NCBI GenBank assembly: GCA_903834835.1
Contig: CAILKO010000025.1
Span: 62,001-126,000 of the forward strand
Source: an uncultured Pseudomonadota bacterium
GTDB lineage: Bacteria; Pseudomonadota; Gammaproteobacteria; Burkholderiales; SG8-39
Direction: 5' to 3'
DNA: 64,000 nt
Both the position numbers and the translations under genes were made by a program. The notes under the pieces are model-generated. The model was not told the DNA's origin. It did no database searches and saw only the letters and a list, made by a program, of their open reading frames with translations. Below, one piece after another: positions 1 through 64,000 of the stretch (its first letter is position 1; each line of letters begins with the position of its first letter).

Positions 1-1
1 G

Positions 2-946
2 GAAATCAGCCGCGCATCGGCGTCGGTCGGGCTCTCCTATGGAGCGCACTCCAATCTTTGCGTAAACCAGATCCGGCGCAATGGCAGCGAGACACAGAGG
101 CGCCGATACCTTCCCAAGCTGATATCCGGCGAGTTCGTCGGGGCGCTGGCGATGTCCGAGCCCGGTGCGGGTTCGGACGTAGTAAGCATGCGCACCCGCG
201 CCGAGCGCCGCGGCGAGCGCTACCTGCTGAACGGCAACAAGATGTGGATCACGAACGGGCCCGACGCCGATGTGCTGGTTGTGTACGCCAAGACTGATGC
301 CGATGCCGGCCCGCGCGGGATCACCGCATTTCTGATCGAGAAAGGAATGAAGGGGTTTTCCACCGCGCAAAAGCTGGACAAACTCGGCATGCGCGGCTCC
401 AACACCTGCGAGCTCGTGTTCCGGGACTGCGAGGTGCCCGAGGAGAATGTGCTCGGGGCAGAAGGCCGGGGGGTGAACGTCCTGATGAGCGGCCTCGACT
501 ACGAGCGCGTAGTCCTCGCAGGCGGGCCGCTCGGCATCATGGCCTCCTGTCTGGACCTTGCCGTGCCCTATCTGCACCAGCGTCGCCAGTTCGGGCAAGC
601 GATCGGAGAGTTCCAGCTGATGCAGGGCAAACTTGCAGACATGTACGTAAGCTTTTCCGCCGCGAGAGCCTATGTCTATGCAGTCGGCCAGGCGCTTGAC
701 CGCAGCGCAGCAGCTGGCGGAGACCCGGCCGCGCGCAAGGATGCTGCTGGCGCGATCCTCTATGCAGCCGAGCGAGCGACATGGATGGCCGGTGAGACCA
801 TCCAGACACTCGGTGGCATGGGGTACATCAATGAAACCGGCGCGGGACGCCTGTGGCGCGACGCGAAGCTTTACGAAATCGGCGCGGGGACTTCGGAAAT
901 TCGTCGCTGGTTGATCGGCCGCGAGCTATTCGAGCGGACCGCCTGA
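2..946 (+). CDS. Acyl-CoA dehydrogenase, isovaleryl-CoA dehydrogenase-like; 5' end lies outside the window
   Basis: Frame is open from base 2 ([28 protein letters not shown]...) into ORF 152..946. Contains [23 protein letters not shown] and [11 protein letters not shown], typical of the acyl-CoA dehydrogenase family. Confidence 0.9.
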
Positions 947-995
947 CACAATCCCGCCGAGCCGCGGCATAAACCATTTACACAAGGAGCTGATC

Positions 996-2180
996 TTGAC
1001 TCAGGACCCTATCGTCATTGTTTCTGTCGCGCGCACCCCGATGGGTGCGTTTCAGGGCGAATTGAAGGACATCCCGGCCGCACAACTTGGCGCGGCCGCG
1101 ATACGCGCGGCGCTCGAGCGCGCTGGCCTGCAGCCCGATGATGTTCAGGAAGTGCTGATGGGCTGCGTGCTGATGGCCGGCCAAGGGCAAGCGCCCGCCA
1201 GACAGGCCGCACTCGGCGCAGGACTCCCGCAGTCGGCCGGCTGCACCACGCTTAACAAGATGTGCGGTTCCGGGATGAAGGCGGCGATGCTTGCGCACGA
1301 CATCCTCGTCGCGGGAAGCCAGGACATCATGGTCGCGGGCGGAATGGAGTCGATGACGCTCGCGCCCTACCTCCTGCCGAAGGCACGCGCGGGCCTGCGC
1401 ATGGGTCACTCCGAAGTGCTCGATCACATGTTCTTCGACGGGCTTGAGGACGCCTATGACAAAGGCCGACTGATGGGCACCTTTGCGGAGGACTGCGCGC
1501 AGAAGTACCAGTTCTCGCGCGAGGCTCAGGATGCCTTCGCGATCACTTCGCTGGAACGCGCGCAGAAGGCAAATGCGGAAGGATGGTTCGCATGGGAAAC
1601 CGTTCCAATCGCCTTGAAGGCAGGCAAAGACGAGCGCTTCATGGAGCGCGACGAGCCCCCCTTCAAGGCCAGGATCGACAAGATTCCGCAGCTGCGACCT
1701 GCGTTCAGAAAGGACGGGACAGTGACCGCTGCAAACTCGTCGTCGATCTCCGATGGCGCCGCCGCGCTGGTTCTTACAAGACGCTCGGTGGCGGAGAAGC
1801 GCGGGCTTAAACCGCTCGCCACGATCATTGCGCATACCAGCCACGCTCAGGCGCCTGCATGGTTCACAACCGCACCTGTCGGTGCGATGCAGAAGCTGTT
1901 CGACCTTACAGGTTGGGGAGTCAAGGATGTGGACCTGTTCGAGGTAAACGAAGCCTTCGCGGTGGTTAGCATGGCCGCGATGAGGGAACTCTCGATTCCG
2001 CACGAAAAGCTCAATGTGCATGGCGGCGCCTGTGCCTTGGGTCACCCGATCGGAGCCTCCGGCGCGCGCATCGTGGTCAGCCTCGTCGGCGCACTGCGCA
2101 AATACGGCCTGAAGCGCGGCGTCGCGAGCCTGTGCATCGGCGGCGGCGAAGCCACCGCCCTCGCTCTGGAGCTCGCATGA
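996..2180 (+). CDS. Acetyl-CoA C-acetyltransferase (thiolase)
   Basis: Thiolase motifs NKMCGSGMKA, NVHGGACALGHPIGASGARI and CIGGGEATAL. Apparent TTG start. Confidence 0.92.
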   Translation: MTQDPIVIVSVARTPMGAFQGELKDIPAAQLGAAAIRAALERAGLQPDDVQEVLMGCVLMAGQGQAPARQAALGAGLPQSAGCTTLNKMCGSGMKAAMLAHDILVAGSQDIMVAGGMESMTLAPYLLPKARAGLRMGHSEVLDHMFFDGLEDAYDKGRLMGTFAEDCAQKYQFSREAQDAFAITSLERAQKANAEGWFAWETVPIALKAGKDERFMERDEPPFKARIDKIPQLRPAFRKDGTVTAANSSSISDGAAALVLTRRSVAEKRGLKPLATIIAHTSHAQAPAWFTTAPVGAMQKLFDLTGWGVKDVDLFEVNEAFAVVSMAAMRELSIPHEKLNVHGGACALGHPIGASGARIVVSLVGALRKYGLKRGVASLCIGGGEATALALELA

Positions 2181-2569
2181 GCCGCCGCCTGATTTCCTCC
2201 GGTTCGAAATTCGAGTCGGTCGCCGGCTACAGCCGTGCCGTTGTGGACGGCGACTGGGTCCATGTTTCGGGCACTACCGGCTTCAACTACCAGACGATGA
2301 CCATCGAGGACGACCTTCAGGCCCAGGCCCATCAGGCCTTCCGCAATATCGCTGACGCGCTCGCGCAGGCGGGTGCGTCCCTGGACGAAGTCGTCAGAGT
2401 CCGCTACTACATGAGCGATCCGAGCGCCTTCGAGGCCGCCGGACCGGTGTTCGGTCAGTACCTTGGCAAGTCGCGCCCTGCAGCAACAGCCATCGTCTGC
2501 ACGCTGATCGATCCGCGCATGAAAATCGAAATCGAGGTCACCGCGCGCAAGGGCAGCGCAGCCGCATGA
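2177..2569 (+). CDS. RidA family protein
   Basis: ATGA overlap with the thiolase stop; VHVSGTTGFNYQTMTIEDDLQAQAHQAFRNIADALAQAGASLDEVVRVRYYMSD pattern. Confidence 0.85.
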   Translation: MSRRLISSGSKFESVAGYSRAVVDGDWVHVSGTTGFNYQTMTIEDDLQAQAHQAFRNIADALAQAGASLDEVVRVRYYMSDPSAFEAAGPVFGQYLGKSRPAATAIVCTLIDPRMKIEIEVTARKGSAAA

Positions 2570-2982
2570 GCAGCTCGGATCCGGCCCTCCTGCACGCGCT
2601 GCAGAAACTGCTAGACAACGAGCCCTTCGCCTCGCCCTGGAAGTTCCGGGTCGTCAGCGTCGGGGAAGGACGTTGTACGCTGGAGCTCCCGTTCCGTGAT
2701 TCCCTCGCGCGCCCGGGTGGCATCATGAACGGCCCTGCGTTGATGGCGGCGGCCGATTGCTCGATGTGGCTGGCGATCAAGTCGCTGATCGGAATCGAGG
2801 GTGACGCGCTCACCTCCGAGATGACCACTGCGTTTCTCGCACCCGCGAGAGGGGAATCCGTGCTGTGCCACAGCAGCGTCATGCAGCTCGGCAAGCGGCG
2901 CATCTACGGCACTGCAGAGTGTCGCAACGCGGCCGGCAAAATCTTCAGTCATCACACACTCACCTACGCACGCCTGCGCTAG
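2566..2982 (+). CDS. PaaI-like hotdog-fold thioesterase
   Basis: ATGA overlap with previous gene; RPGGIMNGPALMAAADCSMWLAI hotdog signature. Confidence 0.78.
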   Translation: MSSSDPALLHALQKLLDNEPFASPWKFRVVSVGEGRCTLELPFRDSLARPGGIMNGPALMAAADCSMWLAIKSLIGIEGDALTSEMTTAFLAPARGESVLCHSSVMQLGKRRIYGTAECRNAAGKIFSHHTLTYARLR

Positions 2983-3008
2983 CGCGAGGGGACGCCCGAA
3001 AGGACAGC

Positions 3009-3611
3009 ATGGCTGCACCAATCGATTTCTACTTCGATTTTTCATCCCCCTACGGTTATTTCGCCGCAGACAGGATCGACGCACTCGCGGCGAAACATGG
3101 GCGCACCGTTACATGGCGGCCGGTCCTCCTCGGTGCGATATTCAAGGTAAGCGGCGGCCAGCCGCTGCCGTCAATACCACTGAAAGGTCCGTACTCGCTG
3201 CGCGATATTCCGCGCTCTGCCGCCTACTATGGCCTTCCGTATCGCCAACCGACGCGCTTTCCCGTAGCTACAGTCTCGGCGGTGCGCGCGTACTACTGGG
3301 CCGAGGCTCTGGATCCAGCGCGCGCGGTGACGCTCGCCAAGGCGATTCTGACTGGATATTTTCAGATGGATCGCGACATTTCTGATGCGAAGACCATCAT
3401 TGCGATTGGCAGCGAGGCTGGCTTCGAATCCGTGGCGATGGAAGCGGGCATTGGCGACCCCGTTGTAAAAGACCGGGTCAAGCGAGAGACGGACGCTGCG
3501 ATCGTGCGCGGCGTCTTCGGCTCTCCCTACCTCATCATCGACGGCGAGCCCTTCTGGGGCATGGACCGCTTCGACCAGGCGGACCGCTGGCTCCAGACAG
3601 GGGGCTGGTAG
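3009..3611 (+). CDS. 2-hydroxychromene-2-carboxylate isomerase / DsbA-fold family protein
   Basis: IDFYFDFSSPYGYFAADRI at N-terminus and GVFGSPYLIIDGEPFWGMDRF at C-terminus. Start set at ATG 3009. Confidence 0.88.
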   Translation: MAAPIDFYFDFSSPYGYFAADRIDALAAKHGRTVTWRPVLLGAIFKVSGGQPLPSIPLKGPYSLRDIPRSAAYYGLPYRQPTRFPVATVSAVRAYYWAEALDPARAVTLAKAILTGYFQMDRDISDAKTIIAIGSEAGFESVAMEAGIGDPVVKDRVKRETDAAIVRGVFGSPYLIIDGEPFWGMDRFDQADRWLQTGGW

Positions 3612-3630
3612 CGCAGGCGCGGAGCTTCGC

Positions 3631-4614
3631 CTAGAGCTTGTCGCAGTAGGCGAAGGCGTTGCCGACGGGTGAGGCCCAGGTATCGATGTAATCGACGACG
3701 GTGGTAGGACACCCGTCAGAGACAGCCGCCGCCGAAATCCACGCGCAGGTTTCCCGCGAGCCCAGCGCCGGCCCTCCGGGCTGGGGAATGCCCGTTGCCA
3801 TCTTGCTCCGCTTGCTGGTGTCCTGGCTGGGATCATCCGGTGGGATTACGTAGCTGTCAAAGTACTCCGCCATGCCTCGCGCATCGCCTCGGCTGAGATG
3901 ATCAAGGATCCGCAGATCGAACTCGGTATTCAGCCACGCTTCCGGCATGCCCGGTGTATGCCAGAGCCCGCCGGAGCCGACCACACCGACGCGCAGATCG
4001 CCGGGGAAACTGTCTATCACCTCGCGCACGGCCTTGCCGAACTGGTAGCAGCGCTTGCCCGTCGGTTGCGGGGCAAAATAGAGATTCATCATGACCGGCA
4101 CGATCGGAATATCGAATTCCGTCAATTCTTCCGCGGTCCGAATGACGCCGCTCGGCAGGCCCTTGTCCGGCTTGGGCATGTCCAGGCAGAACGCCGGATC
4201 GAAACCCCGATCCATCACCCCCGTAAGCAAAGCCGACGCGAGCTCCGGATGCCCCTTGAAGGTGAAGCCGGGTTCGACGTGCCGGCCGGCGAGCGGCCCC
4301 TTTACGATCTTGGAGTCCTTGCGGAACGTCTCACCCAGGTAGATCGCAAAGGCCGGGTAGTTATTGAAGTCGAAACATTCGAGCTGATCATCGCTGAAGC
4401 AGATCAGGACATCCGGTTTGAGCGCCGCAACCCGCTCGCGCAGAATCCGGAAGCCCTCGTGGACCCGGTTAGCTTTCTTGATGTTCGTCTCATCGTCCTC
4501 GATCGGCGTGTCCTTCCGGATCGGCCGCGTGAGACGGCGCTCCCGCCAGAGTTCACCGGGCATCGACGTCGTGCCGCCATGCGAATGAAAAAAAGTTCCG
4601 ACAAGCTTGGCCAT
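3631..4614 (-). CDS. LigB-type (class III) extradiol ring-cleavage dioxygenase, protocatechuate 4,5-dioxygenase beta-like
   Basis: MAKLVGTFFHSHGG, ALKPDVLICFSDDQLECF and VGVVGSGGLWHTPG motifs. Confidence 0.85.
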   Translation of the reverse strand: MAKLVGTFFHSHGGTTSMPGELWRERRLTRPIRKDTPIEDDETNIKKANRVHEGFRILRERVAALKPDVLICFSDDQLECFDFNNYPAFAIYLGETFRKDSKIVKGPLAGRHVEPGFTFKGHPELASALLTGVMDRGFDPAFCLDMPKPDKGLPSGVIRTAEELTEFDIPIVPVMMNLYFAPQPTGKRCYQFGKAVREVIDSFPGDLRVGVVGSGGLWHTPGMPEAWLNTEFDLRILDHLSRGDARGMAEYFDSYVIPPDDPSQDTSKRSKMATGIPQPGGPALGSRETCAWISAAAVSDGCPTTVVDYIDTWASPVGNAFAYCDKL

Positions 4615-4659
4615 GGTTATGCGTGCCTCCGATAGCTAGTGTGAACGCGAGTTCCGGCC

Positions 4660-5640
4660 TCAGTTCTGCGTGATGCCGAGTTTGCGTATGAGATCCGGCC
4701 AGACGGCAAGTTCAGACATCCAGAATCTGCTGGTCTCTTCGATGTTCGATGGCCAGGGATCCAGTCCGAGTTCGATGAAACGCTTACTTACCTCCGCGCT
4801 TGCGACTGTCTTTGCAACTTCGGCGTTCAGCCGCAGAAGAATGTCTCTGGGCGTTCCCGTGGGTGCCCAGATCGCGGTCCAGGTGAGCGCCTCGTAGCCC
4901 GGAGCTGCCTCGGCAAGCGAAGGCACATCCGGAAAACCGGCAATCCGGTTCTTTCCGGTCACGGCGATGGGCTTGAGCCTGCCCCCCTTGATATGGGTAA
5001 TAAACGCATTCGGGCCGGCAACAACCAGCGGAATCTGGCCGCCGAGCATGTCCTGGACCGAGGCAGCGGACCCTTTGTAGTGAATGATCTGGAAGTTAAG
5101 ACCCGATCGTACCTTGAACAGTTCAAGGGAAAGATGATGCGCGGACCCCGCCCCGGAATCGGCAATCGCGACCGCCCCGGGGTTCGCCTTTGCATACTCG
5201 ACGAGTTCCTTCAGGTTCGAATACTTCGCCGAAGGTCCCGCCGCAATCATCATCGATGCCTTGATCAGGCCGGCGACTGCAACGAATTCCTTGGCCGGGT
5301 CGTAAGGCAGGTCCTTCATCAGACCCACAGCGTGGACCGCCGCACCCGGATCCGAGAGAAGCAGCGTGTAGCCGTCCGCCGGTGATTTCGCGACGATATT
5401 CGCGCCGATGGTCCCGCCTGCGCCTGGACGATTGTCAACGACGATCGTCGCACCCAGTCCTGTCTGAACGCCAGGCAAAATGGCACGCGCGATGATGTCT
5501 GCGCCGCCGCCCGGAGGAAAAGGCACGACCATCTTGATGGGCTTGGACGGAAACGCCTGTGCCCCCGCCAGCGAGGACGCGAGCGCGAGGCTGCAGGAAA
5601 CTACGCTTTTGACCAAACTGCCAGCAAAGCTGGTTTTCAT
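4660..5640 (-). CDS. Tripartite tricarboxylate transporter substrate-binding protein (Bug/TctC family)
   Basis: Signal peptide then FPSKPIKMVVPFPPGGGADIIARAI...VDNRPGAGGTIGANIVAKSPADGYTLL. Confidence 0.93.
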   Translation of the reverse strand: MKTSFAGSLVKSVVSCSLALASSLAGAQAFPSKPIKMVVPFPPGGGADIIARAILPGVQTGLGATIVVDNRPGAGGTIGANIVAKSPADGYTLLLSDPGAAVHAVGLMKDLPYDPAKEFVAVAGLIKASMMIAAGPSAKYSNLKELVEYAKANPGAVAIADSGAGSAHHLSLELFKVRSGLNFQIIHYKGSAASVQDMLGGQIPLVVAGPNAFITHIKGGRLKPIAVTGKNRIAGFPDVPSLAEAAPGYEALTWTAIWAPTGTPRDILLRLNAEVAKTVASAEVSKRFIELGLDPWPSNIEETSRFWMSELAVWPDLIRKLGITQN

Positions 5641-5663
5641 ACGTCCTCCTCAATTGGATCCAT

Positions 5664-6482
5664 CTAATAGTCCAGCTTCTCCGGGAACATGGCCGTTCCC
5701 TGGCCGCCCGAGATGATAAAGCCACCATCAACCACCAGATTCGCGCCCGTTACGCTTGCCGCGTCGTCCGACGCCAGATAGAGCGCGGCCAGGGCGACAT
5801 CCCGCGGATGGATCAGGCGGTTCAGAAGATTCGTCTTCTCGAAATACGCGTCACGCTGCGGATTGCTCAGCTCGGGATTCGAGATCACCCCGGGCGACAC
5901 CGTATTCACCCTGACACCTCGTCCGGCACATTCGATGGCAAGCAATTCGCTCATGCGTATGACCGCCGCCTTCATGATGTTGTGCGCCAGGGCGCCGGGC
6001 GCATGACCGAACAGTCCCGCCATTGATCCCATGTTGATGATATTCGCGCCTCTGCGCCCGGCGAGAACCGGCATCGCAGCCTTCGCTGCCATGAGCATGA
6101 GTGTGAGCTCATTGTCGACGGAGAAATTCCACGCCTCTCGCGTGACGGTCTCAAGATTGAACCGTTTGAACATCGCGGCGTTGTTGAACAGGATGTCGAA
6201 GCCGCCATAGCTTTCGACGGCGAAATCGATCAGACGAGGAATGGATTTTTCATCAGAAAGATCCAGCGGATGAAGGGACTTCATCTCGCCCCCCGCTTCG
6301 GCGACCAGCTCGACCGTCTTCGCCCCGGAGACGGGATCAATGTCACAACCTACGACCTTGGCTCCCTGCTCGGCAAAAACAAGCGCGGCAGCGCGACCTA
6401 TACCGCCGCGGCTGCCGCCGCCGGTTCCGGTTATCAGTGCGATTCTGCCTTCCAGCCTGCGTACTGACTGTACCCCCGCCAT
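5664..6482 (-). CDS. SDR family oxidoreductase (atypical, HxxxK at the catalytic position)
   Basis: GRIALITGTGGGSRGGIGRAAALVF, ILFNNAAMF and AHNIMKAAVIRMSELLA. Confidence 0.88.
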   Translation of the reverse strand: MAGVQSVRRLEGRIALITGTGGGSRGGIGRAAALVFAEQGAKVVGCDIDPVSGAKTVELVAEAGGEMKSLHPLDLSDEKSIPRLIDFAVESYGGFDILFNNAAMFKRFNLETVTREAWNFSVDNELTLMLMAAKAAMPVLAGRRGANIINMGSMAGLFGHAPGALAHNIMKAAVIRMSELLAIECAGRGVRVNTVSPGVISNPELSNPQRDAYFEKTNLLNRLIHPRDVALAALYLASDDAASVTGANLVVDGGFIISGGQGTAMFPEKLDY

Positions 6483-6540
6483 ACGACCTCCTCGGTTTTG
6501 GGTTCTTCGGGCCGCGCTCAGCCCTTCCGGGCATTCAGCA

Positions 6541-7617
6541 TCACGGCACTACCGTGATATGCAGCGGGTCCTCGCCCTCCACCTCGCGGCCCAGTGTTCT
6601 GCAGGCGAGATCAAGCTGATCGATGCCGAACTTGTGGCTGTGCATCCGCGAGAAGTCGAACTTCCGGGACTCCAGCACCTTGATCGCCTGCTCGCGCGCC
6701 CAGTCGCTCACGGAGAAGACGCTCTTCAGCGTCAATGCCTTGAACATCAATTCGTCCGGAGAAAGGCCGGGGATTCCGGTCTTGCCCTTCAGACCGGCGA
6801 GCACGATCGTGCCTTGGGGCCGGACAACCTTGATCGCGTCCAGGATCGGCTGCAGATCGGAGGGTGTCGTGTCAACCGCGATATCGACCAGGTCACCCCG
6901 GGTGATTTCCCGTATCGTGTCCACCACGGGCTCCGCCTCGCTGTTGATGACGTGCGTCGCACCGAGCGACAGGGCGAGATCGAGCTTCCATTTGCGGCGC
7001 GCACGACCCACCACGATGATGGTCCGCGCACCGGCCTGCTTCGCGGCAACCACAGCGCCGAGACCGCGCTGGCCGGGTCCGAATATCACCATCGAGTCGC
7101 CCACCTTGGTGCCGGGTGCACGCACCGCCCAGTCAAATCCGGCGCTCAGCGGATTGAAGAGTACTGCGTCCTCGATGTCGAGTTCGTCGGACATGGGATA
7201 CATGTAGGTACTTGGGAGCAACTGGATAAAGTCCGCATATCCGCCCGCGATTCCACCGCTGACCGGAGTCAGTCCGTACATGGTCCGTGAGCTGCAATGC
7301 GTTTCCCTGCCGGACCGGCAGGATCTGCAGGTCCCGCACGTAACGATGGTCTTTACAGCCACCCGCTGTCCGACCTTGACCTGCCATCTGGCCGCAGCGG
7401 TCGGCCCCAGCTTCTCGATGCGACCGACTATCTCGTGCCCTGGTACCAGCGGATAGCCTACCGAGTGAACGCCCGTATAGAGGTCCCAGTCGACGCCACA
7501 CATGCCGTTGCCTTCGACACGAAGGATGGCCCCATCGGCGGCGGGCTCGTCCGGAATCTCGTTCGTCCGCATTTCGATCTGGCGCGGCGCCGTCAACGTG
7601 GCTGCACGCACCTTCAT
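6541..7617 (-). CDS. Zinc-dependent alcohol dehydrogenase (MDR superfamily)
   Basis: GVDWDLYTG, VPGHEIVGRIEKLG and TCGTCRSCRSGRETHC structural zinc cysteines. Confidence 0.88.
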   Translation of the reverse strand: MKVRAATLTAPRQIEMRTNEIPDEPAADGAILRVEGNGMCGVDWDLYTGVHSVGYPLVPGHEIVGRIEKLGPTAAARWQVKVGQRVAVKTIVTCGTCRSCRSGRETHCSSRTMYGLTPVSGGIAGGYADFIQLLPSTYMYPMSDELDIEDAVLFNPLSAGFDWAVRAPGTKVGDSMVIFGPGQRGLGAVVAAKQAGARTIIVVGRARRKWKLDLALSLGATHVINSEAEPVVDTIREITRGDLVDIAVDTTPSDLQPILDAIKVVRPQGTIVLAGLKGKTGIPGLSPDELMFKALTLKSVFSVSDWAREQAIKVLESRKFDFSRMHSHKFGIDQLDLACRTLGREVEGEDPLHITVVP

Positions 7618-8028
7618 GGCCTGTCTCCCCAGTTTCGCGCCGCTGCGTGTTCCAATTTCCGCTTCATGATCCCCCTCCTTCGTTGACTTACGGAGCCCGC
7701 CAGCATAGGACTACCCCATACCTGCGAGCGAGCATTTCATTTTCCGATACCCGCATGATGCACCGGCTGCGTCGCCCTACAAACCGCGCTGCACCGCAGT
7801 ACCCGGTCGCGTCAGGCCGGCCAACCCGCGGAAAATGAAATCGCGTTGACCGTCCCTACCGGCCTAGGGTACTTTGAAGTCCCGAATCATAGCTGTATCG
7901 GCCGCTGACCGAGTGGCCGCACACGCAGCGACTGCCGTCGCGTATGCGAGGGATGTTACGGGCGCCACCAAACGACGTGCGCGAACATTCCCGGGCAGCC
8001 TGCCATATTCGCCAGAGAGGAGAACGAC

Positions 8029-9363
8029 ATGCTCACAGAACTTCAGAACGAAAGACTTTGCAGGGTGGGGCCCAAGGCGCCCATGGGCCGCATGCTGCGC
8101 GAGTACTGGTTCCCGGTCATGCTGTCGGAGGAACTCACCCCCGCCTGCGATCCGAAGCGCCTCACGATACTGGGCGAAAAGCTGGTCGCATTCCGCGACA
8201 GCGCCGGCCGGGTCGGCATCATCGCGGAGGGTTGCCCGCACCGGGGCGCATCCATGGCCATCGCCAAGGTCGAGAACAACGGCCTGCGCTGCCTGTTCCA
8301 CGGCTGGGTCCTCGATGTGCAAGGCAAACTTCTCGAAGTTCCCACGGAACCCGAGGACAGCCCGCGCAAGAACATCGTGCCACCAACCGGCTATCTGGTG
8401 CGTGAAGTTGCCGGGGTCATATGGCTCTTCATGGGGAAAAAAGCTCCACCGCCATTCCCGGATTTCGCCTGGACCCGCATGTCGCCCGATCACGTCATCA
8501 AGATGAAGGCGATCACCGAATGCAACTACGTTCAGAATATCGAGGGCGTAATCGACTCGGTGCATACGAACTTCCTGCACTCGGATGCCCTGCACGGCAC
8601 GGCCGCGAAGGAAGGCGAATCCGGCAAGATCGAGCACGGCGCCGAAAACCGGATCATGCGCCCTTCGGTCGACAAGTCTCCCCGGCTGCAGCTACAGAAC
8701 ACGGCCTACGGGTTCCGCTATGCCGCGATACGCAAACCCATCATCGACCCGGACAAGAATCAGTACATACGCACGACCCTCTGGATTGCGCCAAGCACGA
8801 TCACCTTCTCGGCGGCAAAGGACGAAGGTTTCATGCAGATCATGACGCCTATCGACGACGAGAACACGATTTTCTGGCATTTCCGCTATTCGTATGCGGC
8901 GCCATTCACCGAACTCGAGCACAAGGCCTATCCGAAGTGGGTCGGCCTGTCGCGCGATGAAGAGAATCTCGACGAGAATTTTCGCAGCCGTCGTAACCCC
9001 GGGAACAATTGGCTGCAGGACCGGGCCGCGATGCGTCGCAACGAAACTTTCTCGGGCATCAAGGGCGTCAATATCGAGGACTTTGCCGTCGCCGAAAGCA
9101 TGGGACCGATTGTCGATCGCAGCGTCCAGTATCTCGGGCCGACGGATCTGGCGGTCGCTCAGATGCGGCGCCTGATGCTGCAGTCGCTCGATCGATTCGA
9201 AGCCGGCGAGAAGCCCCTCGGACTCGCCGAGCCGGTCGACCACAGTCGCCTGCGCGCCGAAGAAAAGGTGATCTCCCGATCGACTCCCTGGCAGACAGTA
9301 GGCGCCTTCGCGGGCGAGCCGACCTCGGGCGACAAGTCCGCGGTGATTGAGCATCAGGAGTAA
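8029..9363 (+). CDS. Rieske 2Fe-2S aromatic ring-hydroxylating oxygenase, large subunit (phthalate dioxygenase-like)
   Basis: Rieske ligands CPHRGASM...CLFHGW; SVHTNFLHSD mononuclear iron region. Confidence 0.92.
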   Translation: MLTELQNERLCRVGPKAPMGRMLREYWFPVMLSEELTPACDPKRLTILGEKLVAFRDSAGRVGIIAEGCPHRGASMAIAKVENNGLRCLFHGWVLDVQGKLLEVPTEPEDSPRKNIVPPTGYLVREVAGVIWLFMGKKAPPPFPDFAWTRMSPDHVIKMKAITECNYVQNIEGVIDSVHTNFLHSDALHGTAAKEGESGKIEHGAENRIMRPSVDKSPRLQLQNTAYGFRYAAIRKPIIDPDKNQYIRTTLWIAPSTITFSAAKDEGFMQIMTPIDDENTIFWHFRYSYAAPFTELEHKAYPKWVGLSRDEENLDENFRSRRNPGNNWLQDRAAMRRNETFSGIKGVNIEDFAVAESMGPIVDRSVQYLGPTDLAVAQMRRLMLQSLDRFEAGEKPLGLAEPVDHSRLRAEEKVISRSTPWQTVGAFAGEPTSGDKSAVIEHQE

Positions 9364-9402
9364 CAATCGCCGCTGTGGCAGCCGGATCCGGTTGCATTGC
9401 GT

Positions 9403-9443
9403 GAAAAGCCCGACCGCGCAATGCGCGGCCGGGCTTTTCTTTT
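9403..9443. terminator. Intrinsic terminator, probably bidirectional
   Basis: GAAAAGCCCGACCGCGC-AAT-GCGCGGCCGGGCTTTTC, 17-bp arms with one mismatch, then TTTTC. Lies between the convergent Rieske gene and GST gene. Confidence 0.85.
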
Positions 9444-9447
9444 CAGG

Positions 9448-10098
9448 TTAGCGCCCGACGGGCACACGCTCCAGCGCCTGCTTCTCGAAGTCGAGAAGCT
9501 TCTGCACGCTCGCACGTGCCTTCATGCGCGCAAGGTGGGCATTGCAGTTCGGGTACCGTGCAATATCCAGACCGTCGGGCGCCAGTCGGATTGCCCTGAG
9601 GAAGGTCCAGAAGAAGTGGCTGTCCACTGCCGTGAAATGATCGAAGAACCACTCGCGGCCTGAGAGCAGGCTGTCCGCCAGGGTGAAGTGTTCGTCCAGC
9701 AATTTCACGCCGCACATCCTCACATTCGCCTCAGTGCCCGGCACATCGCAGTAGCGCTGCGGACTGCCGATCAGAGAGACCGCCGGGTGGATGCCCGATG
9801 CACACCATGCGAGATGCGCAATCGCCTGGAATTCCTCAGCAGGATTGGAAGGCAGAAGCCGGGCGGCCGGAAAATTTCTGGCGATCCAGAGGTTGATGGC
9901 CACATTCTCTGTCAGTGGCGAACCATCAATCACGAGCGTCGGCACCTTGTGCTTCGGATTGAGCTCCAGGTATTCGGGGCTGTTCTGTTCACGCTTCAGG
10001 ACATCGACCACATGGACATCGAATTCCGCCCCTGCCTCGACGAGGTTGATGTAGGGCACCATGGAACAGGCGATCGGGGTGTAGTACAGCTTGAGCAT
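9448..10098 (-). CDS. Glutathione S-transferase family protein
   Basis: MLKLYYTPIACSMVPYINLVEAGAEFDVHVVDVLKREQNSPEYLELNPKHKVPTLVIDGSPLTENVAI. Confidence 0.88.
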   Translation of the reverse strand: MLKLYYTPIACSMVPYINLVEAGAEFDVHVVDVLKREQNSPEYLELNPKHKVPTLVIDGSPLTENVAINLWIARNFPAARLLPSNPAEEFQAIAHLAWCASGIHPAVSLIGSPQRYCDVPGTEANVRMCGVKLLDEHFTLADSLLSGREWFFDHFTAVDSHFFWTFLRAIRLAPDGLDIARYPNCNAHLARMKARASVQKLLDFEKQALERVPVGR

Positions 10099-10294
10099 CA
10101 TGGAGGTCCTCGCAATCTCTTTATAGGGTCGTCCGGCAGGCCTGGGGCGGCCCGGCCGAATCTTCGGCGATGCGCCCGTGCAGCACGTCGGCATTTCGAA
10201 ATTCGGCGCCATCGTCCGCCCGGTTCGCGGGTTCGCTGGAGTAACATTCTCCAACAAATCGCTTATCCAGCACCCAAATTTGGAGGAGAAACGC

Positions 10295-11899
10295 ATGTCC
10301 ACGATCGAGATACTGCACCCCGCCGGCAAGGTCCAGGACACCGGTTCCATTCAAATGAATGCGATTCCTTCGCTGAAGGACGGGCGGGTGTCGGTCATCG
10401 ACAACGGCAAGCCGAATTTCGCTCGGCTCGCGGCGATGGTCGGAGAGAAGCTGCGTGCATCGCATGGCGTTGCGGAAGTCAGCATTCATCGCAAGGAGAA
10501 TCCGGCGGTCGGAGCGACCACGGCGATTCTCGACGAGGTCTCCGCTTCAGCCGATCTGGTGCTCTGCGGCTCCGCTGATTGAGGGTCCTGCACGTCGTGG
10601 AGTCTCCACGACCTCACTGAAGTCGAACGCCGCGGCACTGCGGCGGTCGCAATCGTTTCGTCTGTGTTCGAAGCGCAGGCTAAGCACGCCTCGCGCACGC
10701 TCGGACTGCCCGGTGCGCGTATGGCGCTGTTTCCCCACCCGCTCGGGGGCAAGTCGGAATCACAGGTGGCGGAGCTCGCGAATCTGGTCCATGCAAATCT
10801 CGTCCATGCATTGACCAGCGTGGCGGCCTCGCCGGTGAAGCCGACCGCCGTTCATTCGGCGCGCCTCGCCGCACCGTCGGATCCAGCTGAACTGCAGCGC
10901 TGGTGCTTCGAGCAAGGCTGGAGCGATGGTTTCCCTGTCATTCCACCGACCCCGGATGCCGTCACGCGCATGGTCGAGGGTTCCGGCCTCCCGTCAGACC
11001 GGCTCGTCGGCGTGGTGCCGCCCCGACTCGGTCTTGCGACCGTCGAGCAGCTGGCGGTGAACGCAGTCATGGCAGGCTGCCAGCCCGCGCACATGCCGGT
11101 GATCATCGCTGCCGTGCAGGCCATGCTCGAACCCCGGTTTAATCTCGGGTCCCTGCAGGCCACCACCCACCCGGTAGCGCCGCTACTCATCGTCCACGGA
11201 CCGATCGCGCAGCGTCTGGGCATCAGTTCCGGCGCCGGACTGTTCGGGCCGGGTGCGATGGCCAATGCCGTAATCGGCCGGGCTATACGACTCATCCTGC
11301 TAAACATCGGCGGCGCGACTCCCGGTGCGGTGGATCGCTCCACCCATGGCGCGCCGAGCAAATTCAGCTTCTGTATCGCCGAAAACATTGCGGCCTCGCC
11401 CTGGGGGTCCTTCATCGAAGATCGCGGACTGCGGCCCGATCAGGACGCAGTGACAGTATTCGGCTGCGAACCGCCGCACAACATCAACGACCACGAGCAC
11501 GGCGATGCGGCGGGAATACTCCGGGTTGCCGCGGACGTGCTGCGTACTCTGGGCATGAACACCTGGTATCTCGGGTGGAAGGGGCGCAAGGAGCTGATGC
11601 TGATTCTCGGCCCGGAGCACGCGGCCAGCATCGCCGCCTCAGGCTGGTCCAGAGCCGACGTGAGACGCTTCCTCTACGAGGCGATCAGCCGGCGCCGGGA
11701 CGAACTGGCCATCGGCGGGATGTACGGCATGCGCGACTGGGGCGCAGACCTGGAAGCACTGGCCGCGCCCGACGCGCTAGTACCCGCAGTGCCGACGCCG
11801 GATGACATCCTGGTGCTCGTGGCGGGCGGCGAAGGCAAGCATTCGGTCGGGCTGCCAAGCTTCGGCGCCACCGTCTCGGTCACCCGTCCGATCGGCTGA
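10295..11899 (+). CDS. UGSC-family selenoprotein candidate 1; TGA at 10580-10582 read as selenocysteine (534 aa)
   Basis: ORFs 10295..10582 and 10664..11899 share one frame with only the TGA between them. Joined translation ...LVLCGSAD-U-GSC-TSWSLHDLTEVERRGTAAVAIVSSVFEAQAKHASRTLG.... Strong RBS (GGAGGAGAAACGC) before ATG 10295. Hairpin with GU loop downstream of the TGA. Confidence 0.87.
10594..10612 (+). promoter_or_regulatory. Candidate bacterial SECIS element for UGSC gene 1
   Basis: GTCGTGGA-GTC-TCCACGAC, 8-bp perfect stem. GU of the loop lies at +20/+21 after the TGA. Confidence 0.72.
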
Positions 11900-11903
11900 T
11901 GCA

Positions 11904-11931
11904 CCCGGCACTCCTTTAGCGGAGTGCCGGG
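11904..11931. terminator. Hairpin between convergent UGSC genes, putative shared terminator
   Basis: CCCGGCACTCC-TTTAGC-GGAGTGCCGGG, 11-bp perfect stem. No clear U-tract. Confidence 0.55.
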
Positions 11932-11957
11932 CACACCCCCTGTTCAAGCGCCGGTTT

Positions 11958-13679
11958 TCAACGTTGACCGGCTGCAGCGATGCGCTCGTTCCAACCTACA
12001 GGAAGCGCGACCTTCCGGCTTACAGGCGCACCCTGCTCCTGGTTATTCAGGTAGATCTTCGACTGGTTGCGCGCCGGATCTCCGCCGACAACGATGTCCG
12101 TGGAGGCCTCGTTCAGCAGCATCGGCACTCTGCGTGCGAGATCCGAAGAACCGGTGAACAGAGGGTCGAACTTCGCATGTTTCGCCAGCTCCGAGATGAC
12201 GATGCGATTGCCGAATACAGCTTCGGAATAACGCTCAAGCGTGCCGGCATCGATACGCGCGTTGTCGAACAGAAATTTTCGGATATCGTTCTTGCTCCAC
12301 CCCGCGCGCGCAAAACCGCCCGCAACCGACGGACTCATCAGTATGAGCGGATGCCATTGGTTGAAATACAGGCCCGTGATAAACCAGCCCCAGGTCGTGC
12401 CCGCAAGATTGTTGACGATCGGCCACGCGAGATCCTTCGGGTCGGTGCCCGCGCTGTACACGGGCGGGCTGATTGCCAGCACGCTGCGCACCGTGACGAC
12501 GCTGTCCTCGCGCGTGTATCCACGGTCCTCGCGATGGCTGGGCCAGCCTAGCTCGACCACGGCCTTTTCATTCTCGGCCATCGCCACGTTGAACCCGAGG
12601 CCGATGCTTCCCTTGTCCGTCCCGCCCGGGCGCAGACCTGCCACGTTGCGGAAGTAGAGCCGCAGGAAGCGTCCGATGGAGGTGTTCGCGCGCCTGCCAA
12701 CCCGCATGCTGCCGACTTCGGTGTTGAAACCCAGCTGGTCCACCACTGCGCCGCTCACAACGATCATCGGTTCCCAGCCGGGGGTCGAGCCGGCATCCTC
12801 GATGCGGAAATGTGGGTCGCAGATCGCCTCAACCGCCGCGATCAGGACTGGCATGTACTCCGGCCGGCACCCTGCCATCACACCGTTCACCGCCACCGAC
12901 AGCACGCTCGCCTCTCGATACTCGGGCGCGAGCACGCCCAGCACCTTGTTTCGATCGTAATCGGTCCATCTCAGGAATGCCTCGACACGCTCGCTTGTCG
13001 GCGGAACGATGGCCGCACCGTCCGACCACTCGCGAGTGTGGAAAAACTCCTGTACCTCGTCGAAGTTGCCGCGGAACACAATGTCCTCGGGAAAAGGCTC
13101 GGCAGCGGTCTTTGTCTCGACGACTTCAGTTCTGAGATTCTCCAGCGCCGAGCGGAGCAGCACCGTCCGGACCTTCTCCTCGAACTGCGCCGGAGAATCG
13201 AGCGGAATCACGCCCGGGTATTCGGCGATCTGCAGATCCGGTGCGCCGATCGCCTTCCTGATCGCGCGCGCCTGCGCCATGAAGCCCGAGCTTACGATAG
13301 TGACCGCGGGTACCCCCGCGTCCTCGACTGCTTTAGCGGCCCGCAACACGGCGGGCGTGCAACTCCCTCAGGCGCCTACGGCGACGATCGCCGCGTCCAC
13401 CTTCTGGGCGCGCAGCACCGCGGGCAGCGCAGCAATCACCTCACGCTCGTCATGCCCGTGTATGTTGCCGAAGGTCGATGCCGGCAGGAAGGTCGAGCCA
13501 GGATATTTCTCGGCAAGTCCCTCCTGCATGAGCGCGAACATGTCGTCCCCGCGAAACATGTGGTCCCAGACGAGACCGATACGCTTCGCCTGGCCTTCCT
13601 TGAGCCGCGGGTTCATCCGCAGCGCCTTGTTGGTCGAACGGCCAAGCGGCCAGAGAACCTCGAAATTTGATTCGCTCAT
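11958..13679 (-). CDS. UGSC-family selenoprotein candidate 2; TGA at 13368-13370 (minus strand) read as selenocysteine (573 aa)
   Basis: Minus-strand ORFs 13368..13679 and 11958..13349 share one frame, separated only by TGA. Joined translation ...VDAAIVAVGA-U-GSC-TPAVLRAAKAVEDAGVPAVTIVSSGFMAQARAIRKAIG.... C-terminal half resembles UGSC protein 1 (AVNGVMAGCRPEYMPVLIAAVEAI versus AVNAVMAGCQPAHMPVIIAAVQAM). Confidence 0.87.
13339..13356 (-). promoter_or_regulatory. Candidate bacterial SECIS element for UGSC gene 2
   Basis: Minus strand GCCCGC-CGTGTT-GCGGGC. GU of the loop lies at +19/+20 after the TGA. Confidence 0.65.
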
Positions 13680-13716
13680 GCTGACTCCCGGGTGATGTGG
13701 GGAAACCCCGAAAAGT

Positions 13717-14778
13717 TTACTTCTGCGCTGCAGGGGTGCCGAGATTGCTTTGCCAGAGCGGCAGAAATTTCTTCAACAGCGCTGAATCCAGCGGCCCCTT
13801 TTTGACCGCTTCGAGCGCTTCGTCCAGCTGCCTGTCGTCGGACACACCCGTTATGATCGAGGTTACATCCTCGTGCATCAGGATAAAGCGGTACGCGGCG
13901 ACCGCGAGCGTGTCACCGGTCTCCTCGGCGAGAAAGCGGAAGTTCCGCGCCCGCGCGACTTCGGCACGCATCATCTCCCTGAATGCCGGATTTGTCGAGA
14001 AGTCTCCACCCGCGAGCGGATGGCGCACTCCGAATTCGCTCGCCACGCTCGCGTCCGACAGCGTGCCTCCGGCCAGAGGACGGATGATGCCCGTCCCGAC
14101 CCGGTTGGCGCGCGCCGCGCCGAAGATGCCGTCGTAACGCTGATCGACCTGCAAGGCGTTCAACCCGTCCACACCCGCCGTCGGATTGGTGAGGTTGTAA
14201 CGGATGTTGATCCAGCGCAGCAGCCCCGTCTCGAGTAGCTGCCGCGTCAGGCGGTTGTCCGCGAATTCGCAGGACAGACCGATGTGAAGAACCTTGCCCG
14301 CCTTCTGCAGCCGGGCGAGACCCTCAAGCGCGCCGTTCGGTCCGAGGTAATCGTCCATTTCCATTGTTGCCCAGCGTCGGCGCGGACCCATGGCTTCGGC
14401 GTAGAGCGTGCCCGGAGGATTGTGTATCTGCACGAAGTGCACCGCATCCATTCCAAGCCGTATGAGACTGTCTTCGACGGTCTGCACAACGCGCTTGGCG
14501 ACGTTCTGCTTGTGCTCGTCGAAAATCTCGACTTTGGTCGTGACATACGCATGCTTCGGCTTCAGTTCGCGCAGCACGCTGCCCAGATTCGCCTCGGCCC
14601 GGCCGCGGCCGTACTCCGGCGACGTATCGAAATGGTTGATGCCTTCCTCGAAGGCGCGCGCGACCGACTTCGTCAGATCGGTGAAATTTCCCCAGACGAA
14701 CAAACCGGCGTTGTCACCGGTCCCGAGGCTGAGTTCCGAGAGGTCGATATCCGTACCCGGTACGCGGCGATATTTCAT
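13717..14778 (-). CDS. Aldo/keto reductase
   Basis: MKYRRVPGTDIDLSELSLGTGDNAGLF...NHFDTSPEYGRGRAEANLGSVLREL...YVTTKVEI. Confidence 0.9.
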   Translation of the reverse strand: MKYRRVPGTDIDLSELSLGTGDNAGLFVWGNFTDLTKSVARAFEEGINHFDTSPEYGRGRAEANLGSVLRELKPKHAYVTTKVEIFDEHKQNVAKRVVQTVEDSLIRLGMDAVHFVQIHNPPGTLYAEAMGPRRRWATMEMDDYLGPNGALEGLARLQKAGKVLHIGLSCEFADNRLTRQLLETGLLRWINIRYNLTNPTAGVDGLNALQVDQRYDGIFGAARANRVGTGIIRPLAGGTLSDASVASEFGVRHPLAGGDFSTNPAFREMMRAEVARARNFRFLAEETGDTLAVAAYRFILMHEDVTSIITGVSDDRQLDEALEAVKKGPLDSALLKKFLPLWQSNLGTPAAQK

Positions 14779-14880
14779 GCTGGCCTCCCCTCCCTTGATC
14801 GGCGACAGCCGGCGAGTATATGAACGTGATGACCGGCCCGCGCGGGTGTTTCATTTTTCAGCCGAGGACCCACAACGAGC

Positions 14881-16101
14881 TCAGCGCCGCACACGCGGTG
14901 CCGCGCCGCTGTCCTGGAGTCGCTCAATGTCCTCGTCCGTGTAGCCAAGCTCCCTCAGCAGCTCTGCGGAATGCTGCGCGAATGACGGAGGAGCATCGCC
15001 GGGGATGCCCGGCGTCCCGTACAGCCGCGAGGGCGAGCGCACGCCGGTGTAGCCCTTCCGTTCGATACGCAACGCGCGGTGTTGCGCGTGCGGCTGCGCG
15101 AAAGCGTCGGGCACCGAATTAACCACCCCAGCCGGAACACCCGCCTTCATCAGTGCCTCGCAGAGCGGCGCTGCAGCGACGCCCTTCAGCACAAGTTCGA
15201 TCTCGGCCTTCAGTGCATCTCGATTGCGCAGCCGCTGCGCATTCGATGCGTAGCGCGGGTCATTCGGCCAGTCCGCGCGACCGATATGCAGGCAGAACCG
15301 CTTGAACTGCCCGTCGTTCAGGATGCCGATGAAGATATCGCCGTCGCTTACCCGGTATTTGTCATAGGGCGCAATGTTCGGATGCGCGCTGCCCAGCAAT
15401 CCGGGTGCCTTGCCGGAGGCCAGCCAGTTTGCCGCCTGGGGAATGAGCAGACTGAATGCGGTGTCGAACAGCGTAGCTTCGACACGTTGGCCGCGGCCGG
15501 TCTGGTCACGCACTCGAAGCGCCATCAGAATGCCTGTGAGCGCCACGTAGCCCGTAAGGTGGTCGACCAGCGGAATGCCGACCCGGGTCGGCCCGGACTG
15601 CGGGTCGCCATTCACGCTCATGAGACCGCACATCGCCTGCAGCACCGCATCGTAGCCCGGCAACGCACCCATGGGCCCGTCGGCACCGAAACCGCTGATG
15701 TTGCAATACACGAGCCGCGGAAATTCGGCCGCCAGATCCTGTTCGTAGCCCAGGCCCCAGCGCTCCATCGTGCCTGGGAGGAAGTTCTCGATCAGCACAT
15801 CCGCCTTGGCGAGCATTCTCCGCAACACCGCGCGCGCTTCTGGGAGAGCAAGATCCAGGCTCATGGCCCGCTTGCCGCGGTTCAGCGAAGAGAAGTAGGC
15901 GGCCTCTCCCGCGGCGTTGAACGGCGGTCCGAGCGTGCGGGTCTCATCGCCTGACGGCGGTTCGACCTTGATCACGTCCGCACCATGATCGGAAAGAATC
16001 TGCGTGCACAGCGGACCGGCAAGCACGCGAGTGAGATCTACGACGACAAGGCCATCCAGGGCGCCGCGCGAACCTCCGGACGCCTTGCTCGTCGTGCTCA
16101 T
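14881..16101 (-). CDS. CaiB/BaiF family CoA transferase
   Basis: LDGLVVVDLTRVLAGPLCTQILSDHGADVIKVEPPSGDETRTLGPPF. Confidence 0.94.
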   Translation of the reverse strand: MSTTSKASGGSRGALDGLVVVDLTRVLAGPLCTQILSDHGADVIKVEPPSGDETRTLGPPFNAAGEAAYFSSLNRGKRAMSLDLALPEARAVLRRMLAKADVLIENFLPGTMERWGLGYEQDLAAEFPRLVYCNISGFGADGPMGALPGYDAVLQAMCGLMSVNGDPQSGPTRVGIPLVDHLTGYVALTGILMALRVRDQTGRGQRVEATLFDTAFSLLIPQAANWLASGKAPGLLGSAHPNIAPYDKYRVSDGDIFIGILNDGQFKRFCLHIGRADWPNDPRYASNAQRLRNRDALKAEIELVLKGVAAAPLCEALMKAGVPAGVVNSVPDAFAQPHAQHRALRIERKGYTGVRSPSRLYGTPGIPGDAPPSFAQHSAELLRELGYTDEDIERLQDSGAAPRVRR

Positions 16102-16111
16102 GTTCGCAGGA

Positions 16112-17248
16112 TCAGACCTTCACCGGGAGCCGGACCACTCCGGTCCCGACAACGGAGAGTTCGTCGTTCTGATTGCGTCCCTCCTGCTCGATCTCCACGA
16201 GATGCTCGCCGTTCTCGACATACTTCCGCTTGACCCGTGCCTTGATGAACAGAATGTCGCCTTCCGGGTTGTGACGCCGCACCTGGGAATTCGACTTGCG
16301 CAGGAAACCGTCGTCGCCCATCCAGTTCGTGAGCTGGTGCGTGAGCCAGGACACGCGCTCGGGGCCGTAGTCGTAGGCGCCGGGGGCGCCGACCTCAAGC
16401 GCAAACTCTTCTTCCCAGTGCACGCGCTCAGGTACGTCGGGAATGCCGAAGCGGTTCTCGATGCCGAGACCCTGATGGACGTCGATCATTTTCCAGGCAA
16501 GCTTGTTGGCGCGTATGTAGAGGCCGCCCCAGCCCTGGGCATAGGCAATGAAGCCGGTGACTGTCATAGGCCCCTTGAGCAGTACGGGAAGCTCTTCGCC
16601 TTCCTTCACATCGCCCCAGTAGCGCGGCGTCGTTCCGCGAACTTCCTCGTTGCGGTAAAGCTTGTAGACCTCGGCCAGCTCTTCACGCGTGTAACGACGC
16701 GGGCCCTTGCCGCGCACATGGGTATATTTCGTGCCCTGTTCCGCCGCATGATTGCGCTCGGTCCGGAAGCACCAGCTGTCCGCTTCGGCCACCTTGTCAC
16801 CCTGCTGATTGAAGAAGTCGACGTGGTAGGTCTGCTGGATCGCGCGGCCCGCGAATCGGGTCTGATGCTCTACCAGGTCCTTGAGATAGGCCTCGGTGGA
16901 GATTTCGTCGTTGCGCTTCACATTCTTGTACCAGGTCCAGTTCGCACCCGACCACATCGCGTGTATGCCGGGCAGACCGCCCACGTAGCCGGAGACGATG
17001 CGGCTGGTCGAAAACAGAAAGCTGGGCAGCGCGATGATTCCTCCATGCGCACTTTTTGCCGCGTAGGCGGGATCACACCACAGGGGATTGTCGTCGCCGA
17101 TGCCGTGTGCATAGTGGCGGATGTTGTCGCGCGTCGCCTCGTGGCACCATGGCTCGAGCGTGTCACCGATCTTCACGCCAATGCGCCGGCGCAGCTCTTC
17201 CATCCCGGCTTCGGTGATGCGGGGAAACTCTCTGGGCGTCTTTGTCAT
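16112..17248 (-). CDS. MaoC family (acyl) dehydratase
   Basis: Hotdog/MaoC pattern: DTLEPWCHEATRDNIRHYAHGIGDDNPLWCDPAYA and second-half WMGDDGFLRKSNSQVRRHNPEGDILFIKARVKRKY. Confidence 0.82.
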   Translation of the reverse strand: MTKTPREFPRITEAGMEELRRRIGVKIGDTLEPWCHEATRDNIRHYAHGIGDDNPLWCDPAYAAKSAHGGIIALPSFLFSTSRIVSGYVGGLPGIHAMWSGANWTWYKNVKRNDEISTEAYLKDLVEHQTRFAGRAIQQTYHVDFFNQQGDKVAEADSWCFRTERNHAAEQGTKYTHVRGKGPRRYTREELAEVYKLYRNEEVRGTTPRYWGDVKEGEELPVLLKGPMTVTGFIAYAQGWGGLYIRANKLAWKMIDVHQGLGIENRFGIPDVPERVHWEEEFALEVGAPGAYDYGPERVSWLTHQLTNWMGDDGFLRKSNSQVRRHNPEGDILFIKARVKRKYVENGEHLVEIEQEGRNQNDELSVVGTGVVRLPVKV

Positions 17249-17269
17249 GTCTTTCTCTCTCGTGGAATT

Positions 17270-18826
17270 CTATGAAACGGCGGCGGCGTTCTTTTCCTGT
17301 TCGCGCAGCACCTTGCGGTTCACCTTGCCTGCGGGCGTCTTCGGCAACTCGGGAACGACCGCGATGTGCCGCGGATACTCATGCTGGCTCAGCTTGGTCC
17401 GGACCAGATCCTGGATCTCCTTCGTGAACGCTTCGCTCTGCGCGCGCGGGCTGACCACGAAAGCCTTGACCACCTGCCCGCGCAGTTCATCGGGAACGCC
17501 GATCGCAGCCGCCTCCTTCACATCCGGATGCGCGAGGATCGCGTTCTCGATCTCGACGGCACTCATGGTCCAGCCGGCCGAGATGATCACATCGTCGGCC
17601 CTGCCTGCATGATAGAAGTAGCCCTCGTCATCCACACGGCCCAGGTCGCGCGTAGGTATCCATTTGCCGCGACGTCGGATCATGAGCTGCCCCGTCACAC
17701 CGGCCGCACAGGGCGTGCCGTCATCGCTCTGTACCTGCACCTCGCCGCCGGGTGTGGGCTTGCCCAGCGAGCCGGACTTTACGGTGAAGTCCGCCGCGCC
17801 CGGATAGTTCACCAGCACCACCCCGATCTCGGTCGTGCCATACATGCTGCACACTTCCAGGCCGAAGGTCTCGCGCACGAAGCCGGCGGTTTCGGGATCG
17901 ATGGGTTCACCGGTGAAGGAGAGCTTCGTGAAAAAGTACTTGTACGCCGGACCGCGCCCGGAATTGCGCATCATGCGGTAGTGCGTGGCCGCAGCCGACA
18001 TATTGCTGAAGCGGTGATCGTGCAGCGCCCTCAGCAGGCGGTCCGGATCGAAGCGGCCTGCATAAGCGCCGATGGTGAGTCCGAGCGCAAGCGGCGCGAA
18101 GGTTCCGTGCCAGAGACCGTGCCCCCATGCGGGAGACGACGGGCAGATGAAGCGATCTCCGGGACGCAGGCCGGTACCGTAGAGCGCCGCCACCATGAGC
18201 GTGACAATCGTGCGGTGGCTGTGCTTCACGGCTTCGGGCAACTCGCGCGTCGTGCCCGAGGTGTACTGAAACACGGCGAGACTGTCCGCACGCGTCTCGA
18301 TCCGGAATTTCTCCGGCAGGCCGCGCAAGGTGGCAAACAGCATGTCGTCGAATACGACAACTCTCAGGCCGTCGATCGCGCGCGCATTCGCAGCGCTCTC
18401 CGGGCTGGCCACGAGCATCGCGGGCGTACAGTCCTGCACGCGCAAGCGCACGCCGTCCGGACCGAACAGCGTGAACAGGGGCACTGCGATCGCCCCGGCC
18501 TTCAGAGCGCCGAACATGGCCACATAGAAGGCGCGCGAAGGCTCCAGCATGATCGCCACCCTGTCGCCAGCCGCCACGCCGTTGGCTCGAAGGTAGTGAG
18601 CGAAGCGCGAAGAATCCGCCGAGAGTTCGTCGTAGCGGATGATTTCGTCACGGCCGTCTGCGTGCACCACGATCACGGCATCACGCCCGGAACTTGCGTG
18701 CCGGTCCACGCACTCGTGCGCGATGTTCAGAAACTCGGCGTTGCCGTCGAACAGCTCCCACAGCCTGTCCCGGGAAAAGTGCTCCAGGGCGTCGGCGTAG
18801 CTGGTGTAGTCCGTGAGCTTGGTCAT
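17270..18826 (-). CDS. Acyl-CoA synthetase / AMP-dependent ligase
   Basis: FQYTSGTTRELPEAVKHSHRT, MYGTTEIGVVLVNYPG, GRADDVIISAGWTMSAVEIENAI and KTPAGKVNRKVLR. Confidence 0.92.
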   Translation of the reverse strand: MTKLTDYTSYADALEHFSRDRLWELFDGNAEFLNIAHECVDRHASSGRDAVIVVHADGRDEIIRYDELSADSSRFAHYLRANGVAAGDRVAIMLEPSRAFYVAMFGALKAGAIAVPLFTLFGPDGVRLRVQDCTPAMLVASPESAANARAIDGLRVVVFDDMLFATLRGLPEKFRIETRADSLAVFQYTSGTTRELPEAVKHSHRTIVTLMVAALYGTGLRPGDRFICPSSPAWGHGLWHGTFAPLALGLTIGAYAGRFDPDRLLRALHDHRFSNMSAAATHYRMMRNSGRGPAYKYFFTKLSFTGEPIDPETAGFVRETFGLEVCSMYGTTEIGVVLVNYPGAADFTVKSGSLGKPTPGGEVQVQSDDGTPCAAGVTGQLMIRRRGKWIPTRDLGRVDDEGYFYHAGRADDVIISAGWTMSAVEIENAILAHPDVKEAAAIGVPDELRGQVVKAFVVSPRAQSEAFTKEIQDLVRTKLSQHEYPRHIAVVPELPKTPAGKVNRKVLREQEKNAAAVS

Positions 18827-18895
18827 GCGTACGGTGCGGGGATCGGAAGTTGCCGATGATGCCGTTCCGCGCAATAAATTGTCAATTGGATCACC

Positions 18896-18914
18896 AGGTT
18901 GTATAGGTACAACT
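18896..18914. promoter_or_regulatory. Palindrome upstream of the acyl-CoA synthetase gene
   Basis: AGGTTGTA-TAGG-TACAACT; core GTTGTA/TACAAC is perfect. Confidence 0.5.
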
Positions 18915-18940
18915 TGCGACAGACGCAGACCTGCGTTCAA

Positions 18941-19738
18941 TCACCGCCGCGGAAGCATCATCAGCGCGAGACGGCCTGCCTCCTCCCGCATGTCCCCGGC
19001 GAGGGACGAGACCCTGCCGGCGTCCAGTTGCTCCGACAGCCCTGCACCGACCAGCGTATGCGTGATCCGCCCGGCGACGTTCAGTAGCGGCACCGCCACC
19101 ACGGTGACTCCGTTGATGTAGCGGTCCCGGTCCACGCTGTAGCCTTTGCGGCGCGCGAGCGCGACTTCCCGCTGCCAGGTCGGGAAATTCATGGGACGAC
19201 CCCAGCGCAGCATCCGGAACCGCCGTTCAAGCTGGGCGGCGCTCTGTTCACCATAGGCCGCAAACAACCGCCCCGTCGCGCTCACCAGCGAAGGAAATCG
19301 GCTGCCTACGTCCACATGCAGGCCGAAGGGCATGCGCGAGCGCGACAGCGCGAGCACGATCATGTACTCGCGGCTCTGAAGTTCCACCCCCATCGTGGTG
19401 ATACCCCAAGTGTGCGCCAGCCGATCCAGCACCGGCTGGACCAGCGTGGTGAATCCGCTGCGCTCAATGACGCTTCGCGCGAGGCTGAGCATGCCGCTGT
19501 CGAGCGCGTAGCGCTTCGTATCCGCGTCGACCTTCACCAGTCCCTCGGCCACGAGCACCCGAAGAATGTGAAGGCAGGTACTCGGCACCAGAGAGAGCGC
19601 CGTCGCAATGGCCTTTACGCCCAGTGGATCCCGGGAAGTACCGAGCAGCCGAAGTATCGCCACGGCCCGGGAGACCGCAGGGACCTGTCGCAGGCGCGGC
19701 TTTCGCGGGCCCGCCTTGCTTGTCGCTCCGGTTGCCAT
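18941..19738 (-). CDS. IclR family transcriptional regulator
   Basis: VPAVSRAVAILRLLG...LGVKAIATALSLVPSTCLHILRVLVAEGLVKVD wHTH, then an IclR effector domain. Confidence 0.9.
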   Translation of the reverse strand: MATGATSKAGPRKPRLRQVPAVSRAVAILRLLGTSRDPLGVKAIATALSLVPSTCLHILRVLVAEGLVKVDADTKRYALDSGMLSLARSVIERSGFTTLVQPVLDRLAHTWGITTMGVELQSREYMIVLALSRSRMPFGLHVDVGSRFPSLVSATGRLFAAYGEQSAAQLERRFRMLRWGRPMNFPTWQREVALARRKGYSVDRDRYINGVTVVAVPLLNVAGRITHTLVGAGLSEQLDAGRVSSLAGDMREEAGRLALMMLPRR

Positions 19739-19750
19739 TCAGAATCCATT

Positions 19751-19766
19751 GTTGTCCCGGGACAAC
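19751..19766. promoter_or_regulatory. Perfect 16-bp palindrome between divergent IclR genes, putative operator
   Basis: GTTGTCCCGGGACAAC. Confidence 0.6.
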
Positions 19767-19861
19767 GGATGATAGCGCGGGCACAGCGCCCATAGGAGCG
19801 GGGAGCGATCTGGGCTAGCATTCGCGCATCCACCGGAACCTGTCGACTGACTGGAAGCGCA

Positions 19862-20653
19862 ATGAAGACTCTTCATGGTCATGAGCGCGATAGCGACCAC
19901 CAGCTGGTCATGGCGCTCACCCGCGGATTCGACGTGCTGCGCTGCTATTCCGCGAGCGAACCGGTGCTGCAGGTGAACGAGATCGCGCGGCGCACCGGGA
20001 TACCCACCCCCACCGTCTCGCGCCTGACCTACACGCTCTCGCGACTGGGCTACCTGCAGCGCGTCGGTCTCGGCCGCTACCAGCTCGGCCCGGCAGTGCT
20101 GTCGATCGCCTATCCGCTGTTTGCCGCCACCAGCGTGCGCCGACTCGCGCGCCCGCTCATGGAGGAGCTCGCGTCCTATTGCGACGGTTCGGTGTCCATG
20201 GGCATCCGCGACCGCCTGAATGTCATCTTCATCGAATCCTGCCGCAGCACGATGGATTCAAATCCGCTCGTGCCGGACATCGGCATGGCCATACCGATCG
20301 CGCGCGGCACTTCGGGCAGCGCGCTGCTTGCCGCTTGCGCCGCACCGGAACGCGAGCAGGTGTCGAATCAGATCAAGGTCAAGACACCTGCGGATTTCGC
20401 GCTGTTCCGGGAGCGCTTCGACCAGGGCCTGCAAGAGATCGAGGCGCGCGGGTTCAGCGCCTCGCCCGCCGATCTCGACATGCAGGGTGTTTCAGTGAAC
20501 GTCCCGATGCGCTGCACGGGGGACGGCATACCGACGATGTTCAACTGCTCCATTGCCAGAACGAGCCCGAAGGCCCGCCAGCTGGAGGACGACATCGGCC
20601 CCCGGCTGGTGGAAATGGTAAGGAAAGTGGAAGCGGCGATCGCCCGGCGCTAG
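19862..20653 (+). CDS. IclR family transcriptional regulator
   Basis: LTRGFDVLRCYSASEPVLQVNEIARRTGIPTPTVSRLTYTLSRLGYLQRVGLGRYQLGP. Confidence 0.92.
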   Translation: MKTLHGHERDSDHQLVMALTRGFDVLRCYSASEPVLQVNEIARRTGIPTPTVSRLTYTLSRLGYLQRVGLGRYQLGPAVLSIAYPLFAATSVRRLARPLMEELASYCDGSVSMGIRDRLNVIFIESCRSTMDSNPLVPDIGMAIPIARGTSGSALLAACAAPEREQVSNQIKVKTPADFALFRERFDQGLQEIEARGFSASPADLDMQGVSVNVPMRCTGDGIPTMFNCSIARTSPKARQLEDDIGPRLVEMVRKVEAAIARR

Positions 20654-20695
20654 AACCCGCCCCGCCACCGCGGGACGGGCGGCGTCCCCGCCCTG

Positions 20696-21751
20696 CTACT
20701 TCAGCCGTTTGGCCAGACGCGGCACGACCTTCAGAATGTTCTGATGGAAGATCCGGACCTTCTCTTCCTCGGAGAGGAACGGCAAGGCACCGATGATCGG
20801 AACCAGGTCATCCCCCGGCCGCCCGGTTTCCGGACGAATCGCCCGGCCCGACCCCGGTACCTCGCTGCCGAACAGCAGCCGCTGCGGCGTGCGCTGCTTG
20901 ATGGCTGCCTCGAGAAAGTTCAGGTCGTAGGCGCAAGTGTCATAGAAGAGGTTATTGCTGAGGTCCGTCTGCCCGAGGTGCGGGTCGGTCTTGAGAAAGC
21001 GGTCCAGTCCGCCGCCGCAATGGCAGATCACGATCTTCAGATTCGGGAACCGCTTGAAGACGTCGCTGTGCTGCAGGAACTGGTTCGCCAGGTACTGCTC
21101 GGTCGCGAACCCGAGCTGGTAGTTGTGCGGCACGCCGCGAAAGCGCGGATCGAGCGAATTCGTGCCGTGGACGATCAGCGGAATGTCCATCTTCTCGCAC
21201 TTCTCGTAGAGCGGATACCAGTAGGGCTCGTGCATGCCGGGCGTGGTGCGACGGCCTGCCGGGTCCGGACTCACATAGGCCGCCACGAAACCGAGGTCAT
21301 TCACGCAGCGCTCGAGCTCGGGAATGCAGTGCGAAAGGTCCTGCGCGCCGCTGATCTGGGGCAGCTGGGCCGCGCCGAAGAAACGGTCCGGGAAGTTGCG
21401 CACCTGCTTGTGGATGCAGTCGTTCACGAAGCGCGTCCAGGCGGGCAGCAGATGGGGCTCCATCCAGCCCATCATCAGGTAGGGGCGCGGGCCGATCACC
21501 TGCATGTCGATCTGCCGGTCGTCCAGCAGTTTGACGTGTTCGGTGTTGGTCTTCATGAAATCCTCGTCGCCGAGGCCGGCGCTCTCGCGATCCCGGATGT
21601 GGGCGTCAAACGCGTTGCCGGGCTTCTCGATGAACTCCAGCGGGCTCGGCCGCGCGGTGTTCGAGGCCATCATCGTCGCCACGAACGTGTGGATCGCGCC
21701 CGGCGCCGACATGTGGCCGTGAATATCCAGAACCTTTGTTCCCTTATACAT
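20696..21751 (-). CDS. Amidohydrolase family protein (ACMSD-like decarboxylase/hydrolase)
   Basis: VLDIHGHMSAPGAIHTF, LIVHGTNSLDPRF, KIVICHCGGGLDRF and LLFGSEVPGSGRAI metal-dependent hydrolase motifs. Confidence 0.85.
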   Translation of the reverse strand: MYKGTKVLDIHGHMSAPGAIHTFVATMMASNTARPSPLEFIEKPGNAFDAHIRDRESAGLGDEDFMKTNTEHVKLLDDRQIDMQVIGPRPYLMMGWMEPHLLPAWTRFVNDCIHKQVRNFPDRFFGAAQLPQISGAQDLSHCIPELERCVNDLGFVAAYVSPDPAGRRTTPGMHEPYWYPLYEKCEKMDIPLIVHGTNSLDPRFRGVPHNYQLGFATEQYLANQFLQHSDVFKRFPNLKIVICHCGGGLDRFLKTDPHLGQTDLSNNLFYDTCAYDLNFLEAAIKQRTPQRLLFGSEVPGSGRAIRPETGRPGDDLVPIIGALPFLSEEEKVRIFHQNILKVVPRLAKRLK

Positions 21752-22026
21752 ATCGAAATTCCCTCATCGCTAAGACCATCGTGACTGAAACGGGGGGCAC
21801 CCGGGCAGGGGTGCATGCTGCGGGCGCTGCGACCCGAAGAGCAAGGCGAAATTTAGCAGCAACCCGCCCCTGCCGCAGGCACGGCAGGCAGGCATTTCGA
21901 AAAACCGCAGGCGGGCGCGTTGCTCCGCGCGAGTGAGATGCCCGGTCCGGCTTGGCGATGTTCTAATTGGCCCTTTCCAGATCGATCCCGGATTCGACCG
22001 GGACGGGTACGGCGCGGAGGAACGGC

Positions 22027-23634
<1,608 letters not shown>

Positions 23635-23688
23635 TTGCCCGGTACATCGGCAAGCCACAGCGCAAACACACAAACGAACGGAATCCCC

Positions 23689-24510
23689 ATGTCCGAAACC
23701 ACGAATCCGGTGCTGGTCGAACAGCGCGGCGCCGTCGCCCACGTCAGCCTGAACCGGCCGGAACTGCGCAATGCCTTCGACGACACGCTGATCGCGACGC
23801 TCACGGACACGCTCCGCAGGCTCGCGTCCGACACCTCGGTACACGTACTGGTGCTGGGCGGCAGCGGCACTGCCTTCTGCGCCGGCGCCGATCTCAACTG
23901 GATGAAGCGCATGGCGGGCTATACACGCGAGCAGAACTACGAGGACGCGCTCGGCCTGGCGGGCATGCTGACTGTGCTGGCGCGCTTTCCGAAGCCGACC
24001 ATCGCGCGGGTGCACGGTCCGGCATTCGCGGGCGGCATGGGACTGGTGGCCGCCTGCGACATCGCGCTTGCCACCGCCAACGCGAGCTTCTGCCTCACCG
24101 AGGTGAAGCTCGGGCTCTCGCCGGCCACGATCAGCCCCTACGTGATCCGGGCCATCGGCGAGCGCGCCGCACGCCGCTACATGCTCACCGCCGAGCGCTT
24201 CGACGCCCATGAAGCGCATCGACTGGGCCTCGTATCGGAGGTGTTGCCCGCAGGCGATACTGCGGCGCTCGATGCACGGATCGGCGCACTGCTGGACGAA
24301 CTGCTTGCCGGCGGTGCCGGTGCCCAGCGTGAAATCAAGGAGCTGATCGACGCCGTCGCCGGCCGCACGGTCGACGATGCAGTGATCCGAGACACCGCGC
24401 GTCGCATTGCCGAGATCCGCGTCTCGGAGGAGGGCCGCGAAGGCATCGCAGCCTTCCTCGGCAAGCGCAAACCGACCTGGCTCGCGCCGGCGACCGGCGG
24501 AAAGCACTGA
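23689..24510 (+). CDS. liuC: Enoyl-CoA hydratase/isomerase, probable methylglutaconyl-CoA hydratase
   Basis: VSLNRPELRNAFDDTLI, GSGTAFCAGADLNWMKRMAGYT and HGPAFAGGMGLVAACDIALA; sits between the two MCC subunit genes. Confidence 0.88.
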   Translation: MSETTNPVLVEQRGAVAHVSLNRPELRNAFDDTLIATLTDTLRRLASDTSVHVLVLGGSGTAFCAGADLNWMKRMAGYTREQNYEDALGLAGMLTVLARFPKPTIARVHGPAFAGGMGLVAACDIALATANASFCLTEVKLGLSPATISPYVIRAIGERAARRYMLTAERFDAHEAHRLGLVSEVLPAGDTAALDARIGALLDELLAGGAGAQREIKELIDAVAGRTVDDAVIRDTARRIAEIRVSEEGREGIAAFLGKRKPTWLAPATGGKH

Positions 24511-24514
24511 AGCC

Positions 24515-26557
24515 ATGTTCCATACACTCTTGATCGCAAATCGCGGTGAGATCGCCTGCCGCGTCATCCGCAGCGCGCAGCGCATGGGGCTGCGTGCCGT
24601 GGCGGTGTATTCAGAGGCCGATCAGGACGCATTGCACGTAAAGCTCGCCGATGCAGCCGTCTGTATCGGTCCCGCGCGCGCGGCCGAAAGCTACCTCGAT
24701 ATCGAGGCCATCCTTGCCGCAGCCAGACAGACCGGCTCCCAGGCCATCCATCCAGGCTACGGTTTTCTTTCCGAGAACGAGAATTTCGCCGCGGCCTGCG
24801 AAGCGGCCGGCATCGCCTTCGTCGGCCCCAGCGCGCGCGCGATCGCGGCCATGGGCGACAAGGCCGCCGCCAAGGCGCTGATGGAAAAGGCCGATGTGCC
24901 GCTCGTTCCCGGCTACCACGGCGACAACCAGGAACCTGACTTTCTGCTCGCACGCGCGCGCGACGCCGGTTTCCCGGTGCTGCTGAAGCCGGCGGCAGGC
25001 GGCGGCGGCAAGGGGATGCGCGTGGTGCGCGCTGCCGGAGAATTCAAGACGGCGCTCGCGGGCGCGAAGCGCGAGGCGGCTTCGTCCTTCGGCGATGATC
25101 GCATTCTCATCGAGCGCTTCCTCGAGCGCTCGCGCCATATCGAAGTCCAGGTGTTCGGCGACACGCAGGGCACGGTCGTGCACCTGTTCGAGCGCGACTG
25201 TTCGGTCCAGCGCCGCTACCAGAAGGTATTCGAAGAGGCGCCCGCCCCCGGCCTGGGCGCCGCCCAGCGCGAAGCGATGACCCGGGCCGCCGTGAATGCG
25301 GCAAGCGCGATCGGCTACACGGGCGCAGGCACGGTGGAATTCATCGCCGAGACTTCCGCAGACCGTCCGGGAGAACTGACCGGCAAGTTCTACTTCATGG
25401 AAATGAATACGCGCCTGCAGGTGGAGCATCCGGTGACCGAAATGATCACCGGCATCGATCTCGTCGAGTGGCAGCTGCGCGTCGCGGCGGGCGAGCCGCT
25501 GCCGCTTGCCCAGGAAGACATCCGCCGGAGCGGCCATGCGATCGAGGCACGGCTCTACGCGGAGCGCGCCGAGCGCGAATTCATGCCCTCCACGGGCCGG
25601 ATCGCGGCGCTCGCGCTGCCTGCCGGGGAAGCCGGATTGCGTGTCGATACCGGGGTGGAGACGGGCAGCGAAATCACCGCCTGGTACGACCCGATGATCG
25701 CGAAGCTGATCGCGCACGGCAAAGACCGCGCCGAGGCGCTTGCGCGGCTCGCGCGTGCGCTGCCGGACGTCTTCGTGGCCGGCGTGCACAGCAACGCCGC
25801 CTTCCTCGGCCGGATCGCGACCAGCGCGGCGTTCCGCGAGGCCGCGCTCGACACGACACTCATCGAGCGCGAGCGCGCCGCGATCTTCCCCGCGCCCGCT
25901 TCGCCCGGTATCGAGGTGCTCGCCGCAGCCGCCTGGGCGACGCTGCGTGACGAGGCAAGAGCGCACCCGGAAGCACACGACCCCCATTCCCCCTGGAACA
26001 TCCCGGACGGCTGGCGCATGAATCAGGACGCCGCGCACGAGTTCCTGTTCCTGGACAAGGACGCGGAGGATGCGCCCTGCACGCTGCAGCTTGTGTTTGC
26101 GGGCGGCGAAACCTTGCTGGTCGTCGACGGCGCACGCGCGCCGCTGTCGGTCACCGAACTGCCCGATGGCAGTCTGTCGTTGCGGCTGGGTGCACGCAGC
26201 TTCAAGGCGCGCGTTGCGCGCGAGGGCCGCATCCTGCATGTGCTCGCAGCCGGCGCGTCGCGTCGCCTTACCCTGAAGGACGACCTCGAAGCCGTGGACG
26301 CCGTGGCGGGAAGCGGATCGCTCGCCGCGCAGCTGCCCGGCAAGCTGGTGGCCGTGATGGTCGCAGCGGGCGACAAGGTATCCAGGGGCGATCCACTGCT
26401 CGTCATCGAGGCGATGAAAATGGAACACACGCTGAGCGCGCCGCGCGACGGTCGCATTGCAGAGGTCTACTTCCGCACTGGTGACGCGGTTGCCGAAGGC
26501 GCCCAGCTGCTGCGGCTGGAAGACGAACAGGGCGGCGGCAAGGCCGATTTCGGCTAG
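24515..26557 (+). CDS. liuD: Biotin-dependent carboxylase alpha subunit, probable methylcrotonoyl-CoA carboxylase alpha
   Basis: MFHTLLIANRGEIACRVIRSAQRMG, KPAAGGGGKGMRVV, FMEMNTRLQVEHPVTE and biotin motif LLVIEAMKMEHTL. Confidence 0.93.
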   Translation: MFHTLLIANRGEIACRVIRSAQRMGLRAVAVYSEADQDALHVKLADAAVCIGPARAAESYLDIEAILAAARQTGSQAIHPGYGFLSENENFAAACEAAGIAFVGPSARAIAAMGDKAAAKALMEKADVPLVPGYHGDNQEPDFLLARARDAGFPVLLKPAAGGGGKGMRVVRAAGEFKTALAGAKREAASSFGDDRILIERFLERSRHIEVQVFGDTQGTVVHLFERDCSVQRRYQKVFEEAPAPGLGAAQREAMTRAAVNAASAIGYTGAGTVEFIAETSADRPGELTGKFYFMEMNTRLQVEHPVTEMITGIDLVEWQLRVAAGEPLPLAQEDIRRSGHAIEARLYAERAEREFMPSTGRIAALALPAGEAGLRVDTGVETGSEITAWYDPMIAKLIAHGKDRAEALARLARALPDVFVAGVHSNAAFLGRIATSAAFREAALDTTLIERERAAIFPAPASPGIEVLAAAAWATLRDEARAHPEAHDPHSPWNIPDGWRMNQDAAHEFLFLDKDAEDAPCTLQLVFAGGETLLVVDGARAPLSVTELPDGSLSLRLGARSFKARVAREGRILHVLAAGASRRLTLKDDLEAVDAVAGSGSLAAQLPGKLVAVMVAAGDKVSRGDPLLVIEAMKMEHTLSAPRDGRIAEVYFRTGDAVAEGAQLLRLEDEQGGGKADFG

Positions 26558-26612
26558 CATTCCGGCCCTGACCCGGGCTGCGGCCCGACCCCGGCATCCA
26601 GAAGGAGATTCC

Positions 26613-27536
26613 ATGCTGCCCCGCAAAGTACGCATCCTAGACGTCGGCCCGCGCGACGGCCTGCAGAACGAGGCGAAGCCGCTAAGCGCCGACATCAAGC
26701 TTGAACTCATCGACCGCCTGGGCGCAGCCGGACTGCCCGCCATCGAGACCACGGCCTTCGTCTCGCCCAGGTGGGTGCCGCAGATGGCCGACCACACCGA
26801 GGTGACGAAGCGCCTGAAGCACCGCCCGGGTGTCGACTACTCGGTGCTGGTGCCGAACATCCAGGGCTACGAGGCTGCCATCGCAGCCGGCGCCGGGGAA
26901 GTCGCGATCTTTGCCGCAGCCACCGAGGTGTTCTCCAAGCGCAACACGAACTGCACCATCGACCAGTCCTTCGAGCGCTTCGCGCCGATCATGAGTGCCG
27001 CGAAGGCCGCGAACGTCCGCGTGCGCGGCTATATCTCGGTGGCGCTCGGCTGTCCCTATGCGGGACCGGTGCCTGCGCAGCAGGTTGCCTCGATCGCCGC
27101 GCGGCTCTATGCAATCGGTTGCTACGACGTCTCGCTCGGCGACACCATCGGGGCCGGTACCCCGGCCCAGACCCGCGCGATGTTCGAAGCCTGCGTGAAG
27201 CATGTGCCGATCGACCGGCTCGCGGGCCACTTCCACGATACCTACGGCCAGGCGCTCGCGAACATCTACGCTTCGCTGGAAATGGGCGTTACGAACTTCG
27301 ATACCTCGGTCGCCGGACTCGGCGGCTGCCCCTATGCCAAGGGCGCAACCGGCAACGTCGCCACCGAGGACGTGGTGTACATGATGGACGGTCTCGGCAT
27401 CGAGACCGGCATCGATCTCGGCAAGGTGGCCGAAGCCGGCGCCTGGATCTCGGGCCTGCTCGAGCGTGCGCCCTCGCGCGCGGGCAAGGCGCTGCTCGCG
27501 AAACGCGCCGCGGCAGCGGAGGCCCTGGCAGCATGA
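26613..27536 (+). CDS. liuE: Hydroxymethylglutaryl-CoA lyase
   Basis: VRILDVGPRDGLQNEAKPLSADIKLELIDRL...FETTAFVSPRWVPQMAD-type N-terminus; VAGLGGCPYAKGATGNVATEDVVYMM. Confidence 0.93.
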   Translation: MLPRKVRILDVGPRDGLQNEAKPLSADIKLELIDRLGAAGLPAIETTAFVSPRWVPQMADHTEVTKRLKHRPGVDYSVLVPNIQGYEAAIAAGAGEVAIFAAATEVFSKRNTNCTIDQSFERFAPIMSAAKAANVRVRGYISVALGCPYAGPVPAQQVASIAARLYAIGCYDVSLGDTIGAGTPAQTRAMFEACVKHVPIDRLAGHFHDTYGQALANIYASLEMGVTNFDTSVAGLGGCPYAKGATGNVATEDVVYMMDGLGIETGIDLGKVAEAGAWISGLLERAPSRAGKALLAKRAAAAEALAA

Positions 27537-27736
27537 TCACCTCGCCCTGCGTGAAGGTCTGCAAGGTCGATGAGCAGGGTCGCTGCCAGGGCTGCGAGCG
27601 GACCTCCGACGAAATTTCCAACTGGATGCGCATGTCGGATGAAGAACGCGCGCGCGTGAAGGCGGAGTTGCCGGCGCGCGCCCGCGCGCGCTACGGCGAT
27701 GCGTCCATCCCGCCCTGGGCGAGCTCCGCCCGCTAG
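27533..27736 (+). CDS. DUF1289 family protein
   Basis: MITSPCVKVCKVDEQGRCQGCERTSDEISNWMRMSDEERARV, Cys pattern of DUF1289. ATGA overlap with HMG-CoA lyase. Confidence 0.85.
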   Translation: MITSPCVKVCKVDEQGRCQGCERTSDEISNWMRMSDEERARVKAELPARARARYGDASIPPWASSAR

Positions 27737-27739
27737 CGC

Positions 27740-28375
27740 ATGCGCGAAGTCGACTTCTGGTACGACTTCCTCTCGCCGTTTTCCTACATCGCGTTCGCGC
27801 GGCTCGGCGAGTTGCCGCCCGATGTGCGGGTGACGCTGAAGCCGGTGCTGTTTGCGGGTCTGCTCGGCCACTGGGGCAACACAGGGCCCGCAGAACTCGC
27901 GCCCAAGCGCAAGTACATGTATCGCTGGTGCCACTGGTGGGCGAACTCGCTCGGCATCCCGTTCCGGTTTCCTGCGCGGCATCCCTTCAACCCGCTGCGC
28001 CATCTGCGGCTCGCGATCGCCTGCGGCAACCGGCACGAGGCCGTGGCGCGCATCTTTGCATCGGTCTGGGCCACGGGCGCGGACGCAACGGACGAAACGG
28101 CCTTCATCGGGCTCGCGCATGAACTAGGCATCAACGATGTGGAAGCGCGCCTCAATGATCCGCTCGTCAAGGACAAGCTCCGCCTCAACACCGAGGCGGC
28201 GATCGCGGCGGGCGTTTTCGGTGTACCGAGTTACGTTGCCGGAGACGAAGTCTTCTGGGGTGCGGACGCGCTCGAATTCTTCAAGGCCTGGCTCGCTGAC
28301 CCGTCCCTGCTGAGCGATCCGGAGATCGCCCGCCTTGACGGGCTGCCGGTGGGCGTCGTTCGACGGCAGGGCTGA
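27740..28375 (+). CDS. 2-hydroxychromene-2-carboxylate isomerase / DsbA-fold family protein (second copy)
   Basis: MREVDFWYDFLSPFSYIAFARL...VFGVPSYVAGDEVFWGADALEFF. Confidence 0.88.
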   Translation: MREVDFWYDFLSPFSYIAFARLGELPPDVRVTLKPVLFAGLLGHWGNTGPAELAPKRKYMYRWCHWWANSLGIPFRFPARHPFNPLRHLRLAIACGNRHEAVARIFASVWATGADATDETAFIGLAHELGINDVEARLNDPLVKDKLRLNTEAAIAAGVFGVPSYVAGDEVFWGADALEFFKAWLADPSLLSDPEIARLDGLPVGVVRRQG

Positions 28376-28376
28376 A

Positions 28377-29069
28377 TCAGGCCGGCGAGGAGGCGGCCGG
28401 GTCTACGACCAGACCGCCCTCAGCCTCCCAGTTCATGTCGGCAAGCCGGTCGGCCACCACATGGGCAAAGCGGCGCTCCGCCTCCAGCCAGTTCACGACC
28501 GGCCACCATCCGCTCAGAAATGCCGCGCGTGAATTTTCGTGCTTGAGGTAGTAGGTGTGCTCCCAGACGTCGTTCACCAATAGCGGATAACGACCCTGCG
28601 TGACCGGATTCTCATGCCCCGGCGTGCACAGGATCTGCAGGGCATCGCCTTCGTCCCCCGCGCGCACAAGCCACACCCAGCCCGAGCCGAAGAGCTGCGC
28701 GCCGGCGCGCTCGAACGCTTTCTTGAATCCGTCCAGGGAACCGAAACTGTCGTTGATCGCGCGTGCAAGCGGACCGGAGGGGGCGAGCGTCGAACCGGGC
28801 GACATGCCGCGCCAGTACAGGCTGTGATTCAGATGTCCGCCGGCGTTGTGCTTCACTGTCGTGCGCAGTTCATCCGGCAACGCCGCCGCGTTCATCAGCA
28901 GCCAGAGAGCGGAGCGCGATTGAAGCTCGGCATGCGGTTGCAACGCCGTGTTGAGATTGTCCACGTAGCCGGCGTGATGACGATCGTGGTGCAGCAGCAT
29001 CGTGCGCGCATCGATATGCGGCTCGAGGGCTGCGTAGTCGTAGGCGAGCGGCGGCAGTGTGTGTTGCAT
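28377..29069 (-). CDS. Superoxide dismutase (Fe/Mn)
   Basis: LPPLAYDYAALEPHIDARTMLLHHDRHHAGYVDNLN...GGHLNHSLYWRGMSP...LVNDVWEHTYYLKHEN. Confidence 0.92.
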   Translation of the reverse strand: MQHTLPPLAYDYAALEPHIDARTMLLHHDRHHAGYVDNLNTALQPHAELQSRSALWLLMNAAALPDELRTTVKHNAGGHLNHSLYWRGMSPGSTLAPSGPLARAINDSFGSLDGFKKAFERAGAQLFGSGWVWLVRAGDEGDALQILCTPGHENPVTQGRYPLLVNDVWEHTYYLKHENSRAAFLSGWWPVVNWLEAERRFAHVVADRLADMNWEAEGGLVVDPAASSPA

Positions 29070-29207
29070 GGCAGGCCTCTGACTTCCCGGCACGGCGCCC
29101 GGCCAAGCAAGCGTCGCCCGGTTACGCCATTCCTTAAGGAAGTCACTATCTGCCTCACCCGCCACGCCCTCTGTGCGCTGGCAGACCCAGCGCAGCAATA
29201 CAGGCTG

Positions 29208-30041
29208 CTAGGCCGGAACGTCTCCCTCCAGCGTCACGCGGTGCATCACCCGCAGGTAGCCGTGGTAATCGTTGATCGGGTTGTGCTGGGCGCATCGGTT
29301 GTCCCAGAACGCGATCGAGCCGACTTCCCAGCGAAAGCGCACGGTGAATTCGGGCTTCACCTGGTGCGCGTAGAGATACTGCAGGAGCGGCGTGCTCTCG
29401 GCTTCGGTCCAGCCCTCGAAATGGCTCGTATGCGCGCAGTTCACGAACAGCGCCTTCTTCCCGGTCTCCGGATGGGTGCGCACCACGGGGTGACGCCCGA
29501 GCAGCGGCTTCAGTTCCACGCCCGCTTCCTTGAGACGATCCTCGCGTGTCTTCGAGACCTCGGCCTTGGTCGATGTGTTATGCGCATACATCCCGTCCAG
29601 CGTCTTCTTCAGCCCGTCGGAGAGCGTCTCGTAAGCGAGGTACTGGTTGGCCCACATGGTGTCCCCGCCAAAGGGCGGAATGGTCACCGCGTAGAGCATG
29701 CTCGCCATCGGCGGACGCTCGAGATAGGTGGTGTCGGAATGCCAGACGCCGCCGAAATTCACCCGCTCGTTCTCGCGCTTGATGACCGCAGTCACCATCG
29801 GGCACTCGGGCAGGCCCTTCAGCTGAGGATAGGCCATCGGGGCGCCGAACCAGCCCGCGACCTCCAGCTGCCGCTGCGGCGTGAGTGTCTGGCCACGGAA
29901 GAAAATCACGAGATGCTCGAGAAACGCCTTGCGCATCTCGGCGACGGTGTCGGCGTTGACCGCGCCGGAAAGATCGACGCCGTGCACTTCCGCGCCGAGC
30001 GCGCCCGCGACCGGACGGACTTCGATATGCCTGTAGCTCAT
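29208..30041 (-). CDS. TauD/TfdA family alpha-ketoglutarate-dependent dioxygenase
   Basis: IEVRPVAGALGAEVHGVDLSGAV, WHSDTTYLERPPMASMLYA and WDNRCAQHNPINDYHGYLRVMHRVTLEG. Confidence 0.92.
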   Translation of the reverse strand: MSYRHIEVRPVAGALGAEVHGVDLSGAVNADTVAEMRKAFLEHLVIFFRGQTLTPQRQLEVAGWFGAPMAYPQLKGLPECPMVTAVIKRENERVNFGGVWHSDTTYLERPPMASMLYAVTIPPFGGDTMWANQYLAYETLSDGLKKTLDGMYAHNTSTKAEVSKTREDRLKEAGVELKPLLGRHPVVRTHPETGKKALFVNCAHTSHFEGWTEAESTPLLQYLYAHQVKPEFTVRFRWEVGSIAFWDNRCAQHNPINDYHGYLRVMHRVTLEGDVPA

Positions 30042-30143
30042 TTGGACCTCGTTGAAAACCTCCGGCCAGTTTACCTGCCGGGTCGCTCGCAATCGTCACG
30101 GGCGAATTGATCTGACGCAAGGGGAGCCTGCAGGGCCGTTACT

Positions 30144-30179
30144 GGAGAACATAGTAACATGTATGTTACTATGTTCTCC
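30144..30179. promoter_or_regulatory. 36-bp near-perfect palindrome upstream of the TauD gene
   Basis: GGAGAACATAGTAACAT-GT-ATGTTACTATGTTCTCC, 17-bp perfect arms, 2-nt spacer. Confidence 0.75.
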
Positions 30180-31611
30180 TCACCACGCTCCCCGTGCTCC
30201 CCAGCGCCCGCATCAGGAAGCGGCCCTTGTCCAGACTCTCGGCAAGTTCCTCCTCGGGCCGCGAATCAGCCACCACGCCGCCGCCCAGCTGCAAGATGAG
30301 CCGGTCACCCGCAAGCAGCACGGTGCGGATCACGACTGAAAGATCCATGCCGCCGGCCGCATCGAACCATCCTATGGAACCCGCATAGGGTCCGCGCCGC
30401 ACCGGTTCGAGCTCCTCGATGATCTGCATGGCGCGCACCTTGGGCGCGCCGGTCATCGACCCCGGCGGCCAGCAGGCACGCAACAGGCCGGCCGCATCCA
30501 CGCCGTCGCGCAGCTCGGCGCCCAGTGTGGACACCATCTGCCACACGCTCGGATGCGCCTCGATCTTCCACAGCTCGTCGACGCGCACGCTGCCCGGCCG
30601 CGCCACACGGCCGAGATCATTGCGCATCAGGTCGACGATCATCAGGTTCTCGGCGCGATCCTTCTCGCTCGCGGCGAGCAGGTCGCGCGCGCGTGCGTCC
30701 TCCTGCGGATCGGTGGCGCGGGCGCGCGTGCCCTTGATCGGGCGCGCGCTCACCCTGCTGCCTTCCAGCCTGAGGAAGCGCTCGGGAGAAAAGCTCGCAA
30801 GCGTGCCCGCCTCGGATTCGATATAGGCTGCGAAGGGCGCCGGGTTGGCCTGTGCAAGCGCGCAGTAGAGCGCCCAGGGGTCGCCCGCGAACGCGGCCTC
30901 CAGCCGATGCGAGAGATTCACCTGGAAGACATCGCCCGCGTGGATGTACTCCACCACGCGCGCGACATCCTGCAGGTAGCACGCGGGCGGCGTGCGCGAC
31001 ACGAGTTCGCCCGCACGAAAGCCCGCCTTCTGTTGCGGTGCTGCCGCCCCGGCGGCGCGCGCACGACTGTGCGCCCAGACACCCCGGCGTGACGCCGTTT
31101 CTCCCCAGGGCAGCTCGCGCGTGCACAGCCACCAGCGTCTCGTGCCATGCTCATGGGCAAACACATGATCGGCGACGAGCAGCCGCATCTCCGGCAACCC
31201 GGGATCGGCCGGCACACGCGCCGGCAGACGTTCTATCGATCGAACGAGGTCGTAGCCGAGCCAGCCCGCAAGGCCGCCCGTGAAAGCGGGCAACCCGGCC
31301 GCCGCTGGCGCGCGCATCGCGGCGAGCACCTGCTCGAGCGCGAGGAAAGGATCGTGCCACTCGCGCAGAATCGCGGCGCTCTTCCCGCCGCCGCCCACCC
31401 CATCACAGCGCCGCAGCGTCGTGCGCCCACCCTGAGTTTCCAGCATCCCCAGTGCCGGCCCCGTTACATAGGACCACGCTCCGAGCCCGGGCATGAGGCG
31501 CGCGCTCTCCAGCAGCGCCGTGTCATGGCGCGACGCAAGCCGTTCGTAGAGTTCGCGCGGCGTCGCATCCGTATCGAGCGGCAGTACCTGAACAGTGTCC
31601 GAGTTGACCAA
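30169..31611 (-). CDS. pabB: Aminodeoxychorismate synthase component I (anthranilate synthase I-like)
   Basis: AGDVFQVNLSHRLEA, SFSPERFLRLEG, RPIKGTRARATDP, DLMRNDLGRVARPGSVRVDEL and PPGSMTGAPKVRAMQIIEELEP. Confidence 0.9.
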   Translation of the reverse strand: MVNSDTVQVLPLDTDATPRELYERLASRHDTALLESARLMPGLGAWSYVTGPALGMLETQGGRTTLRRCDGVGGGGKSAAILREWHDPFLALEQVLAAMRAPAAAGLPAFTGGLAGWLGYDLVRSIERLPARVPADPGLPEMRLLVADHVFAHEHGTRRWWLCTRELPWGETASRRGVWAHSRARAAGAAAPQQKAGFRAGELVSRTPPACYLQDVARVVEYIHAGDVFQVNLSHRLEAAFAGDPWALYCALAQANPAPFAAYIESEAGTLASFSPERFLRLEGSRVSARPIKGTRARATDPQEDARARDLLAASEKDRAENLMIVDLMRNDLGRVARPGSVRVDELWKIEAHPSVWQMVSTLGAELRDGVDAAGLLRACWPPGSMTGAPKVRAMQIIEELEPVRRGPYAGSIGWFDAAGGMDLSVVIRTVLLAGDRLILQLGGGVVADSRPEEELAESLDKGRFLMRALGSTGSVVRRT

Positions 31612-31635
31612 GCGTCGCTACCCTAGAATCGCAGC

Positions 31636-32163
31636 ATGGAATTAGATCATCTGCAGCGCGAACGATATCCCGACGGCCCCGTACACACGCGTCTGAAGCG
31701 GGTGCTGATGACGCAGGACGGCTCCACCACGCGCCTGTGCGCGGCGATTGCGGCTGACGCGGGCGCCCCCCTGGAACTGCAACTCATGCTTCAGGAGCGG
31801 CGCGACGCCGTACCGCCCGCTGTCGCCACTGCGCTGGGCGGCAGCGGCTGGCTCGTGCGCATCACGAGCCTGCATGCACGCGGCCAGGTGCTGATGGACA
31901 ATCTTTCCTTCACACGGCTCGACACCGTGCCGGCCTGGTTCCTGGAGGAACTCGACCGCGGCCTCGCACCGATCGGCAAGCTGCTCGATTCGCTCTACGT
32001 GCGCCGTGAACCGGCGCCCGCCTCGCCCGAGATCGAAAGCCTGCTCTGGGACCGGACGGGACAGCCGCACCGCAAGGCGAGCCGCTCCTACCTCGTGCGC
32101 ATGCCCGAGGCGCCGCTCATGTACATCTTCGAGACCTGGCGCGGGGCGATCGCGACGCTCTAG
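31636..32163 (+). CDS. Putative chorismate lyase-like (DUF98/UbiC-like) protein
   Basis: VLMTQDGSTTRLCAAIAADAGAPLELQLMLQER...WLVRITSLHARGQVLMDNLSFTRLDTVPAWFLEELDRGLAPIGKLLDSL. Similarity judged by eye; divergent from pabB. Confidence 0.55.
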   Translation: MELDHLQRERYPDGPVHTRLKRVLMTQDGSTTRLCAAIAADAGAPLELQLMLQERRDAVPPAVATALGGSGWLVRITSLHARGQVLMDNLSFTRLDTVPAWFLEELDRGLAPIGKLLDSLYVRREPAPASPEIESLLWDRTGQPHRKASRSYLVRMPEAPLMYIFETWRGAIATL

Positions 32164-32735
32164 CCCTTGGGCTTCTGCCCTGCGAGGTGGTTCAGCACAA
32201 TTTTCAGATAGTCGCGCGGGATCACGACGACGCCCTGCGCGTCGCCCAGGATGATGTCGTCGCATTCGATGCGCAGGCCGCTCACGACCACAGGCAGGTT
32301 CATCGCCTCCACACGCACGCGCTTCACACCGGGCTGGGTCTGGCTGCCCCGCGCAAGCACCGGCAAGGACGCGGACGCCGCCGCGGGATCGCAGGCACCA
32401 TCCACGATCGCGCCGAGCGCACCGCGTGCGCGCAGCTTTTCGACCGTGGCTGCATCGAGAACGGAGACATCGCCGCGTCCGCGGTTATCGAGCACCGCCA
32501 CATAACCGGCGGGGACGTCGTCCGCGTAGTCGTCCATCTGCCCGGGCGGGACACGCGCGTCGGGCGTGCCGCAGGGCATGAACGCGACAGTGAACGCGCG
32601 GCCGCAAAACCGGGTACGGGCGGGGCTGAGGCCCTGGATGAGACGGTCGATACCGAGCGCCATGAGGCTCGCGTGCACCTGCTGCGAAGAGTAGCCGGCA
32701 AGCGTCTCGGGTGAAGGCATTTTGGGGAGGGACAT
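32160..32735 (-). CDS. RraA family protein (dimethylmenaquinone methyltransferase / HMG aldolase-like)
   Basis: GYVAVLDNRGRGDVSVLDAATVEKLRARGALGAIVDGACDPA...DDIILGDAQGVVVIPRDYL. Confidence 0.88.
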   Translation of the reverse strand: MSLPKMPSPETLAGYSSQQVHASLMALGIDRLIQGLSPARTRFCGRAFTVAFMPCGTPDARVPPGQMDDYADDVPAGYVAVLDNRGRGDVSVLDAATVEKLRARGALGAIVDGACDPAAASASLPVLARGSQTQPGVKRVRVEAMNLPVVVSGLRIECDDIILGDAQGVVVIPRDYLKIVLNHLAGQKPKG

Positions 32736-32753
32736 GATCGCGTTCCTTCGGGT

Positions 32754-33803
32754 TCAGGTGGTGGCGAACAATTCGCGCCACGCGGAGAGAATGAGCGCCA
32801 TCTCGTCGGCGGGCAGCGGCCCCTGGACGGAGGCCCGGATGGCGCTCTCGAGATGCGACAGTTCGGAATAGCCGGCCACAGTGGTCGTGATGCGCGGATC
32901 CGTGATGTTGAAGCGATAGGCCTTGGCGGCCATTTCGTCCGTCGATCCGATGCCAAGGCGCTCGACCAGCCGCAGGGCGAGTTCGACTTCGCGCCGATAC
33001 TCGTCGGCATTGCGCGTGAAGCCGCCGCCCGCAAGCGGGTGGCGCGTGAAGTTGCGCGCCGCTGCCGACATGAGCGCACCGCCGCCCATCGCGCGAAAGC
33101 CGGAGATCGCCACGCCGTGGGCGGCCGCCATACCAGCCATGCCGCGGTAGTCCGCCGGGCCGTTGACGCGTCCCGCAGTCTGCTCCAGCAACGACGAGGG
33201 GTTGAGCATGTTGAGCCAGATGTTCAGCACCGACACCGCCGGGTGCGCGACAACGGGCGCAAGGCCCGCCGGTTCGGCGTCCTCGCAGGCGATGCCGCCC
33301 AGACGCGCCTTGCCCGCTGCGATCACCTGCGCGACGCCTTCGAAGGCGCCACCCTCGCACAGATAGTCGTCGGCCACGAAGGGCGTCCAGGTGGAGCGCT
33401 CCCAGTCGTTCTCCAGGCGCGGTGCGTTGTGGATCATCAGCACATCGATATGATCCATGCCGAGGCGGCGCAACGACTCGTCGACCGAGGCGACGACCTT
33501 GCGCGCCATCCGATGGCGATCGGCGGGCATGACTTCGACCTTGCTCGTGACGAGCACTCGGTTGCGCTTGCCCTTCAGCGCGCGTCCGAGGTTCTCCTCC
33601 GCACGGCCGCGGCCGTAATCCGGCGACGTATCGAAGTAGTTCATGCCCGAGTCAATCGCGACGTCGACCGCACGCTGACGCTCGGCCGGCGTGCCGAGCA
33701 CCATGAGCCCGGCGTTGTCGCCGGTGCCGAAGCCGAGAATCGAAGCCTCGATGCCGCTGCGGCCGAGGGGCCGGCGCGGCAGACCGCCTGGTGTCGCGCT
33801 CAT
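32754..33803 (-). CDS. Aldo/keto reductase
   Basis: LPRRPLGRSGIEASILGFGTGDNAGLMVLG...MNYFDTSPDYGRGRAEENLGRALKG. Paralog of 13717..14778. Confidence 0.9.
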   Translation of the reverse strand: MSATPGGLPRRPLGRSGIEASILGFGTGDNAGLMVLGTPAERQRAVDVAIDSGMNYFDTSPDYGRGRAEENLGRALKGKRNRVLVTSKVEVMPADRHRMARKVVASVDESLRRLGMDHIDVLMIHNAPRLENDWERSTWTPFVADDYLCEGGAFEGVAQVIAAGKARLGGIACEDAEPAGLAPVVAHPAVSVLNIWLNMLNPSSLLEQTAGRVNGPADYRGMAGMAAAHGVAISGFRAMGGGALMSAAARNFTRHPLAGGGFTRNADEYRREVELALRLVERLGIGSTDEMAAKAYRFNITDPRITTTVAGYSELSHLESAIRASVQGPLPADEMALILSAWRELFATT

Positions 33804-35086
33804 GCGGGGGAAGTCCAGCGGATTTCCTCGGCCGGATAGAGTTCGCTCCAGTCGCGTTCGATGGGCAGCAGGCCGTCGCGCGCCTTCAGCGCGCGGTAGC
33901 GGATGCTGCGTGCGAACTCGGGCGCCGCCGCGCCCTGACCCGCTGCCGCTTCCAGCAGCTTCTTGCGGAAGTGAATGATCGCCAGATCCGCCGGCCCGAG
34001 ATGCTCGCGCGTGCGGTCGACGACCGGCCCCATGCTCTCCTGCACGACGATGTCCTGCAGGTTCACGCCGGTCAGGCCGGTGAAGGACTTCCCGGCGGCC
34101 ATCGCCGCGCGATCCTGCCCCCAGAGCGGACGCGCGGAGGCGCGCAGGCGACCCGCCTCGTCGATGTCGGTTCCCGGCTGCATGCCCGACCAGGCGGGAA
34201 GATTCAGGTTGTCCATGCGCTGTTCGGTCGAGAACCGGACGTAGAAGAAATGCGTATGCTGATCGTCCATCGGCACGAAGATCTGCAGATCACCGATGGA
34301 GCCGCCGGAGGGGAAGGTCACATAGGCCGGAAACGCAAAGGCCGTGGCGCGGACATAGACCAGCTTTTCCGGATCGACCGTGGGCTTGCGGATCGCGCCG
34401 TAGATGAAGCCGCAGTCGGTGTCGCGCACCTTGATGCGCGGATGGCGGTCGGTGGAGGGTCGCTTGAACTGCAGCGCCATGCCGGTGCCGATCGCCGTGC
34501 TCGCCTCGGCGGTCTGCTTGCTCACGATCTCGTCCGAATGCAGGTGCGAGGAATGCGAGGAATCGATCGCGCCCTCGAGTGACTGCACCCAGTTGGAATT
34601 GCACACCGCGTTCACCACCACGACATGCTCCGCGGGCAGATTCAGCCAGGGCAGATCGGGGAAGGGCGCGCGGTCCGCGTCGTTCTCGCAGATATTCATC
34701 CAGATGAGGCCGCCCGCTTCCTTCAGCTTTGCCGTGCGAAGCTGAATGACCGGTCGCCCGCCGCTCTCGCGCTCGTTCGGCGCCTCGGCGACGCGGCCCT
34801 GGGTATCCATGAGCCAGCCGTGGTAGATACAGCGCAGCCCGCCGTCTTCCACGCGCGCGAGCGTGAGCGAGGCCATGCGATGCGGACAGCTCTCCTCCAT
34901 CGCGAAAATTTCCTTGCCGCGCCGGGCGACAACAAAGGTCTCGCCGAGCAGCCGCGTCTTGTGCGTGCAGCGGTCCGCCAGCTCTGCGGACTTCATGATC
35001 GGGTACCAGTAGCGCGCGAGCACCGCGTGCAGCGGCTTGCCCGCGACCACGCCCGTCAGGGCTTCATTCTCCGCGTGGGTCATCAT
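33800..35086 (-). CDS. Rieske 2Fe-2S aromatic ring-hydroxylating oxygenase, large subunit
   Basis: CPHRMASLTLARVEDGGLRCIYHGWLMD and SSHSSHLHSDEI. Confidence 0.92.
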   Translation of the reverse strand: MMTHAENEALTGVVAGKPLHAVLARYWYPIMKSAELADRCTHKTRLLGETFVVARRGKEIFAMEESCPHRMASLTLARVEDGGLRCIYHGWLMDTQGRVAEAPNERESGGRPVIQLRTAKLKEAGGLIWMNICENDADRAPFPDLPWLNLPAEHVVVVNAVCNSNWVQSLEGAIDSSHSSHLHSDEIVSKQTAEASTAIGTGMALQFKRPSTDRHPRIKVRDTDCGFIYGAIRKPTVDPEKLVYVRATAFAFPAYVTFPSGGSIGDLQIFVPMDDQHTHFFYVRFSTEQRMDNLNLPAWSGMQPGTDIDEAGRLRASARPLWGQDRAAMAAGKSFTGLTGVNLQDIVVQESMGPVVDRTREHLGPADLAIIHFRKKLLEAAAGQGAAAPEFARSIRYRALKARDGLLPIERDWSELYPAEEIRWTSPA

Positions 35087-35111
35087 TTTCTCGCTCCTCG
35101 TTTTCCCGGCC

Positions 35112-36149
35112 CTACTCGGCGCGCGCGCCGGTGGCCTTGATCACCGCCGCCCAGCGCTCCCTGTCTTCCTTCAGGAACACCGCCATCTCCTCCGGCGTGT
35201 TCGCCGTCGGAATCATGCTCAGTTCGCCCAGCCGCTTTGCGACATCAGGCTGCTTCACCACATCGGAGATGAAGGCCTGCCACTTGCGCGCGATCGGCAT
35301 CGGCAACCCCGGTGGCCCGACCATGCCCTGCCAGATGAGCGCCTGGAACCCCGGCAGGAACTCCGCGATCGCCGGCACCTGCGCGAAATCCGGATGCCGC
35401 TTCAGGCCGCCCGTGCCGAGCAGCTTCAACTTGCCGGCTTTCACATGCGGGCCCGCGGTCGCAAGCTCGCCAAACAGCAGATCCACCTGCCCGGAGAGCG
35501 TGTCGGCGAGCGCCGGCCCGGTGCCCTTGTAGGGCACATGAACCATCTTCACGCCCGCCATGTTGCTGAACAGCTCCGCAGTCAGATGCGCGCCGTTGCC
35601 GATGCCCTGGGAGGCATACATCAGCTTTCCAGGATTGGCGCGCGCGTAGGCGATGAATTCCTGTACCGAATTGACGGCCAGTTTGGGATGCACGAGCAGC
35701 ACGCTGTACCCGGTGCACATGACCGTCACCGGCGTCATGAGATCCGGGTCGAAATTCATCTTCGCGTAGAGCGCCTTGTTGGATACCATCGGCGGGTTCG
35801 CGGTAAAGAGCATCGTGTAGCCGTCGGGCTGCGCGCGGAACACGGCCTCGGTGCCCACGTTGCCGCCCGCACCGACACGGTTCTCGACGATCATCGACTG
35901 ACCCCAGCGCGCCTGCACGCGCTCGGAAAGCAGCCGTGCGAGAAAGTCCGACCCACCGCCCGGCGGATAGGGAACGATCACCCGGATCGCCTGATTCGGA
36001 TAGTTGCTCGCATCGGACTGGGCAAGCGCAGGCGCCGCGACCGCGATGCCGATCATGCCCGCCACGCGCAGCATTTTTCTGAACACTTTGCCGCCCATGC
36101 CCTCGCCTCCTCGGGTGAATTCGCCTGATAGGACCCGCAGTATAGTCAA
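35112..36149 (-). CDS. Tripartite tricarboxylate transporter substrate-binding protein (Bug/TctC family)
   Basis: NYPNQAIRVIVPYPPGGGSDFLARLLSERV...VENRVGAGGNVGTEAVFRAQPDGYTMLF. Start may be the internal ATG at 36098. Confidence 0.9.
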   Translation of the reverse strand: MTILRVLSGEFTRGGEGMGGKVFRKMLRVAGMIGIAVAAPALAQSDASNYPNQAIRVIVPYPPGGGSDFLARLLSERVQARWGQSMIVENRVGAGGNVGTEAVFRAQPDGYTMLFTANPPMVSNKALYAKMNFDPDLMTPVTVMCTGYSVLLVHPKLAVNSVQEFIAYARANPGKLMYASQGIGNGAHLTAELFSNMAGVKMVHVPYKGTGPALADTLSGQVDLLFGELATAGPHVKAGKLKLLGTGGLKRHPDFAQVPAIAEFLPGFQALIWQGMVGPPGLPMPIARKWQAFISDVVKQPDVAKRLGELSMIPTANTPEEMAVFLKEDRERWAAVIKATGARAE

Positions 36150-36224
36150 TCCGTTCCCATCGGGTCGCCGCCTTGGATTGTCGCGTTCAATTCAATTCAA
36201 TTGAGCGAGACGTGTCGCGGGCAA

Positions 36225-37208
36225 CTAGTGCAGCGCGGGCTTCTTCATCAGCAGGTTGCGGTCCGATGACTTCAGCATCACCTCCAGGCGCGAGCCCTTG
36301 CGATGCACGGTAAGCGGGATCTCCACGCCGGCCGGGCCGCAGGCCCAGATCGCGCGGAACAATTCAACCAGCGTCTTCACCGGCCGTCCCGCCACCTCGA
36401 GCACCACGTCGCCGAGCCGCACGCCGGCGCGATCAGCCGGGCCGCTCGCAGCGAGCCCGCCCACGACCGGGTGCCCCTCGACCTCCTGGGCGAAGAGGCC
36501 CACCCAGGGACGCGGCGGACCGTCCGAGCGCCCGAGCCGCACAAGGTCATCGAGTATCGGTTCGAGCAGGTCGATCGGGATCGCCATGTTGCCCTGCTCG
36601 GGTTTGCCCTCGGTGAGTTCCTGCAGCAGCAGCGAACCGATGCCCACCAGCATGCCGTCGCGATCGACCACGGCGGTGCCGCCCCACTGCGGATGCGCGG
36701 GCGCGCTGAACAGCGCATCGTCGAGCACATATTCCCAGTAGCCGGCGAATTCGCGCCGTGCGACAAGCCTGGCCTTCAGTGCATGCGCGCGGCCTCCATG
36801 TCCGGCGACGATGAGCGGATCGCCGAGACCGAGCGTGCGCGCGCTGCCGCGCGGCAGCACCGGCGCGGCGAGCGGCGCGAGCGGCAGCACGAGGCCGAAG
36901 CCCGTAGCGCCGTCATGCGCAAGCGGATGCGCCGGCACCGCCTGGCCCCGGTTGTTGGTGAGCCAGACCGAGCTTGCCTCCGTGACGAGGTAGCCCACGG
37001 TGAGCACCAGCCCGTCCTCGCGGATCACCACACCGCTGCCGAGGCGCTCCGTCCCGAGGAACGAGGCCGTATACGCGTCCTCGGGAACCTCGCTGCGCAC
37101 CTGGACGACAGCGTCGAGCACCTTGCCAAGGTCGAAGGCGAGGTCTTCGGCATGCGGCTGCAGCGATTCGGGGAACGACCAGTTCTTCTGGGTGGCAGAT
37201 CGGGACAT
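36225..37208 (-). CDS. HtrA/Deg-like trypsin-fold protein with PDZ domain, predicted catalytically inactive
   Basis: LGSGVVIREDGLVLTVGYLV, HPQWGGTAVVDRDGMLVGIGSLL, then PDZ GGLAASGPADRAGVRLGDVVLEVAGRPVKTLVEL. Confidence 0.82.
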   Translation of the reverse strand: MSRSATQKNWSFPESLQPHAEDLAFDLGKVLDAVVQVRSEVPEDAYTASFLGTERLGSGVVIREDGLVLTVGYLVTEASSVWLTNNRGQAVPAHPLAHDGATGFGLVLPLAPLAAPVLPRGSARTLGLGDPLIVAGHGGRAHALKARLVARREFAGYWEYVLDDALFSAPAHPQWGGTAVVDRDGMLVGIGSLLLQELTEGKPEQGNMAIPIDLLEPILDDLVRLGRSDGPPRPWVGLFAQEVEGHPVVGGLAASGPADRAGVRLGDVVLEVAGRPVKTLVELFRAIWACGPAGVEIPLTVHRKGSRLEVMLKSSDRNLLMKKPALH

Positions 37209-37750
37209 GGGAAGGTACCTCGGGAAAACGGCAGGCGAAGAGCCTGTATCGCGAGCGTAGATGACAGCCTTGCAAAGAGCAACCTTCAGGCAGATCGCGC
37301 ACGTCGGCGACCGCTGACTCGAGACCCGAATGTTGCGTTGCACCATGAAATATATGGAGAAATTCCGAAAAACCCTTTGCCTTGTGCGGTTCCATCGGCT
37401 GATAATCCGCCGGTCCCGACGCAGTGCCAAGAAGACTGATATCGAAATTCAGGAGGGGGAGCGAAGGGCGATGAATCCGGGGTAACGCCAGGATGCATAC
37501 ATTAGGGTCGCCATGTGCGGCCCTAGTTTTTTGTAGCGCCCGAACCGCAAGCTGCGCCGGACCGCGCGAGCTTCGCCGGACCGTACAGGATTCGGGGGAT
37601 TGCGTCAGGTTCGCAGCACACGGCCGGTCGCGGCGACACCGGTCGATAGAATGCGCGCTCTTCCCCTGCCGCGCCCCACCGAAAGCACGCCCCTTGTCCC
37701 AGCCCTCGGGCCTCTTCGCATCGCTTTTGAAACTGCGCGCATTCGAGTCG

Positions 37751-38947
37751 ATGCGCCATCGCGGCTATCGCCTGACTTCCTACGGGCACGCGGCGAATTC
37801 GCTAGGCGGCTGGATGGACGAGGTCACGCGTGGCTGGCTCATCTACCAGCTCACCGATTCGGTGCTGCAGCTGGGCCTCATCCGCGGCATTCAGGCGATC
37901 CCGCTCTTTTTTCTCGCGCCGGTGGCGGGCAGCGTTGCCGACCGCTATTCGCGCAAGGGACAGCTCATCATTGCACAGGGCGTGAACGCGCTCATCTTCG
38001 CGATAACCGCACTCCTCGTGGTGACCGATCTCATCCGGCCCTGGCATCTGTACGTGACCGCCTTTCTCGTTGCGAGCTCCCAGGTGTTCCAGCAGCCCTC
38101 GCGCGGCGCCCTGATCTCCGACATGGTGCCGCAGGCGCTGATCACCAACGCGATCGGGATCTACGCCATCATCTTCAATATCTCGCGCAGCCTGGGCCCC
38201 GCGATCGCCGGTGCCGTGATCGTGCTCGCCGGCACCGGCAGCGCATTCTGGCTGCAGGCCCTGCTGCTCGGCGCGGCGACCGTGTGGACCATGGCGATAC
38301 CGGAACCGAAGGCAGCAAAGCCCGCGCCCGGCGCACCCGCTCGAGTGTCCTTCGTGACCAGCATCGTCGAGGGCTGGCGTTTCAGCTGGAAGAACGAGAC
38401 GGTGCGCGCGGGACTCACCTGCACGATGCTCGCATCGCTCCTCATCGCGCCCTTCACGGCGCTGCTCCCGGTCTTTGCGCGCGACCTGCTGCATGTGGGC
38501 GCGAGCGGCCAGGGCCTGCTGCTCACCGCGATGGGCGGCGGCGCGCTGGTGAGCGCTGCGCTCATCGCGAGCGCCGGCCACCGTCTGCCGCGCGGCATGG
38601 TGATGCTCGTCTCCACCATGGTCTACGGGCTCACCATCATCGCCTTCGCCGCATCGCAGTGGTTCGCGCTCTCGCTCGCGCTGATGGCGCTCGTGGGCCT
38701 GTGTCATGTGCACTCCAACGGTCTCATCATGACCATCATCCAGACCTACACGCCGAAGGAACTGCGCGGCCGGACGATGTCCATCTTCATGATGAACCAG
38801 GTGCTCGTCACACTCGGCGCGATGCTCTTCGGCGCGCTCGCAGACGGCCTCGGTCCGCGTCTCGCGGTGGGTGCGATGGGCGCCATCGGCTTCGCGGCGA
38901 TCGCCGCAATGTATGTCGGGATGCCCTGGGCGAAAAAAATCAGGTAG
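37751..38947 (+). CDS. MFS transporter
   Basis: Multiple hydrophobic segments; GGWMDEVTRGWLIYQLTDSVLQLGLIRGIQAIPLFFLAPVAGSVADRYSRK. Start uncertain. Confidence 0.87.
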   Translation: MRHRGYRLTSYGHAANSLGGWMDEVTRGWLIYQLTDSVLQLGLIRGIQAIPLFFLAPVAGSVADRYSRKGQLIIAQGVNALIFAITALLVVTDLIRPWHLYVTAFLVASSQVFQQPSRGALISDMVPQALITNAIGIYAIIFNISRSLGPAIAGAVIVLAGTGSAFWLQALLLGAATVWTMAIPEPKAAKPAPGAPARVSFVTSIVEGWRFSWKNETVRAGLTCTMLASLLIAPFTALLPVFARDLLHVGASGQGLLLTAMGGGALVSAALIASAGHRLPRGMVMLVSTMVYGLTIIAFAASQWFALSLALMALVGLCHVHSNGLIMTIIQTYTPKELRGRTMSIFMMNQVLVTLGAMLFGALADGLGPRLAVGAMGAIGFAAIAAMYVGMPWAKKIR

Positions 38948-39173
38948 CCGGGTCGGGCCCCGGGACTCCCGCCGCGCAGCGCGGACACAGGCAGGCCTTG
39001 TTCACGCTCTGCGCCGGCACGCGCGCGAGCGCCTCCGGGTTGATCTTCGCCTGCGTGCACCAGCATGGAACGTCGAATTTTCCCGCCGCCGCAGGCGCGC
39101 ACTGGTTTGCGCCGCCGCAGAGCGGGCAGACCGTGTTCGGCAGCGGCTTAGCGTGCTGTCCGGGCCGGCTCAC
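38940..39173 (-). CDS. Small cysteine-rich CWC-type protein
   Basis: GTG start in GTGA overlap with the SMR gene. [52 protein letters not shown]. Confidence 0.75.
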
Positions 39174-39496
39174 GGCCCGCTCGTCAGCTTCAGCCCGACG
39201 ATGCCCGCGACGATCAGCGCAAGGCTCGCGATGCGTGCGAACGAGGCGGATTCGCCGAAGAGCACGATCCCGAGCATCGCGGTGCCTACCGCGCCCACGC
39301 CCACCCAGACCGCATAGGCCGTGCCGACCGGCAGGGACTTCATCGCAATGCCGAGCAGCAGTACGCTCACGATCATTGCCCCCACGGTGCCGACAGTAGG
39401 CCACAGACGCGTATAGCCCTCGGTGTACTTGAGTCCGATCGCCCATGCGACTTCGCACAGACCCGCAACAAGGAGCAGCAGCCAGGCCATGGTCAT
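39170..39496 (-). CDS. SMR family multidrug efflux protein (SugE-like)
   Basis: [36 protein letters not shown]...[31 protein letters not shown]. Confidence 0.92.
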
Positions 39497-39501
39497 CCCT
39501 C

Positions 39502-40320
39502 TCAGTATGCGGACCCGAAAGCGAACTCCTGCGCGCCGCGCTTGCCGCTCGCCGTGGCACCGCCGTCGACCACGAGATTCGTGCCGGTGATCGCGGAGGC
39601 TTCGTCGGAAGCGAGGAAGAGCGCCGCCTGGGCGACTTCCATCGGATCGACCATCCTGCCGATCAGCAGACTCTGCGCGTAGTAGGCGTCGCGCTTCGGG
39701 TCATTGAACTCCGGATTGCGCAAGGGACCGGGCGAGAGCGTATTCACGCGGATGCCATGCTGCGCGCACTCCATCGCAAGCAGTTCCGAGAACCGGATCA
39801 CCGCCGCCTTCAGCGTATTGTGCGCAAGGAGCCCCGGGCCGTGGCCGTGCATGCCCCCTTCTGAACCCACGTTGATGATGTTCGCGCCCGGACGCCCCGC
39901 GAGCACCGGCACGGCCGCCTTGGCGGCCATCACGAACAGCGTGAGCTCGTTGTCGACCGAGAAATTCCAGTCCTCGCGCGTCACCGTGCCGATCGTGCAG
40001 CGCTTGAACATCGCCGCATTGTTGTAGAGCACGTCGAGTCCGCCATAGGTTTCCACCGCGTAGGCGATGACGCGCTCGATGGCACCCGTCTCGGTCAGAT
40101 CCAGCGGATGCAGCGAGCGGATCTCGCCGCCTGCCTCGCGCACGAGTTCGACGGTCCGTTCGCCGGAGACCGGATCGATGTCACAGCCGACGACGTTCGC
40201 GCCGTGGCGCGCAAAGAGCAATGCGGCTGCCCGCCCGGTGCCGCCGCTCCGTCCGCCGCCCGTGCCGGTGATCACCACGGTCTTGCCGCGCAGTCGCTTG
40301 TTCGTGTCGTTCAGGGTCAT
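39502..40320 (-). CDS. SDR family oxidoreductase (atypical, HxxxK), paralog of 5664..6482
   Basis: [49 protein letters not shown]...[14 protein letters not shown]. Confidence 0.88.
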
Positions 40321-40412
40321 GGTGCGGTCCTCGGCTGGTGTCGGCGCGCAGGCCGGACGGTGGCCGACATCCTAGCAGCCACGCACGGCAATCTTCCGGT
40401 GTAGATTGCGCC

Positions 40413-40784
40413 ATGGACAACACGCGCGATACGACGGCATTGCTGCTTGGTCTGGAAGCCGGGCGCTGCGAGGCGATCAGCACCGGCGATCGTGCGCGTC
40501 TCGAAGCGCTCCTTGCTGACGACATGCAGCAGATCCACGCGAGCGGCGTGGCGGAGGGCAAGGCGGCCTATATCGACACACTGCTGCGACGACGCCGGCG
40601 CTGCGAGCGGACGGGCGAGACCACGGTGCGACTGTACGGCGACACGGCCGTGATGACCGGCCCGCAGCGCAACGTCTATGCAGACGGCACGGTCGGCGAC
40701 ATGCTGACCACGCTCGTCTGGATACGGCGCGAGGGCTGCTGGCAGCTCGCGTCCTCGCACTCGACACACATGCCTGCGCGCTAG
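40413..40784 (+). CDS. Nuclear transport factor 2-like / DUF4440 family protein
   Basis: LEAGRCEAISTGDRARLEALLADDMQQIHASGVAEGKAAYIDTLL...VWIRREGCWQLASSHSTHM. Confidence 0.75.
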   Translation: MDNTRDTTALLLGLEAGRCEAISTGDRARLEALLADDMQQIHASGVAEGKAAYIDTLLRRRRRCERTGETTVRLYGDTAVMTGPQRNVYADGTVGDMLTTLVWIRREGCWQLASSHSTHMPAR

Positions 40785-40853
40785 CGACGGCGCACCCGCC
40801 GTCGCCGGATTCGCACAGACAGTTTTTTCAGTCCATCAACCGGGGAGGAGAAC

Positions 40854-41777
40854 ATGAAAGCATTGCTGGAGGGCAAGGTTGCAGTCGTCACGGGCGCAGG
40901 GCGCGGCATCGGACAGGCCGAGGCGCTCGCGCTCGCGGCGCATGGCGCGAAGGTCATCGTGAACGATCTGGGGTCGGCGACCGAAGGCGGCGGCGCGGCG
41001 CGCACGCCCGCCGAAGAGACGGTCGCACTGATCCGCAAGAATGGCGGCGAGGCGGTCGCGAATTTCGAATCGGTCGCGGACTACGAGAGCGCGCGACGCA
41101 TCATTGGCCAGGCGCTGGACACCTGGGGTCGGCTCGACATCCTCGTCAATAACGCGGGTTCGTTCCGCGACAGCCTGTTCCACGAAACCACCGAGGCGGA
41201 CTGGGACCACATCATCGGCGTGCACCTTAAGGGCACGTTCAACACCTGCCACCACGCGGTGCCGGTATTCATGAAGCAGAAGCACGGCCGCATCATCAAT
41301 ACCGCTTCCAGCCAGTGGCGCAATCCCGAGGGGCGCGCGGCGTATGCGGCGGCCAAGGGCGGGATCGTGAGCCTCACCTACGACCTCGCCTGGGAGCTGC
41401 GGATCCACGGCATCACGGCAAACGCGATCGCACCGCTTGCGGACACGCGCGCCTACGCGGGCGCGGGCCCCTATCAGGCAAAGCTCTCGGAGGCCGGTCT
41501 CGCGCATGCGAAGCCGGGCGACGAAGCCGCGCGGCCAGGCCCGGAATTCGTGCCGCCGATGGTGGTCTATCTCGCCTCCGACCTCGCGCCGGGCGTCACC
41601 GGCTGCGTGTTCCGCACCGGCGCCGGCAAGATCGGCATCTATTCCCACCCGTCCGAGATCCGCTCCGTCTACCGCGACCGCCGCGACGGTCCCTGGCCGC
41701 TCGAACAGCTGCGTGAACTGCTGCCCGCCACCATCCTGCAGGGAAACCCGCGCGCGCCGCATATCCCTGCGTCCTGA
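40854..41777 (+). CDS. SDR family oxidoreductase (canonical YxxxK)
   Basis: GKVAVVTGAGRGIGQAEALALAAHGAKVIVNDLG...LVNNAG...ASSQWRNPEGRAAYAAAKGGIVSLT. Confidence 0.92.
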   Translation: MKALLEGKVAVVTGAGRGIGQAEALALAAHGAKVIVNDLGSATEGGGAARTPAEETVALIRKNGGEAVANFESVADYESARRIIGQALDTWGRLDILVNNAGSFRDSLFHETTEADWDHIIGVHLKGTFNTCHHAVPVFMKQKHGRIINTASSQWRNPEGRAAYAAAKGGIVSLTYDLAWELRIHGITANAIAPLADTRAYAGAGPYQAKLSEAGLAHAKPGDEAARPGPEFVPPMVVYLASDLAPGVTGCVFRTGAGKIGIYSHPSEIRSVYRDRRDGPWPLEQLRELLPATILQGNPRAPHIPAS

Positions 41778-41801
41778 AGTCGAGCGTGCCGCAGGGTCCG
41801 C

Positions 41802-42770
41802 TCAGTCCGCCTTGATGCCCGCGCGCCGGATGACCTCCGGCCACAGGGCCATTTCGCCGCGCCAGAACCGGTCGCCCTCGGCAAGATTCATCGGATAGAC
41901 CTCCAGGTGCTGGTCGGCGAACTTCTTGATGACTTCAGGCGTGGTGAGCGCGCGCGTGATTTCAGAATTCAGACGCGCGAGGATGTCGCGCGGCACCGCC
42001 GAGGGCGCCCACATGCCGAGCCAGGAGAGGTAGTTGAAGTCCGGCGAGATCTCGGAGAGAGAGGGCGTGTCCGGGAACTCGCGATCGCGTTCCTTCGAGG
42101 TCACCGCGATCGCGCGCAGCTTGCCTTCCTTGATCAGCGGCCCCGCGCTGTTCGGGCCGACGATCGCCAGCGCCAGCTGCCCGCCGAGCAGATCCTGGAT
42201 CGCGGGCGTGGCGCCCTTGTAGAGGATCAGCATCAGATCGAGCCCGGTGCGCGCCTTCAGCAGTTCGATCGCAAGCTGGCCGGATGGCGACTGCCCGATC
42301 GAGGGCGATTTCTTCGCCTTCACTTCGTCGATCAGCTGCTTCAGGTTGCCCTTCCAGGCCGGCCCGGCGACCAGCACGAGCGGCGTCTTGACGATCGGCG
42401 AGATGATCGTGAAATCGCGGCTCGCGTCATAGGGCAGAGACTTGTAGAGCGCGTGCGCGTAGGTCGGCGCAGTGACATCCGTGCAGAGGATCGTGTAGCC
42501 GTCCGGCGTCGCCTGGGCGACCGCGGCCGCGCCGATCGTGCCGCTCGCGCCGGGACGATTCTCGATGATGAGCTGCTGACCGAACGTGGGCTGCACCGCG
42601 CTTGCCACGATGCGCGCCGGTATATCCGCCCCGCCCCCTGGCGGATAGGCGACGATGATGCGTACCGGCTTGGCGGGATAGGACTGGGCGAGAGCATTGC
42701 GTGCCGGGAGCGCGAAGCCGAGCGCGAGCGCGCCGGCAAGCATCCCGATTAGAGCGGGTCTGCGCATCAT
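41802..42770 (-). CDS. Tripartite tricarboxylate transporter substrate-binding protein (Bug/TctC family)
   Basis: SYPAKPVRIIVAYPPGGGADIPARIVASAV...IENRPGASGTIGAAAVAQATPDGYTIL. Confidence 0.93.
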   Translation of the reverse strand: MMRRPALIGMLAGALALGFALPARNALAQSYPAKPVRIIVAYPPGGGADIPARIVASAVQPTFGQQLIIENRPGASGTIGAAAVAQATPDGYTILCTDVTAPTYAHALYKSLPYDASRDFTIISPIVKTPLVLVAGPAWKGNLKQLIDEVKAKKSPSIGQSPSGQLAIELLKARTGLDLMLILYKGATPAIQDLLGGQLALAIVGPNSAGPLIKEGKLRAIAVTSKERDREFPDTPSLSEISPDFNYLSWLGMWAPSAVPRDILARLNSEITRALTTPEVIKKFADQHLEVYPMNLAEGDRFWRGEMALWPEVIRRAGIKAD

Positions 42771-42928
42771 TGCCTCCTCTGTGCGAACACCCGCGGAATA
42801 GCGGCGCGTCCGGTTTCCTCCTGCTGCGAAGGAGTCTACGCCGATCGACCGGCGTGTCGATGTGCGGGCGCAGCATGCGCAGTTGCGGCTTTGCTACCGA
42901 GTGGGCGGGATCAGCACATCCCTGCCGA

Positions 42929-43297
42929 CTATTTGATCGAATGGAGTCCGAACATGTTGCCCTCGGTATCGATTGCGAGCGAAATGAAACCGTACTCGCC
43001 TATCGACATCTTCGATCGCTGCACCTTCCCGCCGGCCTTTTGTACTCTGGACTCCTCCACCGCGCAGTCCTCGCAACTGAAATACACCAGCGTACTGTTC
43101 CCGCCCGACGGGAATCCCGGCATATGCACCAGCGCACCGCCCGCACCCACCGTGGTCGTATCCATGCCGAACGTCCACAGCTCGACATCGGGACTGTTCA
43201 ATCGTTCCAGCTTCACATCAAGCACGGCCTCGTAGAACGCTTTCGCGCGCGGCATGTCCTGAACGTAGATTTCGAACCAGCAGACGGGGTTGGTCAT
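42929..43297 (-). CDS. VOC family (glyoxalase/bleomycin resistance-like) protein
   Basis: MTNPVCWFEIYVQDMPRAKAFYEAVLDVKLERL...GEYGFISLAIDTEGNMFGLHS. Confidence 0.9.
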   Translation of the reverse strand: MTNPVCWFEIYVQDMPRAKAFYEAVLDVKLERLNSPDVELWTFGMDTTTVGAGGALVHMPGFPSGGNSTLVYFSCEDCAVEESRVQKAGGKVQRSKMSIGEYGFISLAIDTEGNMFGLHSIK

Positions 43298-43345
43298 GGA
43301 GGATGCTCCTGAAGAAAAGTGGTGGTTGAAATTCGCGATTGCTTA

Positions 43346-43648
43346 TCAACCTGAACCGCGCTTGGTGCGCGGCCGAGTCCCTGTCGCAGTCAGACTGCGC
43401 AAGTACTCGGGCATCTCCTGACGCAACACGAGGCGCAGTTGCTTTTCGGTAATCGGCTGATCGGTGCCCGTAAGGTACTTCTTCAATGCATCATTCATCA
43501 GCGTCTGATACCCGGTCCCGGCTTTTTCCGCACGCGCCCGGAACTCGTCAAGGATAGCGTCATCGATGAAAATCGAGATACGCGTCTTGCCCTTCTGCGG
43601 GATGACCGTACCGCGCCTGCCATTTGAAAAATCGTACTCAGCTTTCAT
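43346..43648 (-). CDS. brnA: BrnA family antitoxin
   Basis: GKTRISIFIDDAILDEFRARAEKAGTGYQTLMNDALKKYL; overlaps the upstream BrnT gene. Confidence 0.88.
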   Translation of the reverse strand: MKAEYDFSNGRRGTVIPQKGKTRISIFIDDAILDEFRARAEKAGTGYQTLMNDALKKYLTGTDQPITEKQLRLVLRQEMPEYLRSLTATGTRPRTKRGSG

Positions 43649-43904
43649 AGTATTTACGTTCCTTTCGCGTGGGACGCCGCGCCGAGATTGGACGGTACTC
43701 GCCGTCACGCTCTGTCCAGACGACAACAAGGAGCTCACCCGCACATCCAAGGCCGATCGTTACGAAACGCTGTTCGCCGGTGGCCGCGTGATCCTCGATC
43801 GTCACGGCAAGCGGATCCTGAAGCACGCCTTCCGCGTCCGAAAATGAAACGCCGTGCTTCTTCAGATTTGATGCGGCCTTCGCTGGATCATGCTTGAAGG
43901 GCAT
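43638..43904 (-). CDS. brnT: BrnT family ribonuclease toxin
   Basis: FKHDPAKAASNLKKHGVSFSDAEGVLQDPLAVTIED...RFVTIGLGCAGELLVVVWTERDGEYRPISARRPTRKERKYYES. Confidence 0.92.
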   Translation of the reverse strand: MPFKHDPAKAASNLKKHGVSFSDAEGVLQDPLAVTIEDHAATGEQRFVTIGLGCAGELLVVVWTERDGEYRPISARRPTRKERKYYES

Positions 43905-43910
43905 GACGTG

Positions 43911-43924
43911 AGAATATATATTCT
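43911..43924. promoter_or_regulatory. Perfect AT-rich palindrome directly upstream of brnT, putative autoregulatory operator
   Basis: AGAATATATATTCT, 7-13 bp upstream side of the brnT start codon. Confidence 0.55.
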
Positions 43925-43976
43925 ATATATATAACGCAAGATTCCTAGGCGGGAGGGCACTACTGCAGTCCTTCGT

Positions 43977-44618
43977 CTAATTTCCCCCGCCACCGAACCT
44001 CTCCACAAGCCGCGCCATCTGTACCCCATCCTCGCTGCCTTCGGCGGCGAGTCCGGCCGCGACACCGCGTCGGTTGGCCACCGGCTGGTTCTGACTGACT
44101 TTCCACTTTCCTTCGAGCTTCGTGATGCGCAGCTCGATGCCGACGATGTTCTCGAGCAGTCGCTCGACATAGTCCGACGGTGCGTCCGAGACCTTCCAGG
44201 GCTGAGACCGCGGGTGCTCGTGCCGGTCGGTGAGCTTCTCCAGCAGCGCGAGCAGCGCCTGCGCATCGTGGAAGGCCGTGAGCGTCGCCGTCGCGTGCAC
44301 CACCGCGTAATTCCAGGTCGGCACCACCCTGCCCGTCTCCGCCTTCGTCGCATACCAGCCTGGCGAGATATAGGCGGAGGGCCCCTGGAAGATCACCAGA
44401 TGCTCGCGCTCAGGTGGCGCGCGCCAGAGCGGATTTGCCTTCGCAACATGACCGATGAGCCTGCCGTGCGCATCCGGGCCCGCTTCGTGCAGCAGCGGAA
44501 TGTGATCCGCAACGAGTCCCGCGCTGGAATCCGAGACGATCGTCGCGAGCGGGTGCTGGGCGATGAGATCGCGGAGGATCTCGGGACGGGAATCGCTGAA
44601 GTGGGACGGGGTGTACAT
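43977..44618 (-). CDS. PaiB-like FMN-binding negative transcriptional regulator family protein
   Basis: MYTPSHFSDSRPEILRDLIAQHPLATIVSDSSAGLVADHIPLLHE...SAYISPGWYATK...VPTWNYAVVHATATLTAF. Confidence 0.9.
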   Translation of the reverse strand: MYTPSHFSDSRPEILRDLIAQHPLATIVSDSSAGLVADHIPLLHEAGPDAHGRLIGHVAKANPLWRAPPEREHLVIFQGPSAYISPGWYATKAETGRVVPTWNYAVVHATATLTAFHDAQALLALLEKLTDRHEHPRSQPWKVSDAPSDYVERLLENIVGIELRITKLEGKWKVSQNQPVANRRGVAAGLAAEGSEDGVQMARLVERFGGGGN

Positions 44619-44666
44619 GGTGCCTCGACGCTCAGAGGAACAAATCGGATGGTTCCACCAAAATAC

Positions 44667-44684
44667 AGTAACATATTTGTTACT
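44667..44684. promoter_or_regulatory. AGTAACA-TATT-TGTTACT palindrome upstream of the PaiB-like gene
   Basis: 7-bp perfect arms, same core as palindromes at 30144 and 54567. Confidence 0.6.
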
Positions 44685-44686
44685 AT

Positions 44687-46078
44687 CTATCTCTGCTCCC
44701 CCGAAATTCCCTCCCCCGCCAGCCACCCGGACATCCCCGGCACCCCGGGCCCGGGATGCATGGACGGTCCGCAGAGCCACAGGCCCGGCACGGGCGTGGC
44801 GTGGCGCGCGAGTTGCAGCAGGGGGCGCATCCAGAGGAATTGATCAAGGCTGAGTTCGGCGGGGTCGCTGCGATCCTCGGGCAGTTCGACAGATGTGACC
44901 TCAGCGCCCGCGAACCCGGGCAGTGACGCGAGCGCGGTCTGGACCTGCATGCCGAGCGCGCCGGCCTCAACGCCAGCACCGCGCGGCAGGTACTGCAACT
45001 GCACGCGGACTTCGCGCCCGTTGCCGGCGATGACTTCCATCCACGGCGCGGCGGAGAGGCACCCGTACTTGGCATCGTCGAATGCGCGCTCGATCGCATC
45101 CAGCGTGGGGACAAGGTTCAGGCGCTGGAAATCCGCGTCCTGCGCAAGCCGCAGGCCGATCTCCGCCCGCACGCCGCGCGCACGCACATGACCCAGCGCA
45201 CGCGCGAAGGCAGGATCGAGCCAGACGGGATCGATGAGTTCGAGCAGCGTGTACTGCGGTGCGAGACTGGAGACCACGACGGCCGCATCGAAATCCCGAC
45301 CATCGGCAAGCGTGACACCCGTGACACGACCCGCACGCACGTCGATGCGCGTGGGGGTCCCCTTGCGACGCACGATGCGCGACTCCGCCGCCACCGCACG
45401 CGCAAGCACCTCGCCGAGATTCGAGCGATCGGGCCGGAACACGCCCGCCGGCAGACCGACATGTCGATGCACGAAACCAAGCGTCGTGCCGGCCGAGCGC
45501 GGCCCGGCAAAGGCATCGACCAGCCCGCCGCCTGCGAGCGCAGCCTTCAGCGTGGGCGTCTCGAAATAATCATCCAGCAGATCCGCGAGCGGCATGGGCA
45601 GCGTGCGCAGCGTGTCCTCCACCGTTACGCGGCCGCCCGCGCGCAGCTTCAGGGCAAGACGCGCGAGCTGCCACAGATCGCCTGCGCGGGTTGCGAGCGG
45701 ATTGGGTGTGCGCTGCTGGTAGAACGCCTCCAGCATGCCCGCCACCCGTGCGAGGCGCGCGCAGAACGCCGGCCAGGCGCGCGCATCGGCGGGAGATATC
45801 TGCGCGATGGATTCGATGGTCCTGTTCATGTCGCGCCACAGCGCGAGCCACGAGCCGTCCGGCAGCAGCGTCTCCAGCCAGGGATCGGGTCGCTCGATGC
45901 GCAGGCCCTGCACCGCTCCGGCGAGCAGGCGCAGCACGGGCGGGGCGATCCAGCCTTCCGTCATCGCGCCTGGCTGCACGGACTCGATCAGCACCACCTT
46001 GCTTCCGGCGCGTGCGAGCCCGAGCGCCGCAACGAGCGCGTCCGGGCCGTTGCCGAGCACGGCGACGGTCCCGCTCAC
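44687..46078 (-). CDS. FAD-dependent phytoene dehydrogenase-like oxidoreductase
   Basis: TVAVLGNGPDALVAALGLARAGSKVVLIES; C-terminal LWLCGPSMHPGPGVPGMSGWLAGEGI. GTG start in GTGA overlap with upstream gene. Confidence 0.85.
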   Translation of the reverse strand: MSGTVAVLGNGPDALVAALGLARAGSKVVLIESVQPGAMTEGWIAPPVLRLLAGAVQGLRIERPDPWLETLLPDGSWLALWRDMNRTIESIAQISPADARAWPAFCARLARVAGMLEAFYQQRTPNPLATRAGDLWQLARLALKLRAGGRVTVEDTLRTLPMPLADLLDDYFETPTLKAALAGGGLVDAFAGPRSAGTTLGFVHRHVGLPAGVFRPDRSNLGEVLARAVAAESRIVRRKGTPTRIDVRAGRVTGVTLADGRDFDAAVVVSSLAPQYTLLELIDPVWLDPAFARALGHVRARGVRAEIGLRLAQDADFQRLNLVPTLDAIERAFDDAKYGCLSAAPWMEVIAGNGREVRVQLQYLPRGAGVEAGALGMQVQTALASLPGFAGAEVTSVELPEDRSDPAELSLDQFLWMRPLLQLARHATPVPGLWLCGPSMHPGPGVPGMSGWLAGEGISGEQR

Positions 46079-47679
46079 TTCTTCTCTCCCAGAATACTCA
46101 GCGCCGCGAGCCGCCCGGGCGCGCCCATCACGCCACCGCCCGGATGCGTGCCCGAGCCGCACTGATAAAGCGCGTCCACCGGCGTGCGGTACTGCGCCCA
46201 GGCCGGCGCCGGGCGTGAGAAGAACATCTGCTGCAGACTGAGTTCGCCCTGGAAGATGCTGCCCTCGGAGATGCCCACCGTGCGCTCGATGTCGGCCGGC
46301 GTCACCACCTGGCGCCCGAGGATCAGGGACTTCAGATCCGGCGCGTACTCGGAGAGCGTATCGATCACCGCATCGCCAAAGGCCTCGCGCCGCGCATCCG
46401 TCCAGCCGCCGTTCAGGTGATAGGGCGCGTACTGGGCGAAGATCGACATCACGTGCTTGCCCGGCGGGGCCATGCCCGGATCGAGCATCGACGGAATGAC
46501 GATATCCATATACGGCCGCGAGGAGAACTCGCCGTACTTCGCCTGGTCGTAGGCGCGCTCGATGTAGTCCACGCTCGGGCTGATCGAGATCGCGCCGCGC
46601 ATCAGCTGGCGCGCGAGGCCGTCATCCGCAATTGAGCGATCCGCGAGGCAGCTGAATTTCGGCAGCGCATCGAGCGCGAGATTCACCTTGGCCGAACAGC
46701 CCCGGAAGCGATAGCGCCGGATGGCCTCCACGAATTCGCCCGGCAGCGCCGCCTCGCCGACGAGATCGATGAACGTACGGCGCGGGTCGGCGCCCGAGAT
46801 CACGCGCGTGGCGGCGATCTCCTCGCCATCCGCCAGCACCACGCCGGTCGCGCGGCCGTTGCGGATCCTGACATGCGCAACCGGCGCGCCGGTGCGGATC
46901 GTCGCGCCGAAACCGCGTGCCGCGGCCGTGATCGCGCCGGACACCGCGCCATTGCCGCCCTTCGCGAAACCCCAGGCGCGAAACACGCCGTCCAGTTCGC
47001 CCATGTAGTGATGCAGCAGCACATAGGCGGTGCCGGGCGAGCGGGGGCCCTGCATCGTGCCGATGATGCCGCTCGCGGACTTCGTGCCCTTCAGCGCCTC
47101 GCCCTCGAACCACTCGTCCAGATAGTCCGCCGCACTCATCGTCAGCAGCTTGTGCAGCGTGTGGAACTGGCGCTCGCCGAGGCTGCGCATGTATTGGCCG
47201 AGGCCCGCCAGGCCGCGCAGATCCGCGGGGCGGAGCGACGCCGGATCCGGCGGCAGCATGCCGAGGAAGGGCTGCACCGCGCGCCCGGTGAGATGCATCA
47301 GCCGGCTGAATTTGTCGTAGATCTCGGCATCGCGCGCCGAATGCCGCGCGAGCGCGGCGTGGTTCTGGTCGTGATCGTTCCACTGCGCGAGATGATCGCC
47401 GTTCGGCAGCGGCGTCAGCGTGCTCTCGAGCGGCAGCACGTGCAGGCCGTGGCGCGGCAGGTCGAGATCGCGGATGATCTCCGGCCGCAGCAGACTCACC
47501 ACATAGGAATAGACCGAGAAGCGAAAGCCCGGAAATATTTCTTCGGTCACTGCCGCACCGCCGACCAGATCGCGCGCCTCCAGCACCAGCACCTTCTGCC
47601 CCGCGCGCGCGAGATAGGCCGCGCAGGTGAGCCCGTTATGCCCGCCGCCGATGATGACGCTGTCCCAGGTCGTCGCCAT
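46075..47679 (-). CDS. FAD-dependent phytoene dehydrogenase-like oxidoreductase
   Basis: WDSVIIGGGHNGLTCAAYLARAGQKVLVLEARDLVGGAAVTEEIFPGFRFS; LYQCGSGTHPGGGVMGAPGRLAA. Confidence 0.9.
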   Translation of the reverse strand: MATTWDSVIIGGGHNGLTCAAYLARAGQKVLVLEARDLVGGAAVTEEIFPGFRFSVYSYVVSLLRPEIIRDLDLPRHGLHVLPLESTLTPLPNGDHLAQWNDHDQNHAALARHSARDAEIYDKFSRLMHLTGRAVQPFLGMLPPDPASLRPADLRGLAGLGQYMRSLGERQFHTLHKLLTMSAADYLDEWFEGEALKGTKSASGIIGTMQGPRSPGTAYVLLHHYMGELDGVFRAWGFAKGGNGAVSGAITAAARGFGATIRTGAPVAHVRIRNGRATGVVLADGEEIAATRVISGADPRRTFIDLVGEAALPGEFVEAIRRYRFRGCSAKVNLALDALPKFSCLADRSIADDGLARQLMRGAISISPSVDYIERAYDQAKYGEFSSRPYMDIVIPSMLDPGMAPPGKHVMSIFAQYAPYHLNGGWTDARREAFGDAVIDTLSEYAPDLKSLILGRQVVTPADIERTVGISEGSIFQGELSLQQMFFSRPAPAWAQYRTPVDALYQCGSGTHPGGGVMGAPGRLAALSILGEKK

Positions 47680-48866
47680 CAGCCGCGCTTTCTTTCCGGA
47701 TCGAAGAAGGGACGCCGCACCACGCGCGCCGCAGCACGCACGCGCCGGTGCGCGACGGTGACTTCCATGTCGAGCGACGTGCCGGGCGCAGCCTGTGGCG
47801 TGCGCAGATGGGCGAGCGCGATGTACTCCTTGAGCATCGGCGACCAGGCGCCGCTCGTCGCATAGCCGACCTGCGCGGCCCCTGAATAGATCGGCACGCT
47901 CATGCGCCAGGGTGCGGCAGGCACGCGCGGGGCGAGCCCCGCCTCGCGAAAGCGGCGCGCGTAATCGTCCCAGTCGAGCGCGATGCCGGTGAAGCACCAG
48001 GCCGGCCCGCGCGCGGCCTCCTGCGCGAGCGCCTCGCGCCCGACGAAGGCCGCCTTCTTCAGATCCACCGCCCAGCCGAGCTCGAGCTCGAAAGGCGTGG
48101 AGGTTTCATCAACCGTCAGCGCCTTGCGCGCGGAGACATAGTCCACATCGAGCAGCATCAGGCCGGCCTCGATGCGCGCAAGATCGAGCGCGGCCAGACC
48201 CGCCGCCTGCAGGCCCCAGGCCGCGCCGGTGCGCATCAGCGCATCCCAGAGCGGCAGCGCATCGGCCGCATCGAGCCAGATCTCGTAGCCAAGATCGCCC
48301 GTGTAGCCGGTGCGCGAAATCTCCACCCGGCAGCCTCCAAGCCGGGTGGCGAGGATGCGGAAATACTTCAGCCCGGCAAGATCGTCTTCGCACAGCGCCT
48401 GCAGGATCTCGCGCGAACGCGGGCCCTGCAGCGCGAGCGCTGCGGTGCTGGCCGAGACATCGCGGATCGTCACATCGAGCCCGCGCGCGTTCTCTTCCAG
48501 CCAGAGGAGACCCGGATCCGCGCTCGTCAGGCGGAAGCGCTCTTCGGCCAGGCGAGCGAGGGTGCCGTCGTCCAGCACCTTGCCCGCGGCATCGCACCAG
48601 GGCGTGTAGAGCACCTGGCCGGGCTGACAGCGCGTCACATCGCGCGGCAGCATGCGATCGAGCAGCCGCACGGCGTCGCGCCCCTCGATCAGGTATTTGT
48701 ACAACGGCGACACATCCAGCAGACCCGCCGCGACGCGGATCGCATGGTACTCGCGCTCGTGCGAGAGCTCGTAGTGGCTTGCCGCGACATGGCCCGCCCA
48801 GCGCCGCCAGGCGTGGCTTTGCGAGAGCGCGGCGGTGCGCGCATGGAAAGGCGTGGTCTTCAGCAT
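47679..48866 (-). CDS. Aminomethyltransferase (GcvT/YgfZ) family protein
   Basis: LLDVSPLYKYLIEGRDAVRLLDRMLPRDVTRCQPGQVLYTPWCDAAGKVLDDGT; RTGYTGDLGYEIWL. ATGA overlap with the next gene. Confidence 0.88.
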   Translation of the reverse strand: MLKTTPFHARTAALSQSHAWRRWAGHVAASHYELSHEREYHAIRVAAGLLDVSPLYKYLIEGRDAVRLLDRMLPRDVTRCQPGQVLYTPWCDAAGKVLDDGTLARLAEERFRLTSADPGLLWLEENARGLDVTIRDVSASTAALALQGPRSREILQALCEDDLAGLKYFRILATRLGGCRVEISRTGYTGDLGYEIWLDAADALPLWDALMRTGAAWGLQAAGLAALDLARIEAGLMLLDVDYVSARKALTVDETSTPFELELGWAVDLKKAAFVGREALAQEAARGPAWCFTGIALDWDDYARRFREAGLAPRVPAAPWRMSVPIYSGAAQVGYATSGAWSPMLKEYIALAHLRTPQAAPGTSLDMEVTVAHRRVRAAARVVRRPFFDPERKRG

Positions 48867-48892
48867 CGGCCGCGTAGCTTATAGTCCGCTTC

Positions 48893-49840
48893 ATGGAAAA
48901 TCACGCGGACGAACACGAGCACGGGCACGGACACCCCCACGACCACGGCATCGCAACCCGCGGCGCGACCTCGAACGGGCGCTTCGCGCTCGCCGTCGCC
49001 CTGAACCTCGCCTTCGTCGGGATCGAAGTCGGCGCGGGCCTGCACGCCGATTCGCTCGCGCTGCTCGCCGATGCGGGTCACAACCTGAGCGACGTGCTGG
49101 CGCTCCTGATGGCCTGGGGTGCGGCCGCGCTCGCGCGGCTCGGGCCCACGAAGCGCCACACCTTCGGCTATCGCAGCAGCACCATCCTCGCCGCACTCGC
49201 CAATGCGGCCCTGCTTGCGGCGGCCTGCGGCGCGATCACGCTGGAGGCCGTGAACCGGCTGATCGATCCCGCCGACATCCGCGCGCCCTTCGTGATCGCG
49301 GTGGCCGCAGCCGGCGTGGTGCTGAATGCGGCGACCGCCTGGCTGTTCTTCAGCGGCCGCAAGCACGATCTCAACCTGCGCGGCGCCTTCCTGCACATGG
49401 CGGCCGATGCGCTGGTGTCGCTCGCGGTGGTGGCGGCGGGCCTCGTGATGCTGTGGACGGGCGCGACCTGGATCGACCCGGCGGCGAGCCTCGTGGTGGT
49501 GGCTGTGATTGTGGTCGGCACCTGGCGGCTCGCGCGCGAATCGCTCGATCTCGCGCTGCATGCGGTGCCGCCCGGCATCGATGCCGAAGGCGTGCGCAGT
49601 TTTCTCGCGAGCCAGCCCGGCATTGCCGAGGTGCACGACCTGCACATCTGGGGCATGAGCACGGTGGACAGCGCGCTCACGGTGCACCTCGTGATGCCGG
49701 GCGGCGCGCCGGGCGACGGCTTCCTGACAGAGCTTTGCGCGGCGCTCGAACGGAAGTTCCGCATCGGCCATGCTACGCTCCAGATCGAAACCGGCGACCC
49801 GGCCTATCCCTGCAGGTTGCGGCCGGAGGACGTCATTTGA
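48893..49840 (+). CDS. Cation diffusion facilitator (CzcD-like) transporter
   Basis: His-rich N-terminus HADEHEHGHGHPHDHG; LADAGHNLSDVLALLMAWGAAAL...HMAADALVSLAVVAAGLV. Confidence 0.93.
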   Translation: MENHADEHEHGHGHPHDHGIATRGATSNGRFALAVALNLAFVGIEVGAGLHADSLALLADAGHNLSDVLALLMAWGAAALARLGPTKRHTFGYRSSTILAALANAALLAAACGAITLEAVNRLIDPADIRAPFVIAVAAAGVVLNAATAWLFFSGRKHDLNLRGAFLHMAADALVSLAVVAAGLVMLWTGATWIDPAASLVVVAVIVVGTWRLARESLDLALHAVPPGIDAEGVRSFLASQPGIAEVHDLHIWGMSTVDSALTVHLVMPGGAPGDGFLTELCAALERKFRIGHATLQIETGDPAYPCRLRPEDVI

Positions 49841-49862
49841 GTATTCTCAGGAGGAGTCGGGC

Positions 49863-50834
49863 ATGAACAAGTATCTCGTCATCGGCGGCAACGGCATCAT
49901 CGGCCACTATCTCACCCGCCAGCTCGTGGAGCAGGGCCAGCGTCCGATGGTGATGTCGCGCAGCGCCGATCCGTCGCTCGTGAAGGATGTCCTCGATCGC
50001 TGCGAGCTCATCGCGGGCGATGTCACCGACGCAGCGATGATGGACCACGTGATCGCCCAGCACGGCATCACCCACATCGCCCACCTCGGCGCGCTGCTGC
50101 CGATCCAGGCCGATGCCGATCCCGCGCTCGGCATGCGCATCAACGTGGAGGGCACCGCCAATATCCTCACCGCGGCGGTGAAACACAAGGTGAAGCGCGT
50201 CATCATCGCGAGCAGCAAGGGCGCCTACGGTTCGCCGCGCGGCCGGCACGGGCATCCGGAGTACCTGCCCATGTCGGAGGACACGCGGCCCTACCCGCAC
50301 ACCGTCTACGGCATCAGCAAGGTGGCCTCCGACCAGCTCACTGCCTGGTACCGGCGCACCCACGGCATCGAGGCCGCCTCGGTGCGCTTTTCTTCCACCG
50401 TGGGCCCGGGCAAGATCTCGCGCCACGGCGGCCACTACAGCCGTTACGGCGGCATGATCGAGAATTCGCTTGCGGGCAAGCCGGTGCGGATCGAAGCGGG
50501 CGGCGATGCGCGCTCGGACACCATCTACAACGGCGACATCGCACGCGGCATGATCGCCGCGCTGCATACCCCCACGCTGCGCCACGACCTCTACAACATC
50601 TCCACCGGCACCGGCATCTCGCTGCGCGAATTCGCCGATGCCGTGCGCCGGGTCATTCCGGGCGCCGACATCGAGGTGGGCGGCGGCACGGAAATCCGCG
50701 GTTCGCAGAGCGTGATCCTCGATGCCACGCGCGCGCGCGAAGACTTCGGCTTCACCGCCGACCCCAGCCCCGAGCACATCGTACGGGGCTATGTGGAGAC
50801 GATGAAACTGCTGGGGCTCAAGCCGGCGGTATAG
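49863..50834 (+). CDS. NAD-dependent epimerase/dehydratase
   Basis: YLVIGGNGIIGHYLTRQLVEQG; YGISKVASDQL. Confidence 0.9.
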   Translation: MNKYLVIGGNGIIGHYLTRQLVEQGQRPMVMSRSADPSLVKDVLDRCELIAGDVTDAAMMDHVIAQHGITHIAHLGALLPIQADADPALGMRINVEGTANILTAAVKHKVKRVIIASSKGAYGSPRGRHGHPEYLPMSEDTRPYPHTVYGISKVASDQLTAWYRRTHGIEAASVRFSSTVGPGKISRHGGHYSRYGGMIENSLAGKPVRIEAGGDARSDTIYNGDIARGMIAALHTPTLRHDLYNISTGTGISLREFADAVRRVIPGADIEVGGGTEIRGSQSVILDATRAREDFGFTADPSPEHIVRGYVETMKLLGLKPAV

Positions 50835-51927
50835 GCAGGACCGCACCGGCGGGCGACGCCCCAGGGGGAGCCATCCGGTAGCCCTGCCAGGCCGCAAGCG
50901 CGCGGTAGAAGGCGCTGATGCTGGGCGGGACCCCTGGCGGCAGATCTACGCTGCCCAGCCAGTTCTGCGGCTTCACCCAGGACTGGATCGCGACGAAGGG
51001 CCCCTCACCGGAAGCGGACAGGTCGATGTGCGCCGGGTCAAGGTGAAAGTGGGCGCGGTCGTAGCGCCGCAGCGCGCGGTATTTCGCGCTTGCGTGCCAG
51101 ACGGAGCGCGCGAGATTCAGTATCCGGTTCGCACCCGCGAGCGCATGGTGACGCTCGAGCGCGCCAGTCATTTCCAGATGCTGGAAATAGAGCCCGTACT
51201 CCGTCCAGCCGAGTGTGGCAGCGAGCAGCGCGGCCCAGCCCGCCGGACCACGACTGTCCAGATGGCGGCACAGCGCGCGCACGCTCTCGGTGTGCAGGAG
51301 CACGGGCGTCTCGCCATAGCAGCGGCCCGCCAACGCGCTCGGACGCGCATAACCGAGCAGGCGCGCGGAGCTCGCCATGCGGCGCAGCTTCACTCCGAAT
51401 TCACGCCCGGCAAAGTCGTCGGTGTAGAGTCGCCGGTAGTCGTCGATGTTCTCGGTATTGGTCCAGGCGCGGCCTGCATTGAGCAGGCTAGGCGGGCCAA
51501 AGGGCACAAGGCAGACGATGTCCGAATCGAGGGTCACGTAGAACTCGGTCGTCACCCGATCCGCGGCGGCGAGCTTCAGCAGCTGCTGGATCACCCAGCC
51601 TTCGGGACGCCGGCCCTCCGGACCGGCCGGGGCGAAGGCTGCCGGGCACAGCCGGCGCTCGTCAACGAGTTCGAAACGCGCGTCGCCCGCGATCTCCGGC
51701 AACAGCGCGGCAAGCTCCTCGTGCTGGTCCGCCGGGCTCAGGATCAGGAAGCGATCCAGTCCGCCAGGCGCACAATGGCGCAGGAAACTTGCGATGAGCA
51801 GGCGCAGGCGCAGGCGCACGCCGCGGTTCGGGTCGTTGCGCCAGGCCTTTGCAACGTCTTCGCGCAGCGTGACGGGGAGCACGTAGCTCAGCCGGGCGGC
51901 GTCAGTGCCAGTCTTCGTCCCGTTCAT
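50818..51927 (-). CDS. Hypothetical protein, DUF6492-like putative glycosyltransferase
   Basis: LSYVLPVTLREDVAKAWRNDPNRGVRLRLRLLIASFLRHCAPGGLDRFLILSPADQHEEL...YVTLDSDIVCLVPF. Family guess by eye. Confidence 0.55.
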   Translation of the reverse strand: MNGTKTGTDAARLSYVLPVTLREDVAKAWRNDPNRGVRLRLRLLIASFLRHCAPGGLDRFLILSPADQHEELAALLPEIAGDARFELVDERRLCPAAFAPAGPEGRRPEGWVIQQLLKLAAADRVTTEFYVTLDSDIVCLVPFGPPSLLNAGRAWTNTENIDDYRRLYTDDFAGREFGVKLRRMASSARLLGYARPSALAGRCYGETPVLLHTESVRALCRHLDSRGPAGWAALLAATLGWTEYGLYFQHLEMTGALERHHALAGANRILNLARSVWHASAKYRALRRYDRAHFHLDPAHIDLSASGEGPFVAIQSWVKPQNWLGSVDLPPGVPPSISAFYRALAAWQGYRMAPPGASPAGAVLPIPPA

Positions 51928-52639
51928 AGCCTGTCTTGATAAGCAACGGGTTGTAGAGCCGCTTGAAAGAATCGACATGCCGCGCGCTGAAGTGATTGCG
52001 CCAGTCCCCCGGCATGCCGCGACGGTAGTGATGGTTCGCCTCCTCGCCCGGCTGGCGACCGCCGGAGAGCGCCTTGAAGGAGGACGCGGAAAGAATGCGC
52101 GCGAGCAGCGCGCGCGGCAGCGCCGCCTCGCCGATGTCGAGATGGTCGAACACGGACGAGAAACACGCGAGCGGATCGGCAATCAGGTCCTCGAACTTCA
52201 GCTCCAGATTGCGCGGCTGGGTGTAGTCCCAGCTGTACATGGCGTACAGAAAGCGCGAGGAGAAGCTCATCTCGCTCTCCAGGCCATCCTCCTTCGACTG
52301 GTCCCGAAGCAGCTTGCGGTGATAGTGCAGCCGCGGCCAGTTGTCCTCGGGATGCGTGTCCAGATGCGAGAAATAGCCCGAGACCACGACATCGCGCGGA
52401 TCGCGGATCACATGGAAACCCGGGCATTCGACCAGGCGCGCGTAAAGCCAGTCCGCGTTCCAGCAAAGCAGCGCGTAGGCCCGGTCTATTTCCTCCAGCA
52501 CGCCGGGCTTGGGCATGCGCAGGTCGTGGTTCTGTCCGAGGGAAGCGAGCCCCAGGTGGCCGAGCACTGCTCGCAGCACCTGAGTGACCCAGGTGGACCC
52601 GCACTTGTGATGGCTGTAGTAGGCGAAGCGCGGCTGCAT
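51902..52639 (-). CDS. Sulfotransferase domain protein
   Basis: SHHKCGSTWVTQVLRAVLGHLG (5'-PSB loop) and GFHVIRDPRDVVVSGYFSHL (3'-PB motif). Confidence 0.85.
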   Translation of the reverse strand: MQPRFAYYSHHKCGSTWVTQVLRAVLGHLGLASLGQNHDLRMPKPGVLEEIDRAYALLCWNADWLYARLVECPGFHVIRDPRDVVVSGYFSHLDTHPEDNWPRLHYHRKLLRDQSKEDGLESEMSFSSRFLYAMYSWDYTQPRNLELKFEDLIADPLACFSSVFDHLDIGEAALPRALLARILSASSFKALSGGRQPGEEANHHYRRGMPGDWRNHFSARHVDSFKRLYNPLLIKTGYERDEDWH

Positions 52640-54489
52640 CAGGCGGTCACGGTTTCCGGCACGTCGATGAAGCCGCCGGACTGGCGGTGCCAGAGCGCGG
52701 CGTAGTGGCCGTCCAGCGCGATCAGTTCGGCATGGCTGCCCTGCTCCACGATACGGCCCGCGTCCATCACGATGAGCCGGTCCATGCGCGCGATGGTGGA
52801 CAGCCGGTGCGCGACCGCGATCACGGTCTTGCCCGCGATCAGCGTGCCGAGGCTCTCCTGGATGGCAGCCTCGACTTCGCTGTCCAGCGCCGAGGTGGCC
52901 TCGTCCAGCACGAGTATCGGCGCGTTCTTCAGGATCACGCGCGCGATCGCGATCCGCTGGCGCTGGCCGCCGGAGAGCTTCACGCCGCGCTCGCCGACCT
53001 GGGCTTCATAACCGGTCTTGCCGCGCCAGTCCTCCAGCCCGCGGATGAATTCGTCGGCATGCGCGAGCCGGGCCGCTGCCACGACCTCCGCGTCGTCCGC
53101 CTGCGGCCTGCCGTAGCGGATGTTGTCCGCGATCGAGCGGTGCAGCAGCGAGGTGTCCTGCGTCACCACGGAAATCTGCGCACGCAGGCTCTCCTGGGTG
53201 ACGCGGGAGATATCCTGACCGTCGATCAGGATGCGGCCGCCTTCCAGATCGAAGAAGCGCAGCAGCAGGTTGACGAGCGTGGACTTGCCGGCACCGGAGC
53301 GCCCGACAACGCCGACCCGCTCGCCCGGGCGCACGACCAGATCCAGCCCGTCGATGATCGGACGCTCGCGGCCGTAGCCGAAGCGGAGCGTTTCGAAGCG
53401 GATTTCGCCGCGACTCACCGCAAGCGACATCGCGTCGGCGCGATTGAGCAGCGTGATCGGTCGCGCGATGGTCATCATGCCTTCCTGCACGACACCGATG
53501 TTCTCGAAGATGCTCGTGATCTGCCAGGCCACCCAGCCCGACATGCTGACCATCTGCCAGGCGAGCGGCAGCGCCATGGCCACCGTGCCCACCTCAACGG
53601 CACCGCGCATCCACAGATGGATCGAGATCGCCGCGGTGCCCGTCACGAGCAGCGCATTGAGGATCGTGAGGCACAGGCCGAACAGGGTGTTAAGACGCAG
53701 TGACCGATGAAAGCGACCGGTATGCTCGTCCAGCGCCTCGCGCACGTAGTCGTCCTCTTCACGCGCGCGCGCGAAGAGCTTCACCGTGAGGATGTTGGTG
53801 TAGCTGTCCACCACGCGCCCGGTGAGGCGCGAGCGCGATTCCGACATCTCCTTGGAGCTGTCGCGCATGCGCGGCACGAAGTAGCGCAGCGTCGCGAGAT
53901 AACCCGCGAACCAGGCGACGACAGGCAAAGCGAGCCAGGGATCGGCACTCGCCATCAGCAGCACGGCGCTCGTGCCGTAGACCATGATGTACCAGACCGC
54001 GTTCAGCAGCGAGACCAGGGTTTCCCGGATCGCGGGCCCGGTCTGCAGCACGCGGTTCGCGATCCGCCCGGCAAAATCGTTCTGGAAGAAGTTCCAGGAC
54101 TGGCGCACCACATGCCAGTGCGCCTGCCAGCGGATGCGGTTCGCCACATTGGCCGCGATCGCCTGGTTCGCGATTAGGTTCTGCGTGACCATCGCGAGCG
54201 GACGCAGCAGCAGAATCACCACCGCCATGCCGGCAAGCATCGGCCAGTGCTCGGCGAGCAGGTTCTCCGGGCGGGCATGGGCGACGAGTGTGACCACGCG
54301 GCCCATGAATACCGGGACCATGGAATCGAGCAGCGCGACCGCCAGCCCCGCGGCGAAGAGCGCCAGGAACAGGCCCTTCGCCTGGCGTGCGAAATGCCAG
54401 AAGAACGCGACCAGTCCGGCGGGCGGCTCGGGGCGCTCCGGTGCCAGTGTGGGCTTCAGGCGTTTTTCGAGGTAGGAGAACAAGGACAT
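52639..54489 (-). CDS. ABC transporter, fused permease/ATP-binding (MsbA-like exporter)
   Basis: Walker A GVVGRSGAGKSTLVN, signature KLSGGQRQRIAIARVILKNAPILVLDEATSALD. Confidence 0.95.
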   Translation of the reverse strand: MSLFSYLEKRLKPTLAPERPEPPAGLVAFFWHFARQAKGLFLALFAAGLAVALLDSMVPVFMGRVVTLVAHARPENLLAEHWPMLAGMAVVILLLRPLAMVTQNLIANQAIAANVANRIRWQAHWHVVRQSWNFFQNDFAGRIANRVLQTGPAIRETLVSLLNAVWYIMVYGTSAVLLMASADPWLALPVVAWFAGYLATLRYFVPRMRDSSKEMSESRSRLTGRVVDSYTNILTVKLFARAREEDDYVREALDEHTGRFHRSLRLNTLFGLCLTILNALLVTGTAAISIHLWMRGAVEVGTVAMALPLAWQMVSMSGWVAWQITSIFENIGVVQEGMMTIARPITLLNRADAMSLAVSRGEIRFETLRFGYGRERPIIDGLDLVVRPGERVGVVGRSGAGKSTLVNLLLRFFDLEGGRILIDGQDISRVTQESLRAQISVVTQDTSLLHRSIADNIRYGRPQADDAEVVAAARLAHADEFIRGLEDWRGKTGYEAQVGERGVKLSGGQRQRIAIARVILKNAPILVLDEATSALDSEVEAAIQESLGTLIAGKTVIAVAHRLSTIARMDRLIVMDAGRIVEQGSHAELIALDGHYAALWHRQSGGFIDVPETVTA

Positions 54490-54566
54490 CGGGGCCGATC
54501 GGGGAAGGCGCGATGTTACCCGGCTGACGGCGGCGGAGAGAGGAAGGAATTCCGGTTTCCAGCCAT

Positions 54567-54592
54567 ATATAGTAACATAAATGTTACTATAT
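54567..54592. promoter_or_regulatory. ATATAGTAACAT-AA-ATGTTACTATAT palindrome upstream of the ABC exporter gene
   Basis: 12-bp perfect arms with a 2-nt spacer. Confidence 0.72.
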
Positions 54593-54634
54593 TGCCCGCG
54601 AGGCCCGTATTTCCTGCTTCCGGCGCAGCCCGCG

Positions 54635-56503
54635 CTATTCGACCGTCACGGACTTGGCGAGGTTGCGCGGCTTGTCGACATCGGTGCCGCGCGCTAGCGC
54701 CGTGTGATAGGCAAGCAGCTGCAGCGGCACGACATGCAGAATGGGCGAGAGCGGACCGGCCTGGTCCGCGAGATGGATCACGTTCACGCCTTCGGAGGCC
54801 TCGATGCGGCTCGCCTTGTCGGCGAACACGAAGAGCTCCCCGCCGCGCGCGCGCACTTCCTGCAGATTGGACTTGAGCTTCTCCACCAGCGCATCGCCCG
54901 GAGCGACCGCGACCACGGGCATGTCGCGATCGACGAGCGCGAGCGGACCGTGTTTCAGCTCGCCGGCGGCATAGGCCTCGGCGTGGATGTAGGAAATCTC
55001 CTTCAGCTTCAGTGCGCCTTCCATGGCGATCGGGTAGTGCACGCCGCGCCCGAGAAAGAGCGCGTGCTGCTTGTCCGCGAAGCGCGCCGCCCAGCCCTTC
55101 ACTTCGGCCTCGACTTTCAGCACGTTCGCGACCGCCGCAGGCAGGTGACGCAGCGACTGCAGCAGCGCCGCTTCACGCGCGGGCGTGAGCTGGTTGCGCA
55201 GCCTGGCGAGCACCAGCGCGAGCAGGAAAAGCGCCGCGAGCTGGGTCGTGAAAGCCTTGGTGGAGGCCACGCCGATCTCCGGCCCGGCGCGCGTGAGATA
55301 GCGCAGGCGGGAACCGCGCACGAGCGAGCTCTCGGCGGAGTTGCAGATGGCGAGCGTGTTGCCCTGCCCGATCGAGCGAGCGAATTCCAGCGCCGCAAGC
55401 GTGTCCGCGGTCTCGCCGGACTGCGAGACGGTGACCACAAGCGCATGACGGTCGGGCACCACATCGCGGTAGCGGTATTCGCTCGCGATCTCCACCTGCA
55501 CCGGAATGCGCGCGTACTGCTCGATCCAGTAGCGCGCCACCATGCCGGCATGGAAGCTCGTGCCGCAGGCGATGATCTGCACGCTGTGCGCCTCGCGCAG
55601 CATGGCCTCGGCTTCGGCGCCGAAGAGGCCCGCCTGCAGCGAGCGTGCGCCGGCCACGCTCTCGAGCGTCGCGGCGAGCGCGCCGGGCTGCTCGAAGATC
55701 TCCTTCTGCATGTAGTGCTGCCAGGGGCCGAGCTCGACCGCCTCGGCCGAGAGCTGCGATTCGTGCACCGGCCGATCGACCGCCGCACCCGAGGCATCGA
55801 GGATCCTGCATCCTTCCGGCCTGAGTTCGGCGCAGTCGCCGTCCTCCAGATAGATCACGCGCCGCGTCGCCGTGACGAGCGCGCTTGCGTCGGAGGCCGC
55901 GAAGTGCTCGCCCTCGCCCAGGCCCAGCAGCAGTGGCGCGCCCTTGCGCGCCACCACCACCCGCCCGGGTGCGGACTCGGCTATGAAGGCGAGCGCGAAG
56001 GCACCCTCGAGTTCGGCGGTCGCGCGCACCACGGCCTGCAGCAGATCGCCCGCCTCGCGCAGATGGAAAGCGACCAGGTGGGCAACTACCTCGGTGTCGG
56101 TGTCGGAATGGAATTCATAGCCCAGGCCGCGCAGACGCGCGCGGATCGGCTCGTGGTTCTCGATGATGCCGTTGTGGACCACCGCGAGACCGCCCGAGAC
56201 ATGCGGGTGGGCGTTCCGCTCCGAAGGCACGCCGTGCGTGGCCCAGCGCGTGTGCGCGATGCCCGTTGCCGCAGCGAGCGACTGCGCGGTCACGCGCGTC
56301 TCCAGTTCGGCCACGCGACCAACCGCGCGCAGGCGCCTCAGCGCCGGGTGCGCGCCGCCATGTTGCAGCGTCCCGTTCTGCAACTCGCCATCCAGCACCG
56401 CGATACCGGCCGAGTCGTAGCCGCGGTACTCCAGCCGGCGCAGTCCATCGAGCAGCAGGGGAACGATGTCACGGCGGGCGGCCGCCGCTACGATGCCGCA
56501 CAT
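54635..56503 (-). CDS. glmS: Glutamine-fructose-6-phosphate aminotransferase (isomerizing)
   Basis: [38 protein letters not shown]; two SIS domains; C-terminal NLAKSVTVE. Confidence 0.97.
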
Positions 56504-56515
56504 GCGCGATCCCCG

Positions 56516-57865
56516 CTATTTCTTCCGCGGCGGTTTCCAGCCTGGCACCGACATCTGGCGCGCGCGCGCCACGGTGAGCTGGTCGGGCGGCGTGTTTTTG
56601 CTGATGGTGGAACCGGCGCCGATATAGGAACCGCGCGCAAGGGTGACCGGCGCGACGAGCGTGGTGTCCGAGCCGATGAAGCAGTCGTCCTCGATCACCG
56701 TGCGATGCTTGGCGAGGCCGTCGTAGTTGCAGGTGATGGTGCCCGCGCCGATGTTGACGCGCTCGCCCACCTCGGCATCACCGATGTACGAAAGATGGTT
56801 CGCCTTGGCGCCGCGCGCGAAGTGCCCGGCCTTCACTTCGACGAAATTGCCGATGTGCACCGCCTCGGCGAGCTGCGTGCCCGGGCGCAGACGCGCATAG
56901 GGACCGATGCGGCAGCGCTCGCCGATCGCGGCCTCGTCCAGATGGCAGAAAGCGTGGATCTCGGTGCCGGCGGCGACACTCACGTTGCGCAGCACGCAGT
57001 TCGGACCGACGCTTACGCCCTCGCCCAGACTGACTTCGCCCTCGAACACGCAGTTCACGTCGATCGACACATCGCGCCCGCAGTGCAGGCTGCCGCGCAC
57101 ATCGATGCGCGCAGGATCGGCGAGCGTGACGCCCGCATCGAGCAGACGTTGCGCTTCGCAAGCCTGCAGCGCGCGCTCGGCCTGCGCGAGCTCCGCCTTG
57201 GAATTCACGCCTGACGTCTCGAGCGGATCGGCCGGGACGGTCGCGACCGCGACGCCTTCGGCGACCGCCATGCCCACGATGTCGGTGAGGTAGTACTCGC
57301 CCTGAGCATTGCGATTCTCCAGCCGCGCCACCCAGGCGGCGAGCCGCGCGCAGGGCAGGGCGAAGAAACCCGCGTTCACTTCGCGGATCCGCAGCTCTTC
57401 GGGCGATGCATCCTTTGCTTCGACGATGCGCTGCACACGGCCGCAGGCACGCACGATGCGCCCGTAGCCCGCCGGATCGTCCTGCTCGACCGTAAGCAGG
57501 GCAAGCCCCGCGCGGCCCGCTTCCACGAGCGCGCGCAGCGTCTGGGCACGGATGCGCGGCACGTCGCCATAGAGGATGAGCACCATGGCGGCGGGATCGA
57601 GCGCGGTCAGTGCCTCCCGCACGGCATGGCCGGTGCCGCGCTGCTCGCGCTGTTCCACCCAGGCGAGGTCGGCCTGCGGGAAAGCGGCCCTGACCGCCTC
57701 GCCGCCGTAACCGTGCACCACGACCAGACGCGCGGGATCGAGACTGCGCGCGGTGCCGAGCACGTGCTCAAGCAGCGGCCGGCCGGCGAGCCGGTGCAAC
57801 ACCTTCGGAAGCGCGGAACGCATGCGCGTGCCCTGGCCAGCGGCGAGCACGAGGATGTTCAGCAT
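56516..57865 (-). CDS. glmU: Bifunctional UDP-GlcNAc pyrophosphorylase / GlcN-1-P acetyltransferase
   Basis: [35 protein letters not shown]; left-handed beta-helix; [27 protein letters not shown]. Confidence 0.97.
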
Positions 57866-58010
57866 GCGCGGGATTGGGTCATGGTTTGCAGGGCGAACGC
57901 ACCTGCGGCGGGCATTGATTCGAGTCGGGCGAGTCTAGCATGCGGGCCCCCGTGGCCCGCCTTGCCGGATGGCCTACACTGCACGGCTTTCGACGCGACC
58001 GGAACGAGGC

Positions 58011-59270
58011 ATGAGCGCAGGGCAGGAAGCAACATCGGCGGACGTCGCACGCGCGGCGACACCGCTCTGGCGGCAGGCTCCCTTCGTGCGCTTCTGGCTC
58101 GGCCGCTTCACTTCCCATGTCGCGGGCACGATGATCACCGTGGCGGTGGGCTGGCAGATGTACGAACTCACCGGCAGCGCGCTCGATCTGGGTCTCGTCG
58201 GCCTGGTGCAGTTCCTGCCTGGCGTCGGGCTCATGCTCGTGGCCGGTGTGGTCGCCGATCGTTACGACCGCCGGCTCGTGATGCGCATCGCGCAGCTCTC
58301 CCAGGTCGCCGGGCTGGCCGCGCTTACGGTCGCGAACTTCGCCGGCCTGGTGACGCCCGCCGTGCTGTACCTGACGGTATTCGTGTTCGGTGCGGCGCGC
58401 GCCTTCGAGAATCCGACCATGCATGCGCTGCTGCCGGCGGTGGTCCCGCCCGAGGACTTCCCGAAGGCCGTGGCGGCATCGAGTTCCGGCGGGCAGGCGG
58501 CGGTGATCGTCGGTCCGGCGATCGGCGGCTTCGCCTATCTCGCGGGACCCGGCTTCGTCTACGGCAGCTGCGCGCTCCTGATCGCGCTTGCATCCGTCTT
58601 CATCGGCCTCATCCGGATCGCGCGCAACGTGGCGCCGCGCGAGCGGCCGACGCTCGACACACTGCTCGCAGGCATCCGCTACATCCGCGCGAAGCCCGTG
58701 CTGCTCGGCGCGATCTCGCTCGACATGTTCGCGGTGCTGCTGGGCGGTGCCACCGCCCTGATGCCGATCTTCGCGCGCGACATCCTGGAGGCCGGTCCGA
58801 TCGGCCTCGGCATGCTGCGCTCCGCGCCAGGCATCGGGGCGCTCACGATGTCGCTCTGGCTCGCGCACCGGCCGTTCCAGCACCGGGTCGGACACAAGCT
58901 GTTCGCCGGCATCGCGGTGTTCGGTCTGGCGACCATCGTGTTCGGGCTGTCGGAGTCCTTTGTGCTGTCGCTCGCGAGCCTCGTGGTGCTCGGAGCGAGC
59001 GACATGGTGAGCGTGGTGATCCGGCTGTCCATCGTGCAACTCGAGACGCCGGACGACATGCGCGGCCGGGTGAGCGCCGTGAACTCGCTCTTCATCGGCT
59101 CCTCCAACCAGCTCGGCGAATTCGAATCCGGCGTCACTGCGGAATGGTTCGGCCCCCGGGCCGCTGCGGTTCTTGGCGGCGTGGGCACGCTCGCGGTCGT
59201 TGCGCTCTGGGCGCGCCTGTTCCCGACGCTCTACGGCCGCGACCGGCTGGACACCCGGCCGCGTACCTGA
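58011..59270 (+). CDS. MFS transporter
   Basis: PLWRQAPFVRFWLGRFTSHVAGTMITVAVGWQMYELTGSALDLGLVGLVQFLPGVGLMLVAGVVADRYDRR. Confidence 0.88.
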   Translation: MSAGQEATSADVARAATPLWRQAPFVRFWLGRFTSHVAGTMITVAVGWQMYELTGSALDLGLVGLVQFLPGVGLMLVAGVVADRYDRRLVMRIAQLSQVAGLAALTVANFAGLVTPAVLYLTVFVFGAARAFENPTMHALLPAVVPPEDFPKAVAASSSGGQAAVIVGPAIGGFAYLAGPGFVYGSCALLIALASVFIGLIRIARNVAPRERPTLDTLLAGIRYIRAKPVLLGAISLDMFAVLLGGATALMPIFARDILEAGPIGLGMLRSAPGIGALTMSLWLAHRPFQHRVGHKLFAGIAVFGLATIVFGLSESFVLSLASLVVLGASDMVSVVIRLSIVQLETPDDMRGRVSAVNSLFIGSSNQLGEFESGVTAEWFGPRAAAVLGGVGTLAVVALWARLFPTLYGRDRLDTRPRT

Positions 59271-59272
59271 GG

Positions 59273-61954
59273 ATGGCAGCCGCGATGCCCGATGCAACCG
59301 GCGTGCGCAGCCTGGGTTTCCATCCTGGCGCGAGCGCGGGCCTCGCCGAGCGCACGGCGCGCGTGCGCATCGCTTACGGCACGAACCAGCGCGCGCCCGA
59401 CGCCGCAAACCTGCGCACGCGGATCGCGCGGCTGCGACCCGGCGATCCGCTGTTCGGTGCGCAGGCGGCGGACTGGCCTGGATGTTTCCTGATTGACGCA
59501 GACCGAGGGGCCGGCACGGGGCACTGGATCGCCGCGCTGACGGTCGGCATTCAGCAGTGGGCGCGCGATCCCGTGCTGCGGGCGCGCGTGCTCGCGGAGG
59601 ACGCGCGCGGCTGCACGCTCGCGCTCCCCTGGGCGCGCGAGCGGGTCTGCAGGACCGCGCTCGATTTCGCGCTGCGAATGCTGGCGCTGTGGCTCGACGC
59701 GCGGACCGAGGCGCCGGCCGCACCGGATGCGGAAGCGGCGCTTGCCGCCGAACTGGAGGCCTGGCTCGGGCGCGTTCAACGCGGCGGTCTTGCGCCGAGC
59801 ACGCTGCGCTTCGCGCTTGCGGCGCTGCGACGCGGCCTTCCCGTCGAGACGACCGGGCAGGTGATCAGGATCGGCTGGGGTGCGCGCGCGCAGCGCATGG
59901 ACAGCAGCTTCACCGATGGCACCGGCACCATCGCCTCGATGCTGGCGCGCGACAAGCTGCGCACTCATACGCTGCTCGCGGAGAACCTCCTGCCGGTCAC
60001 GCCCGCGCGCGCAGCGCCGACCTGGGCCCTGGCGCTCAAGGCGGCACGGGAGTTCGGCTGGCCCGTGGTCGTCAAGCCGGGCAATCTGGACCAGGGCGCC
60101 GGAGTGGTGACGGGCTTGCGCGACGAGGCCGCGCTGCGCCTGGCCTGGGATAACGCGAACCGGCTGAGCCCCGGCAAGGCGCTGGTCGAGCAGCATGTTG
60201 CGGGCGCGGACCATCGCCTGCTCGTGATTGGCGGCCGCTTCGCCGTGGCGACGCGGCGCATGCCCGGAGCGGTAACCGGCGACGGCATACACCGCATCAG
60301 CGAACTCATGGCCGCAGCGAATGCGGACCCGCGTCGCGGCAGTGACAAGCGCAATCTGCTGATCCGGCTGAGGCTGGATGACGAGGCCCTCGGCTGCCTG
60401 CGCGCGCAGAGCCTCGACGCCAACTCGGTTCCCGAGGCGGGCCGGCGGGTGCTGCTGCGTACGACAGCCAACATCAGCACCGGCGGCACGGCCGAGGACG
60501 TGACGGCGCAGGTGCATCCGGACAACCGGCGCCTGGCCGAGCGCGCGGCGCGCCTCGTCGGGCTCGACATCGCCGGCGTGGACTTCCTGTGCGATGACAT
60601 ATCGCGCTCCTGGCAGGAGGCAGGCGGTGCGATCTGCGAGGTGAACGCCCAGCCGGGCTTCCGCGTGCACTGGCTCGGCGATCCGGCGCGCGACCTGAAC
60701 GGCGAGGTGATCGACTGGCTGTTCCGCGAGCGCAGCGCGCGGATTCCCACGGCAGCGATCTCGGGCACGAACGGCAAGAGTACCGTCGCGCGCATGCTGC
60801 ACCATATCTGGATGCATACCGGCCGGACCGCGGGCGTGTGCACGACGAACGGCGTCTGGATCGGGCACGATCGCGTGAGTGCCGATAATCTATCCGGGCA
60901 TCCGGGCGGCCGTCTGCTGCTGAACGACCCGGCGGTCGAGGCCGCCGTCATCGAGATGCCCCGCAAGGGACTGCTGCGTTTCGGCCACCCCTGCGACCGC
61001 TACGAGGTCGCAGCGCTGCTGAACGTGCGCGACGACCACATCGGCGTCGACGGCATCGACTCGCTGGAAGAGATGGCGCGCCTGAAGGCACAGGTGCTGC
61101 TGCGCGCCGAAAAGGCGGTCGTCGTGAACGCCGACGACGCGCTGTGCCTGCGCATGGCGGAGAGGGCCGGAGACACACCCAGAATACTGGTCTCCCTTGC
61201 CGGAGAGACCGGCGTGGTACGCGCGCATCTCGCCTCGGGCGGGCGCGCCGTACTCGCGCATTCCGGCGCCGACGGCAAGTGGATCGTGTTCGCGGAGGGC
61301 GCGACGCGCCTGCGGCTCATGCCACTTGCCGACATCCCGGCGACACTCGGCGGTCTGCTCGCAACCAACGAGGTGAACGCGCTGTTCGCCGCCGCGCTCG
61401 CCTGGGCGCAGGGCCTGCCGGCCGAGAAGATCCGCGGCGCGCTCGGTACATTCGCGAACTCGGCGATACAGAATCCGGGGCGCTACAACTTCATCGAGGG
61501 CTACCCGTTCCGTGTGCTGCTCGACTATGCGCACAATCCGGACGGCATCGCGGAACTATGCAGCGTCGTCGCGAATCTGCCAGTGACGGGCAGCCGCCGC
61601 CTGCTCAGCCTGAAGCTCGGCAACCGGCACCGCGCGCACCTGGACGCTTGCGCACCGCTGCTTGCCCGGCATTTCGAGTCCTTCACGCTCGGATGCGACG
61701 CGCCCTTCGTGCGCGAATGTGCGGACTATCCGGGCGAAGATCCGGAGGCAATGATGCTCGCCTGCTTCGCGCAGGCGCTGCAGGCCGCGGGCGTGGACGC
61801 CGGGCGCATCATTACGGAGCGCGACAAGGCCGCCGCGCTCCGCCACGCGCTCGCGAGCGCCGCGCCGGGCGATCTCCTCGTACTGCTCGCCGAACCCTGG
61901 CTCGCGCTGCCGATCCTCGAGGCCTCGAGACCGGCGGCGCCGCAGCGCAGCTAG
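59273..61954 (+). CDS. Cyanophycin synthetase-like protein (ATP-grasp plus Mur ligase domains)
   Basis: ATP-grasp region FGWPVVVKPGNLDQGAGVV, then Mur ligase P-loop ISGTNGKSTVARML and RYNFIEGYPFRVLLDYAHNPDGIAEL. Start set at ATG 59273. Confidence 0.85.
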   Translation: MAAAMPDATGVRSLGFHPGASAGLAERTARVRIAYGTNQRAPDAANLRTRIARLRPGDPLFGAQAADWPGCFLIDADRGAGTGHWIAALTVGIQQWARDPVLRARVLAEDARGCTLALPWARERVCRTALDFALRMLALWLDARTEAPAAPDAEAALAAELEAWLGRVQRGGLAPSTLRFALAALRRGLPVETTGQVIRIGWGARAQRMDSSFTDGTGTIASMLARDKLRTHTLLAENLLPVTPARAAPTWALALKAAREFGWPVVVKPGNLDQGAGVVTGLRDEAALRLAWDNANRLSPGKALVEQHVAGADHRLLVIGGRFAVATRRMPGAVTGDGIHRISELMAAANADPRRGSDKRNLLIRLRLDDEALGCLRAQSLDANSVPEAGRRVLLRTTANISTGGTAEDVTAQVHPDNRRLAERAARLVGLDIAGVDFLCDDISRSWQEAGGAICEVNAQPGFRVHWLGDPARDLNGEVIDWLFRERSARIPTAAISGTNGKSTVARMLHHIWMHTGRTAGVCTTNGVWIGHDRVSADNLSGHPGGRLLLNDPAVEAAVIEMPRKGLLRFGHPCDRYEVAALLNVRDDHIGVDGIDSLEEMARLKAQVLLRAEKAVVVNADDALCLRMAERAGDTPRILVSLAGETGVVRAHLASGGRAVLAHSGADGKWIVFAEGATRLRLMPLADIPATLGGLLATNEVNALFAAALAWAQGLPAEKIRGALGTFANSAIQNPGRYNFIEGYPFRVLLDYAHNPDGIAELCSVVANLPVTGSRRLLSLKLGNRHRAHLDACAPLLARHFESFTLGCDAPFVRECADYPGEDPEAMMLACFAQALQAAGVDAGRIITERDKAAALRHALASAAPGDLLVLLAEPWLALPILEASRPAAPQRS

Positions 61955-62142
61955 CGCCCCAGATCCTTCGCGGGCACGCCCGCGATGCCCCAGTTCTCGC
62001 TCGGCACATCGAGGATCGAAATGCGCACGCTTTCACGCGGCGCGTTCAGCGCTTCGACCAGCGCATCCGTGACCTTCTCGATGACGCGGCGCTTGTCGTC
62101 CGCGTTGCGGCCCTGAATGAGGTGTATATGTACGAACGGCAT
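61951..62142 (-). CDS. 4-oxalocrotonate tautomerase family protein
   Basis: MPFVHIHLIQGRNADDKRRVIEKVTDALVEALNAPRESVRISILDVPSENWGIAG, 63 aa. Confidence 0.88.
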   Translation of the reverse strand: MPFVHIHLIQGRNADDKRRVIEKVTDALVEALNAPRESVRISILDVPSENWGIAGVPAKDLGR

Positions 62143-62188
62143 GGCGCTCTCCCCTGTGTGTGGTCTGCTGTGTGCTCTGGTGTGTGCT

Positions 62189-62977
62189 TCAGACGAAACA
62201 GATGCCGACCCCGCCCATGCCGTGCACGCGCAGGGAAACGGAATCGCCCGCGCGCACCGCGACCGCCTCGGTCGTGCCACCCGAGAGGATCACTGCCCCG
62301 GCCGGAATCTCCTGCCCGCGCTTGCCGAGCTCGTTCGCCATCATCGCGATCGCCGTGGCGGGATGACCCAGCACCGATGCGCCTGCGCTGAACACGACGG
62401 GCCGGCCGTTCACTTCCAGCACGAGACCCGTGGTGGACAGATCCTGGGCATCGACCCGGGTCGGAACGCCGCCGATCGCAAAACCGGAGGCCGAGAGATT
62501 GTCGGCGATCACGCTGCGAAGGTCGAACTTGAAATCGGTATAGCGCGAATCCAGCACCTCGATGCCGGGAATCACGTACTCGGTGGCGGAGAACACGTCG
62601 CCGATATGGCAGCCCGGACCGCGCAGCGCCTTTTTCATCACGAACACGATCTCCGGCTCGATGCGCGGATGAATCAGCGCGTCGACCCGGCATTCACCAC
62701 CGGGCGCGATCGCGTAGCTGTCCAGCAGAAAGCCGAAGCAGGGCGTATCGACATTCATCTGCTTCATCTTCGCATGCGAGGTAAGTCCCGCCTTCAGCCC
62801 GGCGATGCGGTGACCGCGCCCGAGCTTGATCGCGCGGATGCGATCCTGCACGGCATACGCGTCCTCCCAGTCCATGTCCGGATGCTGGTCGGTGATCTTG
62901 GTGATCGAGCGCCGTTCCATCTGGCAGCCCTCGAGCAGTTCCGCCAGCCCGGCGATGGTCTGTTCATTCAGTTTCAA
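62189..62977 (-). CDS. 2-keto-4-pentenoate hydratase / 2-oxohepta-3-ene-1,7-dioate hydratase family
   Basis: DAYAVQDRIRAIKLGRGHRIAGLKAGLTSHAKMKQMNVDTPCFGFLLDSYAI; RIEPEIVFVM. Confidence 0.88.
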   Translation of the reverse strand: MKLNEQTIAGLAELLEGCQMERRSITKITDQHPDMDWEDAYAVQDRIRAIKLGRGHRIAGLKAGLTSHAKMKQMNVDTPCFGFLLDSYAIAPGGECRVDALIHPRIEPEIVFVMKKALRGPGCHIGDVFSATEYVIPGIEVLDSRYTDFKFDLRSVIADNLSASGFAIGGVPTRVDAQDLSTTGLVLEVNGRPVVFSAGASVLGHPATAIAMMANELGKRGQEIPAGAVILSGGTTEAVAVRAGDSVSLRVHGMGGVGICFV

Positions 62978-63056
62978 GGCTCTCCCCCCAGCATATGACG
63001 CGACCGGCGATCCGCCGATCTGTATAAACGCCTGCCCATACCCCCCGGGCCGACCG

Positions 63057-64000
63057 CTAGCGCGGCAGGTCGGAGCGACCCATCAGTGCTTCATCGACCG
63101 CGCGCGCGCACTGGCGGCCTTCGCGGATCGCCCACACGACGAGCGACTGGCCGCGGCGCATGTCGCCCGCAGCAAAAACCTTCGGTACCGATGTGGCGTA
63201 GCTCTTCGCACCCTCAGTCGCGGCAGCGGCATTGCCGCGCGCATCCTTGTCGACCCCGAAGGCTTCGAACACCGTGGCCCAGGGCGACACGAAACCCATG
63301 GCAAGCAGCACGAGATCAGCCTGCATGGTGAATTCCGAACCCGGCACTTCTCGCATCTTGCCGCCTTCCCACTCGAGGCGTACCGCCTTGAGGGATTTCA
63401 CCCTGCCGTTTTCGCCGACGAACTCCTTGGTGGCGATCGACCAGTCGCGCTTGGCGCCCTCCTCATGCGAACTGGAGGTGCGCAGCCGCGTGGGCCAGTA
63501 CGGCCAGACCGGATTGCGTTCCGGATCGGCCGGCATCGGCATCAGTTCGAACTGGGATACCGAGGCCGCGCCATGGCGGTTGGACGTGCCCACGCAGTCT
63601 GAGCCCGTGTCGCCGCCACCGATCACCACCACATGCTTGCCCTTCGCCCAGAGCTCGGGGACGTTCGTGTCGCCCGCCACGCGCCGGTTTTGCAGCGGCA
63701 GGAAATTCATCGCGAAATGCACCCCGTCCAGTTCGCGGCCGGGTATCGGCAGGTCGCGCGGCTGCTCGGCGCCACCCGCGAGCACCACTGCATCAAAATC
63801 GGCGAGCAGCTGCTTCGGGTCCACCGGAGTTGCCTTGCCGTTGCCCGCGCCGACCGGCGCGGTGCCGACGACGTGGTTCAGTCGGAATTCGACGCCTTCG
63901 GCCTTCATCTGTTCGATACGGTGATCGATGAGGCCCTTTTCCATCTTGAAATCGGGGATGCCGTAGCGCAGCAGACCGCCCGCGCGATCATTCTTCTCGA
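63057..64000 (-). CDS. gltD: Glutamate synthase small subunit; 5' end lies outside the window
   Basis: Frame open to the window edge ([38 protein letters not shown]...[24 protein letters not shown]). Confidence 0.93.

Follow-up and report, generated by a model that had tools for sequence, protein, structure and literature searches.

The gene on the minus strand at 11958..13679 of the window, i.e., the whole 64,000-nucleotide stretch of DNA analysed here, is a genuine selenoprotein gene, and there is hardly any doubt that the UGA at its codon 104 is decoded as selenocysteine (Sec). It is a genuine member of an already known selenoprotein family, that of the UGSC proteins. Apparently new are the obligate partner domain, the context of thioredoxin, GrdB and Bug proteins, and the size of the expansion. 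The product of this gene, called gene 2 below, is likely a thioredoxin-driven redox enzyme. The features that define its reading frame are the following.

11958..13679, minus strand: gene 2, a fusion of a UGSC selenoprotein with an unnamed C-terminal domain, 573 aa, Sec being residue 104
13368..13370, minus strand: TGA codon for the selenocysteine U104 in the U-G-S-C motif, conserved in relatives, with C107 as the resolving Cys
13685..13689, minus strand: Shine-Dalgarno-like GGGAG, 5' of the gene 2 ATG
10295..11899, plus strand: gene 1, a second UGSC selenoprotein fusion with its TGA at 10580-10582, convergent with gene 2

Translated from 13679 to 11958 on the minus strand, gene 2 forms a single frame with one internal TGA, i.e., codon 104, and a terminal TGA. 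A sequence-only reading had joined the minus-strand ORFs 13368..13679 and 11958..13349 into one frame, and translation confirms that only the TGA at 13370-13368 interrupts it. The junction proposed there, ...DAAIVAVGA-U-GSC-TPAVLRAAKAVEDAGVPAVTIVSSGF..., matches the translation exactly; the motif stands in the context GA-U-GSC-TPAVLRAAKAVEDAG. The GC content per codon position is alike across the TGA (0.67/0.43/0.79 before and 0.64/0.47/0.77 after). The split frame is not due to chance, because both halves align end to end, at 45-48% identity, with single proteins of related genomes, each interrupted by one TGA at the equivalent position. Gene 1 and gene 2 are separated by a gap of 58 nt, and they are the only UGSC loci found in the 3.37-Mb assembly by a search with Pfam family PF24696, each containing a TGA. 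The UGSC domain of gene 2 scores 102.7 bits against PF24696, the gathering cut-off being 25. Against NF041046, which has an NCBIfam equivalog cut-off of 125, gene 2 stays below with 62.3 bits, and gene 1 reaches 99.6 bits.

At least 110 distinct relatives retain the TGA at the UGSC codon; the others nearly always have a Cys codon there. The motifs found among 124 distinct UGSC domains were UGSC (87), UGAC (13), UGGC (12) and UGTC (3), and, without Sec, CGSC (5), CGAC (1), CGLC (1) and MGTS (2). The earlier argument that a second instance of the motif makes a random nonsense mutation very unlikely holds, and gene 1 is real as well. One might still suppose a pseudogene, or a sequencing error that turned a Cys codon into TGA, given that the source assembly is fragmented (74 contigs, 88.9% complete). 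This can hardly be credited, as the TGA is common to two genes of the window and to the relatives in many genomes, and as the hairpin described below is absent from the Cys forms.

The same reading had made its claim depend on the presence of the selenocysteine machinery, and all of it was found in the source genome. The tRNA-Sec scores 72.2 bits (gathering score 47), whilst selA, selB and selD each exceed their curated cut-offs; tRNA-Sec, selA and selB are contiguous on one contig, C49. Among 399 sampled genomes belonging to the order of the source genome, 41 have UGSC over the cut-off. Of these, 39 also had selA over the cut-off, as compared with 69 of the 358 genomes without UGSC (Fisher odds ratio 82, p ~1e-22). 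Machinery, conserved TGA, hairpin and co-occurrence with selA together back the identification of gene 2 as a UGSC-motif selenoprotein.

Just downstream of the UGA in both genes lies a candidate SECIS element.

13339..13356, minus strand: SECIS hairpin of gene 2, 6 bp (GCCCGC/GCGGGC) with loop CGUGUU, starting 14 nt from the U of the UGA
10594..10612, plus strand: SECIS hairpin of gene 1, GUCGUGGA/UCCACGAC, with the spacing of gene 2 and another register

The hairpin was compared between 96 non-redundant TGA members and seven Cys members of the family. In the TGA members, a hairpin at +14/+15 (the stretch 14-32 nt from the U) is formed with a mean pairing probability of ~0.94, and the mean hairpin energy from +14 is -9.1 kcal/mol vs. 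-1.3 +/- 1.1 over 160 other offsets. No hairpin was found at this position in the seven Cys members. Because the stretch is coding, a synonymous-codon control was used, in which codons were swapped for synonymous ones 30 times per gene. It gave an observed value of -10.6 against an expected one of -4.6 in the 96 TGA members, the hairpin being stronger than expected in 94 of them, and -3.2 against -2.5 in the Cys members. Covariation was also evident: the pairs 17-29 and 20-26 are formed in 95-96% of the sequences, whereas 50-55% would be expected from column composition. The subgroup of gene 2 has its own register, GCCCGC-CGUGUU-GCGGGC, in which 98.8% of the cells are paired, as compared with at most 49% when the partner is slid, and two pairs in this clade show compensatory changes on both sides. 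Single-sequence RNA folding was not significant for gene 1 or gene 2 (z 0.98 for gene 2, in GC-rich sequence), and the synonymous test of the gene 2 hairpin alone gave a p of 0.055. Since the hairpin of gene 2 is unexceptional by itself, the case for a SECIS element rests on the relatives. These indicate that the hairpin is selected at the RNA level, at a distance from the UGA that is compatible with SelB. The spacing equals that of the SelB-binding mini-hairpin of E. coli fdhF.

Wherever bacteria decode UGA, termination is a competing outcome. This competition would suit an account in which the TGA of gene 2 is mostly a true stop, so that a 103-residue fragment is made and read-through yields only small amounts of the full-length protein, or in which the UGA is a selenium-dependent switch. 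With the UGA kept in more than 110 diverged genes, coding sequence conserved on both of its sides and a selected hairpin, such an account is very improbable. Decoding as Sec, which is the reading followed here, was also traced through the family.

Cys occupies the Sec codon in 13 of 114 non-redundant UGSC domains, from which an unrooted tree was built. Gene 2 was placed in a set of 27 Sec-only, fused rows (SH-aLRT 97). The Cys forms are scattered among the Sec forms, in haloarchaea, actinobacteria, some Proteobacteria and Treponema; a full-protein search of genome contigs gave one match, a Treponema. Parsimony requires ten Sec/Cys switches on this tree, and at least four are forced by well-supported branches. 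The question of whether Sec or Cys is ancestral, posed along with the first reading, is thereby answered in part: the scatter of the Cys forms suggests repeated Sec-to-Cys change as the simpler reading of this unrooted tree. Fused and split arrangements of the UGSC and C-terminal domains changed state ~9 times on the same tree.

Several members are located on plasmids. The conjugative IncP plasmid p2-T1 of Acidovorax sp. T1 (L032) carries a TGA-containing UGSC fusion near IS elements, which is annotated merely as a 97-residue hypothetical protein ending at the TGA. Similarly, the annotation of two Paracoccus plasmids (L036 and L199) breaks a TGA-type UGSC gene into small hypothetical proteins; in L036, an annotated selB is found ~3 kb from this gene. 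Two UGSC-like fusions (L037:5755-7479 and L038:5758-7443), on Sporomusa and Vibrio plasmids, have the Sec/Cys replaced (D-M-G-T-S) and the C-terminal domain intact, and adjoin aconitase X/DUF126 genes. These two members possibly are non-redox proteins or work differently.

Gene 2 shares its N-terminal domain and its U-G-S-C motif with the UGSC family (PF24696 / NF041046; Zhang and Gladyshev, 2008, PMC2398784), which, like gene 2, mostly has Sec in the wild. Its score against NF041046 marks a fused subfamily that has diverged and uses a SECIS register of its own.

13158..13661, minus strand: UGSC domain PF24696 (residues 7-174), Rossmann-like alpha/beta in the AF2 model, with remote similarity to the Sec region of GrdB/PrdB

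The 2008 paper describes the UGSC protein computationally, with the function unassigned and a thioredoxin-like fold as a guess, and already lists a 'UGSC/Unknown_1' fusion (PMC2398784), whose second part may correspond to the C-terminal domain. In contrast to that guess, the AlphaFold2 model of gene 2 (pLDDT 91, pTM 0.92) is Rossmann-like: the UGSC domain is predicted to consist of alternating beta/alpha elements with five strands, and its structural matches are Rossmann-like. On this model, the UGSC domain does not have a thioredoxin fold. Sec104 is placed between a strand (96-102) and a helix (107-120).

Remote similarity was detected to the selenoproteins of another class of reductases. Gene 2 matches the NCBIfam models of GrdF, PrdB, GrdB and GrdH with E-values of 4e-5 to 6e-4, in their Sec-bearing region. 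Among the 41 UGSC members compared, 12 match GrdB (best 1.1e-5) and 11 match PrdB. In profile alignments, which have weak scores and involve three PF07355 proteins, U104/C107 fall on the CxxC of these proteins. Thus, GrdB, GrdF, GrdH and PrdB of the glycine, sarcosine, betaine and D-proline reductases (PF07355) have a UxxC at the same place as gene 2, in a remotely similar domain. The scores of gene 2 against the GrdB/PrdB models (PF07355, TIGR01917, TIGR01918 and TIGR04483) are 19-22 bits, as compared with cut-offs of 65-800, and a PF07355 search of the source genome gave nothing over the cut-off. The similarities support common descent of the Sec domains, but not membership of gene 2 in the GrdB/PrdB family, as its scores fall below these cut-offs and its partner is an unnamed domain in place of GrdE/PrdA. 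No GrdA/GrdC/GrdD-like genes were recognised beside gene 2, nor was a GrdE/PrdA-like pyruvoyl-forming gene, and the C-terminal domain has no Pfam match. The hosts differ as well: UGSC is found in Pseudomonadota, Actinomycetota and haloarchaea, so that amino-acid-fermenting anaerobes of the GrdB/PrdB type are not its sole hosts.

11961..13082, minus strand: C-terminal domain (about residues 200-573, ~375 residues), obligate partner of UGSC, with no Pfam family and no confident fold match

The C-terminal domain showed no match to Pfam at E-values up to 5, and sequence searches of the PDB (phmmer and profile) found nothing. Its association with UGSC is strict. Among 143 distinct UGSC domains, 63 are fused to it, another 77 are encoded no more than 1 kb away from it on its own strand, and the remaining three are cut by the end of a contig or stretch; hence, all 140 that can be evaluated have it. 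As it is fused or adjacent in 140 of 140 cases, UGSC and the C-terminal domain would seem to make up one enzyme between them, whether encoded as a fusion or by separate genes. Near-invariant residues in this domain are D220, G221, T228, T299, N332, G336-R337, N345, E369, W379 and G387. Pyruvoyl formation at C271 was considered as a general mechanism and rejected, since several members lack C271 (AGG, AGA and AGV). Two split C-terminal-domain proteins encoded upstream of a UGSC gene (L026 and L028) have an extra N-terminal thioredoxin-like part and a PGCGSK motif. The thioredoxin-like part of L028 contains GCETC, and one of the two proteins gives a sub-threshold match to Pfam thioredoxin.

Modelled alone, the C-terminal domain reached a pLDDT of 88.6, and Foldseek found no confident structural relative for either the full model or the isolated domain. 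For the latter, class I fumarase accounts for every match with E < 0.001, the best at 1.5e-4, and Toblerone-fold amide hydrolases come next. From these matches, one could argue that the C-terminal domain, its fold loosely resembling that of class I fumarase or of cyclic amide hydrolases, is a lyase or hydrolase which the Sec/Cys domain merely protects, repairs or switches; the two members with M for U/C and S for C, which keep the whole C-terminal domain, point the same way. However, the fumarase matches have TM-scores of just ~0.24 and an rmsd of 17 A, so the fold match is not secure, Pfam offers no similarity, and the U/C pair is kept in ~98% of the UGSC members, which makes this explanation quite unlikely.

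The gene neighbourhoods point to thioredoxin. Thioredoxin reductase (TrxR) or TrxR-like flavoproteins are encoded within three genes of the UGSC or C-terminal-domain genes at 11 of the compared loci, and none was seen farther out. These neighbours keep a CxxC and score 190-403 bits against TIGR01292. With Cdom for the C-terminal-domain gene, the order is trxB-trxA-Cdom-UGSC in Arthrobacter, Cdom-UGSC-trxB in Roseovarius and UGSC-Cdom-flavoprotein in Haloterrigena, and in Variovorax SRS16 trxB lies upstream. Among the genes most closely related to gene 2, three (L168, L169 and L170; 47% identical) are divergent to selA-selB-TrxR-like, an arrangement that looks like a dedicated locus for Sec plus reductase. 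The TrxR-like flavoprotein after selA-selB in L170 scores 231 bits against TIGR01292, which is below the cut-off. Beside gene 2 itself, and beside the sel locus of the source genome, no TrxR-like gene was recognised. Overall, the thioredoxin system is supported as the probable electron donor by the neighbourhoods of relatives. In glycine reductase, electrons come from thioredoxin reductase and thioredoxin (PMC3091704).

The surroundings of gene 2 and gene 1 in the window are catabolic.

13717..14778, minus strand: aldo/keto reductase on the strand of gene 2, 37 nt upstream
14881..16101, minus strand: CoA-transferase family III (CaiB-like), in the same-strand run of gene 2
16112..17248, minus strand: FAS1-like dehydratase-region protein, in the same run
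17270..18940, minus strand: AMP-forming acyl-CoA ligase, in the same run
4660..5640, minus strand: TctC/Bug-type solute-binding protein, of a class over-represented beside UGSC genes elsewhere

Gene 2 is the last gene of this operon-like acyl-CoA run, and gene 1 is surrounded by genes for a LigXa-like Rieske oxygenase, LigB, Bug and dehydrogenases. TctC/Bug solute-binding proteins account for 23% of the genes adjoining UGSC vs. 7% of those at least six genes away. The window also contains two similar catabolic sets (5664-9363 and 32754-42770), each with a LigXa-like Rieske oxygenase, an SDR and a TctC/Bug protein; besides the aldo/keto reductase next to gene 2, another is found at 32754-33803.

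The following mechanism may be proposed. SelB would deliver Sec-tRNA to UGA104, aided by the computed hairpin just downstream, and the product would be a two-domain redox enzyme. In its Rossmann-like UGSC domain, Sec104 and Cys107 would form a redox-active pair where a helix begins; judging from remote similarity, GrdB/PrdB have their UxxC at this position. The C-terminal domain would complete the enzyme and is the probable site of substrate binding, as suggested by its obligate association with UGSC and by the conserved D220, T228, N332, R337, N345, E369 and W379. The selenolate might then attack a small organic acid or CoA ester held by this domain and cleave it reductively, after which Cys107 would close an Se-S bond, and thioredoxin together with an NADPH thioredoxin reductase-like flavoprotein would re-reduce the pair. 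We infer the cleavage and recycling steps from the gene neighbours and from analogy to glycine and proline reductase. Within the window, the enzyme would serve the surrounding genes for acyl-CoA and aromatic acid catabolism. A range of substrates has a parallel in GrdB-type proteins, of which a genome may have several substrate-specific B proteins and which accept the non-amine fluoroacetate (PMC10838667). The view that gene 2 encodes a Sec reductase of small organic acids, GrdB/PrdB-like and driven by thioredoxin, is about evenly balanced between right and wrong.

Many Sec UxxC proteins are thiol oxidoreductases. On that ground, gene 2 could also be a real selenoprotein with the same thioredoxin-driven Sec/Cys pair that acts as a peroxidase or as a thiol/sulfur redox protein, in a protective or regulatory role, and does not cleave a substrate. 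The trx neighbours fit this function just as well, and a peroxidase activity of GrdB is the subject of a paper cited in PMC3091704. Still, tens of diverged paralogues in a genome and an obligate 375-residue partner domain are hardly what a protective role would call for, nor would uptake and acyl-CoA genes be expected as neighbours. Such a role is therefore considered rather unlikely, and the reductase reading is retained below.

The paralogues are most numerous in a genome of the same order, G665 (5.7 Mb, 98% complete, 2% contamination, 330 contigs), which has 58 UGSC matches, of which 51 contain exactly one TGA (L046, L069-L117 and L142). The identity to the closest paralogue among 46 distinct UGSC domains compared in G665 has a median of 63% and a maximum of 74%. 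Strain mixing was rejected as the source of the 51 copies, because no pair among the 46 exceeds 74% identity. Another six genomes contain 18-26 UGSC matches apiece. The largest whole bacterial selenoproteomes reported number 57 and 63 (2026 review, PMC13188914), which the at least 51 diverged Sec paralogues of this one family in G665 appear to rival. The TctC/Bug solute-binding proteins, too, have grown into a large lineage-specific paralogue family, among others in Bordetella and Rhodoplanes (PMC5994714). In the present loci, Bug genes are clustered with those for UGSC; the main text of that paper makes no mention of selenoproteins. Unlike the expansion of the Bug receptors (PMC5994714), that of UGSC would be enzymatic and cytoplasmic.

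The original reading had proposed no function; the unnamed C-terminal domain, the link to thioredoxin and that to GrdB/PrdB go beyond it. With UGSC linked to an unnamed domain, thioredoxin reductase and carboxylate receptors, and at a remote level to glycine and proline reductase, a testable enzyme hypothesis takes the place of an unassigned function. In its broadest form, UGSC and its obligate C-terminal domain would constitute a distinct class of thioredoxin-driven, GrdB/PrdB-like Sec reductases for small organic acids in aerobic-type Proteobacteria, with Cys in actinobacteria and haloarchaea, and its expansion alongside the Bug carboxylate receptors would have given one genome at least 51 diverged Sec paralogues; we hold this tentatively, with somewhat less than even confidence. 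If true, selenium would serve a wide range of organic-acid reductions outside the amino-acid-fermenting anaerobes. Genomes in which one selenoprotein family has 51 diverged members would also shift the view of how many selenoproteins a bacterium can maintain.
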